From positions 682,001-746,000 of the forward strand of contig JABYQU010000006.1 in NCBI GenBank assembly GCA_022264855.1: a stretch of DNA of 64,000 bases, read 5' to 3'. Made by a program: the position numbers and the translations under genes. This document shows positions 1-64,000 of the stretch, piece after piece. Position 1 is the stretch's first letter. Each line of letters starts with the position of its first letter. The notes beneath the pieces were generated by a model. It ran no database searches. It saw only the letters and a list, made by a program, of their open reading frames with translations, and was not told the DNA's origin. This DNA comes from Lenzites betulinus (Eukaryota; Basidiomycota; Agaricomycetes; Polyporales; Polyporaceae).

Positions 1-205
1 AGATGTTGACATCTCCACCGCTAGTAGCTACAGCGATAAGCGTACCCTTAGGGGAGATGGCGACTGCAGTTATCGGACTAGAGTGACCCGGAGCACTGGG
101 GAGCAGCGCATATTCGGAGTACTCCCAGCCTGAGGACATGAATGTCAAGCGGTAGAGTGTAACTGATGTATGACTGGGTGCGCGGCGTATACGTCGAGGA
201 CTGGT
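1..205 (-). CDS. WD40-repeat exon(s), runs off the window
   Basis: On the minus strand, positions about 205 to 1 are open and include a typical WD40 blade. After a WEYSEYALL stretch comes GHSSPITAVAISPKG, then about a dozen residues ending in GGDVNI, where a WD tryptophan would follow outside the window. WD40 blades build beta-propeller scaffolds for protein-protein contacts, so the protein probably acts in a complex; nothing more specific can be said from one blade. A possible acceptor (CTCAG) precedes the WEYSEY part at about 127. The exon may be the downstream end of the same transcript as the coiled-coil and hydrophobic exons at 594-2551, because exons on this strand can be joined in frame for most of that distance, but the links between 594 and 205 are not secure. 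The 3' end is missing. Confidence in the WD40 call is moderate; confidence in the exon borders is low. Confidence 0.5.
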
Positions 206-593
206 AGAGCCTGAGTAGTTTTATTGCCAGAGAATATGTGAGCCGCAGTCCCTGGAGGATCTCGACGCGCACACGAGGTAACTGTACGCCTTACATAAGC
301 GATACGATTCCGCCCCTGAGGCCTGAAGCTGGATGCATGGCGTCGCCTCCCACATAACTATATATGAAGCAAAGTCGTACGTCCAGTACAGACAAGACAA
401 GAATGCACAGAAATCTATTATCAAAAGAGACTGTTGCGAATACACATCGCGAACTCGTGACGGTACAGGGGTTCTGAATCTATGAAAGGGCACAGTAACG
501 CGGTCGATACAGACATCGCCCCCCGGAGAAACCCTGTCCGAGCTACCCCGTTTGCTTGTCGCCAAGTGGAGGCCTGACATATGCATGGGTTAC

Positions 594-895
594 CAGTGAA
601 AGCCACAAGGGCCGACGCTGCAAGCGTCCATAGGTAATGCGCCCCGAACATCGCTGCAAACGTGATGGCCAAGCGAAAAGCGATGAGCAGCGGGTCGTTG
701 CGGAACACATACTGAACTATCGACACGAGCGTCTGCCAACTAAGTTGTCATTCGTACGAACGCACGCATGTCATATGTACACGTACCATCCGGAAACCCT
801 CCACGCGGTAGCCCTCGGCGAGATAAGTGCGCGCATTGAAGCATTGCGTGGCGCATAGCAGTTTGTACGCAGTTCGCTCGACAAAGTCCAATACG
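594..895 (-). CDS. Exons with hydrophobic segment, probably part of the 952-2551 gene
   Basis: Two minus-strand exons (895-787 and 732-594) join in frame over a 54-nt GT-AG intron. They encode a hydrophilic stretch (LDFVERTAYKLL, then LAEGYRVEGFRM) followed by two hydrophobic runs around FRLAITFAAMFGAHYLWTL and ASALVAFTG, which could be one or two membrane helices. The reading frame also joins the end of the coiled-coil gene upstream: its last apparent stop, just after CCTCA, is removed if a 60-nt intron at 955-896 (GTGAGT...CTCAG) is spliced. Further downstream (about 480-280) another hydrophobic stretch can be reached with two more candidate introns, but the splice sites there are weak. I do not recognise the family. 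It may be a separate membrane-protein gene rather than a continuation. Confidence 0.4.
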
Positions 896-951
896 CTGAG
901 CGATGCAGAAAGGTCAGTTTCCCTAGCTACACGGGAGATGCCAGTGCATAC

Positions 952-2551
952 TCACTGAGGATAGGAATATATGAGCCGCCAGATGCTTGAGTGCGTGAAA
1001 GAAAGAAGATCGCGCGCCACGACGAGCTGCATAGTCCAGCGGTTTACGTACGCAAATTCTGGGTAGCTCGCATCCGCAGTGACTGGCACGGATTGCTCGT
1101 CGGTCCTGTCGGCCTGTTCCATGGCGGCCTCTACAGCTCGTTTGGCTACCTCCCGGCCTGAATCAGCGGTGGCCTTCATCGTCATCGCGAGCCCACCATA
1201 TGCGTTGGTGGGCACCTCGTACAGGAGGTCAGCATGGGCTTTTGAGCCCTGCTGCACTCCATCGCAAGCTACATTACCATTATACTGCACGGATAGCTCC
1301 CCGACGGTGAACTCCGACATGGAATGGGGAGCCGCCTCCATGGAACTAAAGGCGATTTGCTCGTTCAGAGATGCTATGTCCGCTGTGGCGGCGTTCAGTG
1401 TGCGACTACATGAGCTTTGTAACATACGACACATACCTTCCCTATCACTGATCTCCGCCCGCAGTCTACCCACTTCCTCGTCCATACACCACCGGAGATT
1501 AAGGCAGTCGGTCCTAGCGGCCTCGCATGACGCGGTGACCTCTACCAGGCTGTTGTCAAGTGAACAGCAACGCTCTCTGGATGCATCCAACTCCACGCCT
1601 AATGTGGACTACATAGTGGATTTAGCACCAGAAGGGAGACGACTCGGTGATAACTGACGTTTTCGTCTTCGAGATAGTGCAGTTTGCTTTCGAGAGTTCT
1701 AACGCGTGCATTTGAGCGATCATCTTGTAGCTCGTATTTCATCTGCCACTCCTGAGCATCAGTCTGAACGTCCTCGAGAGACTGCCGAGTCGCTTGCTGA
1801 TGAAACCGTGTTTGTTAAAATTGACAGGGAAGCATAAGATACATTTGTACTCACCAGCTCGTTTAGCAAGGATGTGCATCGCTTGTTGACTGCTTGCTTT
1901 TCCGATCTGAGCGACTCGCATTCTGCTTGTGCGTTCTCCTCGGACTCCCGCGCAGCATGCTGCGCAGAGGTACACGTTATGCACTTACTTGACTTGTGCT
2001 AACGTTGAGACTGCTTACCAACTCGCTTTGCAAGACGGTGTGGCGCCTTTCCAAGATCAGCCGCTGTGCTTCGCTCGACTCACGCGCAGCTGCATGAGCC
2101 CGCTTCGAGTTATCGAGGGCCTCTTCATATTGCCCAACGGTGCGATGTAAACGACGCTGATATGAATGAGGACCTACAGAAGTAAGGTTGGAATGCGAAA
2201 GGACGTACGATCTGATCATTGGCACGGCCAAGCTCGATAGTCAATTTGTGGACAAGGTCTGTCTGGACTGCGAGCTCGCTATGGCGTGTCTCGAGCTGGC
2301 CTCTTAAAGCTGCATCCAGCTCAACCAGCTCATCATTCTCTCGACAGGTTGGACAAATAACGCCTGCCATGCACACATCGACGGGCAATGAGCCTCCGCG
2401 CGAGAAACTCGACTCTATGATAGTCACCGGAAAATTAATATTCTAGCGCAAGAGTAGTGCCGGAGCTGTGCGTACCATCTCCACTATTGAAGTCATTGGT
2501 GAGCTTCGTAGAAGCAGCAGCGTTGTTAACGGCGATATTCAGTTCGTCCAT
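952..2551 (-). CDS. Coiled-coil protein, possibly degenerate RING type
   Basis: Starting at the ATG complementary to 2551-2549, six GT-AG introns of about 30-70 nt can be removed while keeping one open frame through to 952. The N-terminus (MDELNIAVNN) is followed by SLPVDVCMAGVICPTCRE, which contains a CPTC pair like the last cysteine pair of a RING finger; the first zinc ligands are not visible. The rest is charged and heptad-like (ALRGQLETRHSELAV, RAHAAARESSEAQRLI, HAARESEENAQAEC, SLEDVQTDAQEWQMKYEL), i.e. a long coiled coil, ending in a less polar domain (VNRWTMQLVVARDLLSF). Two other RING/coiled-coil genes lie 1.2-2.4 kb away on the other strand, which supports a family relationship. The printed end assumes the TGA at 954-952 is used; an in-frame intron there would extend the protein into the hydrophobic exons at 895-594. 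Function unknown. Confidence 0.5.
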
Positions 2552-3731
2552 AAGTCTTGCAGTCAAGGGTGGTGAGTGGCGTGTGGACTTCGTGAGGCGA
2601 GGTCATATAGTGACTTCATCATAAGGATCCTTTATGTAGCCTCGAGGCGACTCTGTGCTGGATTGGAACAGGCAGGTTGCAGCAGGAAAAGCCTCCAGAG
2701 GAGCCATCTCGTACAGAGGCCTGACGCTAGAACTGAGAGGACGGAGGAGAGGACACCTACGTTAAAAAGATTGATTACATTGATTACATTGATTACATTA
2801 ACAAAACCCGGTGTCGTTTCGTAACGTTCAACCCTAACCCATGATCAAGACGTGCGAAACAATAGCCTGAGGTTACTAGAGTCCGATGTACTAGTGTTGC
2901 ATGTACACATACAGAAAGCAGCCATGTTGAACGGGATCTCTTAGTATAATAGGCGTAGTTGTCGTAATCAGCGAGTAGGCATCGTGCTCCGCTGCATGCG
3001 CAACAATGGACGCGGCCTCGAGATTCGAGAAGGGAGTTGTACCACTACGAAACGGTGAGCAATCAGGGAGGGCTCGGGAAGGTAGAGACGCACTTGACTA
3101 CGTCCTGCCTCACAAGCTACCGCTGTGTTGCGTCATAGCAGCGTACTTTGTGCGCAAGGTGTGCAAGGTCGTGCAAGTCTACTCGGGAGGTGGCTAACTC
3201 CGTTCAAATCGGAAGAGATTACCGGGACATGGGCAACCTAGGCGCTGATCCGCCCGTTTTATCTCACGATTAACTCCCGGCTGTTAGCGCTATACCGGTC
3301 TCTGACTCACTCTTGACTTTCCACTTCGTTCCGACGCATCGCAGAATGTGCGCCATCGGCTGCAAGAATCATCGGTTTAGTGTCCGGTAATCGTCGCTGT
3401 ATATCCGTTCTACCGTTTAATTCACATCGTAGAGCTTACACCCGTTACTTGCACACCGTCACTGACTCTGGTTGTAGATAACATACAATTCCTATCAACT
3501 TGACCCAGTGCTCGAGATCGAGTACCTGACGATCTTGGTAGTTTTTTGACCGTTAACCTCCGAGAACACATATGTCGTTTTCCTAGATTTCGGGCCACGC
3601 GGACAATCGTCACGCTCCTCTCGCGCGTGTCCGTTCCAAGGCCTTTGTATATCAGACGCGTCTATGATGGGGTCAGTGGCAGGTGAAGCTTGGTTCCTCT
3701 GCATTTCCCTCACGTCCAGTCTGCCCACATT
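2552..3731. other. Intergenic, no convincing gene
   Basis: About 1.2 kb between two divergently oriented genes. It holds a short near-perfect tandem repeat of a 9-mer (four copies of GATTACATT-like units at about 2769-2800) and only short chance frames. It must contain the promoters of both flanking genes, but I see no clear element. Confidence 0.5.
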
Positions 3732-4471
3732 ATGCATCCCCGCTGCCTTATATGCTATGACGCGCTCGGCGACGCTAGTGGGTCTATAGCAATGGCCTTG
3801 CGGTGCGGTATGTACCTTGTACGCCCGGTGGTCACGGCATCGCACAAAACTGACATTGTCCATTCGGTTTAGGACATGTCCTTTGCGCCGAATGCTTGCA
3901 CAGGTTCCTCGAAACGTCTGATAAATCACCCTGCCCGATGAAATGCCCCACGCCTTCGATGGAGTTCTTTCAATTGAAGATGCCGCTCGCCGACGTTGAG
4001 GTCGGCGGGCAGGCGCTCGGAGGCGCCGTAGTTCGGTACGTGTAACACATCTATCGGTCTATCCACGCTCATTCTTTTCAGGCGAGCCTCAAACATCGAT
4101 GCCACGATATCGCTGTGCAACAACCATTGCGCGGAGATCATCCGGGACTGCGACAAAATCCACAAAAAGATTCTCGTGCAGCAAGAACGCATCAAGTCTC
4201 ATCATGTCAAGATGGAGAAGAACAACATTGCACGTAAGCGTGCCGAAGAAGAGATCAAGGAAGTGCTCTCGTCGTATCTTGACGAAATGAAGAAGATCAA
4301 CCAGCTACGCACGGTCAAGATGGCGAAAGTGGTCCAGGTACGTGCTTCAAGCTCGCCTGCGGGTCGAAATGTGACCATGTGGTCTAGAACTCGAAGAAGA
4401 GGCCTTTCATCCGCAGCAACGACATTGACGAGACAGCTGCTTTGGAGCGACACGCTGTAGGTGGCCGGTGA
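3732..4471 (+). CDS. RING-finger/coiled-coil protein (tandem copy 1)
   Basis: Four exons (3732-3807, 3873-4035, 4082-4337, 4388-4471) joined by GT-AG introns of 44-65 nt give a 192-aa protein. The N-terminus is a C3HC4 RING finger: MHPRCLICYDAL gives C-x2-C, then after intron 1 RCGHVLCAECLHRF gives C-G-H-x2-C-x2-C, and SPCPMKCP gives a final cysteine pair with three residues between instead of the usual two. RING fingers bind two zinc ions and usually recruit E2 enzymes in ubiquitin ligases. After a short linker the C-terminal half is strongly charged and helical (IIRDCDKIHKKILVQQERIK, ARKRAEEEIKEVL), likely a coiled coil for dimerisation. Intron 1 splits the CGH motif, exactly as in the next gene (4923-5710), so the two are probably tandem duplicates. 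The ATG was chosen because it lies four codons before the first RING cysteine. Substrate unknown. Confidence 0.7.
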
Positions 4472-4922
4472 CCAGTGATCCCCTCCCCCACTGTACGTGC
4501 TAACGGCTTTTCAAGTCGAAGCGCCTTCGTGACGACGCTTAGCTCGTGAGTTCCCGGAGTCGTCGTATAGGGAACCTCGCGCGCTGGTTTGTATTGTATC
4601 TAGACGTAAATATGCGGTGGACGTGCTTGCTGTGTATTGTACATTATTGAGTGCGTGAGCATCGATAAGATGAATGACCCTACGGCGTGCGTAACGGTAC
4701 TACGTGGATGCCATGAATCTTCCCGTGACGTGTCGTACTAGTACTAGCTATTCAGAATGTGATACCGTTTCCTACTGCGCATGTGATGGCGTACATGACG
4801 GGGATGGTTGACGCTGACACGATCTCGGAGTCCGGGCGAGGCGCCCACTACCTCGGTAGGCAACTTGATCGGCTTTTTATATAACCTCTGAATCTCTCGC
4901 CGCTACTACCACGACTCCGTCG

Positions 4923-5710
4923 ATGCCCCCCCCTATTGAGCCCTCCAAGCGTCCTGAGTGGCTGAATGTAGTTTGCGCGGCATGTTCGCTTCCGTTCCCA
5001 AGTGATGGGCCTGAGGTGGAGATACCTTATTCTTTCCCGACGTGTGGTGAGGCTGCGTGACTGTGTTCAATTACGCCGACAATGTCCAACTCACCGTTCA
5101 AAGGCCACATCATCTGTGGTGCATGCCTTAGCTGGAAACGAGCTCAAATGCCACATGGTCCTCAAACTAATGATCGTACATCGTCCCAATGCCCTTTGTG
5201 TCACCAACTCAAGCCCACAGAGGCCATTCGACTCTTCTTCTCTGGTACGGAGGATGTCTCGGACAAGGTTTTCTGGAGACAGGTGGACAGGTACGAGTAA
5301 AAACACCGAAACGCCATGAAATGCATGATCTGGCTGACGTGCACCCTTCTAACTGCAGTGCGAGCGACAAACAGTCGCTAGCAAACAGCGACAGGCTATG
5401 CGATGGCCGCAAGGCGCAGCTCAACGCAGCAAGACGATTGCTCACCGATGAACACGATCAAAACGCGAAGGTCATTGGGTCTCTCATATCGCAGCTTGCC
5501 GATACAGCGGTACATCGTACAGAAACGGAAGAGCACTTGTCACAGCTGAAAGAACAGTTGGAGACGCTACGGTGCGAACGCGCTGAGATGGAGAGAGGCG
5601 TGTCAGTGGATAGTAGCGGCAAGGTAGATATTCCTTCAGTATTCCCGCACCAACAACGTCTGGCACTCAAGCAGTTTCATACAGCTTTAACGAACGAAGC
5701 CGCGGCCTAG
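4923..5710 (+). CDS. RING-finger/coiled-coil protein (tandem copy 2)
   Basis: Three exons (4923-5046, 5104-5290, 5359-5710) joined by introns of 57 and 68 nt encode 220 aa. The RING finger is complete: NVVCAACSLPF (C-x2-C), PTCGHIICGACLSW (C-x-H-x2-C-x2-C) and SSQCPLCHQL (C-x2-C). The first intron interrupts the glycine codon of the CGH motif, the same place as in the gene at 3732-4471. From about residue 100 the protein is a long charged helix (LANSDRLCDGRKAQLNAARR, TETEEHLSQLKEQLETLRC) ending in LKQFHTALTNEAAA. The layout RING then coiled coil resembles small E3 ligases of the TRIM-like or SLX8-like type, but without a B-box or substrate domain the target cannot be named. The start ATG is the first in frame after a clean upstream region. 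Confidence 0.75.
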
Positions 5711-6061
5711 GATGATACTACTCAGCATCTCTGTTGTGTGTAGTCCATGCGTATCCCAGTGCTAGCGTTCAGTGATCGCGGTATTACGACGGTGGCCATA
5801 AGTGTTCATGCTAGTAGGTACCTTTACCGTCGCGGATCACACCTTCAATAACTTCACTATACGTTCGTTCACTTCGTGTACCAAATGTGTGCTGGAACTG
5901 GAACAATTCATATCTTAAGTTACCACAACCTCCTTTCCTGTAGGTGCCAGTAAGTCTACCTCGAGATACCCATGGTCTCGTCGCGCTTTGCAATATCGTG
6001 CATGTCCACTTTTTCCTAGAAGGACACTCTCATTTCGGACGTGTTGTACTGTACTCTGCTT
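5711..6061. other. Intergenic, no gene seen
   Basis: About 350 bp between the RING gene and copia element A. Only short chance frames. The last five bases (TGCTT, 6057-6061) are the left copy of the target-site duplication of element A. Confidence 0.6.
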
Positions 6062-6320
6062 TGTTAAAGTCTGTACTCTGTCAGCCTGGACTCAGCGGTA
6101 TAGCGGAACCAACTGTATTAACCTGTACTCTGTCAGCCTGGACTATGAGTACAAGTTAGGATGTTTCTAGGTGTGAGGGATGAGAGAACGGGGGGGGCAT
6201 ACCTCAGCGGTATAGCGGAACCAACTGAGGTACAGTCTAAGCTAGTTTAGGTAGTATATATATGGGCGCTTAGCCCACGTGAGGAGACCCGGAGCCGTGA
6301 CGCGTGGCGTACACTTAACA
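6062..6320 (-). repeat. LTR of element A (3' LTR in element orientation)
   Basis: 259 bp, TG...CA ends with 6-bp inverted termini TGTTAA/TTAACA. It carries a TATA-like run (TATATATA at about 6256-6263) and two internal direct repeats: an about 20-bp segment beginning CTGTACTCTGTCAGCC and a 23-bp segment beginning CAGCGGTATAGCGG each occur twice. The other LTR is at 11376-11634. Confidence 0.95.
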
Positions 6321-6329
6321 CTCCTCCTC
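6321..6329 (-). other. Polypurine tract of element A
   Basis: Read on the minus strand this is GAGGAGGAG immediately before the TGTTAA of the 3' LTR. It fits the plus-strand primer position of LTR retrotransposons. Confidence 0.75.
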
Positions 6330-6530
6330 AACGCGAGCACGGCGAAAACGGGTAGAGGAAAAATGGGAGAGCATAAGAGAGACAGCGATGTGCGCTTGAG
6401 AAGAAGGTGTGGTGAAAGATAGGAACGAAGTGGACCGAAAACATAAACGCGAGTGAGAGAGACGGAAAGTCATCGAGAACGAGACACGAGAACGAAAAAC
6501 GGAAACACAGAAACTCCTCCTCGCATGGAA

Positions 6531-9500
6531 TCAAGTAAGGCCAAGGTAGCGACGAAGGACAGAGAACTGGGGACCAGCTAAGGCCTTGGTGAAAATATCG
6601 GAAATGTTGTCGGCGGTGGGGACCCAGAGGACGCATATTTGATCGGTATTGGTGTAGTGTCGTAGGATATGATATTTGATTTCGATATGCTTGGACCGCG
6701 CGTGGAACGAGGGATCACCAGAGAGAGTAATCGCGCTACGGTTGTCCACGAGGAGAGGAGAAGCTTCGGAGGGAGCGTGGCCGATCGCAGCGAGGACACG
6801 CCGAAGCCAGACGCATTCCTTAGCAGCCTCAGCAGCAGCGATATACTCAGCCTCCGTAGACGAGTCCGCGGGCGATGGTTGTTTGCGCGAGCTCCAAGAA
6901 ATCATACCGGAACCGAGAGAGAAGCAATAGCCCGCAGTAGAACGACGCGTATCGACGCAGCCCGCCCAGTCGGAGTCGGAGTAGCCGAGAAGGTAAGCGG
7001 GGCGGTCGCCGCCGAGGGACAGCGAGAGCGAGCGAGTGCCCTTGAGGTAGCGTACGACGCGCTTCGCAGCATCCCAGTGAGTTTGGCCGTAGCAGTCAAG
7101 AAATTGTGATAGCTGCTGGACGGCGAACGAAAGATCGGGGCGGGAACCGACGGCGACGTAATTGAGACTGCCGACAAGGGCGCGATAGGGCCAAGCGAGA
7201 GCGTCGCGCTTCTCGTCGTCGGTGGTCGCGGCCTGAGAGCGGGACAGCTTCTTGCCGAACTCCATAGGAGTAGTCACCGGGAAAGAGTCAGCCATACCGA
7301 ATTGCTCGATGATACGGTCGATGAGCGCGGTTTGCGAAATGCGGATGGTACGAGCAGCGCGATCGCGCACGATGGAAATACCGATGCAGAAACGAGCCTC
7401 ACCGAGGTCGGAGATAGACCATGCACGACGAAGGTCGGCTTTGAAGCGGTCGCCGGCGGACTTCGAGCTGGCGATGGCTAAGAAATCGTCGACATGAACA
7501 CCGGTGACCACGGTGCCTTCGGAAGAGGTTCGCCGGTATAGGCAGTACTCTTCATCAAGGCGAGAGAAGCCTACGGACGTGAGGTGGTCGTGCATAGTCC
7601 GATTCCAGGTGCGACCGCCCTGAGGCATACCGTAAAGACCTTTGCGGAGTTGCCAGACATGGTCCGGAAAAACGGCGTCCTCGAACCCCTTCGGTTGCTC
7701 CATGTAGCAGACCTCGTCGTCCGGTAAGAGACCGTAGAGGAACGCGGTTTTAACATCGACCTGGAGAAGTTCCCAGTCAAGTGAGGCAGCGAGATGTAGA
7801 AGCAGACGGAAAGATTCCATGCGCATAGTAGGGGAAGTAGTTCGAGTGTAGTCCTGGCCGTACACGGCCTCGAAGCCGCGGATCACCCAGCGGGCCTTGA
7901 AACGAACAGGATCGCCGTTTTCATCGCGTTTGAGGCGCCAGACGGGCTTACCGTGCATAACGCGACGACCGGGGGGGACTGCGGAGCGCGGTACGAGGAT
8001 GTAAACACCCATTTCCCGGATAGACGCAAACTCCTCCTGAAGAGCAGCAGACCATTGCGCAGCGTAGGGGCTGGCCATGGCCTCACGAAGAGAGGTAGGG
8101 TCGCCCGCATAATCAGCGTCGATCTGGAGGGCGGCGGCGAGAACGATATCGACATCAGAGTACAGAGCGGTCTCAAGCTCGAGTTGGTAGGGCAAACGCG
8201 GACGGCGCGCGGGGATTTCGGATGTAGCACCGGCACGATTTGAAGCAACGGCACGTTGAAGAGATGAGACGAAGGGGAGACCGGCGAGCGCTGCGGCGCG
8301 CTCAGTAGGACGCACCGTACGACCAGAAGAGCGAGGTTGCACGGTCACGTGGGGCGCGTCAGACGCGATCACGGGGGCGATTGACGCCGGAGGGTCGGGG
8401 GCGACGGAGGAGGGGTCCAAGGGAGCGACGGAAGGTGACGCAACGCTCGGGAGAAGGGAGGAAGGAGGTGGAGGACAGGAATGTGGAGCGGAGGGGGTAA
8501 AAGGCGGATCACTAGACCAAGGAGGGGAGGTATCGCTAACGGGAACAATCGAAGAGGAAGATGGAGAAGGAGAAGAGGAAGAAGAAGAAGAAGGGGGGGG
8601 ACGCGGGGATTCATGGGATTCAATAAAAGAAATGTGGAAAGATTCGACAACACGTCGGGTAGGGGAATGGTAACAGCGATAAGTCTTGGAAGAGAGACCG
8701 TAACCTATAAGAATGCATTCAAACGAGCGGGCGCGGAGTTTAGGATTGTGGGTATTGATAAGGACAAAAGCGCGACAGCCGATCTCGCGCAGATGGGACA
8801 AACACGGAGGTTTCCCAAACCAAGCCTCGTACGGGGTTCTGCCCGACGCGAGGGAGGAAGACGGTGTACGGTTGGTGAGGTAGCAGGCGGTGACGTAGAA
8901 TTCGTCCCAGCGAACCTCGGGGACACCGGCGGACAAACGCATAGCGCGAGCCTTCCCCATGTACGTGCGATGAGCGCGTTCCACTTTGCCATTCTGAGCG
9001 GATGTGTAGGACGCGGTAGTTTCGCAAGCGACGCCGAGCTGGGCACAAACGGATTTGATGTCGGAGGTAAGGCATTCGCCACGATCCATCACGATTCGGC
9101 GAACGGGGCAACCCTCAGCACGACGGGCAACGAGGAAATCACGGAGCTTGGGGGCGCAGTGTGCGCGAGAGGGGACAGGGAAGGTCCAACCGTAAGAGCT
9201 GAAATCGTCTATAATATCGAGCGGGGCTACGTTGCCACTAGCTGATACAGTACACTGGTCGCCTGCGGCGTCGACGAAGAACGTCGCGCCGCGTTCCTCA
9301 CTCCTCACACCCTCCCTGACTTTAGGTACCGGAGTACGCGTCTGCTTGCCGAGGATGCAAGAGTCACATTTAGGGGGGGGTGAGGATGAATCGACGGGCG
9401 TACCGGATGCGCGGATGCGCGCGACGACCGCCATAGTGGAGCGGTAATTGGCATGGCCGAGGCGGCGGTGCCAGGTCTCAAGCGTCGGCGAGGAAGAGGC

Positions 9501-11150
9501 GACGAGAGCGGAAGTAACGACCGAAGAAGGCCCAGACAGCGCGTACAAGCCACGACCGACACAAGCACCAGAGAAAAATTTGGCGCCGTCGCGATCGAGG
9601 AGGGAGACATCGGTGGCGGAAAAAGTGACGCGGTACGCGAGAGGACCGTTGCACAAAGCGCGCACAGAGATAAGGCGCACCGAAGCCTCAGGGACAAAGA
9701 GCGCGTTGTCAAGGGTAATGAATTTGTCGTGACCAAGAGAGAGCTTGATACTGCCGAGACCGACCGCATAGACGATACTTCCGTTGACACCACGAATGCC
9801 GCGAGGGGGAATGGACACGAGGGACGCGAAGTCAGAGCGGAGAGGCGAGATGTGTGTAGTAGCCCCAGAGTCGAACAGGAACGGTTCGGGGACAGACGGC
9901 GCGACCGCAAGAGCAGAATCCCAGCCGCGCTCAGTAGGAAGGGGTGCAGAGTGAGCCAGGTAAGCCTCGTAAGAGCAATCGCCATGGACGTTGGCTTGTG
10001 CAATCCACTCAAGGTCGACGTCGTCCGTGAGCAGGGACGGGGAAGGGTCGGAAAAGGCAGCGTTGGCGACTTTGACGACAGCCGAGGGAGGCGCGACGGG
10101 AACAGGATCGGCGACGTAGGCGCGGTCCTTGGGGCCCGAGGTGTTAGGCTTACGACGAGAGGCGATGCGGTCTTGCATCTCCTGTTTGCGGTGTTCCATG
10201 GCGCCGCCGCGTTGGAAGCAGTCGGCGACGGGATGGCCTTTACGCTTGCAGTTGCTGCAGATGAGGTCGCGCCGAGAGACGACGGCCTGAGCGGCGAGTG
10301 CGGATTCGACGGGAAGACAAGAGGGGGCACCCGCAGTGATAAGAACACGTTCGACGTTGAGACGGGCGACTATGTCGGCGACAGTGAAGGGATTGGCAGC
10401 GGTGGAACGCGAGATGGCATCCGCAATGTTGCTTTGGATTTGCGGGAAGTGAGCGCGGAGCATGTTGAGCAGGGCGACCTTAGCGAGAGCTTCGGCGTCG
10501 AGAGTGCCCATGTCAATAATCTCCTGACAAAGCGCGATAGCCTTGTGAGCCTGAACCACGATGAGAGGTCCCGAATCCATGCGCATCCCAAGAAGCTCGT
10601 GAAGTAGGAAAACCTGGGTATGAGTGCCGCGGCGAAGATGACGGGCGACCAGGAGCGACCACAAAGCGGCCGCCGACGCGGGCGCGAACGGCTGCATGTT
10701 GATTTGCGCAAGCTCAGTGCGAGAGCATTGCAGGCGAAGGAATGCGCGGACGTGACGATCGTTGAGGTTCCAGTTACGGATGTCGGAAGCACGACCCGGG
10801 CCGACTGGGCACAGGAACGCGGGGTCCAAATACTCCTCGAGACCGCCACACAGGGCGAGGACATCGCGGACTAAGAGCTCCCACTGGCGAAAGTTGCCGA
10901 GGTTCAAGTCGAGCAGGTCGTCAGCGGCGAATTTGGCACGCGAGGATGAAGGGATCTGGATTTGGGAGATCGGATCGTACTCGATCGGAGCGTACGCCGA
11001 GGTGACTGTAGCGGAAGAAGCCGAAACCGCAATCGAGGAGAAAGGCTCCGGAGTGATCGCCGGGGATACCGGGGAAAAGATCGCGGGCGTGGGGGTGACA
11101 TCATCGAAACGACCGGAAGCGGTGCGAAGCCACTCAATCTTGGGTGCCAT
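6531..11150 (-). CDS. Copia Gag-Pol polyprotein, intact
   Basis: A single 1539-codon frame. Gag occupies about the first 290 residues and ends in a CCHC zinc knuckle (CSNCKRKGHPVADC, around residue 297-312). The aspartic protease motif FDSGATTHIS is near 425. Integrase follows with an HHCC zinc domain (HRRLGH ... CDSCILGK, near 560-605) and the DDE core (first D near LDIIDDFSSYGW, the second in VMDRGECL, the E in GKVERAHR near 728). A serine/proline-rich linker precedes reverse transcriptase, whose catalytic motif is HVDDF (near 1220). RNase H follows with YSDSDWAGC, SSTEAEY and VDNRSA, and the frame ends YLGLT. There is no frameshift between gag and pol, as is usual for many copia elements. 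The only possible upstream start in frame is this ATG, 226 bp inside the 5' LTR. All catalytic residues I can identify are present, so the element may be active. Confidence 0.95.
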   Translation of the reverse strand: MAPKIEWLRTASGRFDDVTPTPAIFSPVSPAITPEPFSSIAVSASSATVTSAYAPIEYDPISQIQIPSSSRAKFAADDLLDLNLGNFRQWELLVRDVLALCGGLEEYLDPAFLCPVGPGRASDIRNWNLNDRHVRAFLRLQCSRTELAQINMQPFAPASAAALWSLLVARHLRRGTHTQVFLLHELLGMRMDSGPLIVVQAHKAIALCQEIIDMGTLDAEALAKVALLNMLRAHFPQIQSNIADAISRSTAANPFTVADIVARLNVERVLITAGAPSCLPVESALAAQAVVSRRDLICSNCKRKGHPVADCFQRGGAMEHRKQEMQDRIASRRKPNTSGPKDRAYVADPVPVAPPSAVVKVANAAFSDPSPSLLTDDVDLEWIAQANVHGDCSYEAYLAHSAPLPTERGWDSALAVAPSVPEPFLFDSGATTHISPLRSDFASLVSIPPRGIRGVNGSIVYAVGLGSIKLSLGHDKFITLDNALFVPEASVRLISVRALCNGPLAYRVTFSATDVSLLDRDGAKFFSGACVGRGLYALSGPSSVVTSALVASSSPTLETWHRRLGHANYRSTMAVVARIRASGTPVDSSSPPPKCDSCILGKQTRTPVPKVREGVRSEERGATFFVDAAGDQCTVSASGNVAPLDIIDDFSSYGWTFPVPSRAHCAPKLRDFLVARRAEGCPVRRIVMDRGECLTSDIKSVCAQLGVACETTASYTSAQNGKVERAHRTYMGKARAMRLSAGVPEVRWDEFYVTACYLTNRTPSSSLASGRTPYEAWFGKPPCLSHLREIGCRAFVLINTHNPKLRARSFECILIGYGLSSKTYRCYHSPTRRVVESFHISFIESHESPRPPPSSSSSSSPSPSSSSIVPVSDTSPPWSSDPPFTPSAPHSCPPPPSSLLPSVASPSVAPLDPSSVAPDPPASIAPVIASDAPHVTVQPRSSGRTVRPTERAAALAGLPFVSSLQRAVASNRAGATSEIPARRPRLPYQLELETALYSDVDIVLAAALQIDADYAGDPTSLREAMASPYAAQWSAALQEEFASIREMGVYILVPRSAVPPGRRVMHGKPVWRLKRDENGDPVRFKARWVIRGFEAVYGQDYTRTTSPTMRMESFRLLLHLAASLDWELLQVDVKTAFLYGLLPDDEVCYMEQPKGFEDAVFPDHVWQLRKGLYGMPQGGRTWNRTMHDHLTSVGFSRLDEEYCLYRRTSSEGTVVTGVHVDDFLAIASSKSAGDRFKADLRRAWSISDLGEARFCIGISIVRDRAARTIRISQTALIDRIIEQFGMADSFPVTTPMEFGKKLSRSQAATTDDEKRDALAWPYRALVGSLNYVAVGSRPDLSFAVQQLSQFLDCYGQTHWDAAKRVVRYLKGTRSLSLSLGGDRPAYLLGYSDSDWAGCVDTRRSTAGYCFSLGSGMISWSSRKQPSPADSSTEAEYIAAAEAAKECVWLRRVLAAIGHAPSEASPLLVDNRSAITLSGDPSFHARSKHIEIKYHILRHYTNTDQICVLWVPTADNISDIFTKALAGPQFSVLRRYLGLT

Positions 11151-11364
11151 GCGGGGCCGAAGAGGTGAAGACGAAGTTGACCTTGTGATGGGGGAAAGGG
11201 AGAAAAACGACGAGCGACGACGACGAGCGGACGCGACTCGACGGAGGCAAAAAGAGCGTAAAAGACGCGGGGAAAGCGGGGGAAAGGCACCAGGGTCACG
11301 GGTGCGGGGTTCCGAAGTCTAGGGCGGCAGAGGCGTTGTTGATCAAGGGATCAAACGGCGCAAC

Positions 11365-11375
11365 GGCTCATAACC
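11365..11375 (-). other. Primer-binding site of element A
   Basis: Directly inside the 5' LTR the minus strand reads GGTTATGAGCC. This is complementary to the anticodon-loop region of initiator tRNA-Met (GGCTCATAACC), not to the tRNA 3' end. Drosophila copia is known to use such a 5'-half initiator tRNA fragment as primer, so the same mechanism is inferred here. Confidence 0.7.
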
Positions 11376-11634
11376 TGTTAAAGTCTGTACTCTGTCAGCC
11401 TGGACTCAGCGGTATAGCGGAACCAACTGTATTAACCTGTACTCTGTCAGCCTGGACTATGAGTACAAGTTAGGATGTTTCTAGGTGTGAGGGATGAGAG
11501 AACGGGGGGGGCATACCTCAGCGGTATAGCGGAACCAACTGAGGTACAGTCTAAGCTAGTTTAGGTAGTATATATATGGGCGCTTAGCCCACGTGAGGAG
11601 ACCCGGAGCCGTGACGCGTGGCGTACACTTAACA
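11376..11634 (-). repeat. LTR of element A (5' LTR in element orientation)
   Basis: 259 bp, reading the same as 6062-6320, and followed by the target duplication TGCTT at 11635-11639. Confidence 0.95.
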
Positions 11635-11819
11635 TGCTTCGAACTATGCATCAGGCAGATGCCGGGTGTTACGGCGCGCAGGCGCCTAACACGAGTCTCA
11701 TGGCCGTTCTTGTTTCGTCATGACTTCTGCCTCGTGCTACCGTACATAGGAGTCTTGCTCATCTGTGATCTGCATATGTACGTTACGATCACTTGAGTCG
11801 GGACTGTCAGTACATAGCC

Positions 11820-12213
11820 TATGAGCAATGTAACTCAGTCTCGTATAAGCGGACTAATACATATATTGAAGTATACCTATGAGCCATGTAACTAAGTGAT
11901 AACAAGGCACATAAGTAAACAGTAAGAATCATATAAGTAAGCGGCTCACCTCAGTCTCGTATAAGTGGACTGAGGTGAGCCTACAATGCAACACCGGTAT
12001 AAGTACATATTGTAAACAAAAAAGTCCATATACAATAAGTACAACATATCTATGAGTCTTTGTCCATGTCGTGAGCCAAGCGCGACGTCCGCGCGGTGAG
12101 CGCGAGCAGGCGTGCGGGGTATACAATGCGAGTCAACCTTGTGGCGCGCGCCACTCAAGCACAACGCGCGAGGGCCCGCGCAGATTGCCAAGCATGGCCC
12201 ATATTGTTCAACA
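11820..12213 (-). repeat. LTR of a third copia element (C), 3' copy
   Basis: The segment 12006-12213 recurs at 17263-17484 in the same orientation, with substitutions and one about 10-bp indel. On the minus strand it starts TGTTGAACAAT right after a polypurine tract (GATTGAGGGGGAG), which makes it the 3' LTR of a minus-strand element. The outer end is uncertain. I place it at 11820 because TAGCC precedes that point and TAGCC also follows the other copy at 17485, as a target duplication would; the LTR end would then be TA instead of CA. It contains a 12-bp perfect inverted repeat (GGCTCACCTCAG) and near-duplicated blocks CCTATGAGC(A/C)ATGTAACT. Confidence 0.6.
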
Positions 12214-12264
12214 CTCCCCCTCAATCCGCGGCAAGGCCAAGCGCGGATGCGAAGTGCTTGACCT
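12214..12264 (-). pseudogene. Last codons of element C pol plus polypurine tract
   Basis: The minus strand reads VKHFASALGLAAD and stop (codons ending at 12221), which matches the usual C-terminus of copia Pol (compare YLGLT in element A and SALFGLCSL in element B). The purine-rich GATTGAGGGGGAG then leads into the LTR. Everything upstream of these few codons has been lost: at 12265 the sequence switches to the LTR of element B. Confidence 0.65.
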
Positions 12265-12572
12265 TGTTGTATTCCAGCTACGAGTATGATACCCGTACTT
12301 ATGTTTGATACTTACTTTTGTTTCATTTTGTATTCAAAGCGTCTCTGCCCGTAGTAGAGCTTAGATGCCGATCAGACACTTTCGCATCCGTCGTTAGCGC
12401 TCACCTCATCGTTCTTATCCCAAACGCTGAGGTGAGTATCCGCTGTCACTCACACATCCTGTCATACTCATGTATAGTAGCTCCCGCCCCTCTTTTAGGT
12501 AGCTACTAATATATCATTGTTCTTATCCCAAACGCTGAGCTCCCGCCCCTCTTTTAGTTCATAACCCCCACA
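12265..12572 (+). repeat. 5' LTR of element B
   Basis: 308 bp, TG...CA. It holds a hairpin with arms GCTCACCTCA and TGAGGTGAGT and a second pair of near-repeats (TTCTTATCCCAAACGCTGAG twice). Compared with the 3' LTR many CG dinucleotides are TG or CA here (for example TTTTGTTTCATTTTG against TTTCGCTTCGTTTCG). Confidence 0.9.
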
Positions 12573-12583
12573 GGTTATGAGCC
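12573..12583 (+). other. Primer-binding site of element B, overlapping the first ATG
   Basis: GGTTATGAGCC directly follows the 5' LTR. It is the same initiator-tRNA anticodon-loop complement as in element A, and here the match continues with CTGC. The ATG at 12577, inside this site, is the first codon of the long Gag frame; a second ATG at 12592 (MSLSHS) could be the real start. Confidence 0.7.
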
Positions 12584-15500
12584 CTGCCTCGATGTCGCTC
12601 TCTCACTCCACTGCCAACGCCTCGAACCTCTTCAACGTTCCCAAGCTTGCCCAGGATGGATCCAATTGGATCACCTACAAGGAGCAGATGCACACGGTTC
12701 TTGGGGCACGCGGTCTGATGCGGCATCTAATTGGTACGGCTCGTCGTCCTCCCTCTCCCCCTCCTTGGCCCCGTACAAAGTCCGAGCCCGCAACAAGTAC
12801 CAAGCAAATGCCGGGTCCCACGACCACGAGCACCACTCCGAGTACCGTGCGAGGTGAAGCCCCGCAGCCTGAGTCCGGCTCGAAGCCCAACCTGCTAGCA
12901 AGCCTATCGGACGACAACTACTTCGCCAAGGTCGAGGCCGCAGAGGCGAAGCTCGACGACTACGAACAGAAGGAGTTTGCGACCCGTCAGCAGATCTACG
13001 GGACGATCACCGACTCGCTCCTCCTCAAAGTCAAGGACCTGTCGACCGCTTCGGCCGTCTGGAGCGCCGTCATGAAGGAGCACAAAGGGAAATCAGAGAT
13101 GTACGCTAGCAGTGTTCGCACACGCATGCTAAACACGAGGTGCGTTGAGGGCGGCGATGTGCGCGAACATTTCGACACGCTTGTTCGCCTCTGCGAGGAG
13201 CTCGCTGGCATGGGCTCCCTGCTCCCCAATGCCGAATTCTCCGCCGCCATCTTCCAGTTGCTCCCCGAGTCATACGGCACCCTCCTCACGACCCTTTCGA
13301 CCGCGGCACGCATGACCAGCAACCTCCTCTCCCCCGGCGACATCATTTTCGCTGTCAGCGAAGAGTTCGACCGCCGCAAACTTAACACGCCCAGCACATT
13401 GAACGACTCCGCGCTCGCTACTCAGCCAAACTCGCAACTCGAGTGCTTCAACTGCAAGCGCAAGGGCAACATCAAGGCCGACTGCTGGCACAAGGGCAGA
13501 GGGAAAGAAGGTCAGGGTCCTAGGGGCCAGGCGTCCAGGGGGCGTAGGCGCGGCAGCGGCAGCAGCAGAGGACAAGCGTCAGCCAACGCGGCCGTCGACA
13601 ACGGCGGTGAGCACGCTTTTGCTATCGCACTCGGGAGCATCGCGAATCCCAGCGTCGCCAACGCACGCCAACGCATCGAGGTCTACGACAGCGGCGCGTC
13701 ACGCCACATCTTCCCCTACAGCGAGTCGTTCGTCAGGTACGACAAGCTCAACCCACCGCAGCCGATCACCGCCGCAGACGGACGCTCCTTCTCAGCCATT
13801 GGTGAAGGAAGCGTGCATGTGAAGATTCCCAACGGCAGCAGCAAGATGACCGTCCTGTTGGAGAAAGTCCTTCACGCCCCCGATATCGTGTTCGCTCTCG
13901 TGTCTATCAGACGCGCCGACGAAGCGGGATACTCGGCCGTATTCGAGAAGGGTGAGTGCCGCTTCGTGCACTGCAACTCTGGGACGGTCATCAGACGAGT
14001 CCCATTGCTAAACGGACTCTATCAAGTCACGCACCAGGACGTAGCAGCCGCTGCCGGAGTCGGAAAGCACCCGGAGACCGAGCTGACGAACCTGGAGCTC
14101 CACCGTCGTCTCGGCCACGTTTTTCAGCACGTCTCACTGCGCATGGTCGAACAACAGCGCATCGCCGGCGTGAAGCTCACGGATGACTCGACTTTGGAGG
14201 TCTGCGAAGCGTGCATCCAGGCGAAGATCACTCGCGCACCAGTCCCAGACAAACGCCAGTCCGTGCTCGCGAAGAAGTACGGCGATCGCTTCCACGCCGA
14301 CACCTGAAGCGCCGGCACGGTCTCACTGGGCGGCAACAAGTATACGACATCGTGGACTGATGACCATTCTCGCTGGACGCACACCTTCGTTCAGAAGGAG
14401 AAGAGTCAAGCCTTCAAGTCGTACAAGCAGCTCGAGGCCGAAATCAAGATGCAGGAAGGCCACTGCATCAAAGAACTGCAGACCGACAACGGCGGCGAGT
14501 TCTGCGGCAACGACTTTGAAGAGCACCTCCGAGCGAAAGGCACGAAGCACCGCACGTCCGTTCACGACACCCCCGAGCAGAACGGCGTCGCCGAGCGCAT
14601 CAACCGCACCCTTGCAGAACACTCGCGCGCGATGCTCATCGACTCGGGAGTCCCCAGTCACTCTGGAGCTACGCCATCCTGCACACCACCTGGCTGAAAA
14701 ATCGAACGGCGACTCGTGCACTAAGTGGTCTCACGCCCTACCAGCAGCGCTATGGTGAGCCTCCTGACCTCCACAACCTGCACCGCTTCGGAGCGAAGCT
14801 TTGGGTCTGCAAGGAACAATCGGAGAAGATGGACAGCAAAGCGCGCGAGGGTTGCTTCCTCGGTTACGCACCGAACGCGAAGGGCTACCGCGTCTACTGG
14901 CCCGACAAGCGCACCATTGGCGTCGAACGGAATGTTCGGTTCGTGGAGAGCGAGCCGGCTCCGGTCACCGACAAGCAGCTCGAGGGGGCGAAGACCGACA
15001 AGGGCAATCTGCCCGTACAGTCCGAGCCGCCCGCGCCGCCCGTACCAGCTCCGGTCACGCCATCTCTGCCGCCATCCCCGATTCGCGAACCGCAACCGGC
15101 TATCGCAGACGACGAGCCGGAGGAAGCCACTCTCCCTGAGCAGGCACTAGGTCGAGGCCAGCGCATCCGCAAGCCATCCGAGTACGTTCTCCAGCTACAG
15201 CGAGGCGAAGGCACCGCCGACGGACGCATCGGCAGCGCGCCCAAAGGCGTTCAGGCTGATGAACTCATGGGCGCCGCAGCCTTAGTCATTACCGACGAGT
15301 CAGACGATGCCGAACACATTTGGAGTGAGGACGACTACCACCTCCACTACCCGTTTGAGCACGCCCTTGTCATCCAGGCCGGCCAGGAGCCTCTAACTCT
15401 TGCGCAAGCGCAAGCATCCCCCGACTGGCCGCATTGGAAGATTGCGATGGACAAGGAGAATGCCAATCTCCTCGATCACGACATGTACGAGCTCGTAGAG

Positions 15501-16948
15501 CCACCGACCAACGTGAACATTGTCGGCTGCCGTTACATCTTCCGTGTCAAGCGCAACGCTGACGGTACCATTACGCTCTTCAAGGCGTGTTTGGTCGCAC
15601 AAGGCCACACTCAGGTCCCCAGTCTCGATTTCAACGAGATGTTTGCACCGGTTGCCAAACTCTCCTCCATCCGCACTATCCTCGCCCTGGCCGCTCGCTA
15701 CGACTGGGAGCTCGAGCAGAAGGACATCAAGTCCGCGTACCTCAACGGACGCCTCAACGAGACGATCTATATGCGCCAGCCCCCCAGATCGGCCGCGCCT
15801 GGCAAGGAGCACCTCATTTTCCATCTCAAGACGACGCTTTACGGGCTTAAGCAAGCCGGTCGAGGCTGGTACAAGACGCTATCCGCAGCGATGAACACAA
15901 TGGGCCTCACTCGCTGCGCTGCCGATCACGCTATGTGGTACAGATGCGATGGCAACTCAACGCTCATCGTCGCCTCCTCGGTCAATGACCTCACCATCGC
16001 AGGTACGCCAGATCTAGTCGCCGCATTCAAGTCCGACATCAAGTCGCACTTCGACATGAGCGACCTCGGCCCCATGCATTGGATCCTCGGCATCAAAGTT
16101 CAGCGTGACCGCACCGCTCGCACCCTCGCAGTCTCGCAGCGCGCGTACATCGACACCATAGTCGCTCGTTTCATGCTCAAAGCGCAACCCCCGCAACCAC
16201 GCCGCTCCAGCCAGGGGGCGCGCTAGGCAAGCACCAATCGCCGGCTACCCTGCGCCAGTTTGAGGAGATGCGCGATGTCCCGTACCGCGAAGCCGTTGGA
16301 TTGCTCATGTACGCTGTGATGGGAATGCGACCGGACGTTACGTTCGCAGTCACCACGCTCTCGCAGTTCATGCAGAACCCTGGGCGTGCGCACTGGGACG
16401 CAGTCAAACGCGTACTCCACTACCTCAAGGGCATGCGAGAGCTTTGGCTCGTTTATGGCGACACTCGGAACGGCGTCAAAGGCTTCTCGGACGCCGACTG
16501 GGGTTCGACGACCGAACATCGTCACTCGATCAGCGGCTACGTCTACACTCTAGACGGTGGCGCAATCTCCTGGTCCGCCAAGAAGCAGAATGTCGTCGCG
16601 CTTTCAAGCACCGAAGCCGAATATATTGCGCTCACCCACGCTGCCAAAGAAGTGTTGTGGCTCCGCTATATTCTGGCCGATATCATCCACCCCGACGTCG
16701 CCAAACATCCGCTCACCCTTCACTGCGACAACCGCTCCGCTATCGTGCTCGCCAAGGACAATGCTTTCCATCCCTGCACCAAACATATTGACATCCGTTT
16801 CCATTTCATTCGTGAAGCCGTCGAAGACAACAAGCTCACTCTCAAGCATCTTCGCACCGAGGACATGCCGGCCGACTTGTTCACCAAGGTGCTGCCTCGC
16901 CCGCGTCTGGAGCACCTCTCCGCACTCTTCGGGTTGTGTTCGCTTTGA
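12577..16948 (+). pseudogene. Copia Gag-Pol of element B, broken in three places
   Basis: The first frame (12577-14307) encodes Gag with a CCHC knuckle (CFNCKRKGNIKADC, near residue 290), protease (VYDSGASRHIF) and the integrase zinc domain (HRRLGHVFQHVS, later CEACIQAK). It is closed by TGA at 14305-14307 where a tryptophan codon would be expected (HADT-stop-SAG). The same frame then continues through TDNGGEFCGN and the integrase end, and shifts near 14650. Frame 14829-16226 carries reverse transcriptase (DIKSAYLNGR, YGLKQAGRGW). Its catalytic box reads SVND instead of the usual YVDD, so one metal-binding aspartate is replaced by asparagine. A second frameshift near 16190-16260 leads into RNase H (FSDADWGST, SSTEAEYIA, CDNRSAI). 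The protein cannot be functional. No repaired sequence is given. Confidence 0.9.
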
Positions 16949-16955
16949 GGGGGAG
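16947..16955 (+). other. Polypurine tract of element B
   Basis: GAGGGGGAG directly before the 3' LTR and overlapping the pol stop codon (TGA at 16946-16948). Confidence 0.75.
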
Positions 16956-17262
16956 TGTTGTATTCTGGCTACACGTACGATACCAGTACTTACACTCGTT
17001 ACTTACTTTCGCTTCGTTTCGTATTCAAAGCGTCTCCGCCCGTGTTAGAGCATAGACGCCCACACGGGCATTTTCGTGCCCGTCCTTAGCGCTCACCTCA
17101 TGGTTCTCTTCCCGAACGCTGAGGTGAGTATCACGGTCGTTCACACATATTATCTATACTCATGTACTGTAGCTCCCCGCATCTTCAGGTAGCTACTAAT
17201 GTTATCATCGTTCTCTTCCCGAACACTGAGCTCCCCGCGTCTTCAGTTCATAACCCCCAACA
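16956..17262 (+). repeat. 3' LTR of element B
   Basis: 307 bp, TGTTGTATTC ... CCCCCAACA, richer in CG dinucleotides than the 5' LTR. It is followed without any target duplication by the second LTR copy of element C. Confidence 0.9.
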
Positions 17263-17484
17263 CATATCGTAAACAAAAGAGTCCATATACAATAAGTACA
17301 ACGTATCTATGAGTCTTTGTCCATGTCGTGAGCCAAGCGCGACGTCCGCGCGGTGAGCGCGAGCGGGCGCGCGGGGTATACAATGCGAGTCGACCTCGCG
17401 GCGTGTGCCACTGGCGACGCGCCACTCAAGCACAACGCGCGAGGGCCCGCGCGGATTGCCAAGCGCGGCCCGTATTGTTCAACA
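17263..17484 (-). repeat. Truncated LTR of element C, second copy
   Basis: Same sequence family as 12006-12213. In element C orientation it is the 5' LTR; its inner about 190 bp are missing at the junction with element B. On the outer side it ends CAACA and is followed by TAGCC, the presumed target duplication. Confidence 0.65.
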
Positions 17485-18139
17485 TAGCCCGCGCGACGCG
17501 CTCCTTGTATCCCCGCTGAATCAACGCCGGTTCTGGCGCCCTTGCTTCTCCTCCCACGCCGCTTCTCTCTCTGGCTTGTCTCGTCTCGTTCTCCCTCGAC
17601 GACTTCGACCCGCGCCATTACACCGGGTCCCTTGAACATCTGGGCCCCCTGTACTGACTGCCGGAGACCTTGACAATCACTGCAACTGTATGTTTTGAAT
17701 TGCCTGGAAGTAGTAGGTTTGCTATCGTCTGAAAGATTGACTGTGGTACAGGTATGTTCTCTCCGTCATGATCCTTCACTCACAGAGAAATTCGCTGATG
17801 ATCTAGCTTAAGTCGGTCTTGGTGGACTGGAACACTTAACATAACTTTTCTTGTTAACTACGCCCCCTCCGTCGGCGATTCTGAGCTGCGGCGACTGGCG
17901 TCCGGAGCGGGGGTCAGGCCTTCAGGGCGAGTCGGCAGATAGTTCAACGGGATCCGGGTAACGGGCTCGGATAATCTCGAATATCACCTAAGAAGTTGTG
18001 CAATAGACAGACATATAGCAAGGACAAAAATCGACAGCATTCGGTCTCTGGGAAAACACATAAGTGACCCACCCTGCCCGGCATTCTACCCTAGTCACAG
18101 GTAGTGACGTGCCTACACCTCGAGGATCACGACGTGAAC
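17485..18139. other. No gene seen
   Basis: About 650 bp right of the nested elements. The first 150 bp are GC-rich. No frame with protein-like composition, no repeat. It may hold the 3' part of the minus-strand gene that follows. Confidence 0.4.
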
Positions 18140-19150
18140 TTAGCGACCTGGATGCTGCCCCAACTGGCTAGCTCTGAGCACAATCGTGATAGCAAAGACA
18201 TGAGCACTCACCGAGGGGTAGTACACTGGATCCATACGACGGGCCCTTCTGGTCTTGCTGCGGTAGACACTCCAGGAAGCCTTGGTAATCCAGCTGGGAT
18301 CGCCCGTCTTGGACAGGGAAAGCCGCCTCGAAGGATCAGAGGGTTGCTTGTCACCTTGTCGCACGGCTACCCAGAGGCGCTCGACATTTACTACCCACAT
18401 CTTAACGCATGAGGTGGATGTATCCCGGTGAATGTATATGTCGTCAAAATCTGCCTGGAGGTGGCGTGGAGGTTGAGTCATGGTAAACGGGCCCGAGGTC
18501 ATGTACCACACTGTCTGACCGACGCCTCCGCGAATCTCTCTCGAGGCTCTGAAGAGCTCCCAATCGGTGATCCCATGTAGATCCACCTCGGAAGCAAGAT
18601 ACTCCACAGCAGGAAGGGCATGTACGGTCGCAGCGAGCCTTCTCGAATCTCTGCTGAGACTAGCCGGCATGGAAACAGCCTCTTGAGGTGCGGAGTCGTG
18701 GGTGGAAGAGGGGTGATGATTGGTTGTTGCATTCAGGGCTGAACCAAACTCCAGCGAACGCGTTTGCCCGGGAGTTGGTGTCGTCACAGCAGGGGGGTCC
18801 GACGAGGCAGCTACAGCATATGAGACAATGCGGTCGCCGTCGCGTGAATGGAAACGGAAGCCTTCCTCCGGAAAATCGTGTTGGTGATAAGACCGCGTGA
18901 GCGGCCGCTCATGGGTGGTCGAGGGAGAATTCTCATGACGTCGCCGCGAGCCGCTAGCGGTCGACGCAGAGCAGACAGCGTTCGTCAGATCAGTAGTCTC
19001 GTTCAAGCTGCTGCTGGTTTGGCCTGGGACCCCTGCTGAAAGTAGGTGCCGAAAGGAGACTTCTCTAGTCGATCCCTCATACAAATCCACCTCCCGCGCG
19101 GGAGCTCCAGTTTTCGCATAAGAAACATACTATCAATGCATATGGTATTG
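18140..19150 (-). CDS. Hypothetical protein, agaricomycete type
   Basis: A 316-codon minus-strand frame that appears to extend upstream by one exon (YAKTGAPAREVDLYEG reads into it). The first half is low-complexity, rich in serine, threonine and proline. The second half looks like a folded domain: ALPAVEYLASEVDLHGITDWELF, VGQTVWYMTSGPFT, DFDDIYIHRDTSTSCVKMWVV, then GDPSWITKASWSVYRSKTRR. Composition and the absence of stops suggest real coding. The last 20 residues may instead be an intron, since a strong donor (GTGAGTGCT) follows MDPVYYPS. I do not recognise the family; proteins with a HRD..T..MW block and a final DPSW.T stretch are common unannotated proteins of mushrooms, from memory only. 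Confidence 0.45.
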
Positions 19151-20025
19151 CTGCTCACAATCATTTCCATCAAAACTTTCGTCAGCACGATGCCCATCTA
19201 CGCCTGTGCAGGAGTGTTCCATATGATTTTGAACATGACCTGTCGGCTCGTCGGCGACCAGTGAACCACTGACCATAGCGTCAACCACTATGGCATAGCC
19301 CCCAAACGATGTGATGACATACCTAGAGCCGCTGCGGCGCGCAAACGAGGAACACCTTCGATTGGAATGGCTTGCCTAGAAGATGGCGCGCCGTCAGCGT
19401 GTGACGCGCAAGACGAAGAGATATATTGTACCGTCAAATCGGAGGGTGAGTGAGATGGATTCTGTACGATGTTTCCCGCGAAGAAGTATGAACCCCGGCG
19501 AGATATGCCTGTCATCCTTTCTGGATGGTTGTCGTAGAAGGTACACGGTGGGGTGGAGCAAGTAGGGATATGACTAGAGCGCAGATCCATGGTGGGCAGC
19601 GCGTATGGTTAAAGGTTAAAGAGGTTAACTGACCCGACATTCAACTCGATTGCGCGTGCGGAATCACGTGAAATATCGAACAGACGCCTGTCGTGCTCAG
19701 GCTACCGGCGCCGATCGCGATATCATACAAGCAATGTGCCCTACGTCGTCGAAGTTCCCCAACAGGATCTTTGGCACCATGGGTCAGTCATCAGTATCCA
19801 TAACCGTGGTGAATGCATATTGAAATCAAAATGTCAGACCAGCCCGAAGCAAATTTCTTGCGGTTTGCTACTTGGCTCGCGTTTCACGCCGACAAGTTCG
19901 TTCCCTCTGGGTGAGCATCCCGGGACCCTGGCAGTTACGTTCGGTACATGCACTACATTGGCATAGATACGTAACAAGTCGGGTTGCTTACCCCGTGGTA
20001 GCACAGGTCCGTATTTTTGCAGATG
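19151..20025. other. No convincing gene
   Basis: About 875 bp with short frames only. Possible splice signals are present but I could not chain exons. Confidence 0.4.
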
Positions 20026-20600
20026 CTTACAATATCATTCTGCGCGGAGGCGGGGATAGCTCCGTCGGACCGAGCGGGGGCTTTATCCTGGTGAGTACCA
20101 GGATCATAGTGGCATGACCTATGTAAATCCTACTTGAATCTGTACTGATTACTCCTTGACTCTGGTCCCGGCTCATTTTCGTACCTCGTAGGATTTCGAC
20201 GACGTTCAAAAGGAGAGGCCAGATCATGGCGGAGACGAAATGCATCGACTTAGTGATTGATAGAAGACCTTCGCACTGACTTCGAAAGGTACGTCTTTGT
20301 CTGTGCAATTACTCGCATCTAGCTCCACCGCACATGAACCATCTCACAGGCTGGTGCGGGTACATGCCTGCCATTCGTGCGGCATACACACAGCCATCAA
20401 AGATGGGTCTGAAGTAAGTAAACCCGCTCGTGAGTATGAAGGAGGCGGCAGAGACAATAGCGGACCTCAAGCTGCTCATAGAGACCGAGCTCAACGGCAA
20501 CTTCATCCTTTAACGCGAGATCTCATATCTTACACTGTTCTAGGACCATTTCGTTGTGAAGCAGCAACTGGTAAGCCTTCGTAATTACCACCGCAACCTG
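20026..20600 (+). CDS. Possible small multi-exon gene
   Basis: Several short protein-like pieces follow each other on the plus strand with splice-like borders. ADAYNIILRGGGDSSVGPSGGFIL ends at a strong donor (GTGAGTACC, 20092). DFDDVQKERPDHGGDEMHRLSD starts after a TAG acceptor at about 20190. MPAIRAAYTQPSKMGLK and KEAAETIADLKLLIETELNG follow. The last piece is a plausible amphipathic helix. I could not join all pieces in one frame, so this is a candidate only. No family recognised. Confidence 0.25.
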
Positions 20601-20647
20601 TCCTTTCCGACATCACTTTGCTGATATCGATTATTAAGCCTGACAAT

Positions 20648-21060
20648 ATGTTTTCCGCTCTCTCCTCGCGTCTCGTCCGTGTCCGTATTCCATCCAACGG
20701 CAGCCATGTACACGGAACTCTGGAACGTCAGTTGTCACAATAACACAAAGGCACGACCTCACGTTCAGGCTCTTCCCGGTGGCGCCCCCTCTCGGCGAAG
20801 GCAATGATCAGACTAGTGCCACTCCGGCTTGGCATAACACGCTCTGGCAGGTACGTCGTAGCCCCCTCCAGCGCGTTTCCTCACCAACTGATGGACTTGC
20901 GCTTCGTCCCAAGGGGTTCCACTTTGGCTTCTGGATATGCGCTGATCTATGAGCACTTGGAGGAACGCGTAGGAACTCTGACGCATTGCGCCTGACTCGA
21001 GTGCTTACGCTGTAATCCAATCTTCTGCTTGCGGAGGTCTTTGCCATAAACCGGTATCAG
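20648..21060 (+). CDS. Possible small gene, N-terminal exon
   Basis: An exon starting ATG at 20648 encodes MFSALSSRLVRVRIPSNG, an arginine- and serine-rich, acid-free N-terminus like a mitochondrial targeting signal. A candidate intron (GTCAGTTG ... TTCAG, about 20728-20767) would lead to LFPVAPPLGEGNDQTSATP, ending at a GTACGT donor at 20850. Too short to assign; low confidence. Confidence 0.2.
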
Positions 21061-21600
21061 ACATTCCGAAGGAGCGCGTTAATATTAACAATGCAGAGTA
21101 CGCGTGCGCCGTCTGCGTCAAGATCCGGTCCATATAGACATCAAGATCGTGGAAAATCAGTCAACAACCGCGCATGGTACATCTCCTGCCTCCCCAGAAC
21201 GCACAAAGCGCCAGTTGACACGCAGAGTGAAGAAGAGCTCGACGCGCGCAACGTTCAAGCTTTTGTGGGGTAGTTACCGATGAAAACGCAGTTATAGCGC
21301 GGGAGTTCGTTGCGCCATGACGGAGTTGCGCATATATTCGCGGTGCATGTCGTCTACGCTGGGGCTGAACGGTCGCTTGACGCGTAGTAAGTAGCGACAG
21401 CGGAACGGAGGACCTATGCGCGGTTGATACAGTCAAGTGCCAGCGGGAGGTCAGTATCCGAAACGGGAGGGTCATCAGGACTCTGAGCGTGCTCGATGAC
21501 GAAGCAAGCAGCCAGGACGGGCAGATCCGATAAAACGATGTGTTCAGCAAGAGATTCGACGGCTCGGGGTAATATGGCTCAAAGTAGTACTGCATCTAAC
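21061..21600. other. No gene seen
   Basis: Only overlapping short frames on both strands; no repeat or recognised motif. Confidence 0.4.
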
Positions 21601-21609
21601 AGCCCAGTG

Positions 21610-22330
21610 AGCGTCAGCAGCGTACACTCACGGGTAGTTATAGATGCAGCGACTTATGGGGCATCCGGGCAACTTGAAGGACGACAAACCCGCTCTCACG
21701 TGGCCCTCGAGGGCATGGGAAGACAGCGTACTCACTGACTGGCTCCAGGCCCACTCTGCAGCCTGAGATATGAAGCCACCAAACCGTCGCTCGCCGCCCA
21801 CCGTTCAAACGTTCACTGACGATACGAGATAGTATAGAACTTCTCTCGTACACCTCGTCCATGGATAGCGGAGCAGTGCCGGCCGAGCGTGTACCGGTGT
21901 ATCGAGCGTCGACTTTGCAGTACAAGTCCACATGATCAGTGAATGATGGCCGACTACTGTAACAGATGATGTCTGCCACCTCAAAGTCCATTAGTGTGGT
22001 GATACTATACTGGGGTATCTGAGTACGTTTATATAAGAGCTCAGCTAGCTCAAACTCCAGCCGGTTGGTGTTCGTAGAGGCGCGGGGGAACCAGGGGGTA
22101 AATTGGTACCATCGGCGGAATCGAAAGGAAGGCCTTAAACATGTATTAGACCTAATATGTATACGAGGCATCTGACAGGGACTCTTACCATAGAGTACGG
22201 TAAGCAGCTCGACGTGCCCCGGTGGATCCAAGGACTCGTCATGGCAATTTTGGTGCTCAGCAAACGGCGAGACTTGTGGCTTCAGCAGCTTCAGCGCAAG
22301 GTCGTCATCGACGTCGTCGAAAGCTAGAAT
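21610..22330 (-). CDS. Hypothetical minus-strand gene fragments
   Basis: Two stretches look coding. The first (about 22330-22205) reads FDDVDDDLALKLLKPQ ... DPPGHVELLTVLY and ends at a GTAAGA donor; an exon after it (GLPFDSADGTNLPPG...) closes at about 22046. The second starts at an ATG near 21992 and reads MDFEVADIICYSSRPSF ... MDEVYERSSILSRIV ... ATVWWLHISG. They may belong to two genes or to one broken gene. No family recognised. Confidence 0.3.
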
Positions 22331-22686
22331 AGGGGGGCTGGACTAGGGCAAGGTGAAAGTCTTGGCTCGCGGTCGATTGCAATGGGTGGGATTGTGGACA
22401 TGGGCACTACTGATATGTTGAGTGAGGCGAGAAAATTACTTACACAATTTCTCAGATGTGGCGCAATAGGGCACCTGTGTTCATATGCGGAATGAGTCTT
22501 GCGACGTGGATGGCGAGGCATTTTGGGCACCAGGTGCAGCTGAGTGGGCGAGTGCACGGTCAGCTCTCTATCAATAAGTATAGAGATGACGCACTGGGAA
22601 ATTATGGGCCGCAGTCACCCGTTAGCATTTCAAGCCTGACTCAAGATCTGGACTCGGTTGCCAGGCTACATACCAGGTAGTGTTGC

Positions 22687-22947
22687 TTGTCGTACGCCAG
22701 GGCGCATGTCCACTCCTCCCACCCATCGTCCTCGTCGCTCGAACGCGAACTTCCATCCTGCAAATGTTCTCCTCCAGGACAAGTCGTTCAGGAAGAAGTT
22801 ACGCATGAGGCTCAGCGTAAGGCTATGGTCAAGCTAAGAGAGATTGACTTACGGCGTGTCGCCCTGCTCGAGCAGCGCTCATGTATGAGCAGGACATTTG
22901 TGATAGCGAGTATGCAACTCGCCATCCTTCAACGTCAACGTTATTAA
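22687..22947 (+). CDS. Charged helical fragment
   Basis: A short plus-strand frame with a coiled-coil-like core (QVVQEEVTHEAQRKAMVKLR, EIDLRRVALLEQR). It resembles the helical parts of the RING/coiled-coil genes at the left of the window, but no RING motif is visible nearby. Possibly a remnant. Confidence 0.25.
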   Translation: MSYARAHVHSSHPSSSSLERELPSCKCSPPGQVVQEEVTHEAQRKAMVKLREIDLRRVALLEQRSCMSRTFVIASMQLAILQRQRY

Positions 22948-23290
22948 TACTGCTTGTCGCCAGCGTGAAGACTCTCGCACCAGACTCTGTCCCCCAGCTC
23001 TGCCGCTACCATGTTGAGGCTTGCGTGAGCAGACGCCGAGGCCACCATCCAAAGAACCTCGGCCTCTGGGTATCTATATCAACGCTCTCATCGCCAGGCG
23101 AGTGGCAGTCTAATTAATGAGAAGAGGCCAGGGTGAAGCGGCGAGCGCCAATTGCAAGTGCTTCCCGTACATAAATTCGATCAATCTGGAAGATTCAGTG
23201 TATTAAAACAATCAAACCTTTTAAACATTGACGGGGCAACAAGTCAAAACACGGATATGGCAAATAGGATGATCCTCAGGCAAATTGGCA

Positions 23291-23515
23291 GGGATCGAGA
23301 GGGATGGGGACGTGAGGACGCGAGGACGTGAGGGCGGGAGGACGCGAGGACGTGAGGGCGGGAGGACGCGAGGACGTGAGGGCGGGAGGACGCGAGGATA
23401 CGAGGGTGCGAGGACGTGAGGGTGCGAGAACGTGAGGGTGCAAGGGCGCGAGGACGCGAGGGCGCGAGGACGCGAGGACGCGAGGACGCGAGGACGCGAG
23501 GGCCCGAGGGCCCGA
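23291..23515. repeat. GAGGACGCGAGG minisatellite
   Basis: About 225 bp built from imperfect repeats of GAGGACGYGAGG and GTGAGGGYG units, purine-rich on the plus strand. A minus-strand frame of 102 codons runs through it (repeated VLASSRPH), which is a by-product of the repeat. Confidence 0.8.
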
Positions 23516-23632
23516 GGAGCATAAGGCTCGACAAACAGCGGCGGGAATGCATTTCAGATGCTGGACTTCATTGGATAGTACACATCGCGGGGCACAGCAC
23601 TTTCTTCACTACAACGTACATGAAAACACCTT

Positions 23633-24915
23633 CTACAACATGACGAAGACGTTCGGGCCGACTCGGAGCTCGAGGGCACCGCGCAGCTGAGCAGTGGCAC
23701 GTTCCATGGCATCGAAGAAAGGTCCATTGACCTTCAAGTGGGGTCAGGATGTTTTCTCAGGACAGGCATTTAGCTACTGACCTCCTGCATCATCTCAACG
23801 GCATCGTATATTTCTGTGAAGACCTGAAAGCCTCCACGCAAGTCAGCGACACACAGATCAGTGACGCTGTCTCTGTTCGGAAGCATCGGCGGAGACGACG
23901 CCACGACATCGATATCCTCCTGAAAAGACATAAGCAAGACACGGGAGCTTTAAGCAAAACTGGAAGTGTACCTGGAGGGCCATCAAAATACGACCTTGCT
24001 TGACAGTGAGCTCGTCGAGGTCGGACTGAACAACAGCGTATTTGGCTAACACCGCCTCCAAGCCCTCTGGGGTGAAAGGCGCCCACATAGACACGATCCG
24101 ACTGGTGATGGCGAACAGCGCGCCAGAGCGCGTCTCGACTAGGCTGCGCAGACTGGATAGTTCCGCTAGTTCATGCAGCCAAGCCTTTGCGGAGGCAACG
24201 GCTTCGTCTGGCAATGAGGCGGAATTCAGGGGCTGAATAAGGCGGCGTACGTCAGGCTGCCCCGCCGTTTATCAGTGTACGGTACAAGGCGGAACGTCGA
24301 AGGGGACTTACCGTCGGAGCACCCAAAGCAAGCAGCATTGCCTTATTGTCATTCAACCGGCGGCGGCCGGTGCTCAGCTCAAGCTCGAGGACGACTATCA
24401 ACTTATTGAACGTGTTGAGAGCGTCGCTGTATTGGAGGCGGTCGACTTCGGGCAGCCGAGCCTTGCCGCCCTCGTACATGGTCTCGAACTGGTAAACGTG
24501 AGCAACAGCTTAGTACGAATAGTGACAGATGTACACACGTTGCGTAGCCGCGTCTGCGCGGTGTCGAAAACGCGTGCCATATCTACAAGAGAGTTGGTGA
24601 GCTTGTCGAGGCCACCCTTTCTGGCTATCTTCCTAGCGTTCTCCATGATTTCAACCTTGGCCTCATGGCGATAGTCTTGGTTAAGGGCATTCAAGACGGC
24701 GTCGGCTGCCGCTACCCATTCTTCGGGATCACGGCCGAAACCAGCAGGGCGCAAGACCCTACACTTCTCAGACAACGCCATCTCAGGTAAGACGGCAACT
24801 GGGCCACTCACCGTCGAACATCGACAAGTAATTCAGCCTGGGCGCCGTCGATGACATTGCGCATAGCGGTAAGATCACACATGGCATTGGCAGCCGAGAT
24901 GGGGTGGGTAGACAT
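23633..24915 (-). CDS. Hypothetical helical protein, intact seven-exon gene
   Basis: From the ATG complementary to 24915-24913, GT-AG introns can be removed in frame at every junction down to a TAG at 23635-23633. The protein (about 300 aa) begins MSTHPISAANAMCDLT and is almost entirely helical: VLNALNQDYRHEAKVEIMEN, KLTNSLVDMARVFDTAQTRL, YSDALNTFNKLIVVLELELS, AWLHELAELSSLRSLVETRS, VLAKYAVVQSDLDELTVKQG. There is no signal peptide or membrane segment. All introns are about 50 nt. The consistent splicing and lack of damage argue for a functional gene. No family recognised; a bundle-forming helical protein is the most that can be inferred. Confidence 0.65.
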
Positions 24916-25592
24916 AGTGAAAAATCTGAGGGAGAGAAAGTCACTGCTAGTGAGATGTTTGGGGTTGAGTATGAGAGGAGGCGAACGATGGCACAGATTA
25001 TAAGTCGGCGTACTGCTCAAAGACAGACATAGCTTCCTTTGTCCCAAGTGCCTAGCCAGGCCTATCGTGCACACATCCTCTGCCCTGCCGAGTGGCACTA
25101 GCGTGGAACCCATCGGCACTTACACGTGTCTGAGCTGTGGAAGAACGGGAGAGCATTTCAGAATGCCGATACACTGCAGGGAAAGAGAGCGGGGCAGCAC
25201 TAGAAGGAAAACCGGAGTACATCATGGTAGGCCGGGTGAAGAAGGATCATTTCGCGCGGAGAGCGCTCGTCTTACTAGGCCGTGTCAGACCATCAACTTG
25301 CCCATTACTTCCCTGCTTGCCTACGTGCGCAACCACGCAAATATAAGCCAGAGATGTAGCCGGTCTGTTGACGAAAGTCTCGCCTGGATGTGTGGATAAT
25401 GTGAGGGTCGGGAGCGTTACTTGGCCCCGACAAGGCGCAACGTCGATCTAAGCCCTTGATGATATCGCAGCATCGTACTTATACTAAGTACTACTAACCG
25501 TTCGTTATAATTATACATACATTTCGTAATTGAAAATACACACTCCCCTGCAATTCACCTCTTCGCGCTCGTTCTCGTTATCCAAGCCCCCC
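24916..25592. other. Divergent intergenic region, no gene
   Basis: About 680 bp between the minus-strand helical gene and the plus-strand Med25-like gene, both reading away from it. It must contain both promoters; an AT-rich stretch lies at about 25480-25530. Confidence 0.5.
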
Positions 25593-27991
25593 ATGCCTGG
25601 GGACGCGCTATTCGTCCCCGTCCTTGTCCTCGTCCTCGTCCTCGTTGAGGACTCTGCGCAGATGGCGGCCAGGTGGCCCGACGTCCGAGACTCGTACCTG
25701 CCTATACTGCTCGAGAACCTGCGAACGGCCCACCCATCAGTCCAGGTTCGCTTCTTGTCGCCCTCTCCTCCGTCTTCTCATCATCCGCTTGTTCAGATCG
25801 AAGCGCGATGGCTTACGACGTCCTCGACTTCCCCGGTCGCCACATACTCCATAATGGATGCCGCACAATGCCGTAATGTGCCGGTCCTGGTCCTCGGCCA
25901 GGTCCCCAGCCGCAAAATCTCGCCGCCCGCCATCCAAAACGCAATAAAGGTTGGCTGTCTAAGCCCTCCCCTACAAAAACCCACTCATTTCAAAACGCAG
26001 ATCCTCGGGGCGTCGAGGAGAGGGGTCAACGTCATTCGGCATTTCATTCTCGTCGCTGCCACCGGCCCATCGATGTCCAGCCCGATACACGAAGCAACTC
26101 CCTCCGGATTCGACCCATGGAACGATATCGCGCTGATCCTCAAGCAGGTACGACGCCCCGTGCTCTCTGCGAAGGGTAGCGAGGTGGGCTGATTCCTCAT
26201 TGATTGGCAGGAATATATACGTCTCCATGTCATCCTCAATATCGGCGCTGAAATGCGCACGTATCATGAGCTATTCAAGAGATCGGTGCGCATCTTCGAG
26301 TACTCACGTAGCTCGTCTTCTCAACTCTGTCTTCCCAGCTGCAACTCCAGAGTAATTCAGAAGTTCCTGCGTGGTTCTGTGACTCCCGGAACGTTTCCGG
26401 CCGCTTATCTGACAGGCCACAATTTGTTGTTCGCAGCGCAGGTGAGCACGGCGACTCGCAGCAGGTCATTCCACTTCGTACGTTCTAAATGGTGTTATTT
26501 CGTGCAGTCGCCACGCCTATACCTCCGATATCAAACGGTATTCAGCAAGGTCGATATGGGAACCTGAGTTCTTCGCCTCCGATATTCACGACATCTCCAT
26601 ATCCGGGCGCGCCTTCGACACAGGACTCGCCTCCAGCCATTTCTCCCCAGCATTGTAAGACGTCCACGTCTCCGACCACGCCCCGGAGCCGAGGACGCGG
26701 CTCCGAGTCGCCGAACTCACCTCATGAAGGCGGCAGTAGCGGCAGTCTCGTCACATATCTCCAGCAAATGCACGGCCTAACGAAGAAGAAGAGCTACGGT
26801 GTTAAGGCGCCGAAAAAAAGGTACCCGGACCTCCACTGTTCCATTGCTGGGAGGCCCATATTGCCTCGTCCGCAGGTTCCGAAGTCTGACATATATAGCT
26901 ACCCTTCTTTCGACGGCGCGCAGGCTCCTGAGCCACAAATGCTCGTCTCCGACGCTCAGGATCCGGCTGACCAGTTGCCGTTGGCATCGCCTGTCGTGTG
27001 CACGACTAACGGCGATCGGCGGGCGCGTTTCCGGGGACCTTGGCTGCCGATTGCCCCGCTCGTTTCGTCGACGTCGTCGTCGCCGCCGCCGCCGCCGCAC
27101 AGGCCTACGAACCTGGCATACGACATGCTGGCGGCACTGCAAGACCTCGCGTATATGACCCCGCGCCTCCCCGACTTCGTTACCAATGATCGCGCACAGC
27201 GGGACATGGGCCCAGCGGAGATGCACAATCCGTACGCCGCCCACAATGCGGGCTCCGCGGAAGCACGCGCGTACGCGACCCACTCCGCGGAGGGTCATGC
27301 GCCATATCCGGCGTCGCCGCCCCAGGATCCGCAATTGACCACCTCACCGATGTACTTCGATTCATGTGTCCCACAAAGTACTCCACAATGGTCCCAGCAT
27401 GGCTCGGTTAGCACCTCCTCTACCTCGTCAGCGTCGGCGTCTGCGCCCAGTCCCAGCCACATATCTGCGTATGGCTTCAGCGACACCTCGCGGCAGAACA
27501 ACGACTTCGCGCACGGAAGTTCACCGCCAAGTGGTACGGCCGCGACGTCGTTGTCGATGATCTCCCCCGTACGTCTGCCGGAGAACTCGGATGATCAGCC
27601 GTTCATCATCACGCCTGAGATCGTTGCCAAGTCCGATGCGGACATGGCGGAGGTCCTCCGCTCCGGCGCGCTGCAGGCAAGCATCACCCCCGCGCTATGT
27701 GGAGTCGTGCAAACGATGCTGCCATCGATGAATAACTTTATGTGCGCCCAAGAACAGCCACTTTCTCTTGACAATCTCTATTACCCCTCCATGTCTTCGC
27801 CTCAGGGTCACCGGCTGCGCGCCCCTGAGGAGATCGGCTGCCTGCTCTATGCGAACGGCATCCACTTGGATGGTGAATTCGCCGGGGGGCACGCAGATGG
27901 CGGCCAATTGCAGCACGGCAGAAACTCCGGCAGGTATACGACAGCCATCCCGGACTACCTCTCCCCGCGGGGACAATGGTACTCAACATAA
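25593..27991 (+). CDS. Med25-like protein (Mediator subunit 25, von Willebrand A domain)
   Basis: Six exons (25593-25745, 25797-25949, 26001-26147, 26211-26285, 26339-26441, 26508-27991) give one 704-codon frame. The first about 210 residues look like the Med25 VWA domain: a hydrophobic strand VPVLVLVLVLVEDSAQM, then WPDVRDSYLPILLENLR, FILVAATGPSMSSP, PWNDIALILKQEYIRLHVIL and LQLQSNSEVPAWF. A proline/serine-rich linker follows, then a conserved-looking block SLVTYLQQMHGLTKKKSYGV, then a long disordered tail. In fungi and animals Mediator bridges transcription factors and RNA polymerase II in the nucleus, and the Med25 VWA domain docks it to Mediator. The family call rests on remembered motifs, not on a search. 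The start ATG is the first one that leaves the hydrophobic strand at the N-terminus, as expected for this domain. Confidence 0.6.
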
Positions 27992-28599
27992 CGATACCCC
28001 CCCGCAAGTTGATCTGGTTCTTCTTATGTTGCCATGCTGTCAAGTACTCTCTCGGTGCTGTGCCAATGTCCTCTTCTCTCTCATGGCCGCCGGTGTATGT
28101 GCATTACTACCCGTACATCTCCTGATTCCACTCTCTTTCTCTCAGCCTCTAGGTATCGGCATCGGTGCCTGAATGGTGGGTGCATTACGACGCTCTGGCA
28201 TCTCTGTTTGCGTGTATACCTGTGGTAGATATCTACCCTATCTCCGAATAGCTGTATGTATCCCATGGGTGTTGTGGTTGTATAGAATTTGACCCCCTGT
28301 AGGTTATGTAGCATATTTCTTGAGTGACGCAGGTAGACTCGCTGGGATCATACTCTCCGTGACAGCTAATACCTGACCGCCCTTCGTGGCCCGGCCAAGA
28401 AACGGCAACAGGGCTGCAGCCCCTGTTACGCTTTGCACGCATCTCGGGAGAGCCGCACAAGGAGATCTTCTGCACGCGGTACACCCTTGATTGTGCTGTT
28501 TAGGAAGGTGTGGAACGCGGACGACTTCGATGTGCGTCGGGCTTCCCCATACATGCCGCCGGTCCGCCGCGGAAATGGTCACCTTTTACATTAATGCCA
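27992..28599. other. No gene seen
   Basis: About 600 bp after the Med25-like gene, probably its 3' untranslated region and spacer. No repeat or credible frame. Confidence 0.4.
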
Positions 28600-30918
28600 C
28601 AGGCCACGTGCACGTAGATCTGGTCGTACGTACTTAGTGAAGGACGCGTGTGCACACAGGCGCACGGTTCTTGGGGTCTTCGCGCTGCCCTCGTATCGCC
28701 CCGCGTTGTACTTCGGCGTCGCCAAGATTACTGGAGGGGATTCGTATACTGTGGTTACCAGCAGCGGGGTTCGCAGACGATGCTCCCGAGGCCGGCACGG
28801 TGGGCGAGATGGCTGTGCTGGGAAAGAACATGTTTGTGTGAACGACATGCGCGGAGGCTTCTGTCAACGTCGGACTCGGAGGTGCTGAGTGCTGGTCCGC
28901 ACCTTTTCCGCACAAACGCCTATCGGTAAGAGAAGTTCAACAACTCATTGGCAGCTTGTGCGTGACTTTGCCGGTGGTAAAGGTTCCGGAATAAAGAGGG
29001 TGCAGTCGTCCCCGCCGCTGACCATGTTTGGCGCATGTCAATGGACATATCACCTCGTGGAAACATCGCTGAACGGCCGTAAGGACCAGATAAGACACAC
29101 ATTCCTGCTCGTATTCATTGGATGGAGTCGGTGGTTTGATTATGGGCACTATAGTAGGTCTACTGGTGAAGCGGTGGTGATCATCGGTACAAGGAAAATT
29201 GATATATTAGAGGTGGGTTATGGCGTCGGTCTCTTCAGCGCAGCGGCGATGCGTTGGTCTTAAAAAAGAAGCGAAATTTGTAAGTGCATCACGACATACC
29301 GCAGTGTACTCTTACCCGTAGCAGGAGCTCTGACGACAGTGGACGCCACTATCAACCCATTTAGAACCGGTCTGCTGTCAAATGTGGACGTTCTCAGCGT
29401 GTCGGACGATGTACTGGGAGAGGAGGGCCGCTCACAGCGATATTTGAACTTGGCATTGTATGTGGCCTCACTGACCCATGACGGTATCTTGAATGAATCG
29501 GTCACGACCAATCGTCGACCATCCTCACGCTTGTACCCAAATACGACCGGGATCCAGCGCGGAGGCATACCATTTGAGGCAAGCCATAACCATAGCTGAC
29601 AGCGCCCAGCAGCTCGATGACAGAATACATCGCCGAGCTCGACGGAGGGGCAATGTGTGTGGTCGGGGGGCGTGGATATGGGGACGGACGAATCTGTCTG
29701 GAACCAAGCAGTACCTTGTTCTTTGCTCTCCAACTTTACACCCCCACCGCTTTTGAAGTATCTGAAATGTCGAGCAAACGGAAGGCACGTCGTATGATCC
29801 TGTATCTTCGTTTATTCTAGCATCAGAGGGCGGGCAGATCGGCTTACCTGCTGTGCACCAGATGTCATATCGATCAAATTGGAGTATGGGGCGCTGGCCA
29901 TTGGTGCTGGATTGGACGTAGGACTTTCAATCACAGGGTCCGTTGAGAAGAGATGGAATGAGGGACCCGGTGTTGAGAGCCGCTCCCCCTGAGGTGTTCT
30001 GCGATGATGAGAAGACGCTGCGCCAAAGTCATGCGCTACACCGCCAACGGATGTTCGGTTCAGCCTAGGTGCAGAAGAGATGGATGTCGACCTGGGCGTC
30101 GAACGGACGGCGGGAGGAGGTGTCATAGACAGCACCGTCAGCTGCGATGGGACGGCTCGCTCGCCGGGGTTAGCGGCGCTTTCTCTGCTCAGTTCGTCGC
30201 TGGCACTGATTCAGATAACTTCCAAGACGTAAGGGCCAGAAGCTTACCGCAGAGTAGTGGTTCCAGTCGAATCGCTGAACGTATGAAAGAGCAGTGGTTG
30301 TACCGTGGAGACTCTGATAGGAGGTGTCGGAGGAATGTAAGTCAGATGTGTGGTCTCGAGGGCACGTATCGCGGCACTGGCAGAAAATGCGTAGTCAAAA
30401 GGAGTGCCATAGGTGGATGAGCCGTGCTGTTCTGCCCCAGTGAGTGGCGGAAACGCGAAGGTCATGTGAATATATCGGAGCGGATAATGTTGGCGCATGT
30501 AATAAACCGCGAACGCTACGAGGAGACTGGCAAAGATGTAGCCGAGAGTAAGGAGTGGTTGGGTTCCTGTAGCAGTTGTCGACAGACGCGGTTCGTTTTG
30601 TGTGGTTGCCGAGGGGATCTGCAGAGTGGCGAACGACAGCGGGATGCAATCCATAGATTCCATGATCATGAGAGCTGCCGCGAATGGGCTATCCCTCTTG
30701 GGATCCATTTCGAGGGGATTCACGGTGGAGGGAGATAAAGTGAGAGCCATGAGTAGCAGGGATTCCGCCTGTACGTCGGGAACGCGAAAGCCATCGCGAC
30801 AGAAGGGATTACTTGCGACGAGCCAGACAAAGAGTGTTTTGGGAGGGGCTGTTACGATCTGACCCAACAGGTTTGTTCTGTTTGCTCTTCTTTTTGAACT
30901 CCGAAAGGGAGCCATCAT
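28600..30918 (-). CDS. Hypothetical protein with one membrane segment
   Basis: A minus-strand gene starting at the ATG complementary to 30918-30916. The first long exon (225 codons) is MMAPFRSSKRRANRTN... with a single clear membrane helix LLTLGYIFASLLVAFAVYYM near residue 130, then a threonine/proline-rich region. A GTAAGC donor near 30244 leads over an intron to a second exon (LTVLSMTPPPAVRSTPRSTS ... NLIDMTSGAQQ, about 30147-29850). Downstream pieces look coding but are less certain: WLWLASNGMPPRWIPVVFGY and KREDGRRLVVTDSFKIPSW (about 29630-29440) and a proline/serine-rich stretch near 28880-28700. The layout suggests a single-pass membrane protein with a soluble domain. No family recognised; the 3' limit is a guess. 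Confidence 0.4.
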
Positions 30919-31060
30919 ACCTTCCTTAAGCTTGCAGCCACCCGCTCGGCGCCTAAGCGCGTAAACATCGCGGCCTCTCCCACGAGGCGTGCACCGGGAG
31001 ATGCCGATACCTGGGGTAGGGGTTAGCGGGCCAGGCTCCTACCCACCGCTGCTTCGAGTT

Positions 31061-31079
31061 GGGGGGGGGGGGGGGGGGG
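31061..31079 (+). repeat. G19 homopolymer
   Basis: Nineteen consecutive G residues, able to form G-quadruplexes and prone to length errors. Confidence 0.9.
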
Positions 31080-31320
31080 TTTCAAGTGGGAGGAGATGTG
31101 AGCGGTTCAAACCGCCTGTCGCACCCTTCGCACGGTATCTGGCGCGAGCGCATGCCCGCCTCGCGCCCCTCCGCATCTTTTTCTTTCTTTAACTCCTGTG
31201 TATTTGTAAACCATCACAATGTCGGCGGTTTCACTGAAGCAGACAAACAACAAAACAGAAACAAACTTTGTTTTCCATACGGTGAGATCTAGGTTTTAAG
31301 GTTAGGCAATGACAAGCGGT

Positions 31321-31410
31321 CTGGTAGCGCGGGGCGTTAAGTCTCACACGTTCTCGATAGAATGCGTGAATTAAATGTGTGCTAACCTGGTAGCGCGGGG
31401 CGTTAAGTCT
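31321..31410. repeat. 24-bp direct repeat, retrotransposon debris
   Basis: A 24-bp sequence starting CTGGTAGCGCGGGGCG occurs at 31321-31344 and again at 31387-31410. It contains TGGTAGCGC, the sequence complementary to the 3' end of initiator tRNA-Met that serves as primer-binding site in many LTR elements, but no LTR border is recognisable. Confidence 0.5.
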
Positions 31411-31454
31411 ACCGTACATCGTTAGCTGCCTGCGCTAGGATCTCGTACGTATTA

Positions 31455-31720
31455 CTGTACCATTTCACTCAATTCGACAGCCCCTGTGACAGGTGACACC
31501 GTCCGCTCAGAAAAAAATTCGTCAATTCGACCATATGGCCGTGACATGGGGCGAAATTTCGACAGATTTTAGCTTGCGCGGCAGCGTGGCGCTCCGAAGC
31601 GCCCATGCAGCCCCAGGAGCGATCCGGCAAATGTCTTCGTGACCGGTGACGGGCACCAAAAATTCGGCAATTTGGACCCCATGTTATGCGTGATCTGACG
31701 AATTGAGTGAAATGGTACAG
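31455..31720. mobile_element. MITE with long inverted ends and TA duplication
   Basis: 266 bp. The left end reads CTGTACCATTTCACTCAA and the right end is its exact reverse complement; the inverted arms extend to about 26 bp with one mismatch (TTCGACAG against TTCGTCAG). TA flanks both sides (31453-31454 and 31721-31722). There is no coding capacity. TA duplication and short inverted ends are typical of Tc1/mariner-type non-autonomous elements. Confidence 0.8.
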
Positions 31721-31730
31721 TAGAATAGTA

Positions 31731-31768
31731 CTCACCTCACACGTTCTCGATAGAATACGTGAGGTGCG
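31731..31768. repeat. Hairpin similar to those in the copia LTRs
   Basis: CTCACCTCACACG ... ACGTGAGGTG forms a hairpin. Arms with the core TCACCTCA/TGAGGTGA are also found in the LTRs of elements B and C. A related copy (TCTCACACGTTCTCGATAGA) lies at 31342-31361. Confidence 0.5.
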
Positions 31769-31789
31769 AGCTTGACCGCGCGGCGGTCA

Positions 31790-32318
31790 CACCTAACCCT
31801 CCCACGGATCGGGCCTGACTAGCCCGGGTGATCTGATTGATGTACGCGGTCGTAAATGCCCCGTTTCTGCGATCGCGCCTACTTCCCAATAATTCCACTG
31901 ATTTCCTGGCGCTTTCCCCTGTAGGTCCATCCCATCAGCGCCGACGTTGCCGCCATCACTGCGCTAGACCGCGTTCCCACCTCTCGTCATTTTCCCACTG
32001 CTTTCCGCGCCTCTACGCCGCCCTCCCGCCCGGCGTAGCGTAACACGTGTTGGATTCCCGCCCCCCGACGTGCGCCCCTTTCCCTTTTCGTCTTATCAGC
32101 CCGCACCTCTTATCTGACGTGTTATCTCCATCTCCAGATTATCTCATATCTTCTCCCTTCCAAATCAGGCTGTTCCCCCGCGCTTCCCGGCTTGTCCCGC
32201 GCCTGTCCGGCCTGCCGCCTCCTGCCGTCCCCCGCCTCCCGGGCCTTGCCGCCCGCCCAGCGCTCCCGAGCCCTCCCAATCAGGTAGCCCCACCGACACC
32301 TCACTCCGCCTTCCCTCT
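31790..32318 (+). repeat. Left terminal inverted repeat of the KDZ element
   Basis: 529 bp, inverted copy at 41522-42050. C- and T-rich on this strand with blocks such as CCGCCTCCTGCCGTCCCCCG and TCCATCTCCAGATTATCTC that are conserved in both copies. Confidence 0.9.
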
Positions 32319-32552
32319 CCTCTCGTGGTTACTGGCCCCCCTGCGCTACTATATTGTACTGCAGAATATGTAGTAAGTACGTAGTGTACACGTATCAACG
32401 GCAACGTGCCCTGTCTAACGGCGACCGAGCTACAGGGCCATTACCGAGGCATAACTCCGCTCGCCTATTTCGTAGCGATGGCGCAGTCATTATATCTTCA
32501 ACTTCCACCACCATGTACTCCGCTGACACGACCCCGCCCCCTGCCGCTTTCC

Positions 32553-34394
32553 ATGGCTCCCCCTGCTGACACTGCGTCGAATGGTGTCTCTCTCGCGAAC
32601 CTCCATCTGAACGATCATGGTCTCCGCAATCTACGCCTATTCCTCGGTCGGGACGACATTTATCGTCGATATCAGGACCGTTTCGACGCCGCCGACCTAG
32701 CGTGGTTCGTCGCTGGAATGCACAAGGACAATGATCACCAGGTTTTCCCCAACACGTTCCATCCGGCCTGGAAGACGGCGTTTTTGGTCGACGCGCCGAG
32801 TCCCGAGGAGGCCAAGAAGAAAAGAAACGAACTGAGGAGTAAGCTCAAGGCTCTCCTCTTCGATACGGTAAGTATCCGTTGAGTAATCTCTTCGTATGCG
32901 CATTCTAATCGTATGTAGGCCACTGCACTTGACCGCACGCAGGGCGGATGCACCCTCGTCCTCCACGTCGACGGTCCCATCGCGCCCGGGCAGCGTGCCG
33001 AGCTCGAGAACGTCAAAGTAGACGTCGTCCTTCCCCCCCACGTCCTCGCGGAGGTCCCGCATATCGAACGCGCCATCGCCCAAATCGTTCAACAATACGT
33101 CGAGTCGCTCGGCATCTTCGCCGTCCAACGATGGCGCATGGCCTTTCTCAACACCGGCCGCACGCTGAACACCCCCATCTCAGACGAGCGTCGTACGCAC
33201 TCCGTGGTCCGCCCGTTCATGCCCAGTCCCACCCCCTCGCAGAACCACTACATTTGTTACGGTCGCCCCGTTGGGCAGCTGCAAGAGATGCTCGACGCCG
33301 TCGGGCATCCCAAACCCGCCCGTCCCAGCCCGGCCGCCGCCAATCCGTCCCCAGAGGTCGTCGAGGCGGCGAATGCCCAGATTCACAACAACGCCGGCGA
33401 CGACAGCGACGACAACGGTCCCGAGCATGGCCAGAAAGAGGCTATGCTCGAGAACTACATCGCAGACCTTGAAGAGGAGCTACAAATCAAGGACAAGTGC
33501 ATCGACGACAGGGACGAGAACCTCAAGCAGATGGGCCAGACCATCGAAGAGAAGGCGACGATCATCGAGGAGAAGGACGCCATCATCGAGGCAAAGGAGC
33601 GCGAGCTCGTTGCTCGCGACCTCGTCCTCGCCGACCGAGCTCGCCAGCTCGCTGAGATGTCCCATCTCCTCCACGCCCGCGAGGAGGACCTCAAGCAGTT
33701 GCGTGCACGGCTCCTCAGCCCCACACCTGGTATGTTATCAATGTGCTGCTGTATTGACGACGTCGCTCACTGTCATACAGTAGTCTTTGCCAACGCCCGG
33801 ACGTTTGAGCCAGCGGCCGACGTCCCGTTCGACGTCCCTCCCACCCCGACGCCTAGTGTCATGACGCCGCCTCGCGCCCGCGTCGGCACCCCTGTACCCC
33901 TGCGCTCCCATGGGAGTGGGATGATCCTGTCGCCCTCCGCTCTACGCGGCGGCAACGCCGTCTTCCGCTCGGCTGTCGACAGCGACGATGACAGGTCGAC
34001 TCATTCTTCCTCAATGCTGTCACACTCTGATTGGTCCGGGACCATCTCGCCGACCCCCGTGGGCGCGGTCAGCTCCTCCGAATGGGAAATGCCGTCTTAC
34101 CCGCTCGTCCAGACCCGTCCGCGTGTCATTCCGCAGGCCACGACAACGCCTGCCGGCCCCGCGCCTCTCGGCCGGCTCACCAGGCTGACACGCTTCAGCG
34201 CCTTGGGGGAGCACACCGCCAACGCCGTCCGTGATCTCGGGCTTCTCCCTGCTCTTCATCGTCACCTCAATGCCCTCGTGGAGAACGTCCCTGACAATGA
34301 CTGGGTGTCCACCCTCGTTAACCATCATGGTCTGAGTGACTCTGCTGCAGAGAAAATCAGGGATGCTATGTTTAGGGACATTCCGACCATGTAG
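32553..34394 (+). CDS. KDZ-element cargo 1: coiled-coil protein of unknown function
   Basis: Three exons (32553-32877, 32919-33729, 33781-34394) joined in frame. The N-terminal about 220 residues look like a folded domain (LHLNDHGLRNLRLFLGRDDI, FHPAWKTAFLVD, CTLVLHVDGPIAPGQRAEL, RAIAQIVQQYVESLGIFAVQ). An acidic linker leads to a clear coiled coil at about residues 290-380 (ENYIADLEEELQIKDKCIDD, EEKDAIIEAKERELVARDLV, LHAREEDLKQLRARLL). The C-terminal third is serine/proline-rich and ends in a helical segment (DLGLLPALHRHLNALVENVP, LSDSAAEKIRDAMF). It is the first gene inside the left inverted repeat and has no damage. The ATG at 32553 (MAPPADTASNG) is preferred over two upstream in-frame ATGs because the sequence before it is not protein-like. 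The coiled coil could mediate transposase or DNA-complex assembly, which is speculation. Confidence 0.75.
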
Positions 34395-34636
34395 CCTTGA
34401 AAGTATTTCAGTTTCGCTTGTAGGGCTGGCTATCCTGTTGTCATGCTGTCCCGCTTATTTTGCTGCTGTCATGTACTGCGCTATCATTTTGAAATATCAT
34501 TGCTGAGACATCTCCAGAACTAGCCGATGACTGCTTTATAGAAGCTCTAGTCCCCATCGAACCTTCTTGCCTCCCTTTTTCATCCACTTTCTTCTCGCAG
34601 CGCAGCCTCGTTTTCTCCTCGTGCTGATCAGCTGTC

Positions 34637-35996
34637 ATGTCGATCACTTATGGGTCACCGGCAGACATTGTTGCAAGGCCTATCGTTCCAAGGGAACGTC
34701 GTACGGGCCCTGTGCTGACCCACGAGCGGAGACTGGAGCTCGCTGTAGAACGTCGTGTTAAGGCCGACCAGATCGAGGAGGAGCTCGTGAAATGGTATGA
34801 GGCTACCGTCGAGTTGTCGAAGGACCTGAGTCGGCGCTTCCCGTCGAAGAAGCCAGAAGCATATCTTTATCAAATGCTCTCAGGGGCGACGAAGAATGGG
34901 AAGCCGCGTGAGCCGAGCGCGTACAACGCTTGGCTCCATCGTCTTGCGAAAGAAGGCGGTGAGGCTACGTGTTTTATTCCATACTTATCTCTTACTCACA
35001 CTTTTCAGACGGGGTAAATATCAACAATATCGACGAGGAGGAGCTCGAAGAGTACCGCAACCTTACTAGTGAGCAGAAGGCGGCCCTTAAAGCCGACTTA
35101 ATAGAAGAACGGAAGTCCCGGCAATTCGGCATACGGATCTCGCAGCGTGGGAGGACGCAAGACGTCAATCACGTCTGCGAGAAGATAGAAGACTTAGTAA
35201 GTCAAGAGAGCGGATTGGTCGAGCGGAGTTTTGCTGACTTCGGACTCAGCTTCAAGGTCTCCAACATCGCGTTGGCGTCGAAGCCTTCTTCTGCGTCGTC
35301 CGCAACACCGCCGATTATCCCCTGAAGCCTCGCTGGTGGTTCAGCTCGAACACGCTGGACGAGTTCCTGCGGGGCAATGTTCGCAGGTTCGAACCGGAGC
35401 GGATTGGCGTGATGGCGGAGGCGTTCGCTATCGCGGGGTGTGACTACTTCAGTACGTGTCCGTCTTCATGATAACCAACGCGCTCTGCTAACTACTTCCA
35501 CACTTCACAGACCAGCTGAAGAACACTGAGCAGAAGGCCGCTTTCTTGAAGGGCGAGATCCGTGACTTGGTGCACGAGGCCCTTGGTGAGTCGTATGCAC
35601 AACGCTTCGGGACGTTACTCATTATTTGCAGTCTTGATTACGGGCGATCCGGCCGCAACCATGAGCTACACGCAATTCACCCGCGATATAGAGCTTCAGC
35701 GCGGCGTCACTATCGATGGCTGGACTCACCATCAATTCTGCGCGCCGTCGAAGATGAGCAGCGCTCTCGGCCCCCTCAAGACGCTGCACGAGGCCCTGAA
35801 GAATAAGACCTGCAAGTTCGTCCGACTCTCCCCCTCGCAGTGCGACGAAATCCGGAAGCAGGTCGCCGAGGAGCAGGCAACCGGCGCGAATGCTCGCAAG
35901 CCCCGTAACGACGCCGGTAAGAAGCGCAAGCCCAAGAATTCGGGGTCTGGCAGTGCTCCCAAGAAGACTCGTGTCGACGAGAACACCGCCGAGTAG
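34637..35996 (+). CDS. KDZ-element cargo 2: basic protein, HMG-box-like N-terminus
   Basis: Five exons (34637-34958, 35009-35196, 35250-35451, 35511-35585, 35632-35996) join in frame. After MSITYGSPADIV comes a helix-rich region of about 110 residues: ELVKWYEATVELSKDLSRRF, then GKPREPSAYNAWLHRLAKEG, then LEEYRNLTSEQKAALKADLI. The order PSAYN-x-W, helix, ...LT.EQK is reminiscent of an HMG box (DNA-bending domain). A middle domain follows (VEAFFCVVRNTADYPLKPRW, FEPERIGVMAEAFAIAGCDY) and then TIDGWTHHQFCAPSKMSSAL. The last 40 residues are lysine-rich (KPRNDAGKKRKPKN), like a nuclear localisation or DNA-binding tail. KDZ transposons are reported to encode a divergent HMG-domain protein, which fits. 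No search was done, so the HMG call is inference from pattern. Confidence 0.7.
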
Positions 35997-37304
35997 TTTC
36001 GCCCATCGTCGGACAGCAGAGGGTCGACAAGCCGCCGCCATACACGAAGCTGCGACACCTCGTCATCCCTCGTCGTCCCTCGTCATCCCTCGTCATCCCT
36101 CGTCGCCCCTCGTCGCCTGCTCGTCGCCCCTCGTCGCCCTTCGTCGCCTGCCCATTGCCCGTTGCCCATCGCCCCTCGTTTACCCGTCGCCCCTCGTCGC
36201 TTGCCCGTCGCCGGCCCCCTTCGCCCGTCGCCTCCAGTGTGTGCGCCATCTAAGAGGACCATACAGGACATTTCGGCCTCTGCGCGCATGGTCATACACG
36301 CACCACGCTCGTACTGCGCGCGAGGCCATGCGCAACGCTTTGATCCATGTCGTCTCGCACTTGCCTCTTGCCTCTCGCCTACGTCTCCATTACTGCATTT
36401 CTCGTGGCTACGCCGTCCGCAAGTTCGTTCGTTAACGTCCTTATAATATTTACTGTATGTTTTGCTTCTGTAGTATGTCTTGCTCGCTGTCGCTGTCCGC
36501 TGTGCGCCGCCGCTGTCGTTCCTTCATGTTCTCGCTGTCATATATACCTTACCCGTCGTATAGCTCTCGTATAGCTCTCTCGTACCCTCGCCGCTATCCC
36601 CTCCGTACCTTGCATATTTGGGAAGATGCTCGTGCTATAGTCATCGTAATCAGTTGTCCGTCGTACATGCTGGCTGTCGCTATGTGATCTCCAATTGAAC
36701 ATCCATGTTGCATCGAAGTGCTGCAGGCTTGGCAAGCCCGACACCGACAGTAGCAGACATTCAAGTGTTCTGCCTAGAGCAGTACTTGCTGTAGTAGCAG
36801 TGAAGCCATCCGAAGGCATTGCGTCACTCCGGGTCTCAAGTATCTTACCACCGTTCATCCGTCGTGGACTGGGACAGTAAGAGATTAATGGATTCCTGTG
36901 ATACAGAAGCCCCGCACGAAAGATGACTTTGTAGTTGACGCGTTGACGGCGCGTTCACCACAGGACCTCCAACAAGCAAACCAACTTTCAAGTTGATACT
37001 CTGGACACCAGATGGCACTCTACGAGCTCATGTATATTTCGTCACACCCGAAGACCATTCCGTACTTGCACTGATAGACCTTTACACAAGCAATCCGTAG
37101 TAGCTATAGCGTACACTTCTCAAATGACATGTTCACACTTGCACCAAGGCGGCATCGCCGTCGCAAGGTCCTGTAGTTCCACATACTTCAGCCTCATCGA
37201 AGTACTCGCCGGGGTCTCCACAGCTATACTGCACACATATGAAACTGACCATGTATATACTACCGATGAGGTTGCGATTATCGTACAGCGTAGGGAGGCA
37301 ATAA
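35997..37304. other. Spacer between convergent KDZ-element genes
   Basis: About 1.3 kb. Positions 36057-36235 are an imperfect repeat of CGTCATCCCT/CGTCGCCCCT-type 10- and 9-mers. The rest holds no credible gene. Both neighbours end toward this region, so it should contain two polyadenylation sites. Confidence 0.6.
36057..36235 (+). repeat. CGTCRYCCCT microsatellite-like tract
   Basis: About 180 bp of degenerate tandem CTCGTCATCCCTCGTCGCCC-like units just downstream of cargo gene 2. Confidence 0.75.
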
Positions 37305-40300
37305 CTACGTATCGTCCGCACTACTAGCTAAGCTGTCGAAGAACTTGACCAGTCGCCCAGAATTCGTCACACCGCCGGCTCCCGGAATACCTCCAACTTC
37401 TTCCAAGTCGAAATCGTCAGCATACAAGCCTCCGGGGTTTCGAAGCAGCTGCACACCCGGGATCACAGAGACACCGGGCTGAACCGCAACCTCTACCCCT
37501 GCGGAAACAGTCCTCGAGTGACGTGAGACGTTGTCCGGGATCGCGGCCGTGTCGCCCGCGGTCGTGGCGCGGCCGTCTGCGACGTCTACTACCGCGACGG
37601 AGGAGCCCGTATGAGAGGCCGTACAGGCAGCAGGCTCACTCGAGAGGGGGATACACGCTGTCGCGACGGCTCCGGGTGCGTTAGAGGCCGTAGGGGCCGC
37701 TGGCTCGCGAGAGGGCCCTCCAGAGGGTGACGATATCGCTGGAGACTTGTCTACTCCCGAAAGTGTCGCCCACGACGGCAGCGCAGCCATGTCCAGCAAG
37801 GACTTGTCGCGCCCTATGCGATAGGCGTACTTGAGTTGTCCAGAGAAGCCCGAGAGCTGCGAAGTTTTGAACAGCCACCCTACAACCCTCTCATTGACGA
37901 CGGCGAGGTATTGCTGGCGGGCGACAAGCTCAGACGCAAGCGTCGAGTTCATCGCGCGGGCGGTGCACACAGCGGCGTGATAGTCCATATGTTCATCGAC
38001 CATGTACGAAAAAAGGCGGGCGATCTCCAGGTTCAGACGCGAAATCTCCTCGCGTGCACGCTTGACGTTGTAGTAAGTATTCATGGCGTCGCGATGCGTG
38101 CGCTGCGCCCAGGGCTTTTCGCGGATGTCTTGCCGCGTCTCGCGCAACAAATCGAACTCGCCCAACGAAACGAGTTCCATGACGTCGCCCAGCGACAGTT
38201 CGGGCTTCGGAGGCTTGAGCTCGGACGCGTACTTGTTGTACTTCGCGAGCGCCTTCCGGATAGCCTCAGCACGAGTCTTGAGTGCCTTACCAATCTTGTC
38301 GCGGAGCTTATAGCCTGTTGCAAAGCTTCAGTGCGGCTCGCGTGCATGATATGGTAAAATAATGCTTACCAACACCATTGAGGCCGAGCTTGTTCAGTTC
38401 GAACAACCTTTGAACCACGAGGCGCTCCAAGTTGTCGAGGGCCAGCCGGTACTTCCTGCGATCGAGCTCCAGGCTGGCCTCCTTGTACTCGGCGCTGTTC
38501 GGAAGCCAGGGGGATTCGAGGTCGAGCGCGTCGGCGAGGCGGTTGGCCTCTTCCTGGGCTTGTGCCACGCGCGCGGGCGCGGCTGTATACTCGTGACGAA
38601 TGCGTCGTATCTCTTTTTCGGTGATCCCTTCCCTGATGATTAGCTCGTCGAGCTTCTTGTACATGTCGACCGCGACAGTGTCCTTTCGTCTGCGAGCATG
38701 TCAGCGAGGCGGAATGTGGAGTAGATAAGACGCATACCCGGCTTCTTCGAGCTTCCTCAAGGCCCGGACGTACTCGAACTTGAGCGCGTACTCGGCGGGC
38801 TCCGACTTCAAACCGAGGAGATACGCGCGTTCCTCCCGTAGGTAACGCTCGAAGTCTTCTGCGCCGATCTTCAGCTCATGCATGTACACGGCCAGCGCGC
38901 GCTCACCGTCTTCAATAATCTGCAGCGCCTGACGATAGTTGTTGAAGATGAAGCGACCTATCACGCATAAGTAAACGGTTTAATAACATATATCACAACT
39001 TACCGGATTCAGCGTGCTTCAACCCGTTCCAGTATTTGACGTGGCCTTCAATAGCTTGATGCCGATGGAAGTCAGAGGCCAATCGCGTCCCGGACGCCAG
39101 GGAGTTCGACGACGAGAAGAAACGTTCACATCCCTCGAAATCCTCCTTGCCGACACCGTCACGGTACATTGGGTGCCAGTCCAGTTGGCAGGCGCGGTTA
39201 TGGCTATGTCCGTGGAACGCCGGGACAATGGGCATGATGACGCCCTTGGCACGAGGCCCCAGCGAGCTCCTGTCGAGGATCTTTGCGAACTCACACCCAA
39301 TGTCGTAGCCCAAGACAATCTTGTAGTCGCTCCCATAGACGTCGAGAAGCTTCTTTACGATCGCGAGGGGATACTTCATCCTGCAATATGTGAGCTCCCA
39401 TGTTACTAGTAGACGGCGGCGCACTCACAATTCACCACTGCGGATCATGTCGCACAATACCAGTACCTGGCCATGCCGACACAGGGAGGCGAAGATCCCG
39501 GTTGCCTTGAAGAGCGTGAACATTTTTTTACGCGCCTCGGGCCCCGCGTTCCGCCACCGCTCAGCGCATAGCGATGTTGCCTCGGAGGGTTCATCGACCT
39601 GATCCGTGACGGTGTCCTCGTTGATCCACTGGGCTTCCTCGAGGTCGCCGTCGATGTCGTCGTCTGACACGTCACCGTCGCCTGCCTTCCGTTGTGGCCT
39701 TCGTGTCTGAGATGCGGGGTCTTTGTTGCGTGCATTCGAAGTTGTTGCTTTTGCGGCGGCGGACGTCGACGACGAAGGATCTGATGGGACGGCAGGGCCA
39801 GACCCCACAGTGGGAACCTTTGAGGATGCTGCACGTCTCTGATGTATATAATCAGCATTGAAACGAAGGTGACGCGCAAGGACGTACCTGCTGGGCATCG
39901 CGAACCTCATCCTTGAAGCGATCGACTTCTTCGTTGCTAATGTAGAGGTCGGTCCGAAGAGTCCTTCGGTCGGTGTACCGTTCGCCGCTACGGAACGAGT
40001 CGTCGACCAGCTTGAGCGAGGAGTTACCATCCATGGTGGCGAGAAGAGTGGGCGGCGACGGTTCACCTTCAAGAACATACAGACATGGGGGGCACGCATG
40101 ACGCATGCGCCACTCCGGCTGGTCGCGGCCTAACGAGGCACTGACGCGTACTTCAACTTGGTGGAGGAGGTCGAGATACACGTCGAAGCAGCCTGAGAAT
40201 TGTTCAGCCATCTTTGGGATGAACGTTCGCTGATGGACGGTCAGTATGACGTGGCATATTAAGCGGGAATGACTTACCAGATGCAAGGCGCAGACACCTT

Positions 40301-41234
40301 GGCAGAATGCTTGCACGCTCAGTCGTGGGCACACAGCATGGAGTTGACGGTAGCATTCCAGAACTTTCAAAGAGATCGCCTGGGTGGGCGCGACGGGAGA
40401 GACACCGAGATATCCGCCTCGGAGCAATGTGACGTTAGGCAGTTCGGACATAGTCGAAGGCGAGAAGGAAGCGAGGTGATATTCTGATATAATAGATTAG
40501 CGATATGTGCGCGGTGTCGTGACAGCACGCAAAACCACTTACGGAACATCTCGACGACGTTGATACTCCAGCTGCTGGGACATGACACAGGATCGGGAGA
40601 GAAGTCGGGGGCGGAAGGGGGCTCAAGGGGATCGGGAGCACTCGACGGGGCGGTATGGGGGGGCGTCGAGGAGAGGTTGCTCCCCGTAGCGCTTGACGTG
40701 TCCTTCCAGGCGAGATAGGCGTCCGTCAAGTGGGGTAGTTGCATCGCCCACTCTGTGTTCCGCAAATCCGTACGATCGCGGCGAGTTCTCTTGTCCCGCC
40801 TTATCCTAAATCCGTGCATGAGATGTGTGCAACATTGCAAGTGAATAGACTTGAGACATACCATTGTTCTTCGAATATCTCGCGACAAAGCTGATCCTCA
40901 CCGCCCTCATGGCTGGCCAGGACACCCTCGTCGCCCAACGGGATGGGATATAGTTGTATACCTTCCATGATGTCTGGGTCGACCGCCATGAGGTCTTCGC
41001 GTTCTTCATAGTTCAGGCCTGAGAATTACATGAGTATCTTACAGTTCAGAAGGAGGTAGGTGTGCAGCGGTACATACCAGCGACTCGTTCGCGAAACTTG
41101 GCATACGCCTGTGCTTGTCGAGCAGCGCCATCCCGGAGGTTTTGACATTTGGTGATAGTCTTCCGCGCGAAACCACGCCCATATCGTAGGTTGACAGAGC
41201 TAGAGACGGAGGACTTACCCTTATACCCGCTCAT
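37305..41234 (-). CDS. KDZ-family transposase, intact
   Basis: Ten exons (41234-41078, 41018-40862, 40805-40543, 40483-40278, 40229-39888, 39838-39429, 39380-39004, 38957-38738, 38689-38370, 38314-37305) total 3462 nt, 1153 aa, with every intron GT-AG and 46-60 nt long. Family signatures in order: LLRGGYLGVSPVAPTQAIS (about 215-235), CFDVYLDLLHQ and a zinc pair ACPPC (307-310), a presumed first catalytic aspartate in ATMDGNSSLK (about 328), CAERWRNAG and GIFASLCRHGQVLVLCDM with IRSGEL (about 450-510), YDIGCEF (second acidic residue, about 538), VPAFHGHSHNRACQLDWHP and EDFEGCERFFSSSNSLA (presumed third acidic residue, about 597). KDZ transposases have an RNase H-like catalytic fold with extra zinc-binding motifs. 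The C-terminal 150 residues are disordered. No stop, frameshift or damaged motif was found, so the enzyme may be active. It would cut at the 529-bp inverted repeats that flank it. Confidence 0.88.
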
Positions 41235-41521
41235 TGTGTTCGAACATCGTGCATTGAGGGTGAGGGGGACTCTGCTGGCAGGGATGTGCTGGCAGGAGGA
41301 GGAGGAGAAGGGGCGGGCGTTTAGGTCACAGTGTTGAACACGACGCGTGAGAACAAGTCTCACACGTGCGGAAGCCGAGCGCGCGCCGCGGGCAGTGCTG
41401 AGCAACCTACCATTTTGGGACACCCTCCTACTCTCCCAACCCGGCTGGTGGTTTATACACCTATGTACATTAATGAAGGATCGAACTACACTATTTATGA
41501 GGTCTATACACTATTGAAGGC
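41235..41521. promoter_or_regulatory. Upstream region of the KDZ transposase
   Basis: About 290 bp between the transposase ATG and the right inverted repeat. It includes an inverted pair around 41345-41376 (GACGCGTGAGA and TCTCACACGTG). The transcription start must lie here or in the inverted repeat; no TATA box stands out. Confidence 0.35.
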
Positions 41522-42050
41522 AGAGGGAAGGCGGAGTGAGGTGTCGGTGGGGCTACCTGATTGGGAGGGTTCGGGAGCGCTGGGCGGGCGGCAAGGCCCG
41601 GGCGGCGGGGGACGGCAGGAGGCGGCAGGCCGGACAGGCGCGGGACAAGCCGGGAAGCGCGGGGGAACAGCCTGATTTGGAAGGGAGAAGATATGAGATA
41701 ATCTGGAGATGGAGATAACAAGTCAGATAAGAGGCGCGGGCTGATAAGACGGAAAGGGAAAAGGGCGCACGTCGGGAGGGCGGGACCCGCCACGTGTTAC
41801 GCTACGCTGGGCGGGAGGGCGGGATATTAACGCGGAGCGCGGTGGGAATATGACGAAATGTGGGAACGCGGTCTAGGGCGGTGATGGCGGCAGTATCGGC
41901 GCTAATGGAATGGACCTACAAGGGAAGGCGCCAGGAAATCAGTGGAATTATTGGGAAGTAGGCGCGATCGCAGAAACGGGGCATTTACGACCGCGTACAT
42001 CAATCAGATCACCCGGGCTAGTCAGGCCCGATCCGTGGGAGGGTTAGGTG
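41522..42050 (-). repeat. Right terminal inverted repeat of the KDZ element
   Basis: 529 bp, reverse complement of 31790-32318 with scattered substitutions. It ends GGTTAGGTG at 42050 and is followed at once by satellite sequence (GTGTTGGCTATGC). Confidence 0.9.
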
Positions 42051-45000
42051 GTGTTGGCTATGCTAATGCTGTAAACCAACGTTGTGCGTGCTGATATTGC
42101 ATGTCAGCACCAGGGTGTGAGTCGCTGCCGCCGCCAGATCAGCCACAGTGGTTGTGAGCACCAGGCAGAGGAGGCGTCGCAGTCAACAGCAAGCACACTG
42201 ATGCCATTAACCAATGCCAACTATGCTAATGCTGTAAATCAACGTTGTGCGTGCTGATATTGCATGTCAGCACCAGGGTGTGAGTCGCTGCCGCCGCCAG
42301 ATCAGCCACAGTGGTTGTGAGCACCAGGCAGAGGAGGCGTCGCAGTCAACGGCAAGCACACTGATGCCATTAACCAATGCCAACTATGCTAATGCTGTAA
42401 ATCAACGTTGTGCGTGCTGATATTGCATGTCAGCACCAGGGTGTGAGTCGCTGCCGCCGCCAGATCAGCCACAGTGGTTGTGAGCACCAGGCAGAGGAGG
42501 CGTCGCAGTCAACGGCAAGCACACTGATGCCATTAACCAATGCCAACTATGCTAATGCTGTAAATCAATGTTGTGCACACCAGGGCCATTCGCCAGTGTT
42601 GGCTATGCTAATGCTGTAAATCAACGTTGTGCGTGCTGATATTGCATGTCAGCACCAGGGTGTGAGTCGCTGCCGCCGCCAGATCAGCCACAGTGGTTGT
42701 GAGCACCAGGCAGAGGAGGCGTCGCAGTCAACGGCAAGCACACTGATGCCATTAACCAATGCCAACTATGCTAATGCTGTAAATCAACGTTGTGCGTGCT
42801 GATATTGCATGTCAGCACCAGGGTGTGAGTCGCTGCCGCCGCCAGATCAGCCACAGTGGTTGTGAGCACCAGGCAGAGGAGGCGTCGCAGTCAACGGCAA
42901 GCACACTGATGCCATTAACCAATGCCAACTATGCTAATGCTGTAAATCAATGTTGTGCACACCAGGGCCATTCGCCAGTGTTGGCTATGCTAATGCTGTA
43001 AATCAACGTTGTGCGTGCTGATATTGCATGTCAGCACCAGGGTGTGAGTCGCTGCCGCCGCCAGATCAGCCACAGTGGTTGTGAGCACCAGGCAGAGGAG
43101 GCGTCGCAGTCAACGGCAAGCACACTGATGCCATTAACCAATGCCAACTATGCTAATGCTGTAAATCAACGTTGTGCGTGCTGATATTGCATGTCAGCAC
43201 CAGGGTGTGAGTCGCTGCCGCCGCCAGATCAGCCACAGTGGTTGTGAGCACCAGGCAGAGGAGGCGTCGCAGTCAACGGCAAGCACACTGATGCCATTAA
43301 CCAATGCCAACTATGCTAATGCTGTAAATCAACGTTGTGCGTGCTGATATTGCATGTCAGCACCAGGGTGTGAGTCGCTGCCGCCGCCAGATCAGCCACA
43401 GTGGTTGTGAGCACCAGGCAGAGGAGGCGTCGCAGTCAACGGCGAGCACACTGATGCCATTAACCAATGCCAACTATGCTAATGCTGTAAATCAATGTTG
43501 TGCACACCAGGGCCATTCGCCAGTGTTGGCTATGCTAATGATGTAAACCAACGTTGTGCGTGCTGATATTGCATGTCAGCACCAGGGTGTGAGTCGCTGC
43601 CACCGCCAGATCAGCCACAGTGGTTGTGAGCACCAGGCAGAGGAGGCGTCGCAGTCAACGGCAAGCACACTGATGCCATTAACCAATGCCAACTATGCTA
43701 ATGCTGTAAATCAATGTTGTGCACACCAGGGCCATTCGCCAGTGTTGGCTATGCTAATGCTGTAAATCAACGTTGTGCGTGCTGATATTGCATGTCAGCA
43801 CCAGGGTGTGAGTCGCTGCCGCCGCCAGATCAGCCACAGTGGTTGTGAGCACCAGGCAGAGGAGGCGTCGCAGTCAACGGCAAGCACACTGATGCCATTA
43901 ACCAATGCCAACTATGCTAATGCTGTAAATCAACGTTGTGCGTGCTGATATTGCATGTCAGCACCAGGGTGTGAGTCGCTGCCGCCGCCAGATCAGCCAC
44001 AGTGGTTGTGAGCACCAGGCAGAGGAGGCGTCGCAGTCAACGGCAAGCACACTGATGCCATTAACCAATGCCAACTATGCTAATGCTGTAAATCAACGTT
44101 GTGCGTGCTGATATTGCATGTCAGCACCAGGGTGTGAGTCGCTGCCGCCGCCAGATCAGCCACAGTGGTTGTGAGCACCAGGCAGAGGAGGCGTCGCAGT
44201 CAACGGCAAGCACACTGATGCCATTAACCAATGCCAACTATGCTAATGCTGTAAATCAATGTTGTGCACACCAGGGCCATTCGCCAGTGTTGGCTATGCT
44301 AATGCTGTAAACCAACGTTGTGCGTGCTGATATTGCATGTCAGCACCAGGGTGTGAGTCGCTGCCGCCGCCAGATCAGCCACAGTGGTTGTGAGCACCAG
44401 GCAGAGGAGGCGTCGCAGTCAACAGCAAGCACACTGATGCCATTAACCAATGCCAACTATGCTAATGCTGTAAATCAACGTTGTGCGTGCTGATATTGCA
44501 TGTCAGCACCAGGGTGTGAGTCGCTGCCGCCGCCAGATCAGCCACAGTGGTTGTGAGCACCAGGCAGAGGAGGCGTCGCAGTCAACGGCAAGCACACTGA
44601 TGCCATTAACCAATGCCAACTATGCTAATGCTGTAAATCAACGTTGTGCGTGCTGATATTGCATGTCAGCACCAGGGTGTGAGTCGCTGCCGCCGCCAGA
44701 TCAGCCACAGTGGTTGTGAGCACCAGGCAGAGGAGGCGTCGCAGTCAACGGCGAGCACACTGATGCCATTAACCAATGCCAACTATGCTAATGCTGTAAA
44801 TCAATGTTGTGCACACCAGGGCCATTCGCCAGTGTTGGCTATGCTAATGCTGTAAATCAACGTTGTGCGTGCTGATATTGCATGTCAGCACCAGGGTGTG
44901 AGTCGCTGCCGCCGCCAGATCAGCCACAGTGGTTGTGAGCACCAGGCAGAGGAGGCGTCGCAGTCAACGGCAAGCACACTGATGCCATTAACCAATGCCA

Positions 45001-48000
45001 ACTATGCTAATGCTGTAAATCAATGTTGTGCACACCAGGGCCATTCGCCAGTGTTGGCTATGCTAATGCTGTAAACCAACGTTGTGCGTGCTGATATTGC
45101 ATGTCAGCACCAGGGTGTGAGTCGCTGCCGCCGCCAGATCAGCCACAGTGGTTGTGAGCACCAGGCAGAGGAGGCGTCGCAGTCAACAGCAAGCACACTG
45201 ATGCCATTAACCAATGCCAACTATGCTAATGCTGTAAATCAACGTTGTGCGTGCTGATATTGCATGTCAGCACCAGGGTGTGAGTCGCTGCCGCCGCCAG
45301 ATCAGCCACAGTGGTTGTGAGCACCAGGCAGAGGAGGCGTCGCAGTCAACGGCAAGCACACTGATGCCATTAACCAATGCCAACTATGCTAATGCTGTAA
45401 ATCAACGTTGTGCGTGCTGATATTGCATGTCAGCACCAGGGTGTGAGTCGCTGCCGCCGCCAGATCAGCCACAGTGGTTGTGAGCACCAGGCAGAGGAGG
45501 CGTCGCAGTCAACGGCGAGCACACTGATGCCATTAACCAATGCCAACTATGCTAATGCTGTAAATCAATGTTGTGCACACCAGGGCCATTCGCCAGTGTT
45601 GGCTATGCTAATGATGTAAACCAACGTTGTGCGTGCTGATATTGCATGTCAGCACCAGGGTGTGAGTCGCTGCCACCGCCAGATCAGCCACAGTGGTTGT
45701 GAGCACCAGGCAGAGGAGGCGTCGCAGTCAACGGCAAGCACACTGATGCCATTAACCAATGCCAACTATGCTAATGCTGTAAATCAATGTTGTGCACACC
45801 AGGGCCATTCGCCAGTGTTGGCTATGCTAATGCTGTAAACCAACGTTGTGCGTGCTGATATTGCATGTCAGCACCAGGGTGTGAGTCGCTGCCGCCGCCA
45901 GATCAGCCACAGTGGTTGTGAGCACCAGGCAGAGGAGGCGTCGCAGTCAACAGCAAGCACACTGATGCCATTAACCAATGCCAACTATGCTAATGCTGTA
46001 AATCAACGTTGTGCGTGCTGATATTGCATGTCAGCACCAGGGTGTGAGTCGCTGCCGCCGCCAGATCAGCCACAGTGGTTGTGAGCACCAGGCAGAGGAG
46101 GCGTCGCAGTCAACGGCAAGCACACTGATGCCATTAACCAATGCCAACTATGCTAATGCTGTAAATCAACGTTGTGCGTGCTGATATTGCATGTCAGCAC
46201 CAGGGTGTGAGTCGCTGCCGCCGCCAGATCAGCCACAGTGGTTGTGAGCACCAGGCAGAGGAGGCGTCGCAGTCAACGGCAAGCACACTGATGCCATTAA
46301 CCAATGCCAACTATGCTAATGCTGTAAATCAATGTTGTGCACACCAGGGCCATTCGCCAGTGTTGGCTATGCTAATGCTGTAAATCAACGTTGTGCGTGC
46401 TGATATTGCATGTCAGCACCAGGGTGTGAGTCGCTGCCGCCGCCAGATCAGCCACAGTGGTTGTGAGCACCAGGCAGAGGAGGCGTCGCAGTCAACGGCA
46501 AGCACACTGATGCCATTAACCAATGCCAACTATGCTAATGCTGTAAATCAACGTTGTGCGTGCTGATATTGCATGTCAGCACCAGGGTGTGAGTCGCTGC
46601 CGCCGCCAGATCAGCCACAGTGGTTGTGAGCACCAGGCAGAGGAGGCGTCGCAGTCAACGGCAAGCACACTGATGCCATTAACCAATGCCAACTATGCTA
46701 ATGCTGTAAATCAATGTTGTGCACACCAGGGCCATTCGCCAGTGTTGGCTATGCTAATGCTGTAAATCAACGTTGTGCGTGCTGATATTGCATGTCAGCA
46801 CCAGGGTGTGAGTCGCTGCCGCCGCCAGATCAGCCACAGTGGTTGTGAGCACCAGGCAGAGGAGGCGTCGCAGTCAACGGCAAGCACACTGATGCCATTA
46901 ACCAATGCCAACTATGCTAATGCTGTAAATCAACGTTGTGCGTGCTGATATTGCATGTCAGCACCAGGGTGTGAGTCGCTGCCGCCGCCAGATCAGCCAC
47001 AGTGGTTGTGAGCACCAGGCAGAGGAGGCGTCGCAGTCAACGGCAAGCACACTGATGCCATTAACCAATGCCAACTATGCTAATGCTGTAAATCAACGTT
47101 GTGCGTGCTGATATTGCATGTCAGCACCAGGGTGTGAGTCGCTGCCGCCGCCAGATCAGCCACAGTGGTTGTGAGCACCAGGCAGAGGAGGCGTCGCAGT
47201 CAACGGCAAGCACACTGATGCCATTAACCAATGCCAACTATGCTAATGCTGTAAATCAATGTTGTGCACACCAGGGCCATTCGCCAGTGTTGGCTATGCT
47301 AATGCTGTAAACCAACGTTGTGCGTGCTGATATTGCATGTCAGCACCAGGGTGTGAGTCGCTGCCGCCGCCAGATCAGCCACAGTGGTTGTGAGCACCAG
47401 GCAGAGGAGGCGTCGCAGTCAACGGCAAGCACACTGATGCCATTAACCAATGCCAACTATGCTAATGCTGTAAATCAACGTTGTGCGTGCTGATATTGCA
47501 TGTCAGCACCAGGGTGTGAGTCGCTGCCGCCGCCAGATCAGCCACAGTGGTTGTGAGCACCAGGCAGAGGAGGCGTCGCAGTCAACGGCAAGCACACTGA
47601 TGCCATTAACCAATGCCAACTATGCTAATGCTGTAAATCAACGTTGTGCGTGCTGATATTGCATGTCAGCACCAGGGTGTGAGTCGCTGCCGCCGCCAGA
47701 TCAGCCACAGTGGTTGTGAGCACCAGGCAGAGGAGGCGTCGCAGTCAACGGCGAGCACACTGATGCCATTAACCAATGCCAACTATGCTAATGCTGTAAA
47801 TCAATGTTGTGCACACCAGGGCCATTCGCCAGTGTTGGCTATGCTAATGCTGTAAACCAACGTTGTGCGTGCTGATATTGCATGTCAGCACCAGGGTGTG
47901 AGTCGCTGCCGCCGCCAGATCAGCCACAGTGGTTGTGAGCACCAGGCAGAGGAGGCGTCGCAGTCAACGGCAAGCACACTGATGCCATTAACCAATGCCA

Positions 48001-51000
48001 ACTATGCTAATGCTGTAAATCAACGTTGTGCGTGCTGATATTGCATGTCAGCACCAGGGTGTGAGTCGCTGCCGCCGCCAGATCAGCCACAGTGGTTGTG
48101 AGCACCAGGCAGAGGAGGCGTCGCAGTCAACGGCAAGCACACTGATGCCATTAACCAATGCCAACTATGCTAATGCTGTAAATCAATGTTGTGCACACCA
48201 GGGCCATTCGCCAGTGTTGGCTATGCTAATGCTGTAAATCAACGTTGTGCGTGCTGATATTGCATGTCAGCACCAGGGTGTGAGTCGCTGCCGCCGCCAG
48301 ATCAGCCACAGTGGTTGTGAGCACCAGGCAGAGGAGGCGTCGCAGTCAACGGCAAGCACACTGATGCCATTAACCAATGCCAACTATGCTAATGCTGTAA
48401 ATCAACGTTGTGCGTGCTGATATTGCATGTCAGCACCAGGGTGTGAGTCGCTGCCGCCGCCAGATCAGCCACAGTGGTTGTGAGCACCAGGCAGAGGAGG
48501 CGTCGCAGTCAACGGCAAGCACACTGATGCCATTAACCAATGCCAACTATGCTAATGCTGTAAATCAATGTTGTGCACACCAGGGCCATTCGCCAGTGTT
48601 GGCTATGCTAATGCTGTAAATCAACGTTGTGCGTGCTGATATTGCATGTCAGCACCAGGGTGTGAGTCGCTGCCGCCGCCAGATCAGCCACAGTGGTTGT
48701 GAGCACCAGGCAGAGGAGGCGTCGCAGTCAACGGCAAGCACACTGATGCCATTAACCAATGCCAACTATGCTAATGCTGTAAATCAACGTTGTGCGTGCT
48801 GATATTGCATGTCAGCACCAGGGTGTGAGTCGCTGCCGCCGCCAGATCAGCCACAGTGGTTGTGAGCACCAGGCAGAGGAGGCGTCGCAGTCAACGGCAA
48901 GCACACTGATGCCATTAACCAATGCCAACTATGCTAATGCTGTAAATCAACGTTGTGCGTGCTGATATTGCATGTCAGCACCAGGGTGTGAGTCGCTGCC
49001 GCCGCCAGATCAGCCACAGTGGTTGTGAGCACCAGGCAGAGGAGGCGTCGCAGTCAACGGCGAGCACACTGATGCCATTAACCAATGCCAACTATGCTAA
49101 TGCTGTAAATCAATGTTGTGCACACCAGGGCCATTCGCCAGTGTTGGCTATGCTAATGCTGTAAACCAACGTTGTGCGTGCTGATATTGCATGTCAGCAC
49201 CAGGGTGTGAGTCGCTGCCACCGCCAGATCAGCCACAGTGGTTGTGAGCACCAGGCAGAGGAGGCGTCGCAGTCAACGGCAAGCACACTGATGCCATTAA
49301 CCAATGCCAACTATGCTAATGCTGTAAATCAATGTTGTGCACACCAGGGCCATTCGCCAGTGTTGGCTATGCTAATGCTGTAAACCAACGTTGTGCGTGC
49401 TGATATTGCATGTCAGCACCAGGGTGTGAGTCGCTGCCGCCGCCAGATCAGCCACAGTGGTTGTGAGCACCAGGCAGAGGAGGCGTCGCAGTCAACAGCA
49501 AGCACACTGATGCCATTAACCAATGCCAACTATGCTAATGCTGTAAATCAACGTTGTGCGTGCTGATATTGCATGTCAGCACCAGGGTGTGAGTCGCTGC
49601 CGCCGCCAGATCAGCCACAGTGGTTGTGAGCACCAGGCAGAGGAGGCGTCGCAGTCAACGGCAAGCACACTGATGCCATTAACCAATGCCAACTATGCTA
49701 ATGCTGTAAATCAACGTTGTGCGTGCTGATATTGCATGTCAGCACCAGGGTGTGAGTCGCTGCCGCCGCCAGATCAGCCACAGTGGTTGTGAGCACCAGG
49801 CAGAGGAGGCGTCGCAGTCAACGGCGAGCACACTGATGCCATTAACCAATGCCAACTATGCTAATGCTGTAAATCAATGTTGTGCACACCAGGGCCATTC
49901 GCCAGTGTTGGCTATGCTAATGATGTAAACCAACGTTGTGCGTGCTGATATTGCATGTCAGCACCAGGGTGTGAGTCGCTGCCACCGCCAGATCAGCCAC
50001 AGTGGTTGTGAGCACCAGGCAGAGGAGGCGTCGCAGTCAACGGCAAGCACACTGATGCCATTAACCAATGCCAACTATGCTAATGCTGTAAATCAATGTT
50101 GTGCACACCAGGGCCATTCGCCAGTGTTGGCTATGCTAATGCTGTAAACCAACGTTGTGCGTGCTGATATTGCATGTCAGCACCAGGGTGTGAGTCGCTG
50201 CCGCCGCCAGATCAGCCACAGTGGTTGTGAGCACCAGGCAGAGGAGGCGTCGCAGTCAACAGCAAGCACACTGATGCCATTAACCAATGCCAACTATGCT
50301 AATGCTGTAAATCAACGTTGTGCGTGCTGATATTGCATGTCAGCACCAGGGTGTGAGTCGCTGCCGCCGCCAGATCAGCCACAGTGGTTGTGAGCACCAG
50401 GCAGAGGAGGCGTCGCAGTCAACGGCAAGCACACTGATGCCATTAACCAATGCCAACTATGCTAATGCTGTAAATCAACGTTGTGCGTGCTGATATTGCA
50501 TGTCAGCACCAGGGTGTGAGTCGCTGCCGCCGCCAGATCAGCCACAGTGGTTGTGAGCACCAGGCAGAGGAGGGTCGCAGTCAACGGCAAGCACACTGAT
50601 GCCATTAACCAATGCCAACTATGCTAATGCTGTAAATCAATGTTGTGCACACCAGGGCCATTCGCCAGTGTTGGCTATGCTAATGCTGTAAATCAACGTT
50701 GTGCGTCTGATATTGCATGTCAGCACCAGGTGTGAGTCGCTGCCGCCGCCAGATCAGCCACAGTGGTTGTGAGCACCAGGCAGAGGAGGCGTCGCAGTCA
50801 ACGGCAAGCACACTGATGCCATTAACCAATGCCAACTATGCTAATGCTGTAAATCAACGTTGTGCGTGCTGATATTGCATGTCAGCACCAGGGTGTGAGT
50901 CGCTGCCGCCGCCAGATCAGCCACAGTGGTTGTGAGCACCAGGCAGAGGAGGCGTCGCAGTCAACGGCAAGCACACTGATGCCATTAACCAATGCCAACT

Positions 51001-53068
51001 ATGCTAATGCTGTAAATCAATGTTGTGCACACCAGGGCCATTCGCCAGTGTTGGCTATGCTAATGCTGTAAATCAACGTTGTGCGTGCTGATATTGCATG
51101 TCAGCACCAGGGTGTGAGTCGCTGCCGCCGCCAGATCAGCCACAGTGGTTGTGAGCACCAGGCAGAGGAGGCGTCGCAGTCAACGGCAAGCACACTGATG
51201 CCATTAACCAATGCCAACTATGCTAATGCTGTAAATCAATGTTGTGCACACCAGGGCCATTCGCCAGTTTGGCTATGCTAATGCTGTAAACCAACGTTGT
51301 GCGTGCTGATATTGCATGTCAGCACCAGGGTGTGAGTCGCTGCCGCCGCCAGATCAGCCACAGTGGTTGTGAGCACCAGGCAGAGGAGGCGTCGCAGTCA
51401 ACAGCAAGCACACTGATGCCATTAACCAATGCCAACTATGCTAATGCTGTAAATCAACGTTGTGTGTGCTGATATTGCATGTCAGCACCAGGGTGTGAGT
51501 CGCTTCCGCCGCCAGATCAGCCACAGTGGTTGTGAGCACCAGGCAGAGGAGGCGTCGCAGTCAACGGCAAGCACACTGATGCCATTAACCAATGCCAACT
51601 ATGCTAATGCTGTAAATCAATGTTGTGCACACCAGGGCCATTCGCCAGTGTTGGCTATGCTAATGCTGTAAATCAACGTTGTGCGTGCTGATATTGCATG
51701 TCAGCACCAGGGTGTGAGTCGCTGCCGCCGCCAGATCAGCCACAGTGGTTGTGAGCACCAGGCAGAGGAGGCGTCGCAGTCAACGGCAAGCACACTGATG
51801 CCATTAACCAATGCCAACTATGCTAATGCTGTAAATCAACGTTGTGCGTGCTGATATTGCATGTCAGCACCAGGGTGTGAGTCGCTGCCGCCGCCAGATC
51901 AGCCACAGTGGTTGTGAGCACCAGGCAGAGGAGGCGTCGCAGTCAACGGCAAGCACACTGATGCCATTAACCAATGCCAACTATGCTAATGCTGTAAATC
52001 AATGTTGTGCACACCAGGGCCATTCGCCAGTGTTGGCTATGCTAATGCTGTAAATCAACGTTGTGCGTGCTGATATTGCATGTCAGCACCAGGGTGTGAG
52101 TCGCTGCCGCCGCCAGATCAGCCACAGTGGTTGTGAGCACCAGGCAGAGGAGGCGTCGCAGTCAACGGCAAGCACACTGATGCCATTAACCAATGCCAAC
52201 TATGCTAATGCTGTAAATCAATGTTGTGCACACCAGGGCCATTCGCCAGTGTTGGCTATGCTAATGCTGTAAACCAACGTTGTGCGTGCTGATATTGCAT
52301 GTCAGCACCAGGGTGTGAGTCGCTGCCGCCGCCAGATCAGCCACAGTGGTTGTGAGCACCAGGCAGAGGAGGCGTCGCAGTCAACAGCAAGCACACTGAT
52401 GCCATTAACCAATGCCAACTATGCTAATGCTGTAAATCAACGTTGTGCGTGCTGATATTGCATGTCAGCACCAGGGTGTGAGTCGCTGCCGCCGCCAGAT
52501 CAGCCACAGTGGTTGTGAGCACCAGGCAGAGGAGGCGTCGCAGTCAACGGCAAGCACACTGATGCCATTAACCAATGCCAACTATGCTAATGCTGTAAAT
52601 CAACGTTGTGCGTGCTGATATTGCATGTCAGCACCAGGGTGTGAGTCGCTGCCGCCGCCAGATCAGCCACAGTGGTTGTGAGCACCAGGCAGAGGAGGCG
52701 TCGCAGTCAACGGCAAGCACACTGATGCCATTAACCAATGCCAACTATGCTAATGCTGTAAATCAACGTTGTGCGTGCTGATATTGCATGTCAGCACCAG
52801 GGTGTGAGTCGCTGCCGCCGCCAGATCAGCCACAGTGGTTGTGAGCACCAGGCAGAGGAGGCGTCGCAGTCAACGGCAAGCACACTGATGCCATTAACCA
52901 ATGCCAACTATGCTAATGCTGTAAATCAATGTTGTGCACACCAGGGCCATTCACCAGTGTTGGCTATGCTAATGCTGTAAACCAACGTTGTGTGTGCTGA
53001 TATTGCATGTCAGCACCAGGGTGTGAGTCGCTGCTGCCGCCAGATCAGCCACAGTGGTTGTGAGCACC
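42051..53068. repeat. 11-kb satellite array: 163-bp monomer plus 56-bp derivative
   Basis: The array consists of 58 full copies of a 163-bp unit (A) and 26 copies of a 56-bp unit (B), ending in a partial A copy. B looks like A with an internal deletion and a changed middle: both begin TCAAYGTTGTGC and end GGCTATGCTAATGCTGTAA or a close variant. The number of A units before each B runs 3,2,3,1,3,3,1,3,1,3,2,3,3,2,2,3,1,3,1,3,2,1,2,2,1,4, giving periods of 219, 382, 545 and 708 bp. Copies are almost identical, with a few marker variants (CAACAGC/CAACGGC, GGCAAGC/GGCGAGC, GCCGCCGCC/GCCACCGCC, AATGCTGTAA/AATGATGTAA). Each A has an imperfect 21-bp dyad with arms TGCTGA and TCAGCA. A 69-codon frame repeats in every A-B pair but starts at GTG and is a by-product. 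Confidence 0.95.
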
Positions 53069-53398
53069 TTCCATGATACAAACAATTTCTCGTCACTCAA
53101 CACTACCCCTGCCAATTCCCTCATACTGGACTATGTTGTTGCCCGCCTCCTGAACAAGGAATCTTGCCAGACCCCTGCTGTGCCATTGTCATCCACCCAC
53201 ACCAAGAATGCACTTGTTGCTGCCGCCGCCTGCCTGCGCATCCCAATCTCAACGATCATGTGTTACCGCTTTGCCCACAAGGGGCATTTCCAGGTGAACT
53301 GCCCACTCGCACCCACCACCCCTGCTGTTGCCGCTGCCGCCGCTGCCTTTGCTGGTTCCGCACGCCTCATTGTCGAAGATGATGAGTGCCCCTTCTAG
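53069..53398 (+). pseudogene. C-terminal fragment of a copia-type Gag
   Basis: The frame reads from the last satellite unit into FHDTNNFSSLNTTPANSLIL, DYVVARLLNKES and, after an alanine-rich stretch, CYRFAHKGHFQVNCPLAP. That is a retroviral-type zinc knuckle with the second cysteine replaced by phenylalanine. DYVVARLLN followed by a knuckle is the usual end of copia Gag. The N-terminal half of Gag is missing and replaced by the array. It ends at a TAG at 53396-53398. Confidence 0.65.
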
Positions 53399-54602
53399 AG
53401 GCTGTCATGCTCAAAGGGCTGCTACGCCGCGGCTACGCTGTTGCATCATTGGACTCTGCCCATATGTTTCTTGTTGCTCGATTTGTTACTTTATGTTTTG
53501 TTTGCACTTCGCTCGAGGGGTTGTGTTGTGTTTATCCGGCCATGATAACCATCGAGCTTGCACTTTGGTTCTGTATTCTGGGCATCTACTTATTATCTAG
53601 CATGATCACACGTGATGCCTCCGATAATCATGGTGCGCTGACCTCTTATACCTTGCCCGCCCTGTATGCACGCCTTACGCATTTACTTCCATCCCCCCAC
53701 TGCTTGTCACTCGTTAATACACTGTGCAAACATGCTGTTTGCCTTTTGCTCTTGTCTCGCTCGACTGGCTTGACTCCCATGTGCCTGCTAAGTGCCCATT
53801 GCTTGCACACCAAATCTCACAAGAGCAATGGGGAACGGAAATAAAGGTGAGGAGATAGAGGCCAAGGGTGGTGTCGGCAGGCATAGACCAAGGCCCAGGC
53901 TTGCCATGATATGTAGGATGCTAGATGTGCCAAATGTACGGGAGAGCAAGCAGCATGGCTGCCAATGGTGGCTGAGGGATAAGGAATGGATGAGCAATAT
54001 AACTAACAGAAAAGGAAAGTGTATGTAATCTAATAGAAGCCGTTACTATCTAGAATGACCGTGGCCCAAAGGCCCAAACCCGAAGACTCTGTCGGAAATT
54101 GTGAACCTGGCTTACTATAGACGGGCGCCAATTATAAGCACATACAACAGTAGTAATTCCGACATAATCGTGGCGCTTCCATTATAAGACGTGAGCCGGA
54201 GTTATTACTCGCTGCTCTATCTTATAACTCGGATCTCCGGCTCATTATTAGGCTCTATGCCCCCTTATCAGCGCTTCAGCGCCTTATAAGACGCCGAGGT
54301 TCGTGTTGGAAACGATCCCGGTCGACTCCTCTCTCCTATCTCCCCTACCTCTCCATCTCTCCTTTCCGCTGCCCGTTGCTCCTGTATTGTTGTGTACAAG
54401 CAGAATTGACGACCTTTTTTGGATATCCCGCAGTAAGCTGTTCACGCGCCTATCCATCAATCACATACTCATTCATCGCTGTCAGTAGCCCCTCTCAGGT
54501 CCAGGACTAGGACAAACGGCGACGTCGTCTCGGAGATATTATCGGTTCCAGTGAGTCTATCATTATGATCACAATGTGCAGTGTTCAGCAACTACTATCT
54601 AG
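53399..54602. other. Degraded retroelement remains and upstream region of the Plavaka gene
   Basis: The first 450 bp may continue the copia remnant (a possible protease relic VLYSGHLL at about 53563-53586) but are heavily mutated. Between 54120 and 54300 TTATAAG or CTTATAA occurs several times (about 54132, 54183, 54222, 54285), which could be subterminal repeats of the Plavaka element. No terminal inverted repeat could be identified. Confidence 0.4.
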
Positions 54603-57600
54603 ATGCCTCCCAAGAGGGGTGTCGCTTCAACTGCCCGGGTCCCTTGCCCTTTCTGCGGCAATACATACCTCCCCCGTGGCCTGTACAATCACCGCAAGAA
54701 ATGCCAACAGCTTCTCACCGAGGCAATGAGTACGATATCGCGCAATTCGCAGCCACAGCGTGCGCGGGATACAGGTCAGTAATACAATATATCTGCTCAT
54801 GCCCGCCCTCAACTGTGTCTACAGTGCCCACCCCCAGACCCTTTGTGCGTCGTAGAACAACACGCAGTTCTATTGACCACGCCTCGCCGTCACCAGCGCC
54901 CAACCCCGCATCGCCATCTACCTTTGATCGGCCGGCCTCTCCGCCATCGCTCGTACATGAGTCGCATGCGCCCGCCCCTCAATCATCGGCCTCCCATGCA
55001 TCCTTATCATCTACGTCTGTGCCCGCAAATCCCCTACTGCCTGACGCCTTCGCCGACCAATCGGCATCGTCGATGAGGCCTGCCCCCGGCTCCCGCCCCT
55101 CTGAACCCCCCGAGCCTGACAGCATAATGATTGAGTATCATCCCCGTAGCGGCCTCCCCCCGAAGATATACCCCTTCGAGGAATTCAATCGTTCGCGCGT
55201 CGCCGAGATGGACCCCCCTCCCCCGCAATCACCTTGGCACCCCTTCCTCACACGCGCCGACTTTGAGTTCGCAGAGTTCACCCTCGATGCGTCGCTCAGT
55301 CGACGACAGAGTGACACACTGATCAACCTCATTCATCGTCTCATCAAGGGGGAGGATACGTTCACATTCGAAGGCTTCGCCGATCTTCAGAAGGGCTGGG
55401 CGCGTGCAGCCAATCGCGTAGCTCCTGTTCGTACATAATCTTTGTAACTACCTCGCATATTATTTATTGAGGTTGTGTTAGTTCAAGAAAGACATCGTGA
55501 CTGTGCCGTATGCTGGCGAGGATCGCGAATATGTGCTCTACACCCGTGACTTGTGGGAGTGCATTTTGGACATCCTTCGTAACCGCCAACTGCTCTTGAG
55601 GATGGAGTGGCATGCTTACAGACTATTTCGCTATGATGCTCCTTTGAATGAGTGGGTGCGGTTCATTGATGAGCCTCTTTCTGCAGATGCAACCTGGCGT
55701 ATTCAGGTATGTAGTGTGGTATATCTGCGCTTGAGTAGCGGTATTGATGCTGCATATGTAGTCATCCCTACCCAAAGGCCTCACACCGTTTACTCTGGTT
55801 CTATATGCTGATAAGACAAAGCTTTCATCTTTTGGCACAGCCAAGGCATACCCTGTGGTGATGCGTTGTGGGAACCTTCCAATTGGTATCCGAAATGGGA
55901 AGGGTCCTGGCGGTGGTCGCATCGTAGCATGGTTACCAATTGTATGTCACATATTTGCTGCTTTAGGTGGTTTTATCAATGTTGTACTTGCAGGTCAAGG
56001 AGGAAGCAAGTGAAAAGCACAAAATAGGCTTTGTCAACCTCAAGCGTGCTGTCTGGCATGCCTCATTCAAGAAACTGTTCATACCAATTGCTGAATACTC
56101 GCATGTTGGAATCTGGCTCGTCTGTGCCGATGAACTCAGCCATGGCCTCTGTATCTGTGTGGTTATACTTTCTTCTGATTATGAAGAGCAGTAAGCTGAT
56201 CATTACAGAGTTATACACTTGAACTAATGATTGTTTATACAGATGTATGATGACTCTTGTTCGTGGAGTGGGGAGCTGGTTCCCTTGCCCTGTCTGTCTG
56301 GTACCCAGCACTGAGCTCAGCAACTTCTTCGTTGAGTATCAAAGGCGTACTGGTGTAGATGCCCAACGTCTCCTGGAAGAAGCTATGGCAGCACCCAATG
56401 CAACACAACGGGAGGCTGTATTGCAAGGATGGTCTCTGAGGCCTATCCAGGTATGTATTGAACATGTCATTATATTGTAAACTAATCAGTCAACAGAATG
56501 CCTTCCTGGAGCTAGGCCATTCAGACCCATATGCAGCCTTGTCTTTTGATAGACTGCATGCATTCCACTCAGGGCTCTTTGGTCACCATCTGTGGGGAGA
56601 GTTCAAGAAGCTGGTAGATGAGCTCCCTGGTAATGATGCTCTCAGGATCATTGACACACAGTCAGTCTATCTGAAACAATTGAACAATGATAGAACTAAT
56701 AGCCCATTATTAGGATGAACAAGATTCCACGTTGGAGTGGCCTCATACACTTCTCTGAAGTCATGGGCCTCAGTTTCACTGATGGTGGCAAGTATGAGGC
56801 CCTCTCCAAGGTATACACCATCCATGTTGATTATCACTTATTAGTAATCTGATTATCCAAACTTATATGCAGAATATTCTGTTTGCATCCCACAATGTTC
56901 TTACTGAAACAGCCAGTCCTCTTGGTTATCTCCTTCTGCGTACAATCCGGGCATATGTGGAAGAGGATATGTTTGTGGGTTTGCGACTTCACACAGAGTG
57001 GACTCTCAACAGTGGTCAATTTGCTCAGGCTGCATTTGGACATAACCTGAAGGTAATTTATTCAAGAAGGGTCTATAATCAAATGCTTATGCACCTATCA
57101 AGGCCTACAAAGCACTTCAGATGGCTACTGCAGAAGATCCTGACAGCATCAAGAACTGGAACTTCCCTAAAATCCACACCCATCTCCATGCCTTTGATGA
57201 TATCAGGGAGAAAGGTGTATCTGCCAATCTTGCTACCAACCCCAATGAAGCCATGCACCATCCCTTCAAGGTAGCCTATCTTATGATCACCAATAAACGT
57301 GATGTAGCCCCACAGGTAAGCTGCCACATGATTATCTGAAATACTTTTGATTTCAATGTCTATACAGATCCTAGAGAATGATCATCATTACTACGTTGCT
57401 GGGCATATCCGTGATGAGATCGACCAGATGGACGCCTACATCGAGAGCGAGAAGAAGAGAAACACCGAGCCGGCGCAGGCCTCTGACGAAGCTGAAGACA
57501 TCCCTGATCAGTTGGGTGGAGGTCACTTCTCGCTGGGAGCAAAGCAGAAGCCGCAAACCATTGAAGATCTCCAGAAGTCGCACCTTGACGATCCGGCATT

Positions 57601-58198
57601 TCTCAATTTTGCACGGCGGCTTGGTCGGTTCCTCACCGAGGCATATTTGGCTACGCAAAAACCCCTTCCTCATGGAAACAATGTGTCATTCACAGGATCT
57701 GACAAGGTATGCCTGATTCAAATGAGAACATATAGAAGCTGATATTGTGGCAAGCTTACTGAATATCGGCTGCTTCGGGTCAACTTCGAGTCTTTGGAAG
57801 ATTGGCGCCAAGACACTGATCTCCTCCGATGCAATCCCAACTTCTTCAAGCAGGGCCCCCGGTACGATAGTGTTATAGTTACATCTCTTCACGGTGAATT
57901 CTTTGCTCGCCTCATCATCATGTTCACTTGCACTGTTGGGGACACCGTGGAGCCCATTGCGCTCATTCAACCCTATATTCACCCGTCTGGGGTGCCACAG
58001 ACAAAAGACGTTCACCTTGGTTTATATCGTATACGTGAAGAGCCCCGGAAAAAGGCCGAGTTTGTTTCGATACATTCTATCATACGGGGAGCATTACTGG
58101 TTCCTGATTTCGAGGACAACGGTCACCGTGATTATTTCGTGCACGATCTAGTGGATTCGGATATGTTTCTCAGGATGAAATCTATAGGTGTAGTATGA
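54603..58198 (+). CDS. Plavaka-family transposase, intact
   Basis: Twelve exons (54603-54774, 54825-55430, 55492-55706, 55762-55941, 55994-56190, 56243-56450, 56497-56660, 56714-56810, 56873-57052, 57103-57315, 57368-57706, 57755-58198) total 3015 nt, 1004 aa; only the second intron's borders are uncertain. The N-terminus has a zinc finger (CPFCGNTYLPRGLYNHRKKC). A serine/proline-rich linker follows. The core carries family hallmarks: VTVPYAGEDREYVLYTRDLW, LYADKTKLSSFGTAKAYPVV, GGGRIVAWLPIVKEE, SSDYEEQCMMTLVRGVGSWF then PCPVCLVP, YAALSFDRLHAFHSGLFG, FPKIHTHLHAFDDIREKG, NPNEAMHHPFKVAY, and near the end RYDSVIVTSLHGEFFARLII with SIIRGALLVPD and DLVDSDMFLRM. Plavaka transposases are DDE-type enzymes related to the CACTA group and are common in Agaricomycetes. 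No stop or frameshift is present. Element ends were not found. The stop lies just before the convergent transcription-factor gene. Confidence 0.88.
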
Positions 58199-58199
58199 T

Positions 58200-59964
58200 A
58201 CGCACGTATACATATCTTACAACGGCACAACTGACGCCCCTGCTTGCGCCCACACCTCATTCACTCTGGCGCTGCGCCGCTGCGAATGGACGTCGGAACA
58301 CGGACCTGTGCGGCGTGCTGATAGACGCAGTTCCCAATCTGCACCCGCGGGTGCAGCCACCCGGCGGCTCTCTGCCAGCCCTCCACCGAGCTGTAGAGTC
58401 GGTGCGTTTCTTGCATGCGGGCGTCGGCGTCGGCGAAGATCTTCCCATTCTCCGATACCTCGGCGACAGTGGAAGTGAGTGGCTTGAGTACCTGCGCGAC
58501 GAGCGTCGCAACCTGGCAGGGCATAGGTAGCGTCCACGCGCCGCGGGGACTATAAGGGAGACGCCATACCTGTGTGAGGAGCTGCAGGAACTCTCTCGAC
58601 ATTCCGAACACCTTGTCGCGTTATCCTCAGCGTTTGTCTTCGTCAACCTGTATGCTTCCCCGTCAGAAGAGTTGGCGAAGAGTCTGCGTAAACGCGCACG
58701 CACCACCAGCAGTCTATGTTGAGCAGATAGGGCGCCTGTCCGCGCGCGAGGCATCCTGTGATGCCGACCGTCAGAGCTCCTCCACCGCGACGTGCAGGGG
58801 TCAGAAGCCGTTACCAAAGAGCTCATAGACGGCGACGATCTCCAGCAGCAGTCTCGCGCGAGACACGCCGGTAACGGTGTTCGGCCGCCGCCCTTTGCTC
58901 CGCGCGAGCAGCAGTCCTGGCCCGTCGCGCGTCCGCACGAGCTTCTTCGCGAACCCCAGGCTCTTCTGCCACCGCCGCCCGCAGGTGAATATTTGTGGCG
59001 AGACGCGGACGCGCTCTCTGTCATCACGCGCACACGAAGCCGAGTGGTGTGCAGGACTCACGTCGATGAGCGCGATGGTCACCGCGGCGGCCAGTGCGGC
59101 GTCGTTGTGGCAGCCCTCGGGCGTGCCGCACGCGGAGACAAGGAGGTGCTCCGACTTCGCGCGGAATGACTCCGCCACCCGGAGGGCAGGCTTGCTTGGA
59201 CACACCGCCGCTACGCGAGAGCAGGAACGACTGGTGCACGGCCGCCACGCCGAGCAGCGCGGACCGCAGTGCTTCGACGGCAGTGTCCGCGCCCCGCACA
59301 CCGTCGAACAGGAGCTGGAAGTTAGCGACCAGGATCGGGTTATCAGACGGGTAGGCCATCGTAATGCTAAGCGCGTTGTGGCAGTAATGACGGATCTTTG
59401 GGGGGCAAAACACGACTCATTCATTGGTATCTATGGGGAGAAGACCCCACCAGGTTTCTCTCCTGATGCGTCGGGAACCGTGGCATTGCAGGGGGCGCGG
59501 TTTAGCCATGTGCCGGTGCGCGAGCAGAGGGTGGTACTCACGTACGGCTCCATAGGGTCGACCGGCGTCAGCAGCTGAGGCGAGGACCATTGCGACTGGG
59601 GACGCGCTTTGGGCCCCACCGCGGACTTGGGAGGCGTCTTGGTGGGCGATGATGCGAGGCAGAGGAGCAGAGTGAGACTGGGAGTGGTGGTGGTGATGAT
59701 GTGCAGCAGAAGGATAGCCATGAACGTAGTGCGGAAAGAGCTTTCCGGGCCCGCTCGCCGCCGCACCGACCAGCCAGGGTGGTCGATTCCGTCGTAGTCG
59801 TATACGAACTCGCGTCGCCGATGCCAAGGATCTCCGCTTTTCCGGTCGCGCACAGGCGCAGGCCCGAGATAAGGTGCATGATCCACAGGATGATCGTCTG
59901 TTTGAAGCAGGGTCAGCTGAAGCTCGGGGAAAATCAGATAAGGGAAAAGGAAACACTTAGTCAT
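58200..59964 (-). CDS. Fungal-specific transcription factor domain protein
   Basis: The minus strand encodes blocks typical of the C-terminal regulatory domain of Zn(II)2Cys6 transcription factors: RHYCHNALSITMAYPSDNPI, LVANFQLLFDGVRGADTAVE, ALRSALLGVAAVHQSFLLSR (about 59390-59210), SFRAKSEHLLVSACGTPEGC with LAAAVTIALIDV (about 59170-59065), RWQKSLGFAKKLVRTRDGPG and RARLLLEIVAVYELFG (about 58975-58815), then over an intron CLARGQAPYLLNIDCWW, KVFGMSREFLQLLTQ (about 58620-58575) and a C-terminal part ending VQIGNCVYQH (about 58335). Such proteins bind DNA through an N-terminal zinc cluster and regulate metabolic genes. I cannot find the zinc cluster upstream (59964-59420 is low-complexity or ambiguous). 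Two junctions (about 59200 and 58640) do not join in frame with normal-sized introns, so the gene may be damaged. Confidence 0.55.
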
Positions 59965-60297
59965 GACGAAGGTAGCTCATGCCCGCGATGGAGTCCGCAA
60001 TCTGGATGTAGTGGTGGTCGAGCTAGCCGCCGGGGATGGGCGCGAGGCAGCCGTCGAGGCCGCAGAGGCTTGTGAGGACGTTGCCAATCGCGCCGCCGAT
60101 TGCATGGGAGGCGAAATCTGTCGAGTAGAGGGCAGCGAAGGTATAGACGACGCGGCGCATTGTGTCCCGTTCCGCACGGCAGGGGGCCCATCTCGCCTCA
60201 GCGGCGGCGCACACCTACAACGACCCCTCCCTCCCCTTCTCGGACGTCCACTGCTTCGCCCACCTCGCCCCGAGCACCCCCCGTGGCGAGCGCGCAG

Positions 60298-60315
60298 CCC
60301 CCCCCCCCCCCCCCC
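60298..60315 (+). repeat. C18 homopolymer
   Basis: Eighteen consecutive C residues; prone to length error and able to form structure on the G strand. Confidence 0.9.
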
Positions 60316-60419
60316 TACCCCTCCCCCGCCGCACCCGATGATCCGCGACGGCCATTTCGAATACGACATCCCGCGCGCGCCCGTGCCTGGGCCGCCCCCG
60401 CCGTAGAGGTGGGGGCTGT

Positions 60420-61172
60420 TCAAGCACGGCGACGGGCAGGAGGGCGGGCCCGCTGCGTTCGACCGACGTACCGCTGTACGACGACTATGGCGCAGCAGCG
60501 GACGCGCGCGGAGCTGTGCCGGCACTCGCGCATGCGCGTGCTACACACGATCATCGTCCTCAACGCGCTCGTGCACATCACGACGCTCTTCTCGTTCCCG
60601 CCAGTGCGCCTTGCGCTCATCGCGTTCCCGGCTCCGACGCCCGTGCACCAGCCGTGCATCTGCCTGCTACTCGTGGTGCTTGATCTCTCGTACAATCTGT
60701 GGCTGAACGAGCCGCCCGGAGGGCAGAGCGCGGACATGGAGTGGGCGAAGTGGTAGAGATTGTGCTCGATGAGCCGCGCGCGTTCATCGCGTACGAGACC
60801 AGGAAGGCGACGGCGAACGGGGAGTAGAGCGCGGCGGACTCGACGACGAGCGCGGCGAACGAGAGGTGCGCGAGGTGCGCGGGGCGGTACGCGAGCAGGC
60901 GCGCGAGGGTGACCGCGGTGTTCACGCCGAGCGAGATCGTGTAGTAGGCGGTGCCGTATGCGAGCGGCTGCTTGCTGTAGAGCGAGAGTCCAGGGTGGCT
61001 TGATTGGAGCGTCAAATAAGATCCTGCCGTAGCGCAACAGGCGGCATGCGCGCGCGTGAGTCAGGCGGAAGGCGAGGAGGGCTTTGAGGGCGAGGACCGC
61101 GAGGAACACCATGTCGTTGAGGACTACAAGGCCCATCACTGTCCTCGCGCGTGCCTTCCTCAACGGCGACAT
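60420..61172 (-). CDS. Fungal multi-pass membrane protein, probably fragmentary
   Basis: Minus-strand hydrophobic blocks in order: LVVLNDMVFLAVLALKALLA (about 61140-61080), then after a probable intron LAYGTAYYTISLGVNTAVTL and ARLLAYRPAHLAHLSFAALV with ESAALYSPFAVAFLVSYAM (about 60965-60790). The pattern vN..vTl...RLL followed by ESAALY is familiar from large families of mushroom membrane proteins with about seven helices. The frame after VSYAMNARGS becomes non-hydrophobic. Curiously the plus strand at 60487-60756 reads LHTIIVLNALVHITTLFSFP and CICLLLVVLDLSYNLWLNEP, which also looks like membrane-protein sequence. One of the two may be a shadow, or two gene fragments overlap tail to tail. Borders are approximate. 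Confidence 0.4.
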   Translation of the reverse strand: MSPLRKARARTVMGLVVLNDMVFLAVLALKALLAFRLTHARACRLLRYGRILFDAPIKPPWTLALQQAAARIRHRLLHDLARREHRGHPRAPARVPPRAPRAPLVRRARRRVRRALLPVRRRLPGLVRDERARLIEHNLYHFAHSMSALCPPGGSFSHRLYERSSTTSSRQMHGWCTGVGAGNAMSARRTGGNEKSVVMCTSALRTMIVCSTRMRECRHSSARVRCCAIVVVQRYVGRTQRARPPARRRA

Positions 61173-61395
61173 GACGATGACGACACTTAGACTAGCGTCC
61201 CAGAAGCGCGAGTCCCGTGAATCATCATAAGTACAATACGTATGCCGGTGTCCGTGCTTATATGTGTGGGATAATCATCTGGGTCACAGTCAATTATACA
61301 CTATCACTACTTTGCGGTGATTATCATAGAGTACTGCGTTTCCGTGATTATTAGAGGAAGGAAGTGTCATCGACAAGAGATGCCTGAGCTATGCA
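61173..61395. other. Intergenic, no gene seen
   Basis: About 220 bp, AT-rich compared with the neighbours; no recognisable element. Confidence 0.5.
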
Positions 61396-63774
61396 TCACC
61401 GCTTCTTGCCCCTTGCGCTAGCGCGAGTCTGCTTGGTTTCTACAGCTGCTCGAGTCATCATGGTGCGCGCGACGGTCACCGGAGCCGCGCTATTCTTCAC
61501 GCGTCGCCTTAAAGTAACTAAGTTAGTTGCAGAGTTCATGTTGGGGAGGAATATAACATACCTTCCGGCCGGCTTGCGTCTCTCCGTGGTGCCCGAGGAG
61601 GGAGCGATGCGAGGTCTCTTGGCTGGTGCACGGCTGCCCTTAGACAATCGGGGTCGTTTGTGCTTACCAGCCACTTTGCTCTTGGCTTGCTCGTCCTTGT
61701 CCTCGTCCTCGCTCTCGCTCTCGGTCAAGGTCTCAGTCACTTCCTCTGCCCCATTGCCTTGGTCATTACCCTCGCTCTCCTGCTCCTCGTCTTCATCCTC
61801 ATCCTCAACCTCATCCTCACCTTCGTCCTCCTGCTGTGGTTCCTCGTCCTGGCTTTCGTCACCTTCGCCCTCGGGCTCCACTTTGCCTTCTTCGCCCTCA
61901 TGCTTGGCCTTGCGATTGTTTCCCTCCATAGTGTTTGGGTTGCCAACGCGGGAAGGGGGTGTTAGTTCACGAAGTGCAGTCGAGTTCACTACCGGCCTTT
62001 CCAGTATGGAGGGTATAGAGGAAGCACTGCCTTGCCCAACAAGCACTGAAACTGCACGAGAGGAGTTTCTGCCACACGGCGTTGAGTTTTGAAGGGCTTG
62101 TGCTGGCGAAGCGAAGGTTGTTACCCCATGGGGAGTAGTGGGAGGGTTGGAAAGGCGGTCATCCTGGACTTCATCCTGTGTTCTGAGTTCGAATGTGAAG
62201 GGCTTGTCGCCATCTTGGGCGGTGTAGACAAGGTCGTGTAGGCGAGCTAAGTCTCCCATCTTCAGCGACGCTGGCTTCACCAGGTTCATTGCTTGCCAGG
62301 TGGGAGGAAGAAATCGCTCTGGATGCATCTGGACATCGGCATAGTCGAGTGGTTTGTGGGAGCGGCCTTTGTTCGCGAACACTGCATGGAGTCAGCGGGT
62401 AAGATAGGGGTGCAATACATGTACATACTCCATGTGGCAGCGAAGTACGCGTGAATGACGTCCGCCGCTTGTAGGCGATTCCATTCGTCGTCCCAGTTCG
62501 GCATGAGCGGGCGCCCCTTCGCGTCGTACTCAAGCCTCATGTCGCGTCGCTGGGGATTCGGTACTGAGGCGGGGAGGGGAGTTAGTGTATGTACGGAGAT
62601 GAGGCCTATGACACTTACGTAGTGCACCGTCAGCGAAGCGATTCCAACGGTCTTGTTCGCTCGTCGGTACGCCGCCCTCAAACTCCGTGAAAGAGAGCCC
62701 GTGGGCCATGTCACCGGAAGTAAACCTGTATGAAGACACGATCAGCAGTCATAGTGACATATAATGTGCACTACCCACTCAGAACTTTGGATCTTGCCGT
62801 CCCTGTCACGTACGCCATACTTGATATGGAACACGGCCGTCCCAATGTTTTCCGCACCGAAACCGACAAGCCCTTGAAGTGTATTCGCAATAACGTCCCG
62901 GAGGCCTTCTTGATTCCTAGGATACATGTGAACATGTTATAGAACAGAAACTGCGAGACACACTTACACGAAGCACTGATCTGGGTTAGACTCCTTTGAC
63001 TCCTTTTCTTCATCGGCTTGACGACACCACTTTTGTTGCTCCTCTGGTGGCAATCGAGCGAACATGGCCGCTACGAGTTTTGGCCTGTCGCCTGTGAGGC
63101 CATCACCAAGCTCTGCCTGCACCAGATCGCGGTGTTCCTTAGCCCATAGCGCAGACGCGAAGCCTGCACGTCCTTGCGTTGTACCTAGTAGTGAGGGCTG
63201 CTTCGCAGGTTTTCTTGTCAGCTGCGTCGAGAAATCTGGCGAGTGGTTCTTGTGGTTATTGAACCAGTTCAGGACAGCCTGGAAGGTGGTGGTTAGACTC
63301 CGGCATCGAGCGTCATGGTGCTCAATATACCTTTTGCACATCTTTGGTACCGTGTTGAGGAAATTCGTATGAGTTGGCCACATGTTTGCCGACGATTTTG
63401 GCGAATTCGCCCCGCTGTGTGGAAGGTGTCGCCAGGAATTCCTCTAGCCGAGAGCCGAGATATGCGCGGGCCGCGGCATGACGAGACATGCGCCATTCAA
63501 TGCGTTTGGCACGTTTTGGGCGAGCACCGTCTTGTATAGTAGATTGATTACTGTCGCTATCTTCTGCGGATACTACACTGGCCTTCGCCTTGCCTTTGCT
63601 GCGCTTCTTGACCCTAATGATGACTGCGGGGGATGGGGTGGTGCTGAGCGCGCTTTCATCATCCTGTTCGTCGTCGGAGCCCACTGTACGCCGCTTGTGG
63701 ATTCTCCTCCTTGGCGCAAGACTTTCGGCGTCGCTGTTGTCGTGTTGCGAAGCTTCGGACGGGGTGCTGGGCAT
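61396..63774 (-). CDS. Hypothetical nuclear-type protein with acidic tail
   Basis: A minus-strand multi-exon gene. Exon 1 starts at the ATG complementary to 63774-63772 (MPSTPSEASQHDN) and holds basic clusters (APRRRIHKRRTVG, RVKKRSKGKAKAS) and RMSRHAAARAYLGSRLEEFL. Exon 2 reads AVLNWFNNHKNHSPDFSTQL ... ELGDGLTGDRPKLVAAMF, exon 3 GLRDVIANTLQGLVGFGAEN with GTAVFHIKYGVRDRDGKI, exon 4 GDMAHGLSFTEFEGGVPTSE, exon 5 RRDMRLEYDAKGRPLMPNWD, and the last exon (62382-61396) ANKGRSHKPLDYADVQMHPE, then a long acidic run near residue 200 of that exon and a basic end (KRPRLSKGSRAPAKRPR). Exons 1-3 and 4-6 join in frame; the 3-4 junction does not with the visible sites. The charge pattern suggests a nuclear protein. 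Family not recognised. Confidence 0.5.
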
Positions 63775-64000
63775 CGCGACGCAAGGAGAACAGGTGAGAG
63801 AACAGAAGGAAGGGCGGGTGTTGCGGTAAGTTCAGGGCCAAGGGCGTCTTCAGGGGTGACGAGTACACCGCGTGGCAGAAGACGGGATGTTCGTGTTGGA
63901 AACGCGTCCATGCCAGGACGCGTCGCGTTGCGGACAAAGCCGAATGTAACCGCCCGGCCTTGAACATGCCATCCGCCTCGATTGCCACAGGCGACCTGTC
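63775..64000. other. Right edge of window, no gene seen
   Basis: About 225 bp upstream of the minus-strand gene; probably its promoter. Confidence 0.4.

What the first reader, a model, noticed from the sequence alone, without database searches (positions are those of the whole stretch)
31790..42050. Complete 10.3-kb KDZ transposon with 529-bp inverted repeats and an undamaged transposase
The two inverted repeats have the same length (529 bp) and enclose three genes that all splice in frame by hand: a ten-exon KDZ transposase of 1153 aa and two cargo genes. KDZ elements are usually met as scattered transposase hits; a copy with both ends and all genes intact allows the ends, gene order and cargo to be defined. 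The gene set (transposase, coiled-coil protein, HMG-like protein, no TET/JBP) could be a distinct KDZ subtype. That last point is inference; the structure is read from the sequence.
Basis: partly seen in the sequence, partly recalled or inferred. Interest (0 to 1): 0.88.

Follow-up and report, generated by a model that had tools for sequence, protein, structure and literature searches.

The report
Jumping gene with mismatched flanks
A 10.3-kb jumping gene of a known class (KDZ) in a wood-rotting bracket fungus carries its transposase and two helper genes without visible damage, but its two ends sit in unrelated DNA, so this copy is probably a recombinant rather than a clean insertion.

Summary
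Window 31790-42050 is bounded by ~529-bp inverted repeats (93.6% identical; outer 123 bp identical) enclosing three intron-split genes without internal stops: a ten-exon, 1153-aa KDZ transposase (PF18758, 242.5 bits), a 579-aa protein A and a 383-aa HMG-like protein B. Host: Lenzites betulinus. The one other copy of the family (contig C16, ~73% identical DNA) has the same genes in the same order. dN/dS between the two is 0.11, 0.22 and 0.11, so A and B belong to the element. B-type genes also lie in the three other KDZ elements I opened here (two were picked for a weak B hit) and share contigs with KDZ transposases in other species.

"Complete" needs correcting: this copy has no target-site duplication. 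Its left end lies in a Copia-type LTR, its right end in an ~11-kb satellite array, both at the exact tip. It is best read as a recombinant or a product of aberrant transposition.

Unexpected: both copies sit at the same base of the same LTR hairpin, in the same orientation; the assembly has only three exact plus-strand matches to it. This suggests target preference.

KDZ elements with defined ends, accessory genes and observed transposition are published, so this is a new member of a known kind.

The parts
31790..42050 (.). KDZ-superfamily transposon, 10,261 bp, tips CACCT...AGGTG
   Evidence: Inverted repeats and gene content
31790..32318 (+). Left terminal inverted repeat
41522..42050 (-). 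Right terminal inverted repeat
32553..34394 (+). Gene A, 579 aa, exons 32553-32867, 32919-33729, 33781-34394; no Pfam family over cut-off; heptad-like coiled-coil stretch by eye
   Evidence: P0017 100% identity; dN/dS 0.217 against C16
34637..35996 (+). Gene B, 383 aa, exons 34637-34958, 35009-35196, 35250-35451, 35511-35585, 35632-35996; HMG-like, probable DNA-binding accessory protein
   Evidence: P0001 100% identity; HMG box in 2 of 14 homologues; dN/dS 0.109-0.110 against C16
37305..41234 (-). KDZ transposase gene, 1153 aa, ten exons: 41234-41078, 41018-40862, 40805-40543, 40483-40278, 40229-39888, 39838-39429, 39380-39004, 38957-38738, 38689-38370, 38314-37305
   Evidence: PF18758 242.5 bits at residues 322-630; dN/dS 0.110 against C16
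31294..31789 (+). Left flank: positions 1-231 of a 454-bp Copia-type LTR, interrupted by a MITE, ending in GCGGTCA at the transposon tip
42051..53066 (.). Right flank: ~11-kb tandem array of 163- and 56-bp units starting directly at the transposon tip (GTGTTGG); 85 unit starts

Best explanation
It is a KDZ-superfamily DNA transposon of a family with two members in this Lenzites betulinus assembly. The DDE-type transposase most likely acts at the CACCT...AGGTG tips of the long inverted repeats, cuts the element out and pastes it at a 7-bp staggered cut; A and B are most likely accessory factors of the same reaction, B as a DNA-binding protein. Shown: the ends, the three open genes, purifying selection on all three, the sibling's 7-bp target duplication and its empty site. 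Inferred: cut-and-paste, the roles of A and B, and whether this copy can still move. This copy is not a simple insertion: both tips are exact, but the left neighbour is a Copia-type LTR and the right neighbour an unrelated satellite array. It most likely arose by recombination between two insertions of the family, or by aberrant transposition that joined an element end to another site. The shared insertion point suggests that the family prefers an LTR hairpin.
For: TIRs; gene models; PF18758; 24 transposase homologues keep candidate D, D and E positions (which residues are catalytic is recalled); dN/dS 0.110, 0.217, 0.109 (B 0.110 with a corrected C16 model). Sibling: TSD GCGGTCA on both sides, empty site in its second LTR, LTRs 454 of 454 bp identical. 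Mismatched flanks of the window copy; the other 223 bp of the LTR have no match in the window. TIR mismatches of the window copy lie in a patch, while the sibling's TIRs show one mismatch and one gap in 495 columns. Same LTR base and orientation in both copies; three exact plus-strand hairpin sites in the assembly, two occupied.
Against: No second parent copy or reciprocal product is left: only four TIR ends exist in the assembly, so the recombination step is unseen. The target preference rests on two insertions; KDZ elements C1 and C72 use other targets (CCAACGTC, GGCGTGCG). No expression or activity data. CxC1, the cysteine cluster reported with KDZ transposases, is below cut-off (21.6 against 26.9 bits).
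Confidence: 0.7

Rival explanations
1. A clean, complete autonomous insertion, whose target duplication has merely decayed.
For: Exact tips, all three genes open.
Against: The neighbours are different sequences from the first base: LTR on the left, array on the right; the left 7 bp are intact GCGGTCA. Decay would not replace the whole flank.
Confidence: 0.05
2. The element inserted in the LTR with a normal duplication; later the transposase cut only its right end and the break was joined to the array (one-ended event), with loss of the rest of the retroelement. No second copy is needed.
For: The right junction is at the exact tip, as expected for a transposase cut; the LTR remainder is absent from the window; no second parent copy exists.
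Against: GTGTTGG at the right junction is a normal stretch of the array unit, as expected for a regular insertion into the array; the patchy TIR divergence fits exchange between copies better.
Confidence: 0.3
3. The shared LTR position does not show targeting: one ancestral insertion was duplicated with its LTR flank, and the flank was later homogenised by gene conversion.
For: LTR flanks are 94-97% identical between the two loci.
Against: The elements are only ~73% identical with synonymous sites near saturation; sequence outside the LTR differs; the C16 retroelement has identical LTRs and is therefore young.
Confidence: 0.15
4. The right junction is an assembly error beside the tandem array.
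For: Long near-identical tandem arrays are a typical place of misjoins.
Against: The element itself is single-copy at DNA level (nearest relative ~73%), so it should not confuse an assembler; the junction is exactly at the tip. No reads were available.
Confidence: 0.1

Closest known systems
Cryptococcus neoformans KDZ1, KDZ2, KDZ3 (PMC12810828; passages read)
   Same: KDZ transposase, ~9-11 kb, long TIRs, target duplications; insertion observed
   Different: TIRs 139-241 bp, TSD 8 bp (KDZ1) or 4-8 bp; CxC1 domain reported there, weak here; genes like A and B not mentioned in the passages I read
Kyakuja of Laccaria and other Agaricomycotina (PMC12730594; abstract, section 3.2 and passages read)
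   Same: 7-bp TSD (seen here in the C16 sibling) and 5'-CA..TG-3' ends
   Different: The Kyakuja families described there have no TIRs and carry TET/JBP; here TIRs are ~529 bp and no TET/JBP was found
KDZ elements C1:720209-729357 and C72:11455-20596 in the same genome
   Same: CACCT...AGGTG tips, long TIRs (~340 bp), KDZ transposase, a B-type gene
   Different: 9.1 kb, 8-bp TSDs, long frames including the transposase all on one strand, transposase matches at 32-51% identity, other targets
Dada transposons (PMC3706591; search listing only)
   Same: Precedent for a DNA transposon with strict target choice in repeated sequence
   Different: Another superfamily, aimed at small RNA genes; analogy only

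Membership tests
KDZ superfamily | KDZ transposase core (PF18758) | tested here: met
   242.5 bits against a cut-off of 26.6, profile positions 2-217 of 217
KDZ superfamily | Conserved D, D, E catalytic positions | tested here: met
   Invariant or nearly invariant D and E positions in the core of 24 aligned homologues (D251, D284, E340/E343 in P0019 numbering). Assignment as catalytic is recalled, not tested
KDZ superfamily | Terminal inverted repeats | tested here: met
   ~529 bp, 93.6%; not all KDZ have them (PMC12730594)
KDZ superfamily | Target-site duplication of 7-8 bp | tested here: not met
   Not met by this copy (GCGGTCA against GTGTTGG); met by its sibling (7 bp, with empty site) and by C1 and C72 (8 bp). 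I file the family as KDZ on the transposase; this copy is filed as a rearranged member
KDZ superfamily | CxC cysteine cluster beside the core | tested here: inconclusive
   CxC1 21.6 bits, below the 26.9 cut-off
Kyakuja subgroup | 7-bp TSD and CA..TG ends | tested here: met
   Sibling TSD and tips
Kyakuja subgroup | No TIRs (as described for TET-carrying families) | tested here: not met
   Long TIRs
Kyakuja / Dileera / Zisupton subgroup | Place in a tree of named transposases | not tested
   No labelled reference sequences were at hand
HMG-box proteins (gene B) | HMG box by profile | tested here: inconclusive
MADS/MEF2 and GTF2I-repeat folds (gene B) | Structural match of model residues 148-214 (MEF2) and 239-328 (GTF2I) | tested here: inconclusive

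The most novel reading that the evidence does not exclude
A KDZ transposon family that homes into one hairpin of a Copia LTR, served by a conserved accessory DNA-binding protein (HMG-, MADS- and GTF2I-like parts) that travels with KDZ transposases in Polyporales and Agaricales: site-directed integration by a KDZ element, with a retroelement as safe harbour.
Probability: 0.3. Interest if true: 0.7.

Novelty: new member of a known kind. Interest (0 to 1): 0.42.

Why it matters
It gives a pair of related KDZ elements with exact ends, one of them with an empty site inside a young retroelement, and shows that a second gene (B) is kept under strong selection beside KDZ transposases. If the hairpin preference is real, it would be a KDZ element with a defined target, testable in laboratory yeast. 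It also warns that long inverted repeats and intact genes do not make an element a clean insertion.

Tried and rejected
Array search by DNA similarity could not be scored (too many letters); an exact pattern with one mismatch was used instead. The TET/JBP search found nothing, but none of its control genomes rang, so absence is weak. By eye, gene A seemed to have a C-terminal counterpart in the C1 and C66 elements; hhalign gave 0.1% probability and I dropped it. The protein search found A only in the two Lenzites copies, but scored only the 7993 candidates sharing most words. GTF2I by sequence: no Pfam hit in the C66 pieces at E up to 10. A PDB profile search of B gave E 0.052 at best. A short palindrome at the array junction (GCCA-GTGT-TGGC, by eye) gets no weight. 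TIR against plasmid records: no match, as expected for a fungal element. C66 element: 175-bp identical TIRs but no TSD found. My first C16 B model had one intron end that was not AG; a GT-AG model of 391 aa exists and gives dN/dS 0.110. The first dynamic-programming models fused A with B and split the transposase, and the second added false introns to the transposase; they were replaced. Literature: six searches; in their listings I saw no paper describing this family, gene B as a KDZ partner, or LTR-hairpin targeting. Only four papers were opened, in part; most of those listed were not read, and subscription papers are largely not held. The KDZ source paper (Iyer et al. 2014, recalled) is not held.
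Full report
What is there. The window is C65:682001-746000 of a 37.4-Mb genome in 108 contigs. Protein names and contig length identify the host as Lenzites betulinus, a polypore (placement recalled). Between 31790 and 42050 (10,261 bp) stands an element with ~529-bp inverted repeats, 93.6% identical over 534 columns. The outer 123 bp are identical, the mismatches lie in a patch, and the inner part is again nearly identical. The sibling's TIRs show one mismatch and one gap in 495 columns, so the patch in the window copy hints at conversion or recombination.

Genes. Exons were fitted by script with the sibling as guide, and the final models set by hand from those fits. A (579 aa) and B (383 aa) also have no internal stop. 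The C16 sibling has the same three genes in the same order and orientation, all open (A 577 aa; transposase 1188 aa; B 391 aa). dN/dS between the copies is 0.110 (transposase), 0.217 (A) and 0.109 (B; 0.110 with the corrected C16 model). Synonymous divergence is high (dS 2.13, 1.55, 1.30), so the ratios are approximate, but they are far below 1. All three genes have been kept by selection; A and B belong to the element.

Identity. The transposase matches PF18758 at 242.5 bits, while CxC1 is below cut-off; A and B have no Pfam family over cut-off. B has 16 homologues in the protein search. For 5 of these 14, a KDZ transposase hit of the same species lies on a contig of exactly the same length (searches compared); the distance between them is not known, except that in one Lentinus brumalis pair the locus tags are consecutive (OH76DRAFT_1488926 and 1488927). 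The transposase list was itself capped at 7993 scored candidates.

Other KDZ elements of this genome. The KDZ profile gave 77 exon-level matches, most of which I did not open. I opened three further elements: C1:720209-729357 (9149 bp, TIRs ~340 bp, TSD CCAACGTC), C72:11455-20596 (9142 bp, 99.8% identical to C1, TSD GGCGTGCG) and C66:198044-207107 (TIRs 175 bp, no TSD found). C1 and C72 were picked because they had a weak B hit; C66 was picked as a strong KDZ hit. Profile comparison of the B alignment with joint pieces of C1 and C66 gave 96.9% (E 1.7e-10) and 91.8% (E 7.2e-7), so B-type genes lie in these too. The C1/C72 pair shows recent KDZ movement in this host.

The flanks. Here the finding changes. 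The sibling lies at position 231 of the 454-bp LTR of a ~5.4-kb retroelement whose interior resembles the Copia-type frames at 12.5-16.9 kb of the window ('Copia' from motifs recalled, not from a profile search). It is flanked by GCGGTCA on both sides, and the second LTR shows the site uninterrupted. The two LTRs are identical over 454 bp: the retroelement is young and the KDZ insertion younger. The window copy has the same LTR on its left, ending at the same base with the same 7 bp. On its right, from the first base after the tip, stands an ~11-kb array of 163- and 56-bp units, whose 56-bp junction pattern occurs 25 times, all in this array. The other 223 bp of the LTR have no match in the window. 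Exact tips with unrelated neighbours point to recombination between two insertions, or to a transposase-made break joined elsewhere; a decayed duplication does not fit.

Same site twice. The LTR flanks are 94-97% identical, the elements only ~73%, and the sequence outside the LTRs differs. So two already diverged elements entered two separate retroelement copies at the same base and in the same orientation. The site is the 3' arm of a ten-base-pair stem with a three-base loop. GAGCTTGACCGCNNNGCGGTCA has three exact plus-strand matches: these two sites and the empty second LTR. Two more hits have one mismatch (one is the same palindrome on the other strand, one lies on C28, not examined); the other 17 have three mismatches. 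The total of 22 equals the background of the reversed pattern (21), so only the exact and one-mismatch hits mean anything. Six related LTRs with diverged stems (C47, C13, two on C1, two on C12) show the site unoccupied. With two insertions this is suggestive, not proof; C1 and C72 use other targets.

Known or new. KDZ transposons with ends, TSDs and observed insertion are published (PMC12810828, passages read). Accessory genes are said to be frequent in fungal KDZ (PMC12477816, passages read). KDZ TIR motifs were characterised in Marasmius oreades (PMC8290104, passages read). Kyakuja with 7-bp TSDs and CA..TG ends are in PMC12730594 (abstract, section 3.2, passages read). The element is a new member of a known kind. 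What I did not see in the listings of searches is gene B as a conserved KDZ partner, or repeated use of one LTR hairpin.

Noticed in passing
42051-53066: An ~11-kb tandem array of 163-bp units interspersed with 56-bp shorter units in a higher-order pattern (85 unit starts); its junction pattern is found nowhere else in the assembly.
   Followed up: partly
53066-53400: Directly after the array an open frame reads like a Copia gag with a degenerate CCHC-like knuckle (by eye); the array may have grown inside a retroelement.
   Followed up: no
12565-16945: A Ty1/Copia-like retroelement with gag-pol-type frames (by eye), related to the C16 retroelement that hosts the sibling transposon.
   Followed up: partly
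31453-31722: A ~270-bp MITE with 28-bp inverted ends, apparently duplicating TA, nested in the LTR left of the transposon; a 96% copy lies on C25.
   Followed up: partly
36058-36212: A 10-bp/31-bp minisatellite (CCTCGTCGCC) inside the transposon, between genes B and the transposase.
   Followed up: no
23308-23518: About 26 copies of an 8-bp repeat GGACGCGA.
   Followed up: no
L065/L066 (C1:720209-729357) and L068/L069 (C72:11455-20596): Two KDZ elements 99.8% identical with different 8-bp target duplications: a recently moving KDZ family in the same genome.
   Followed up: partly
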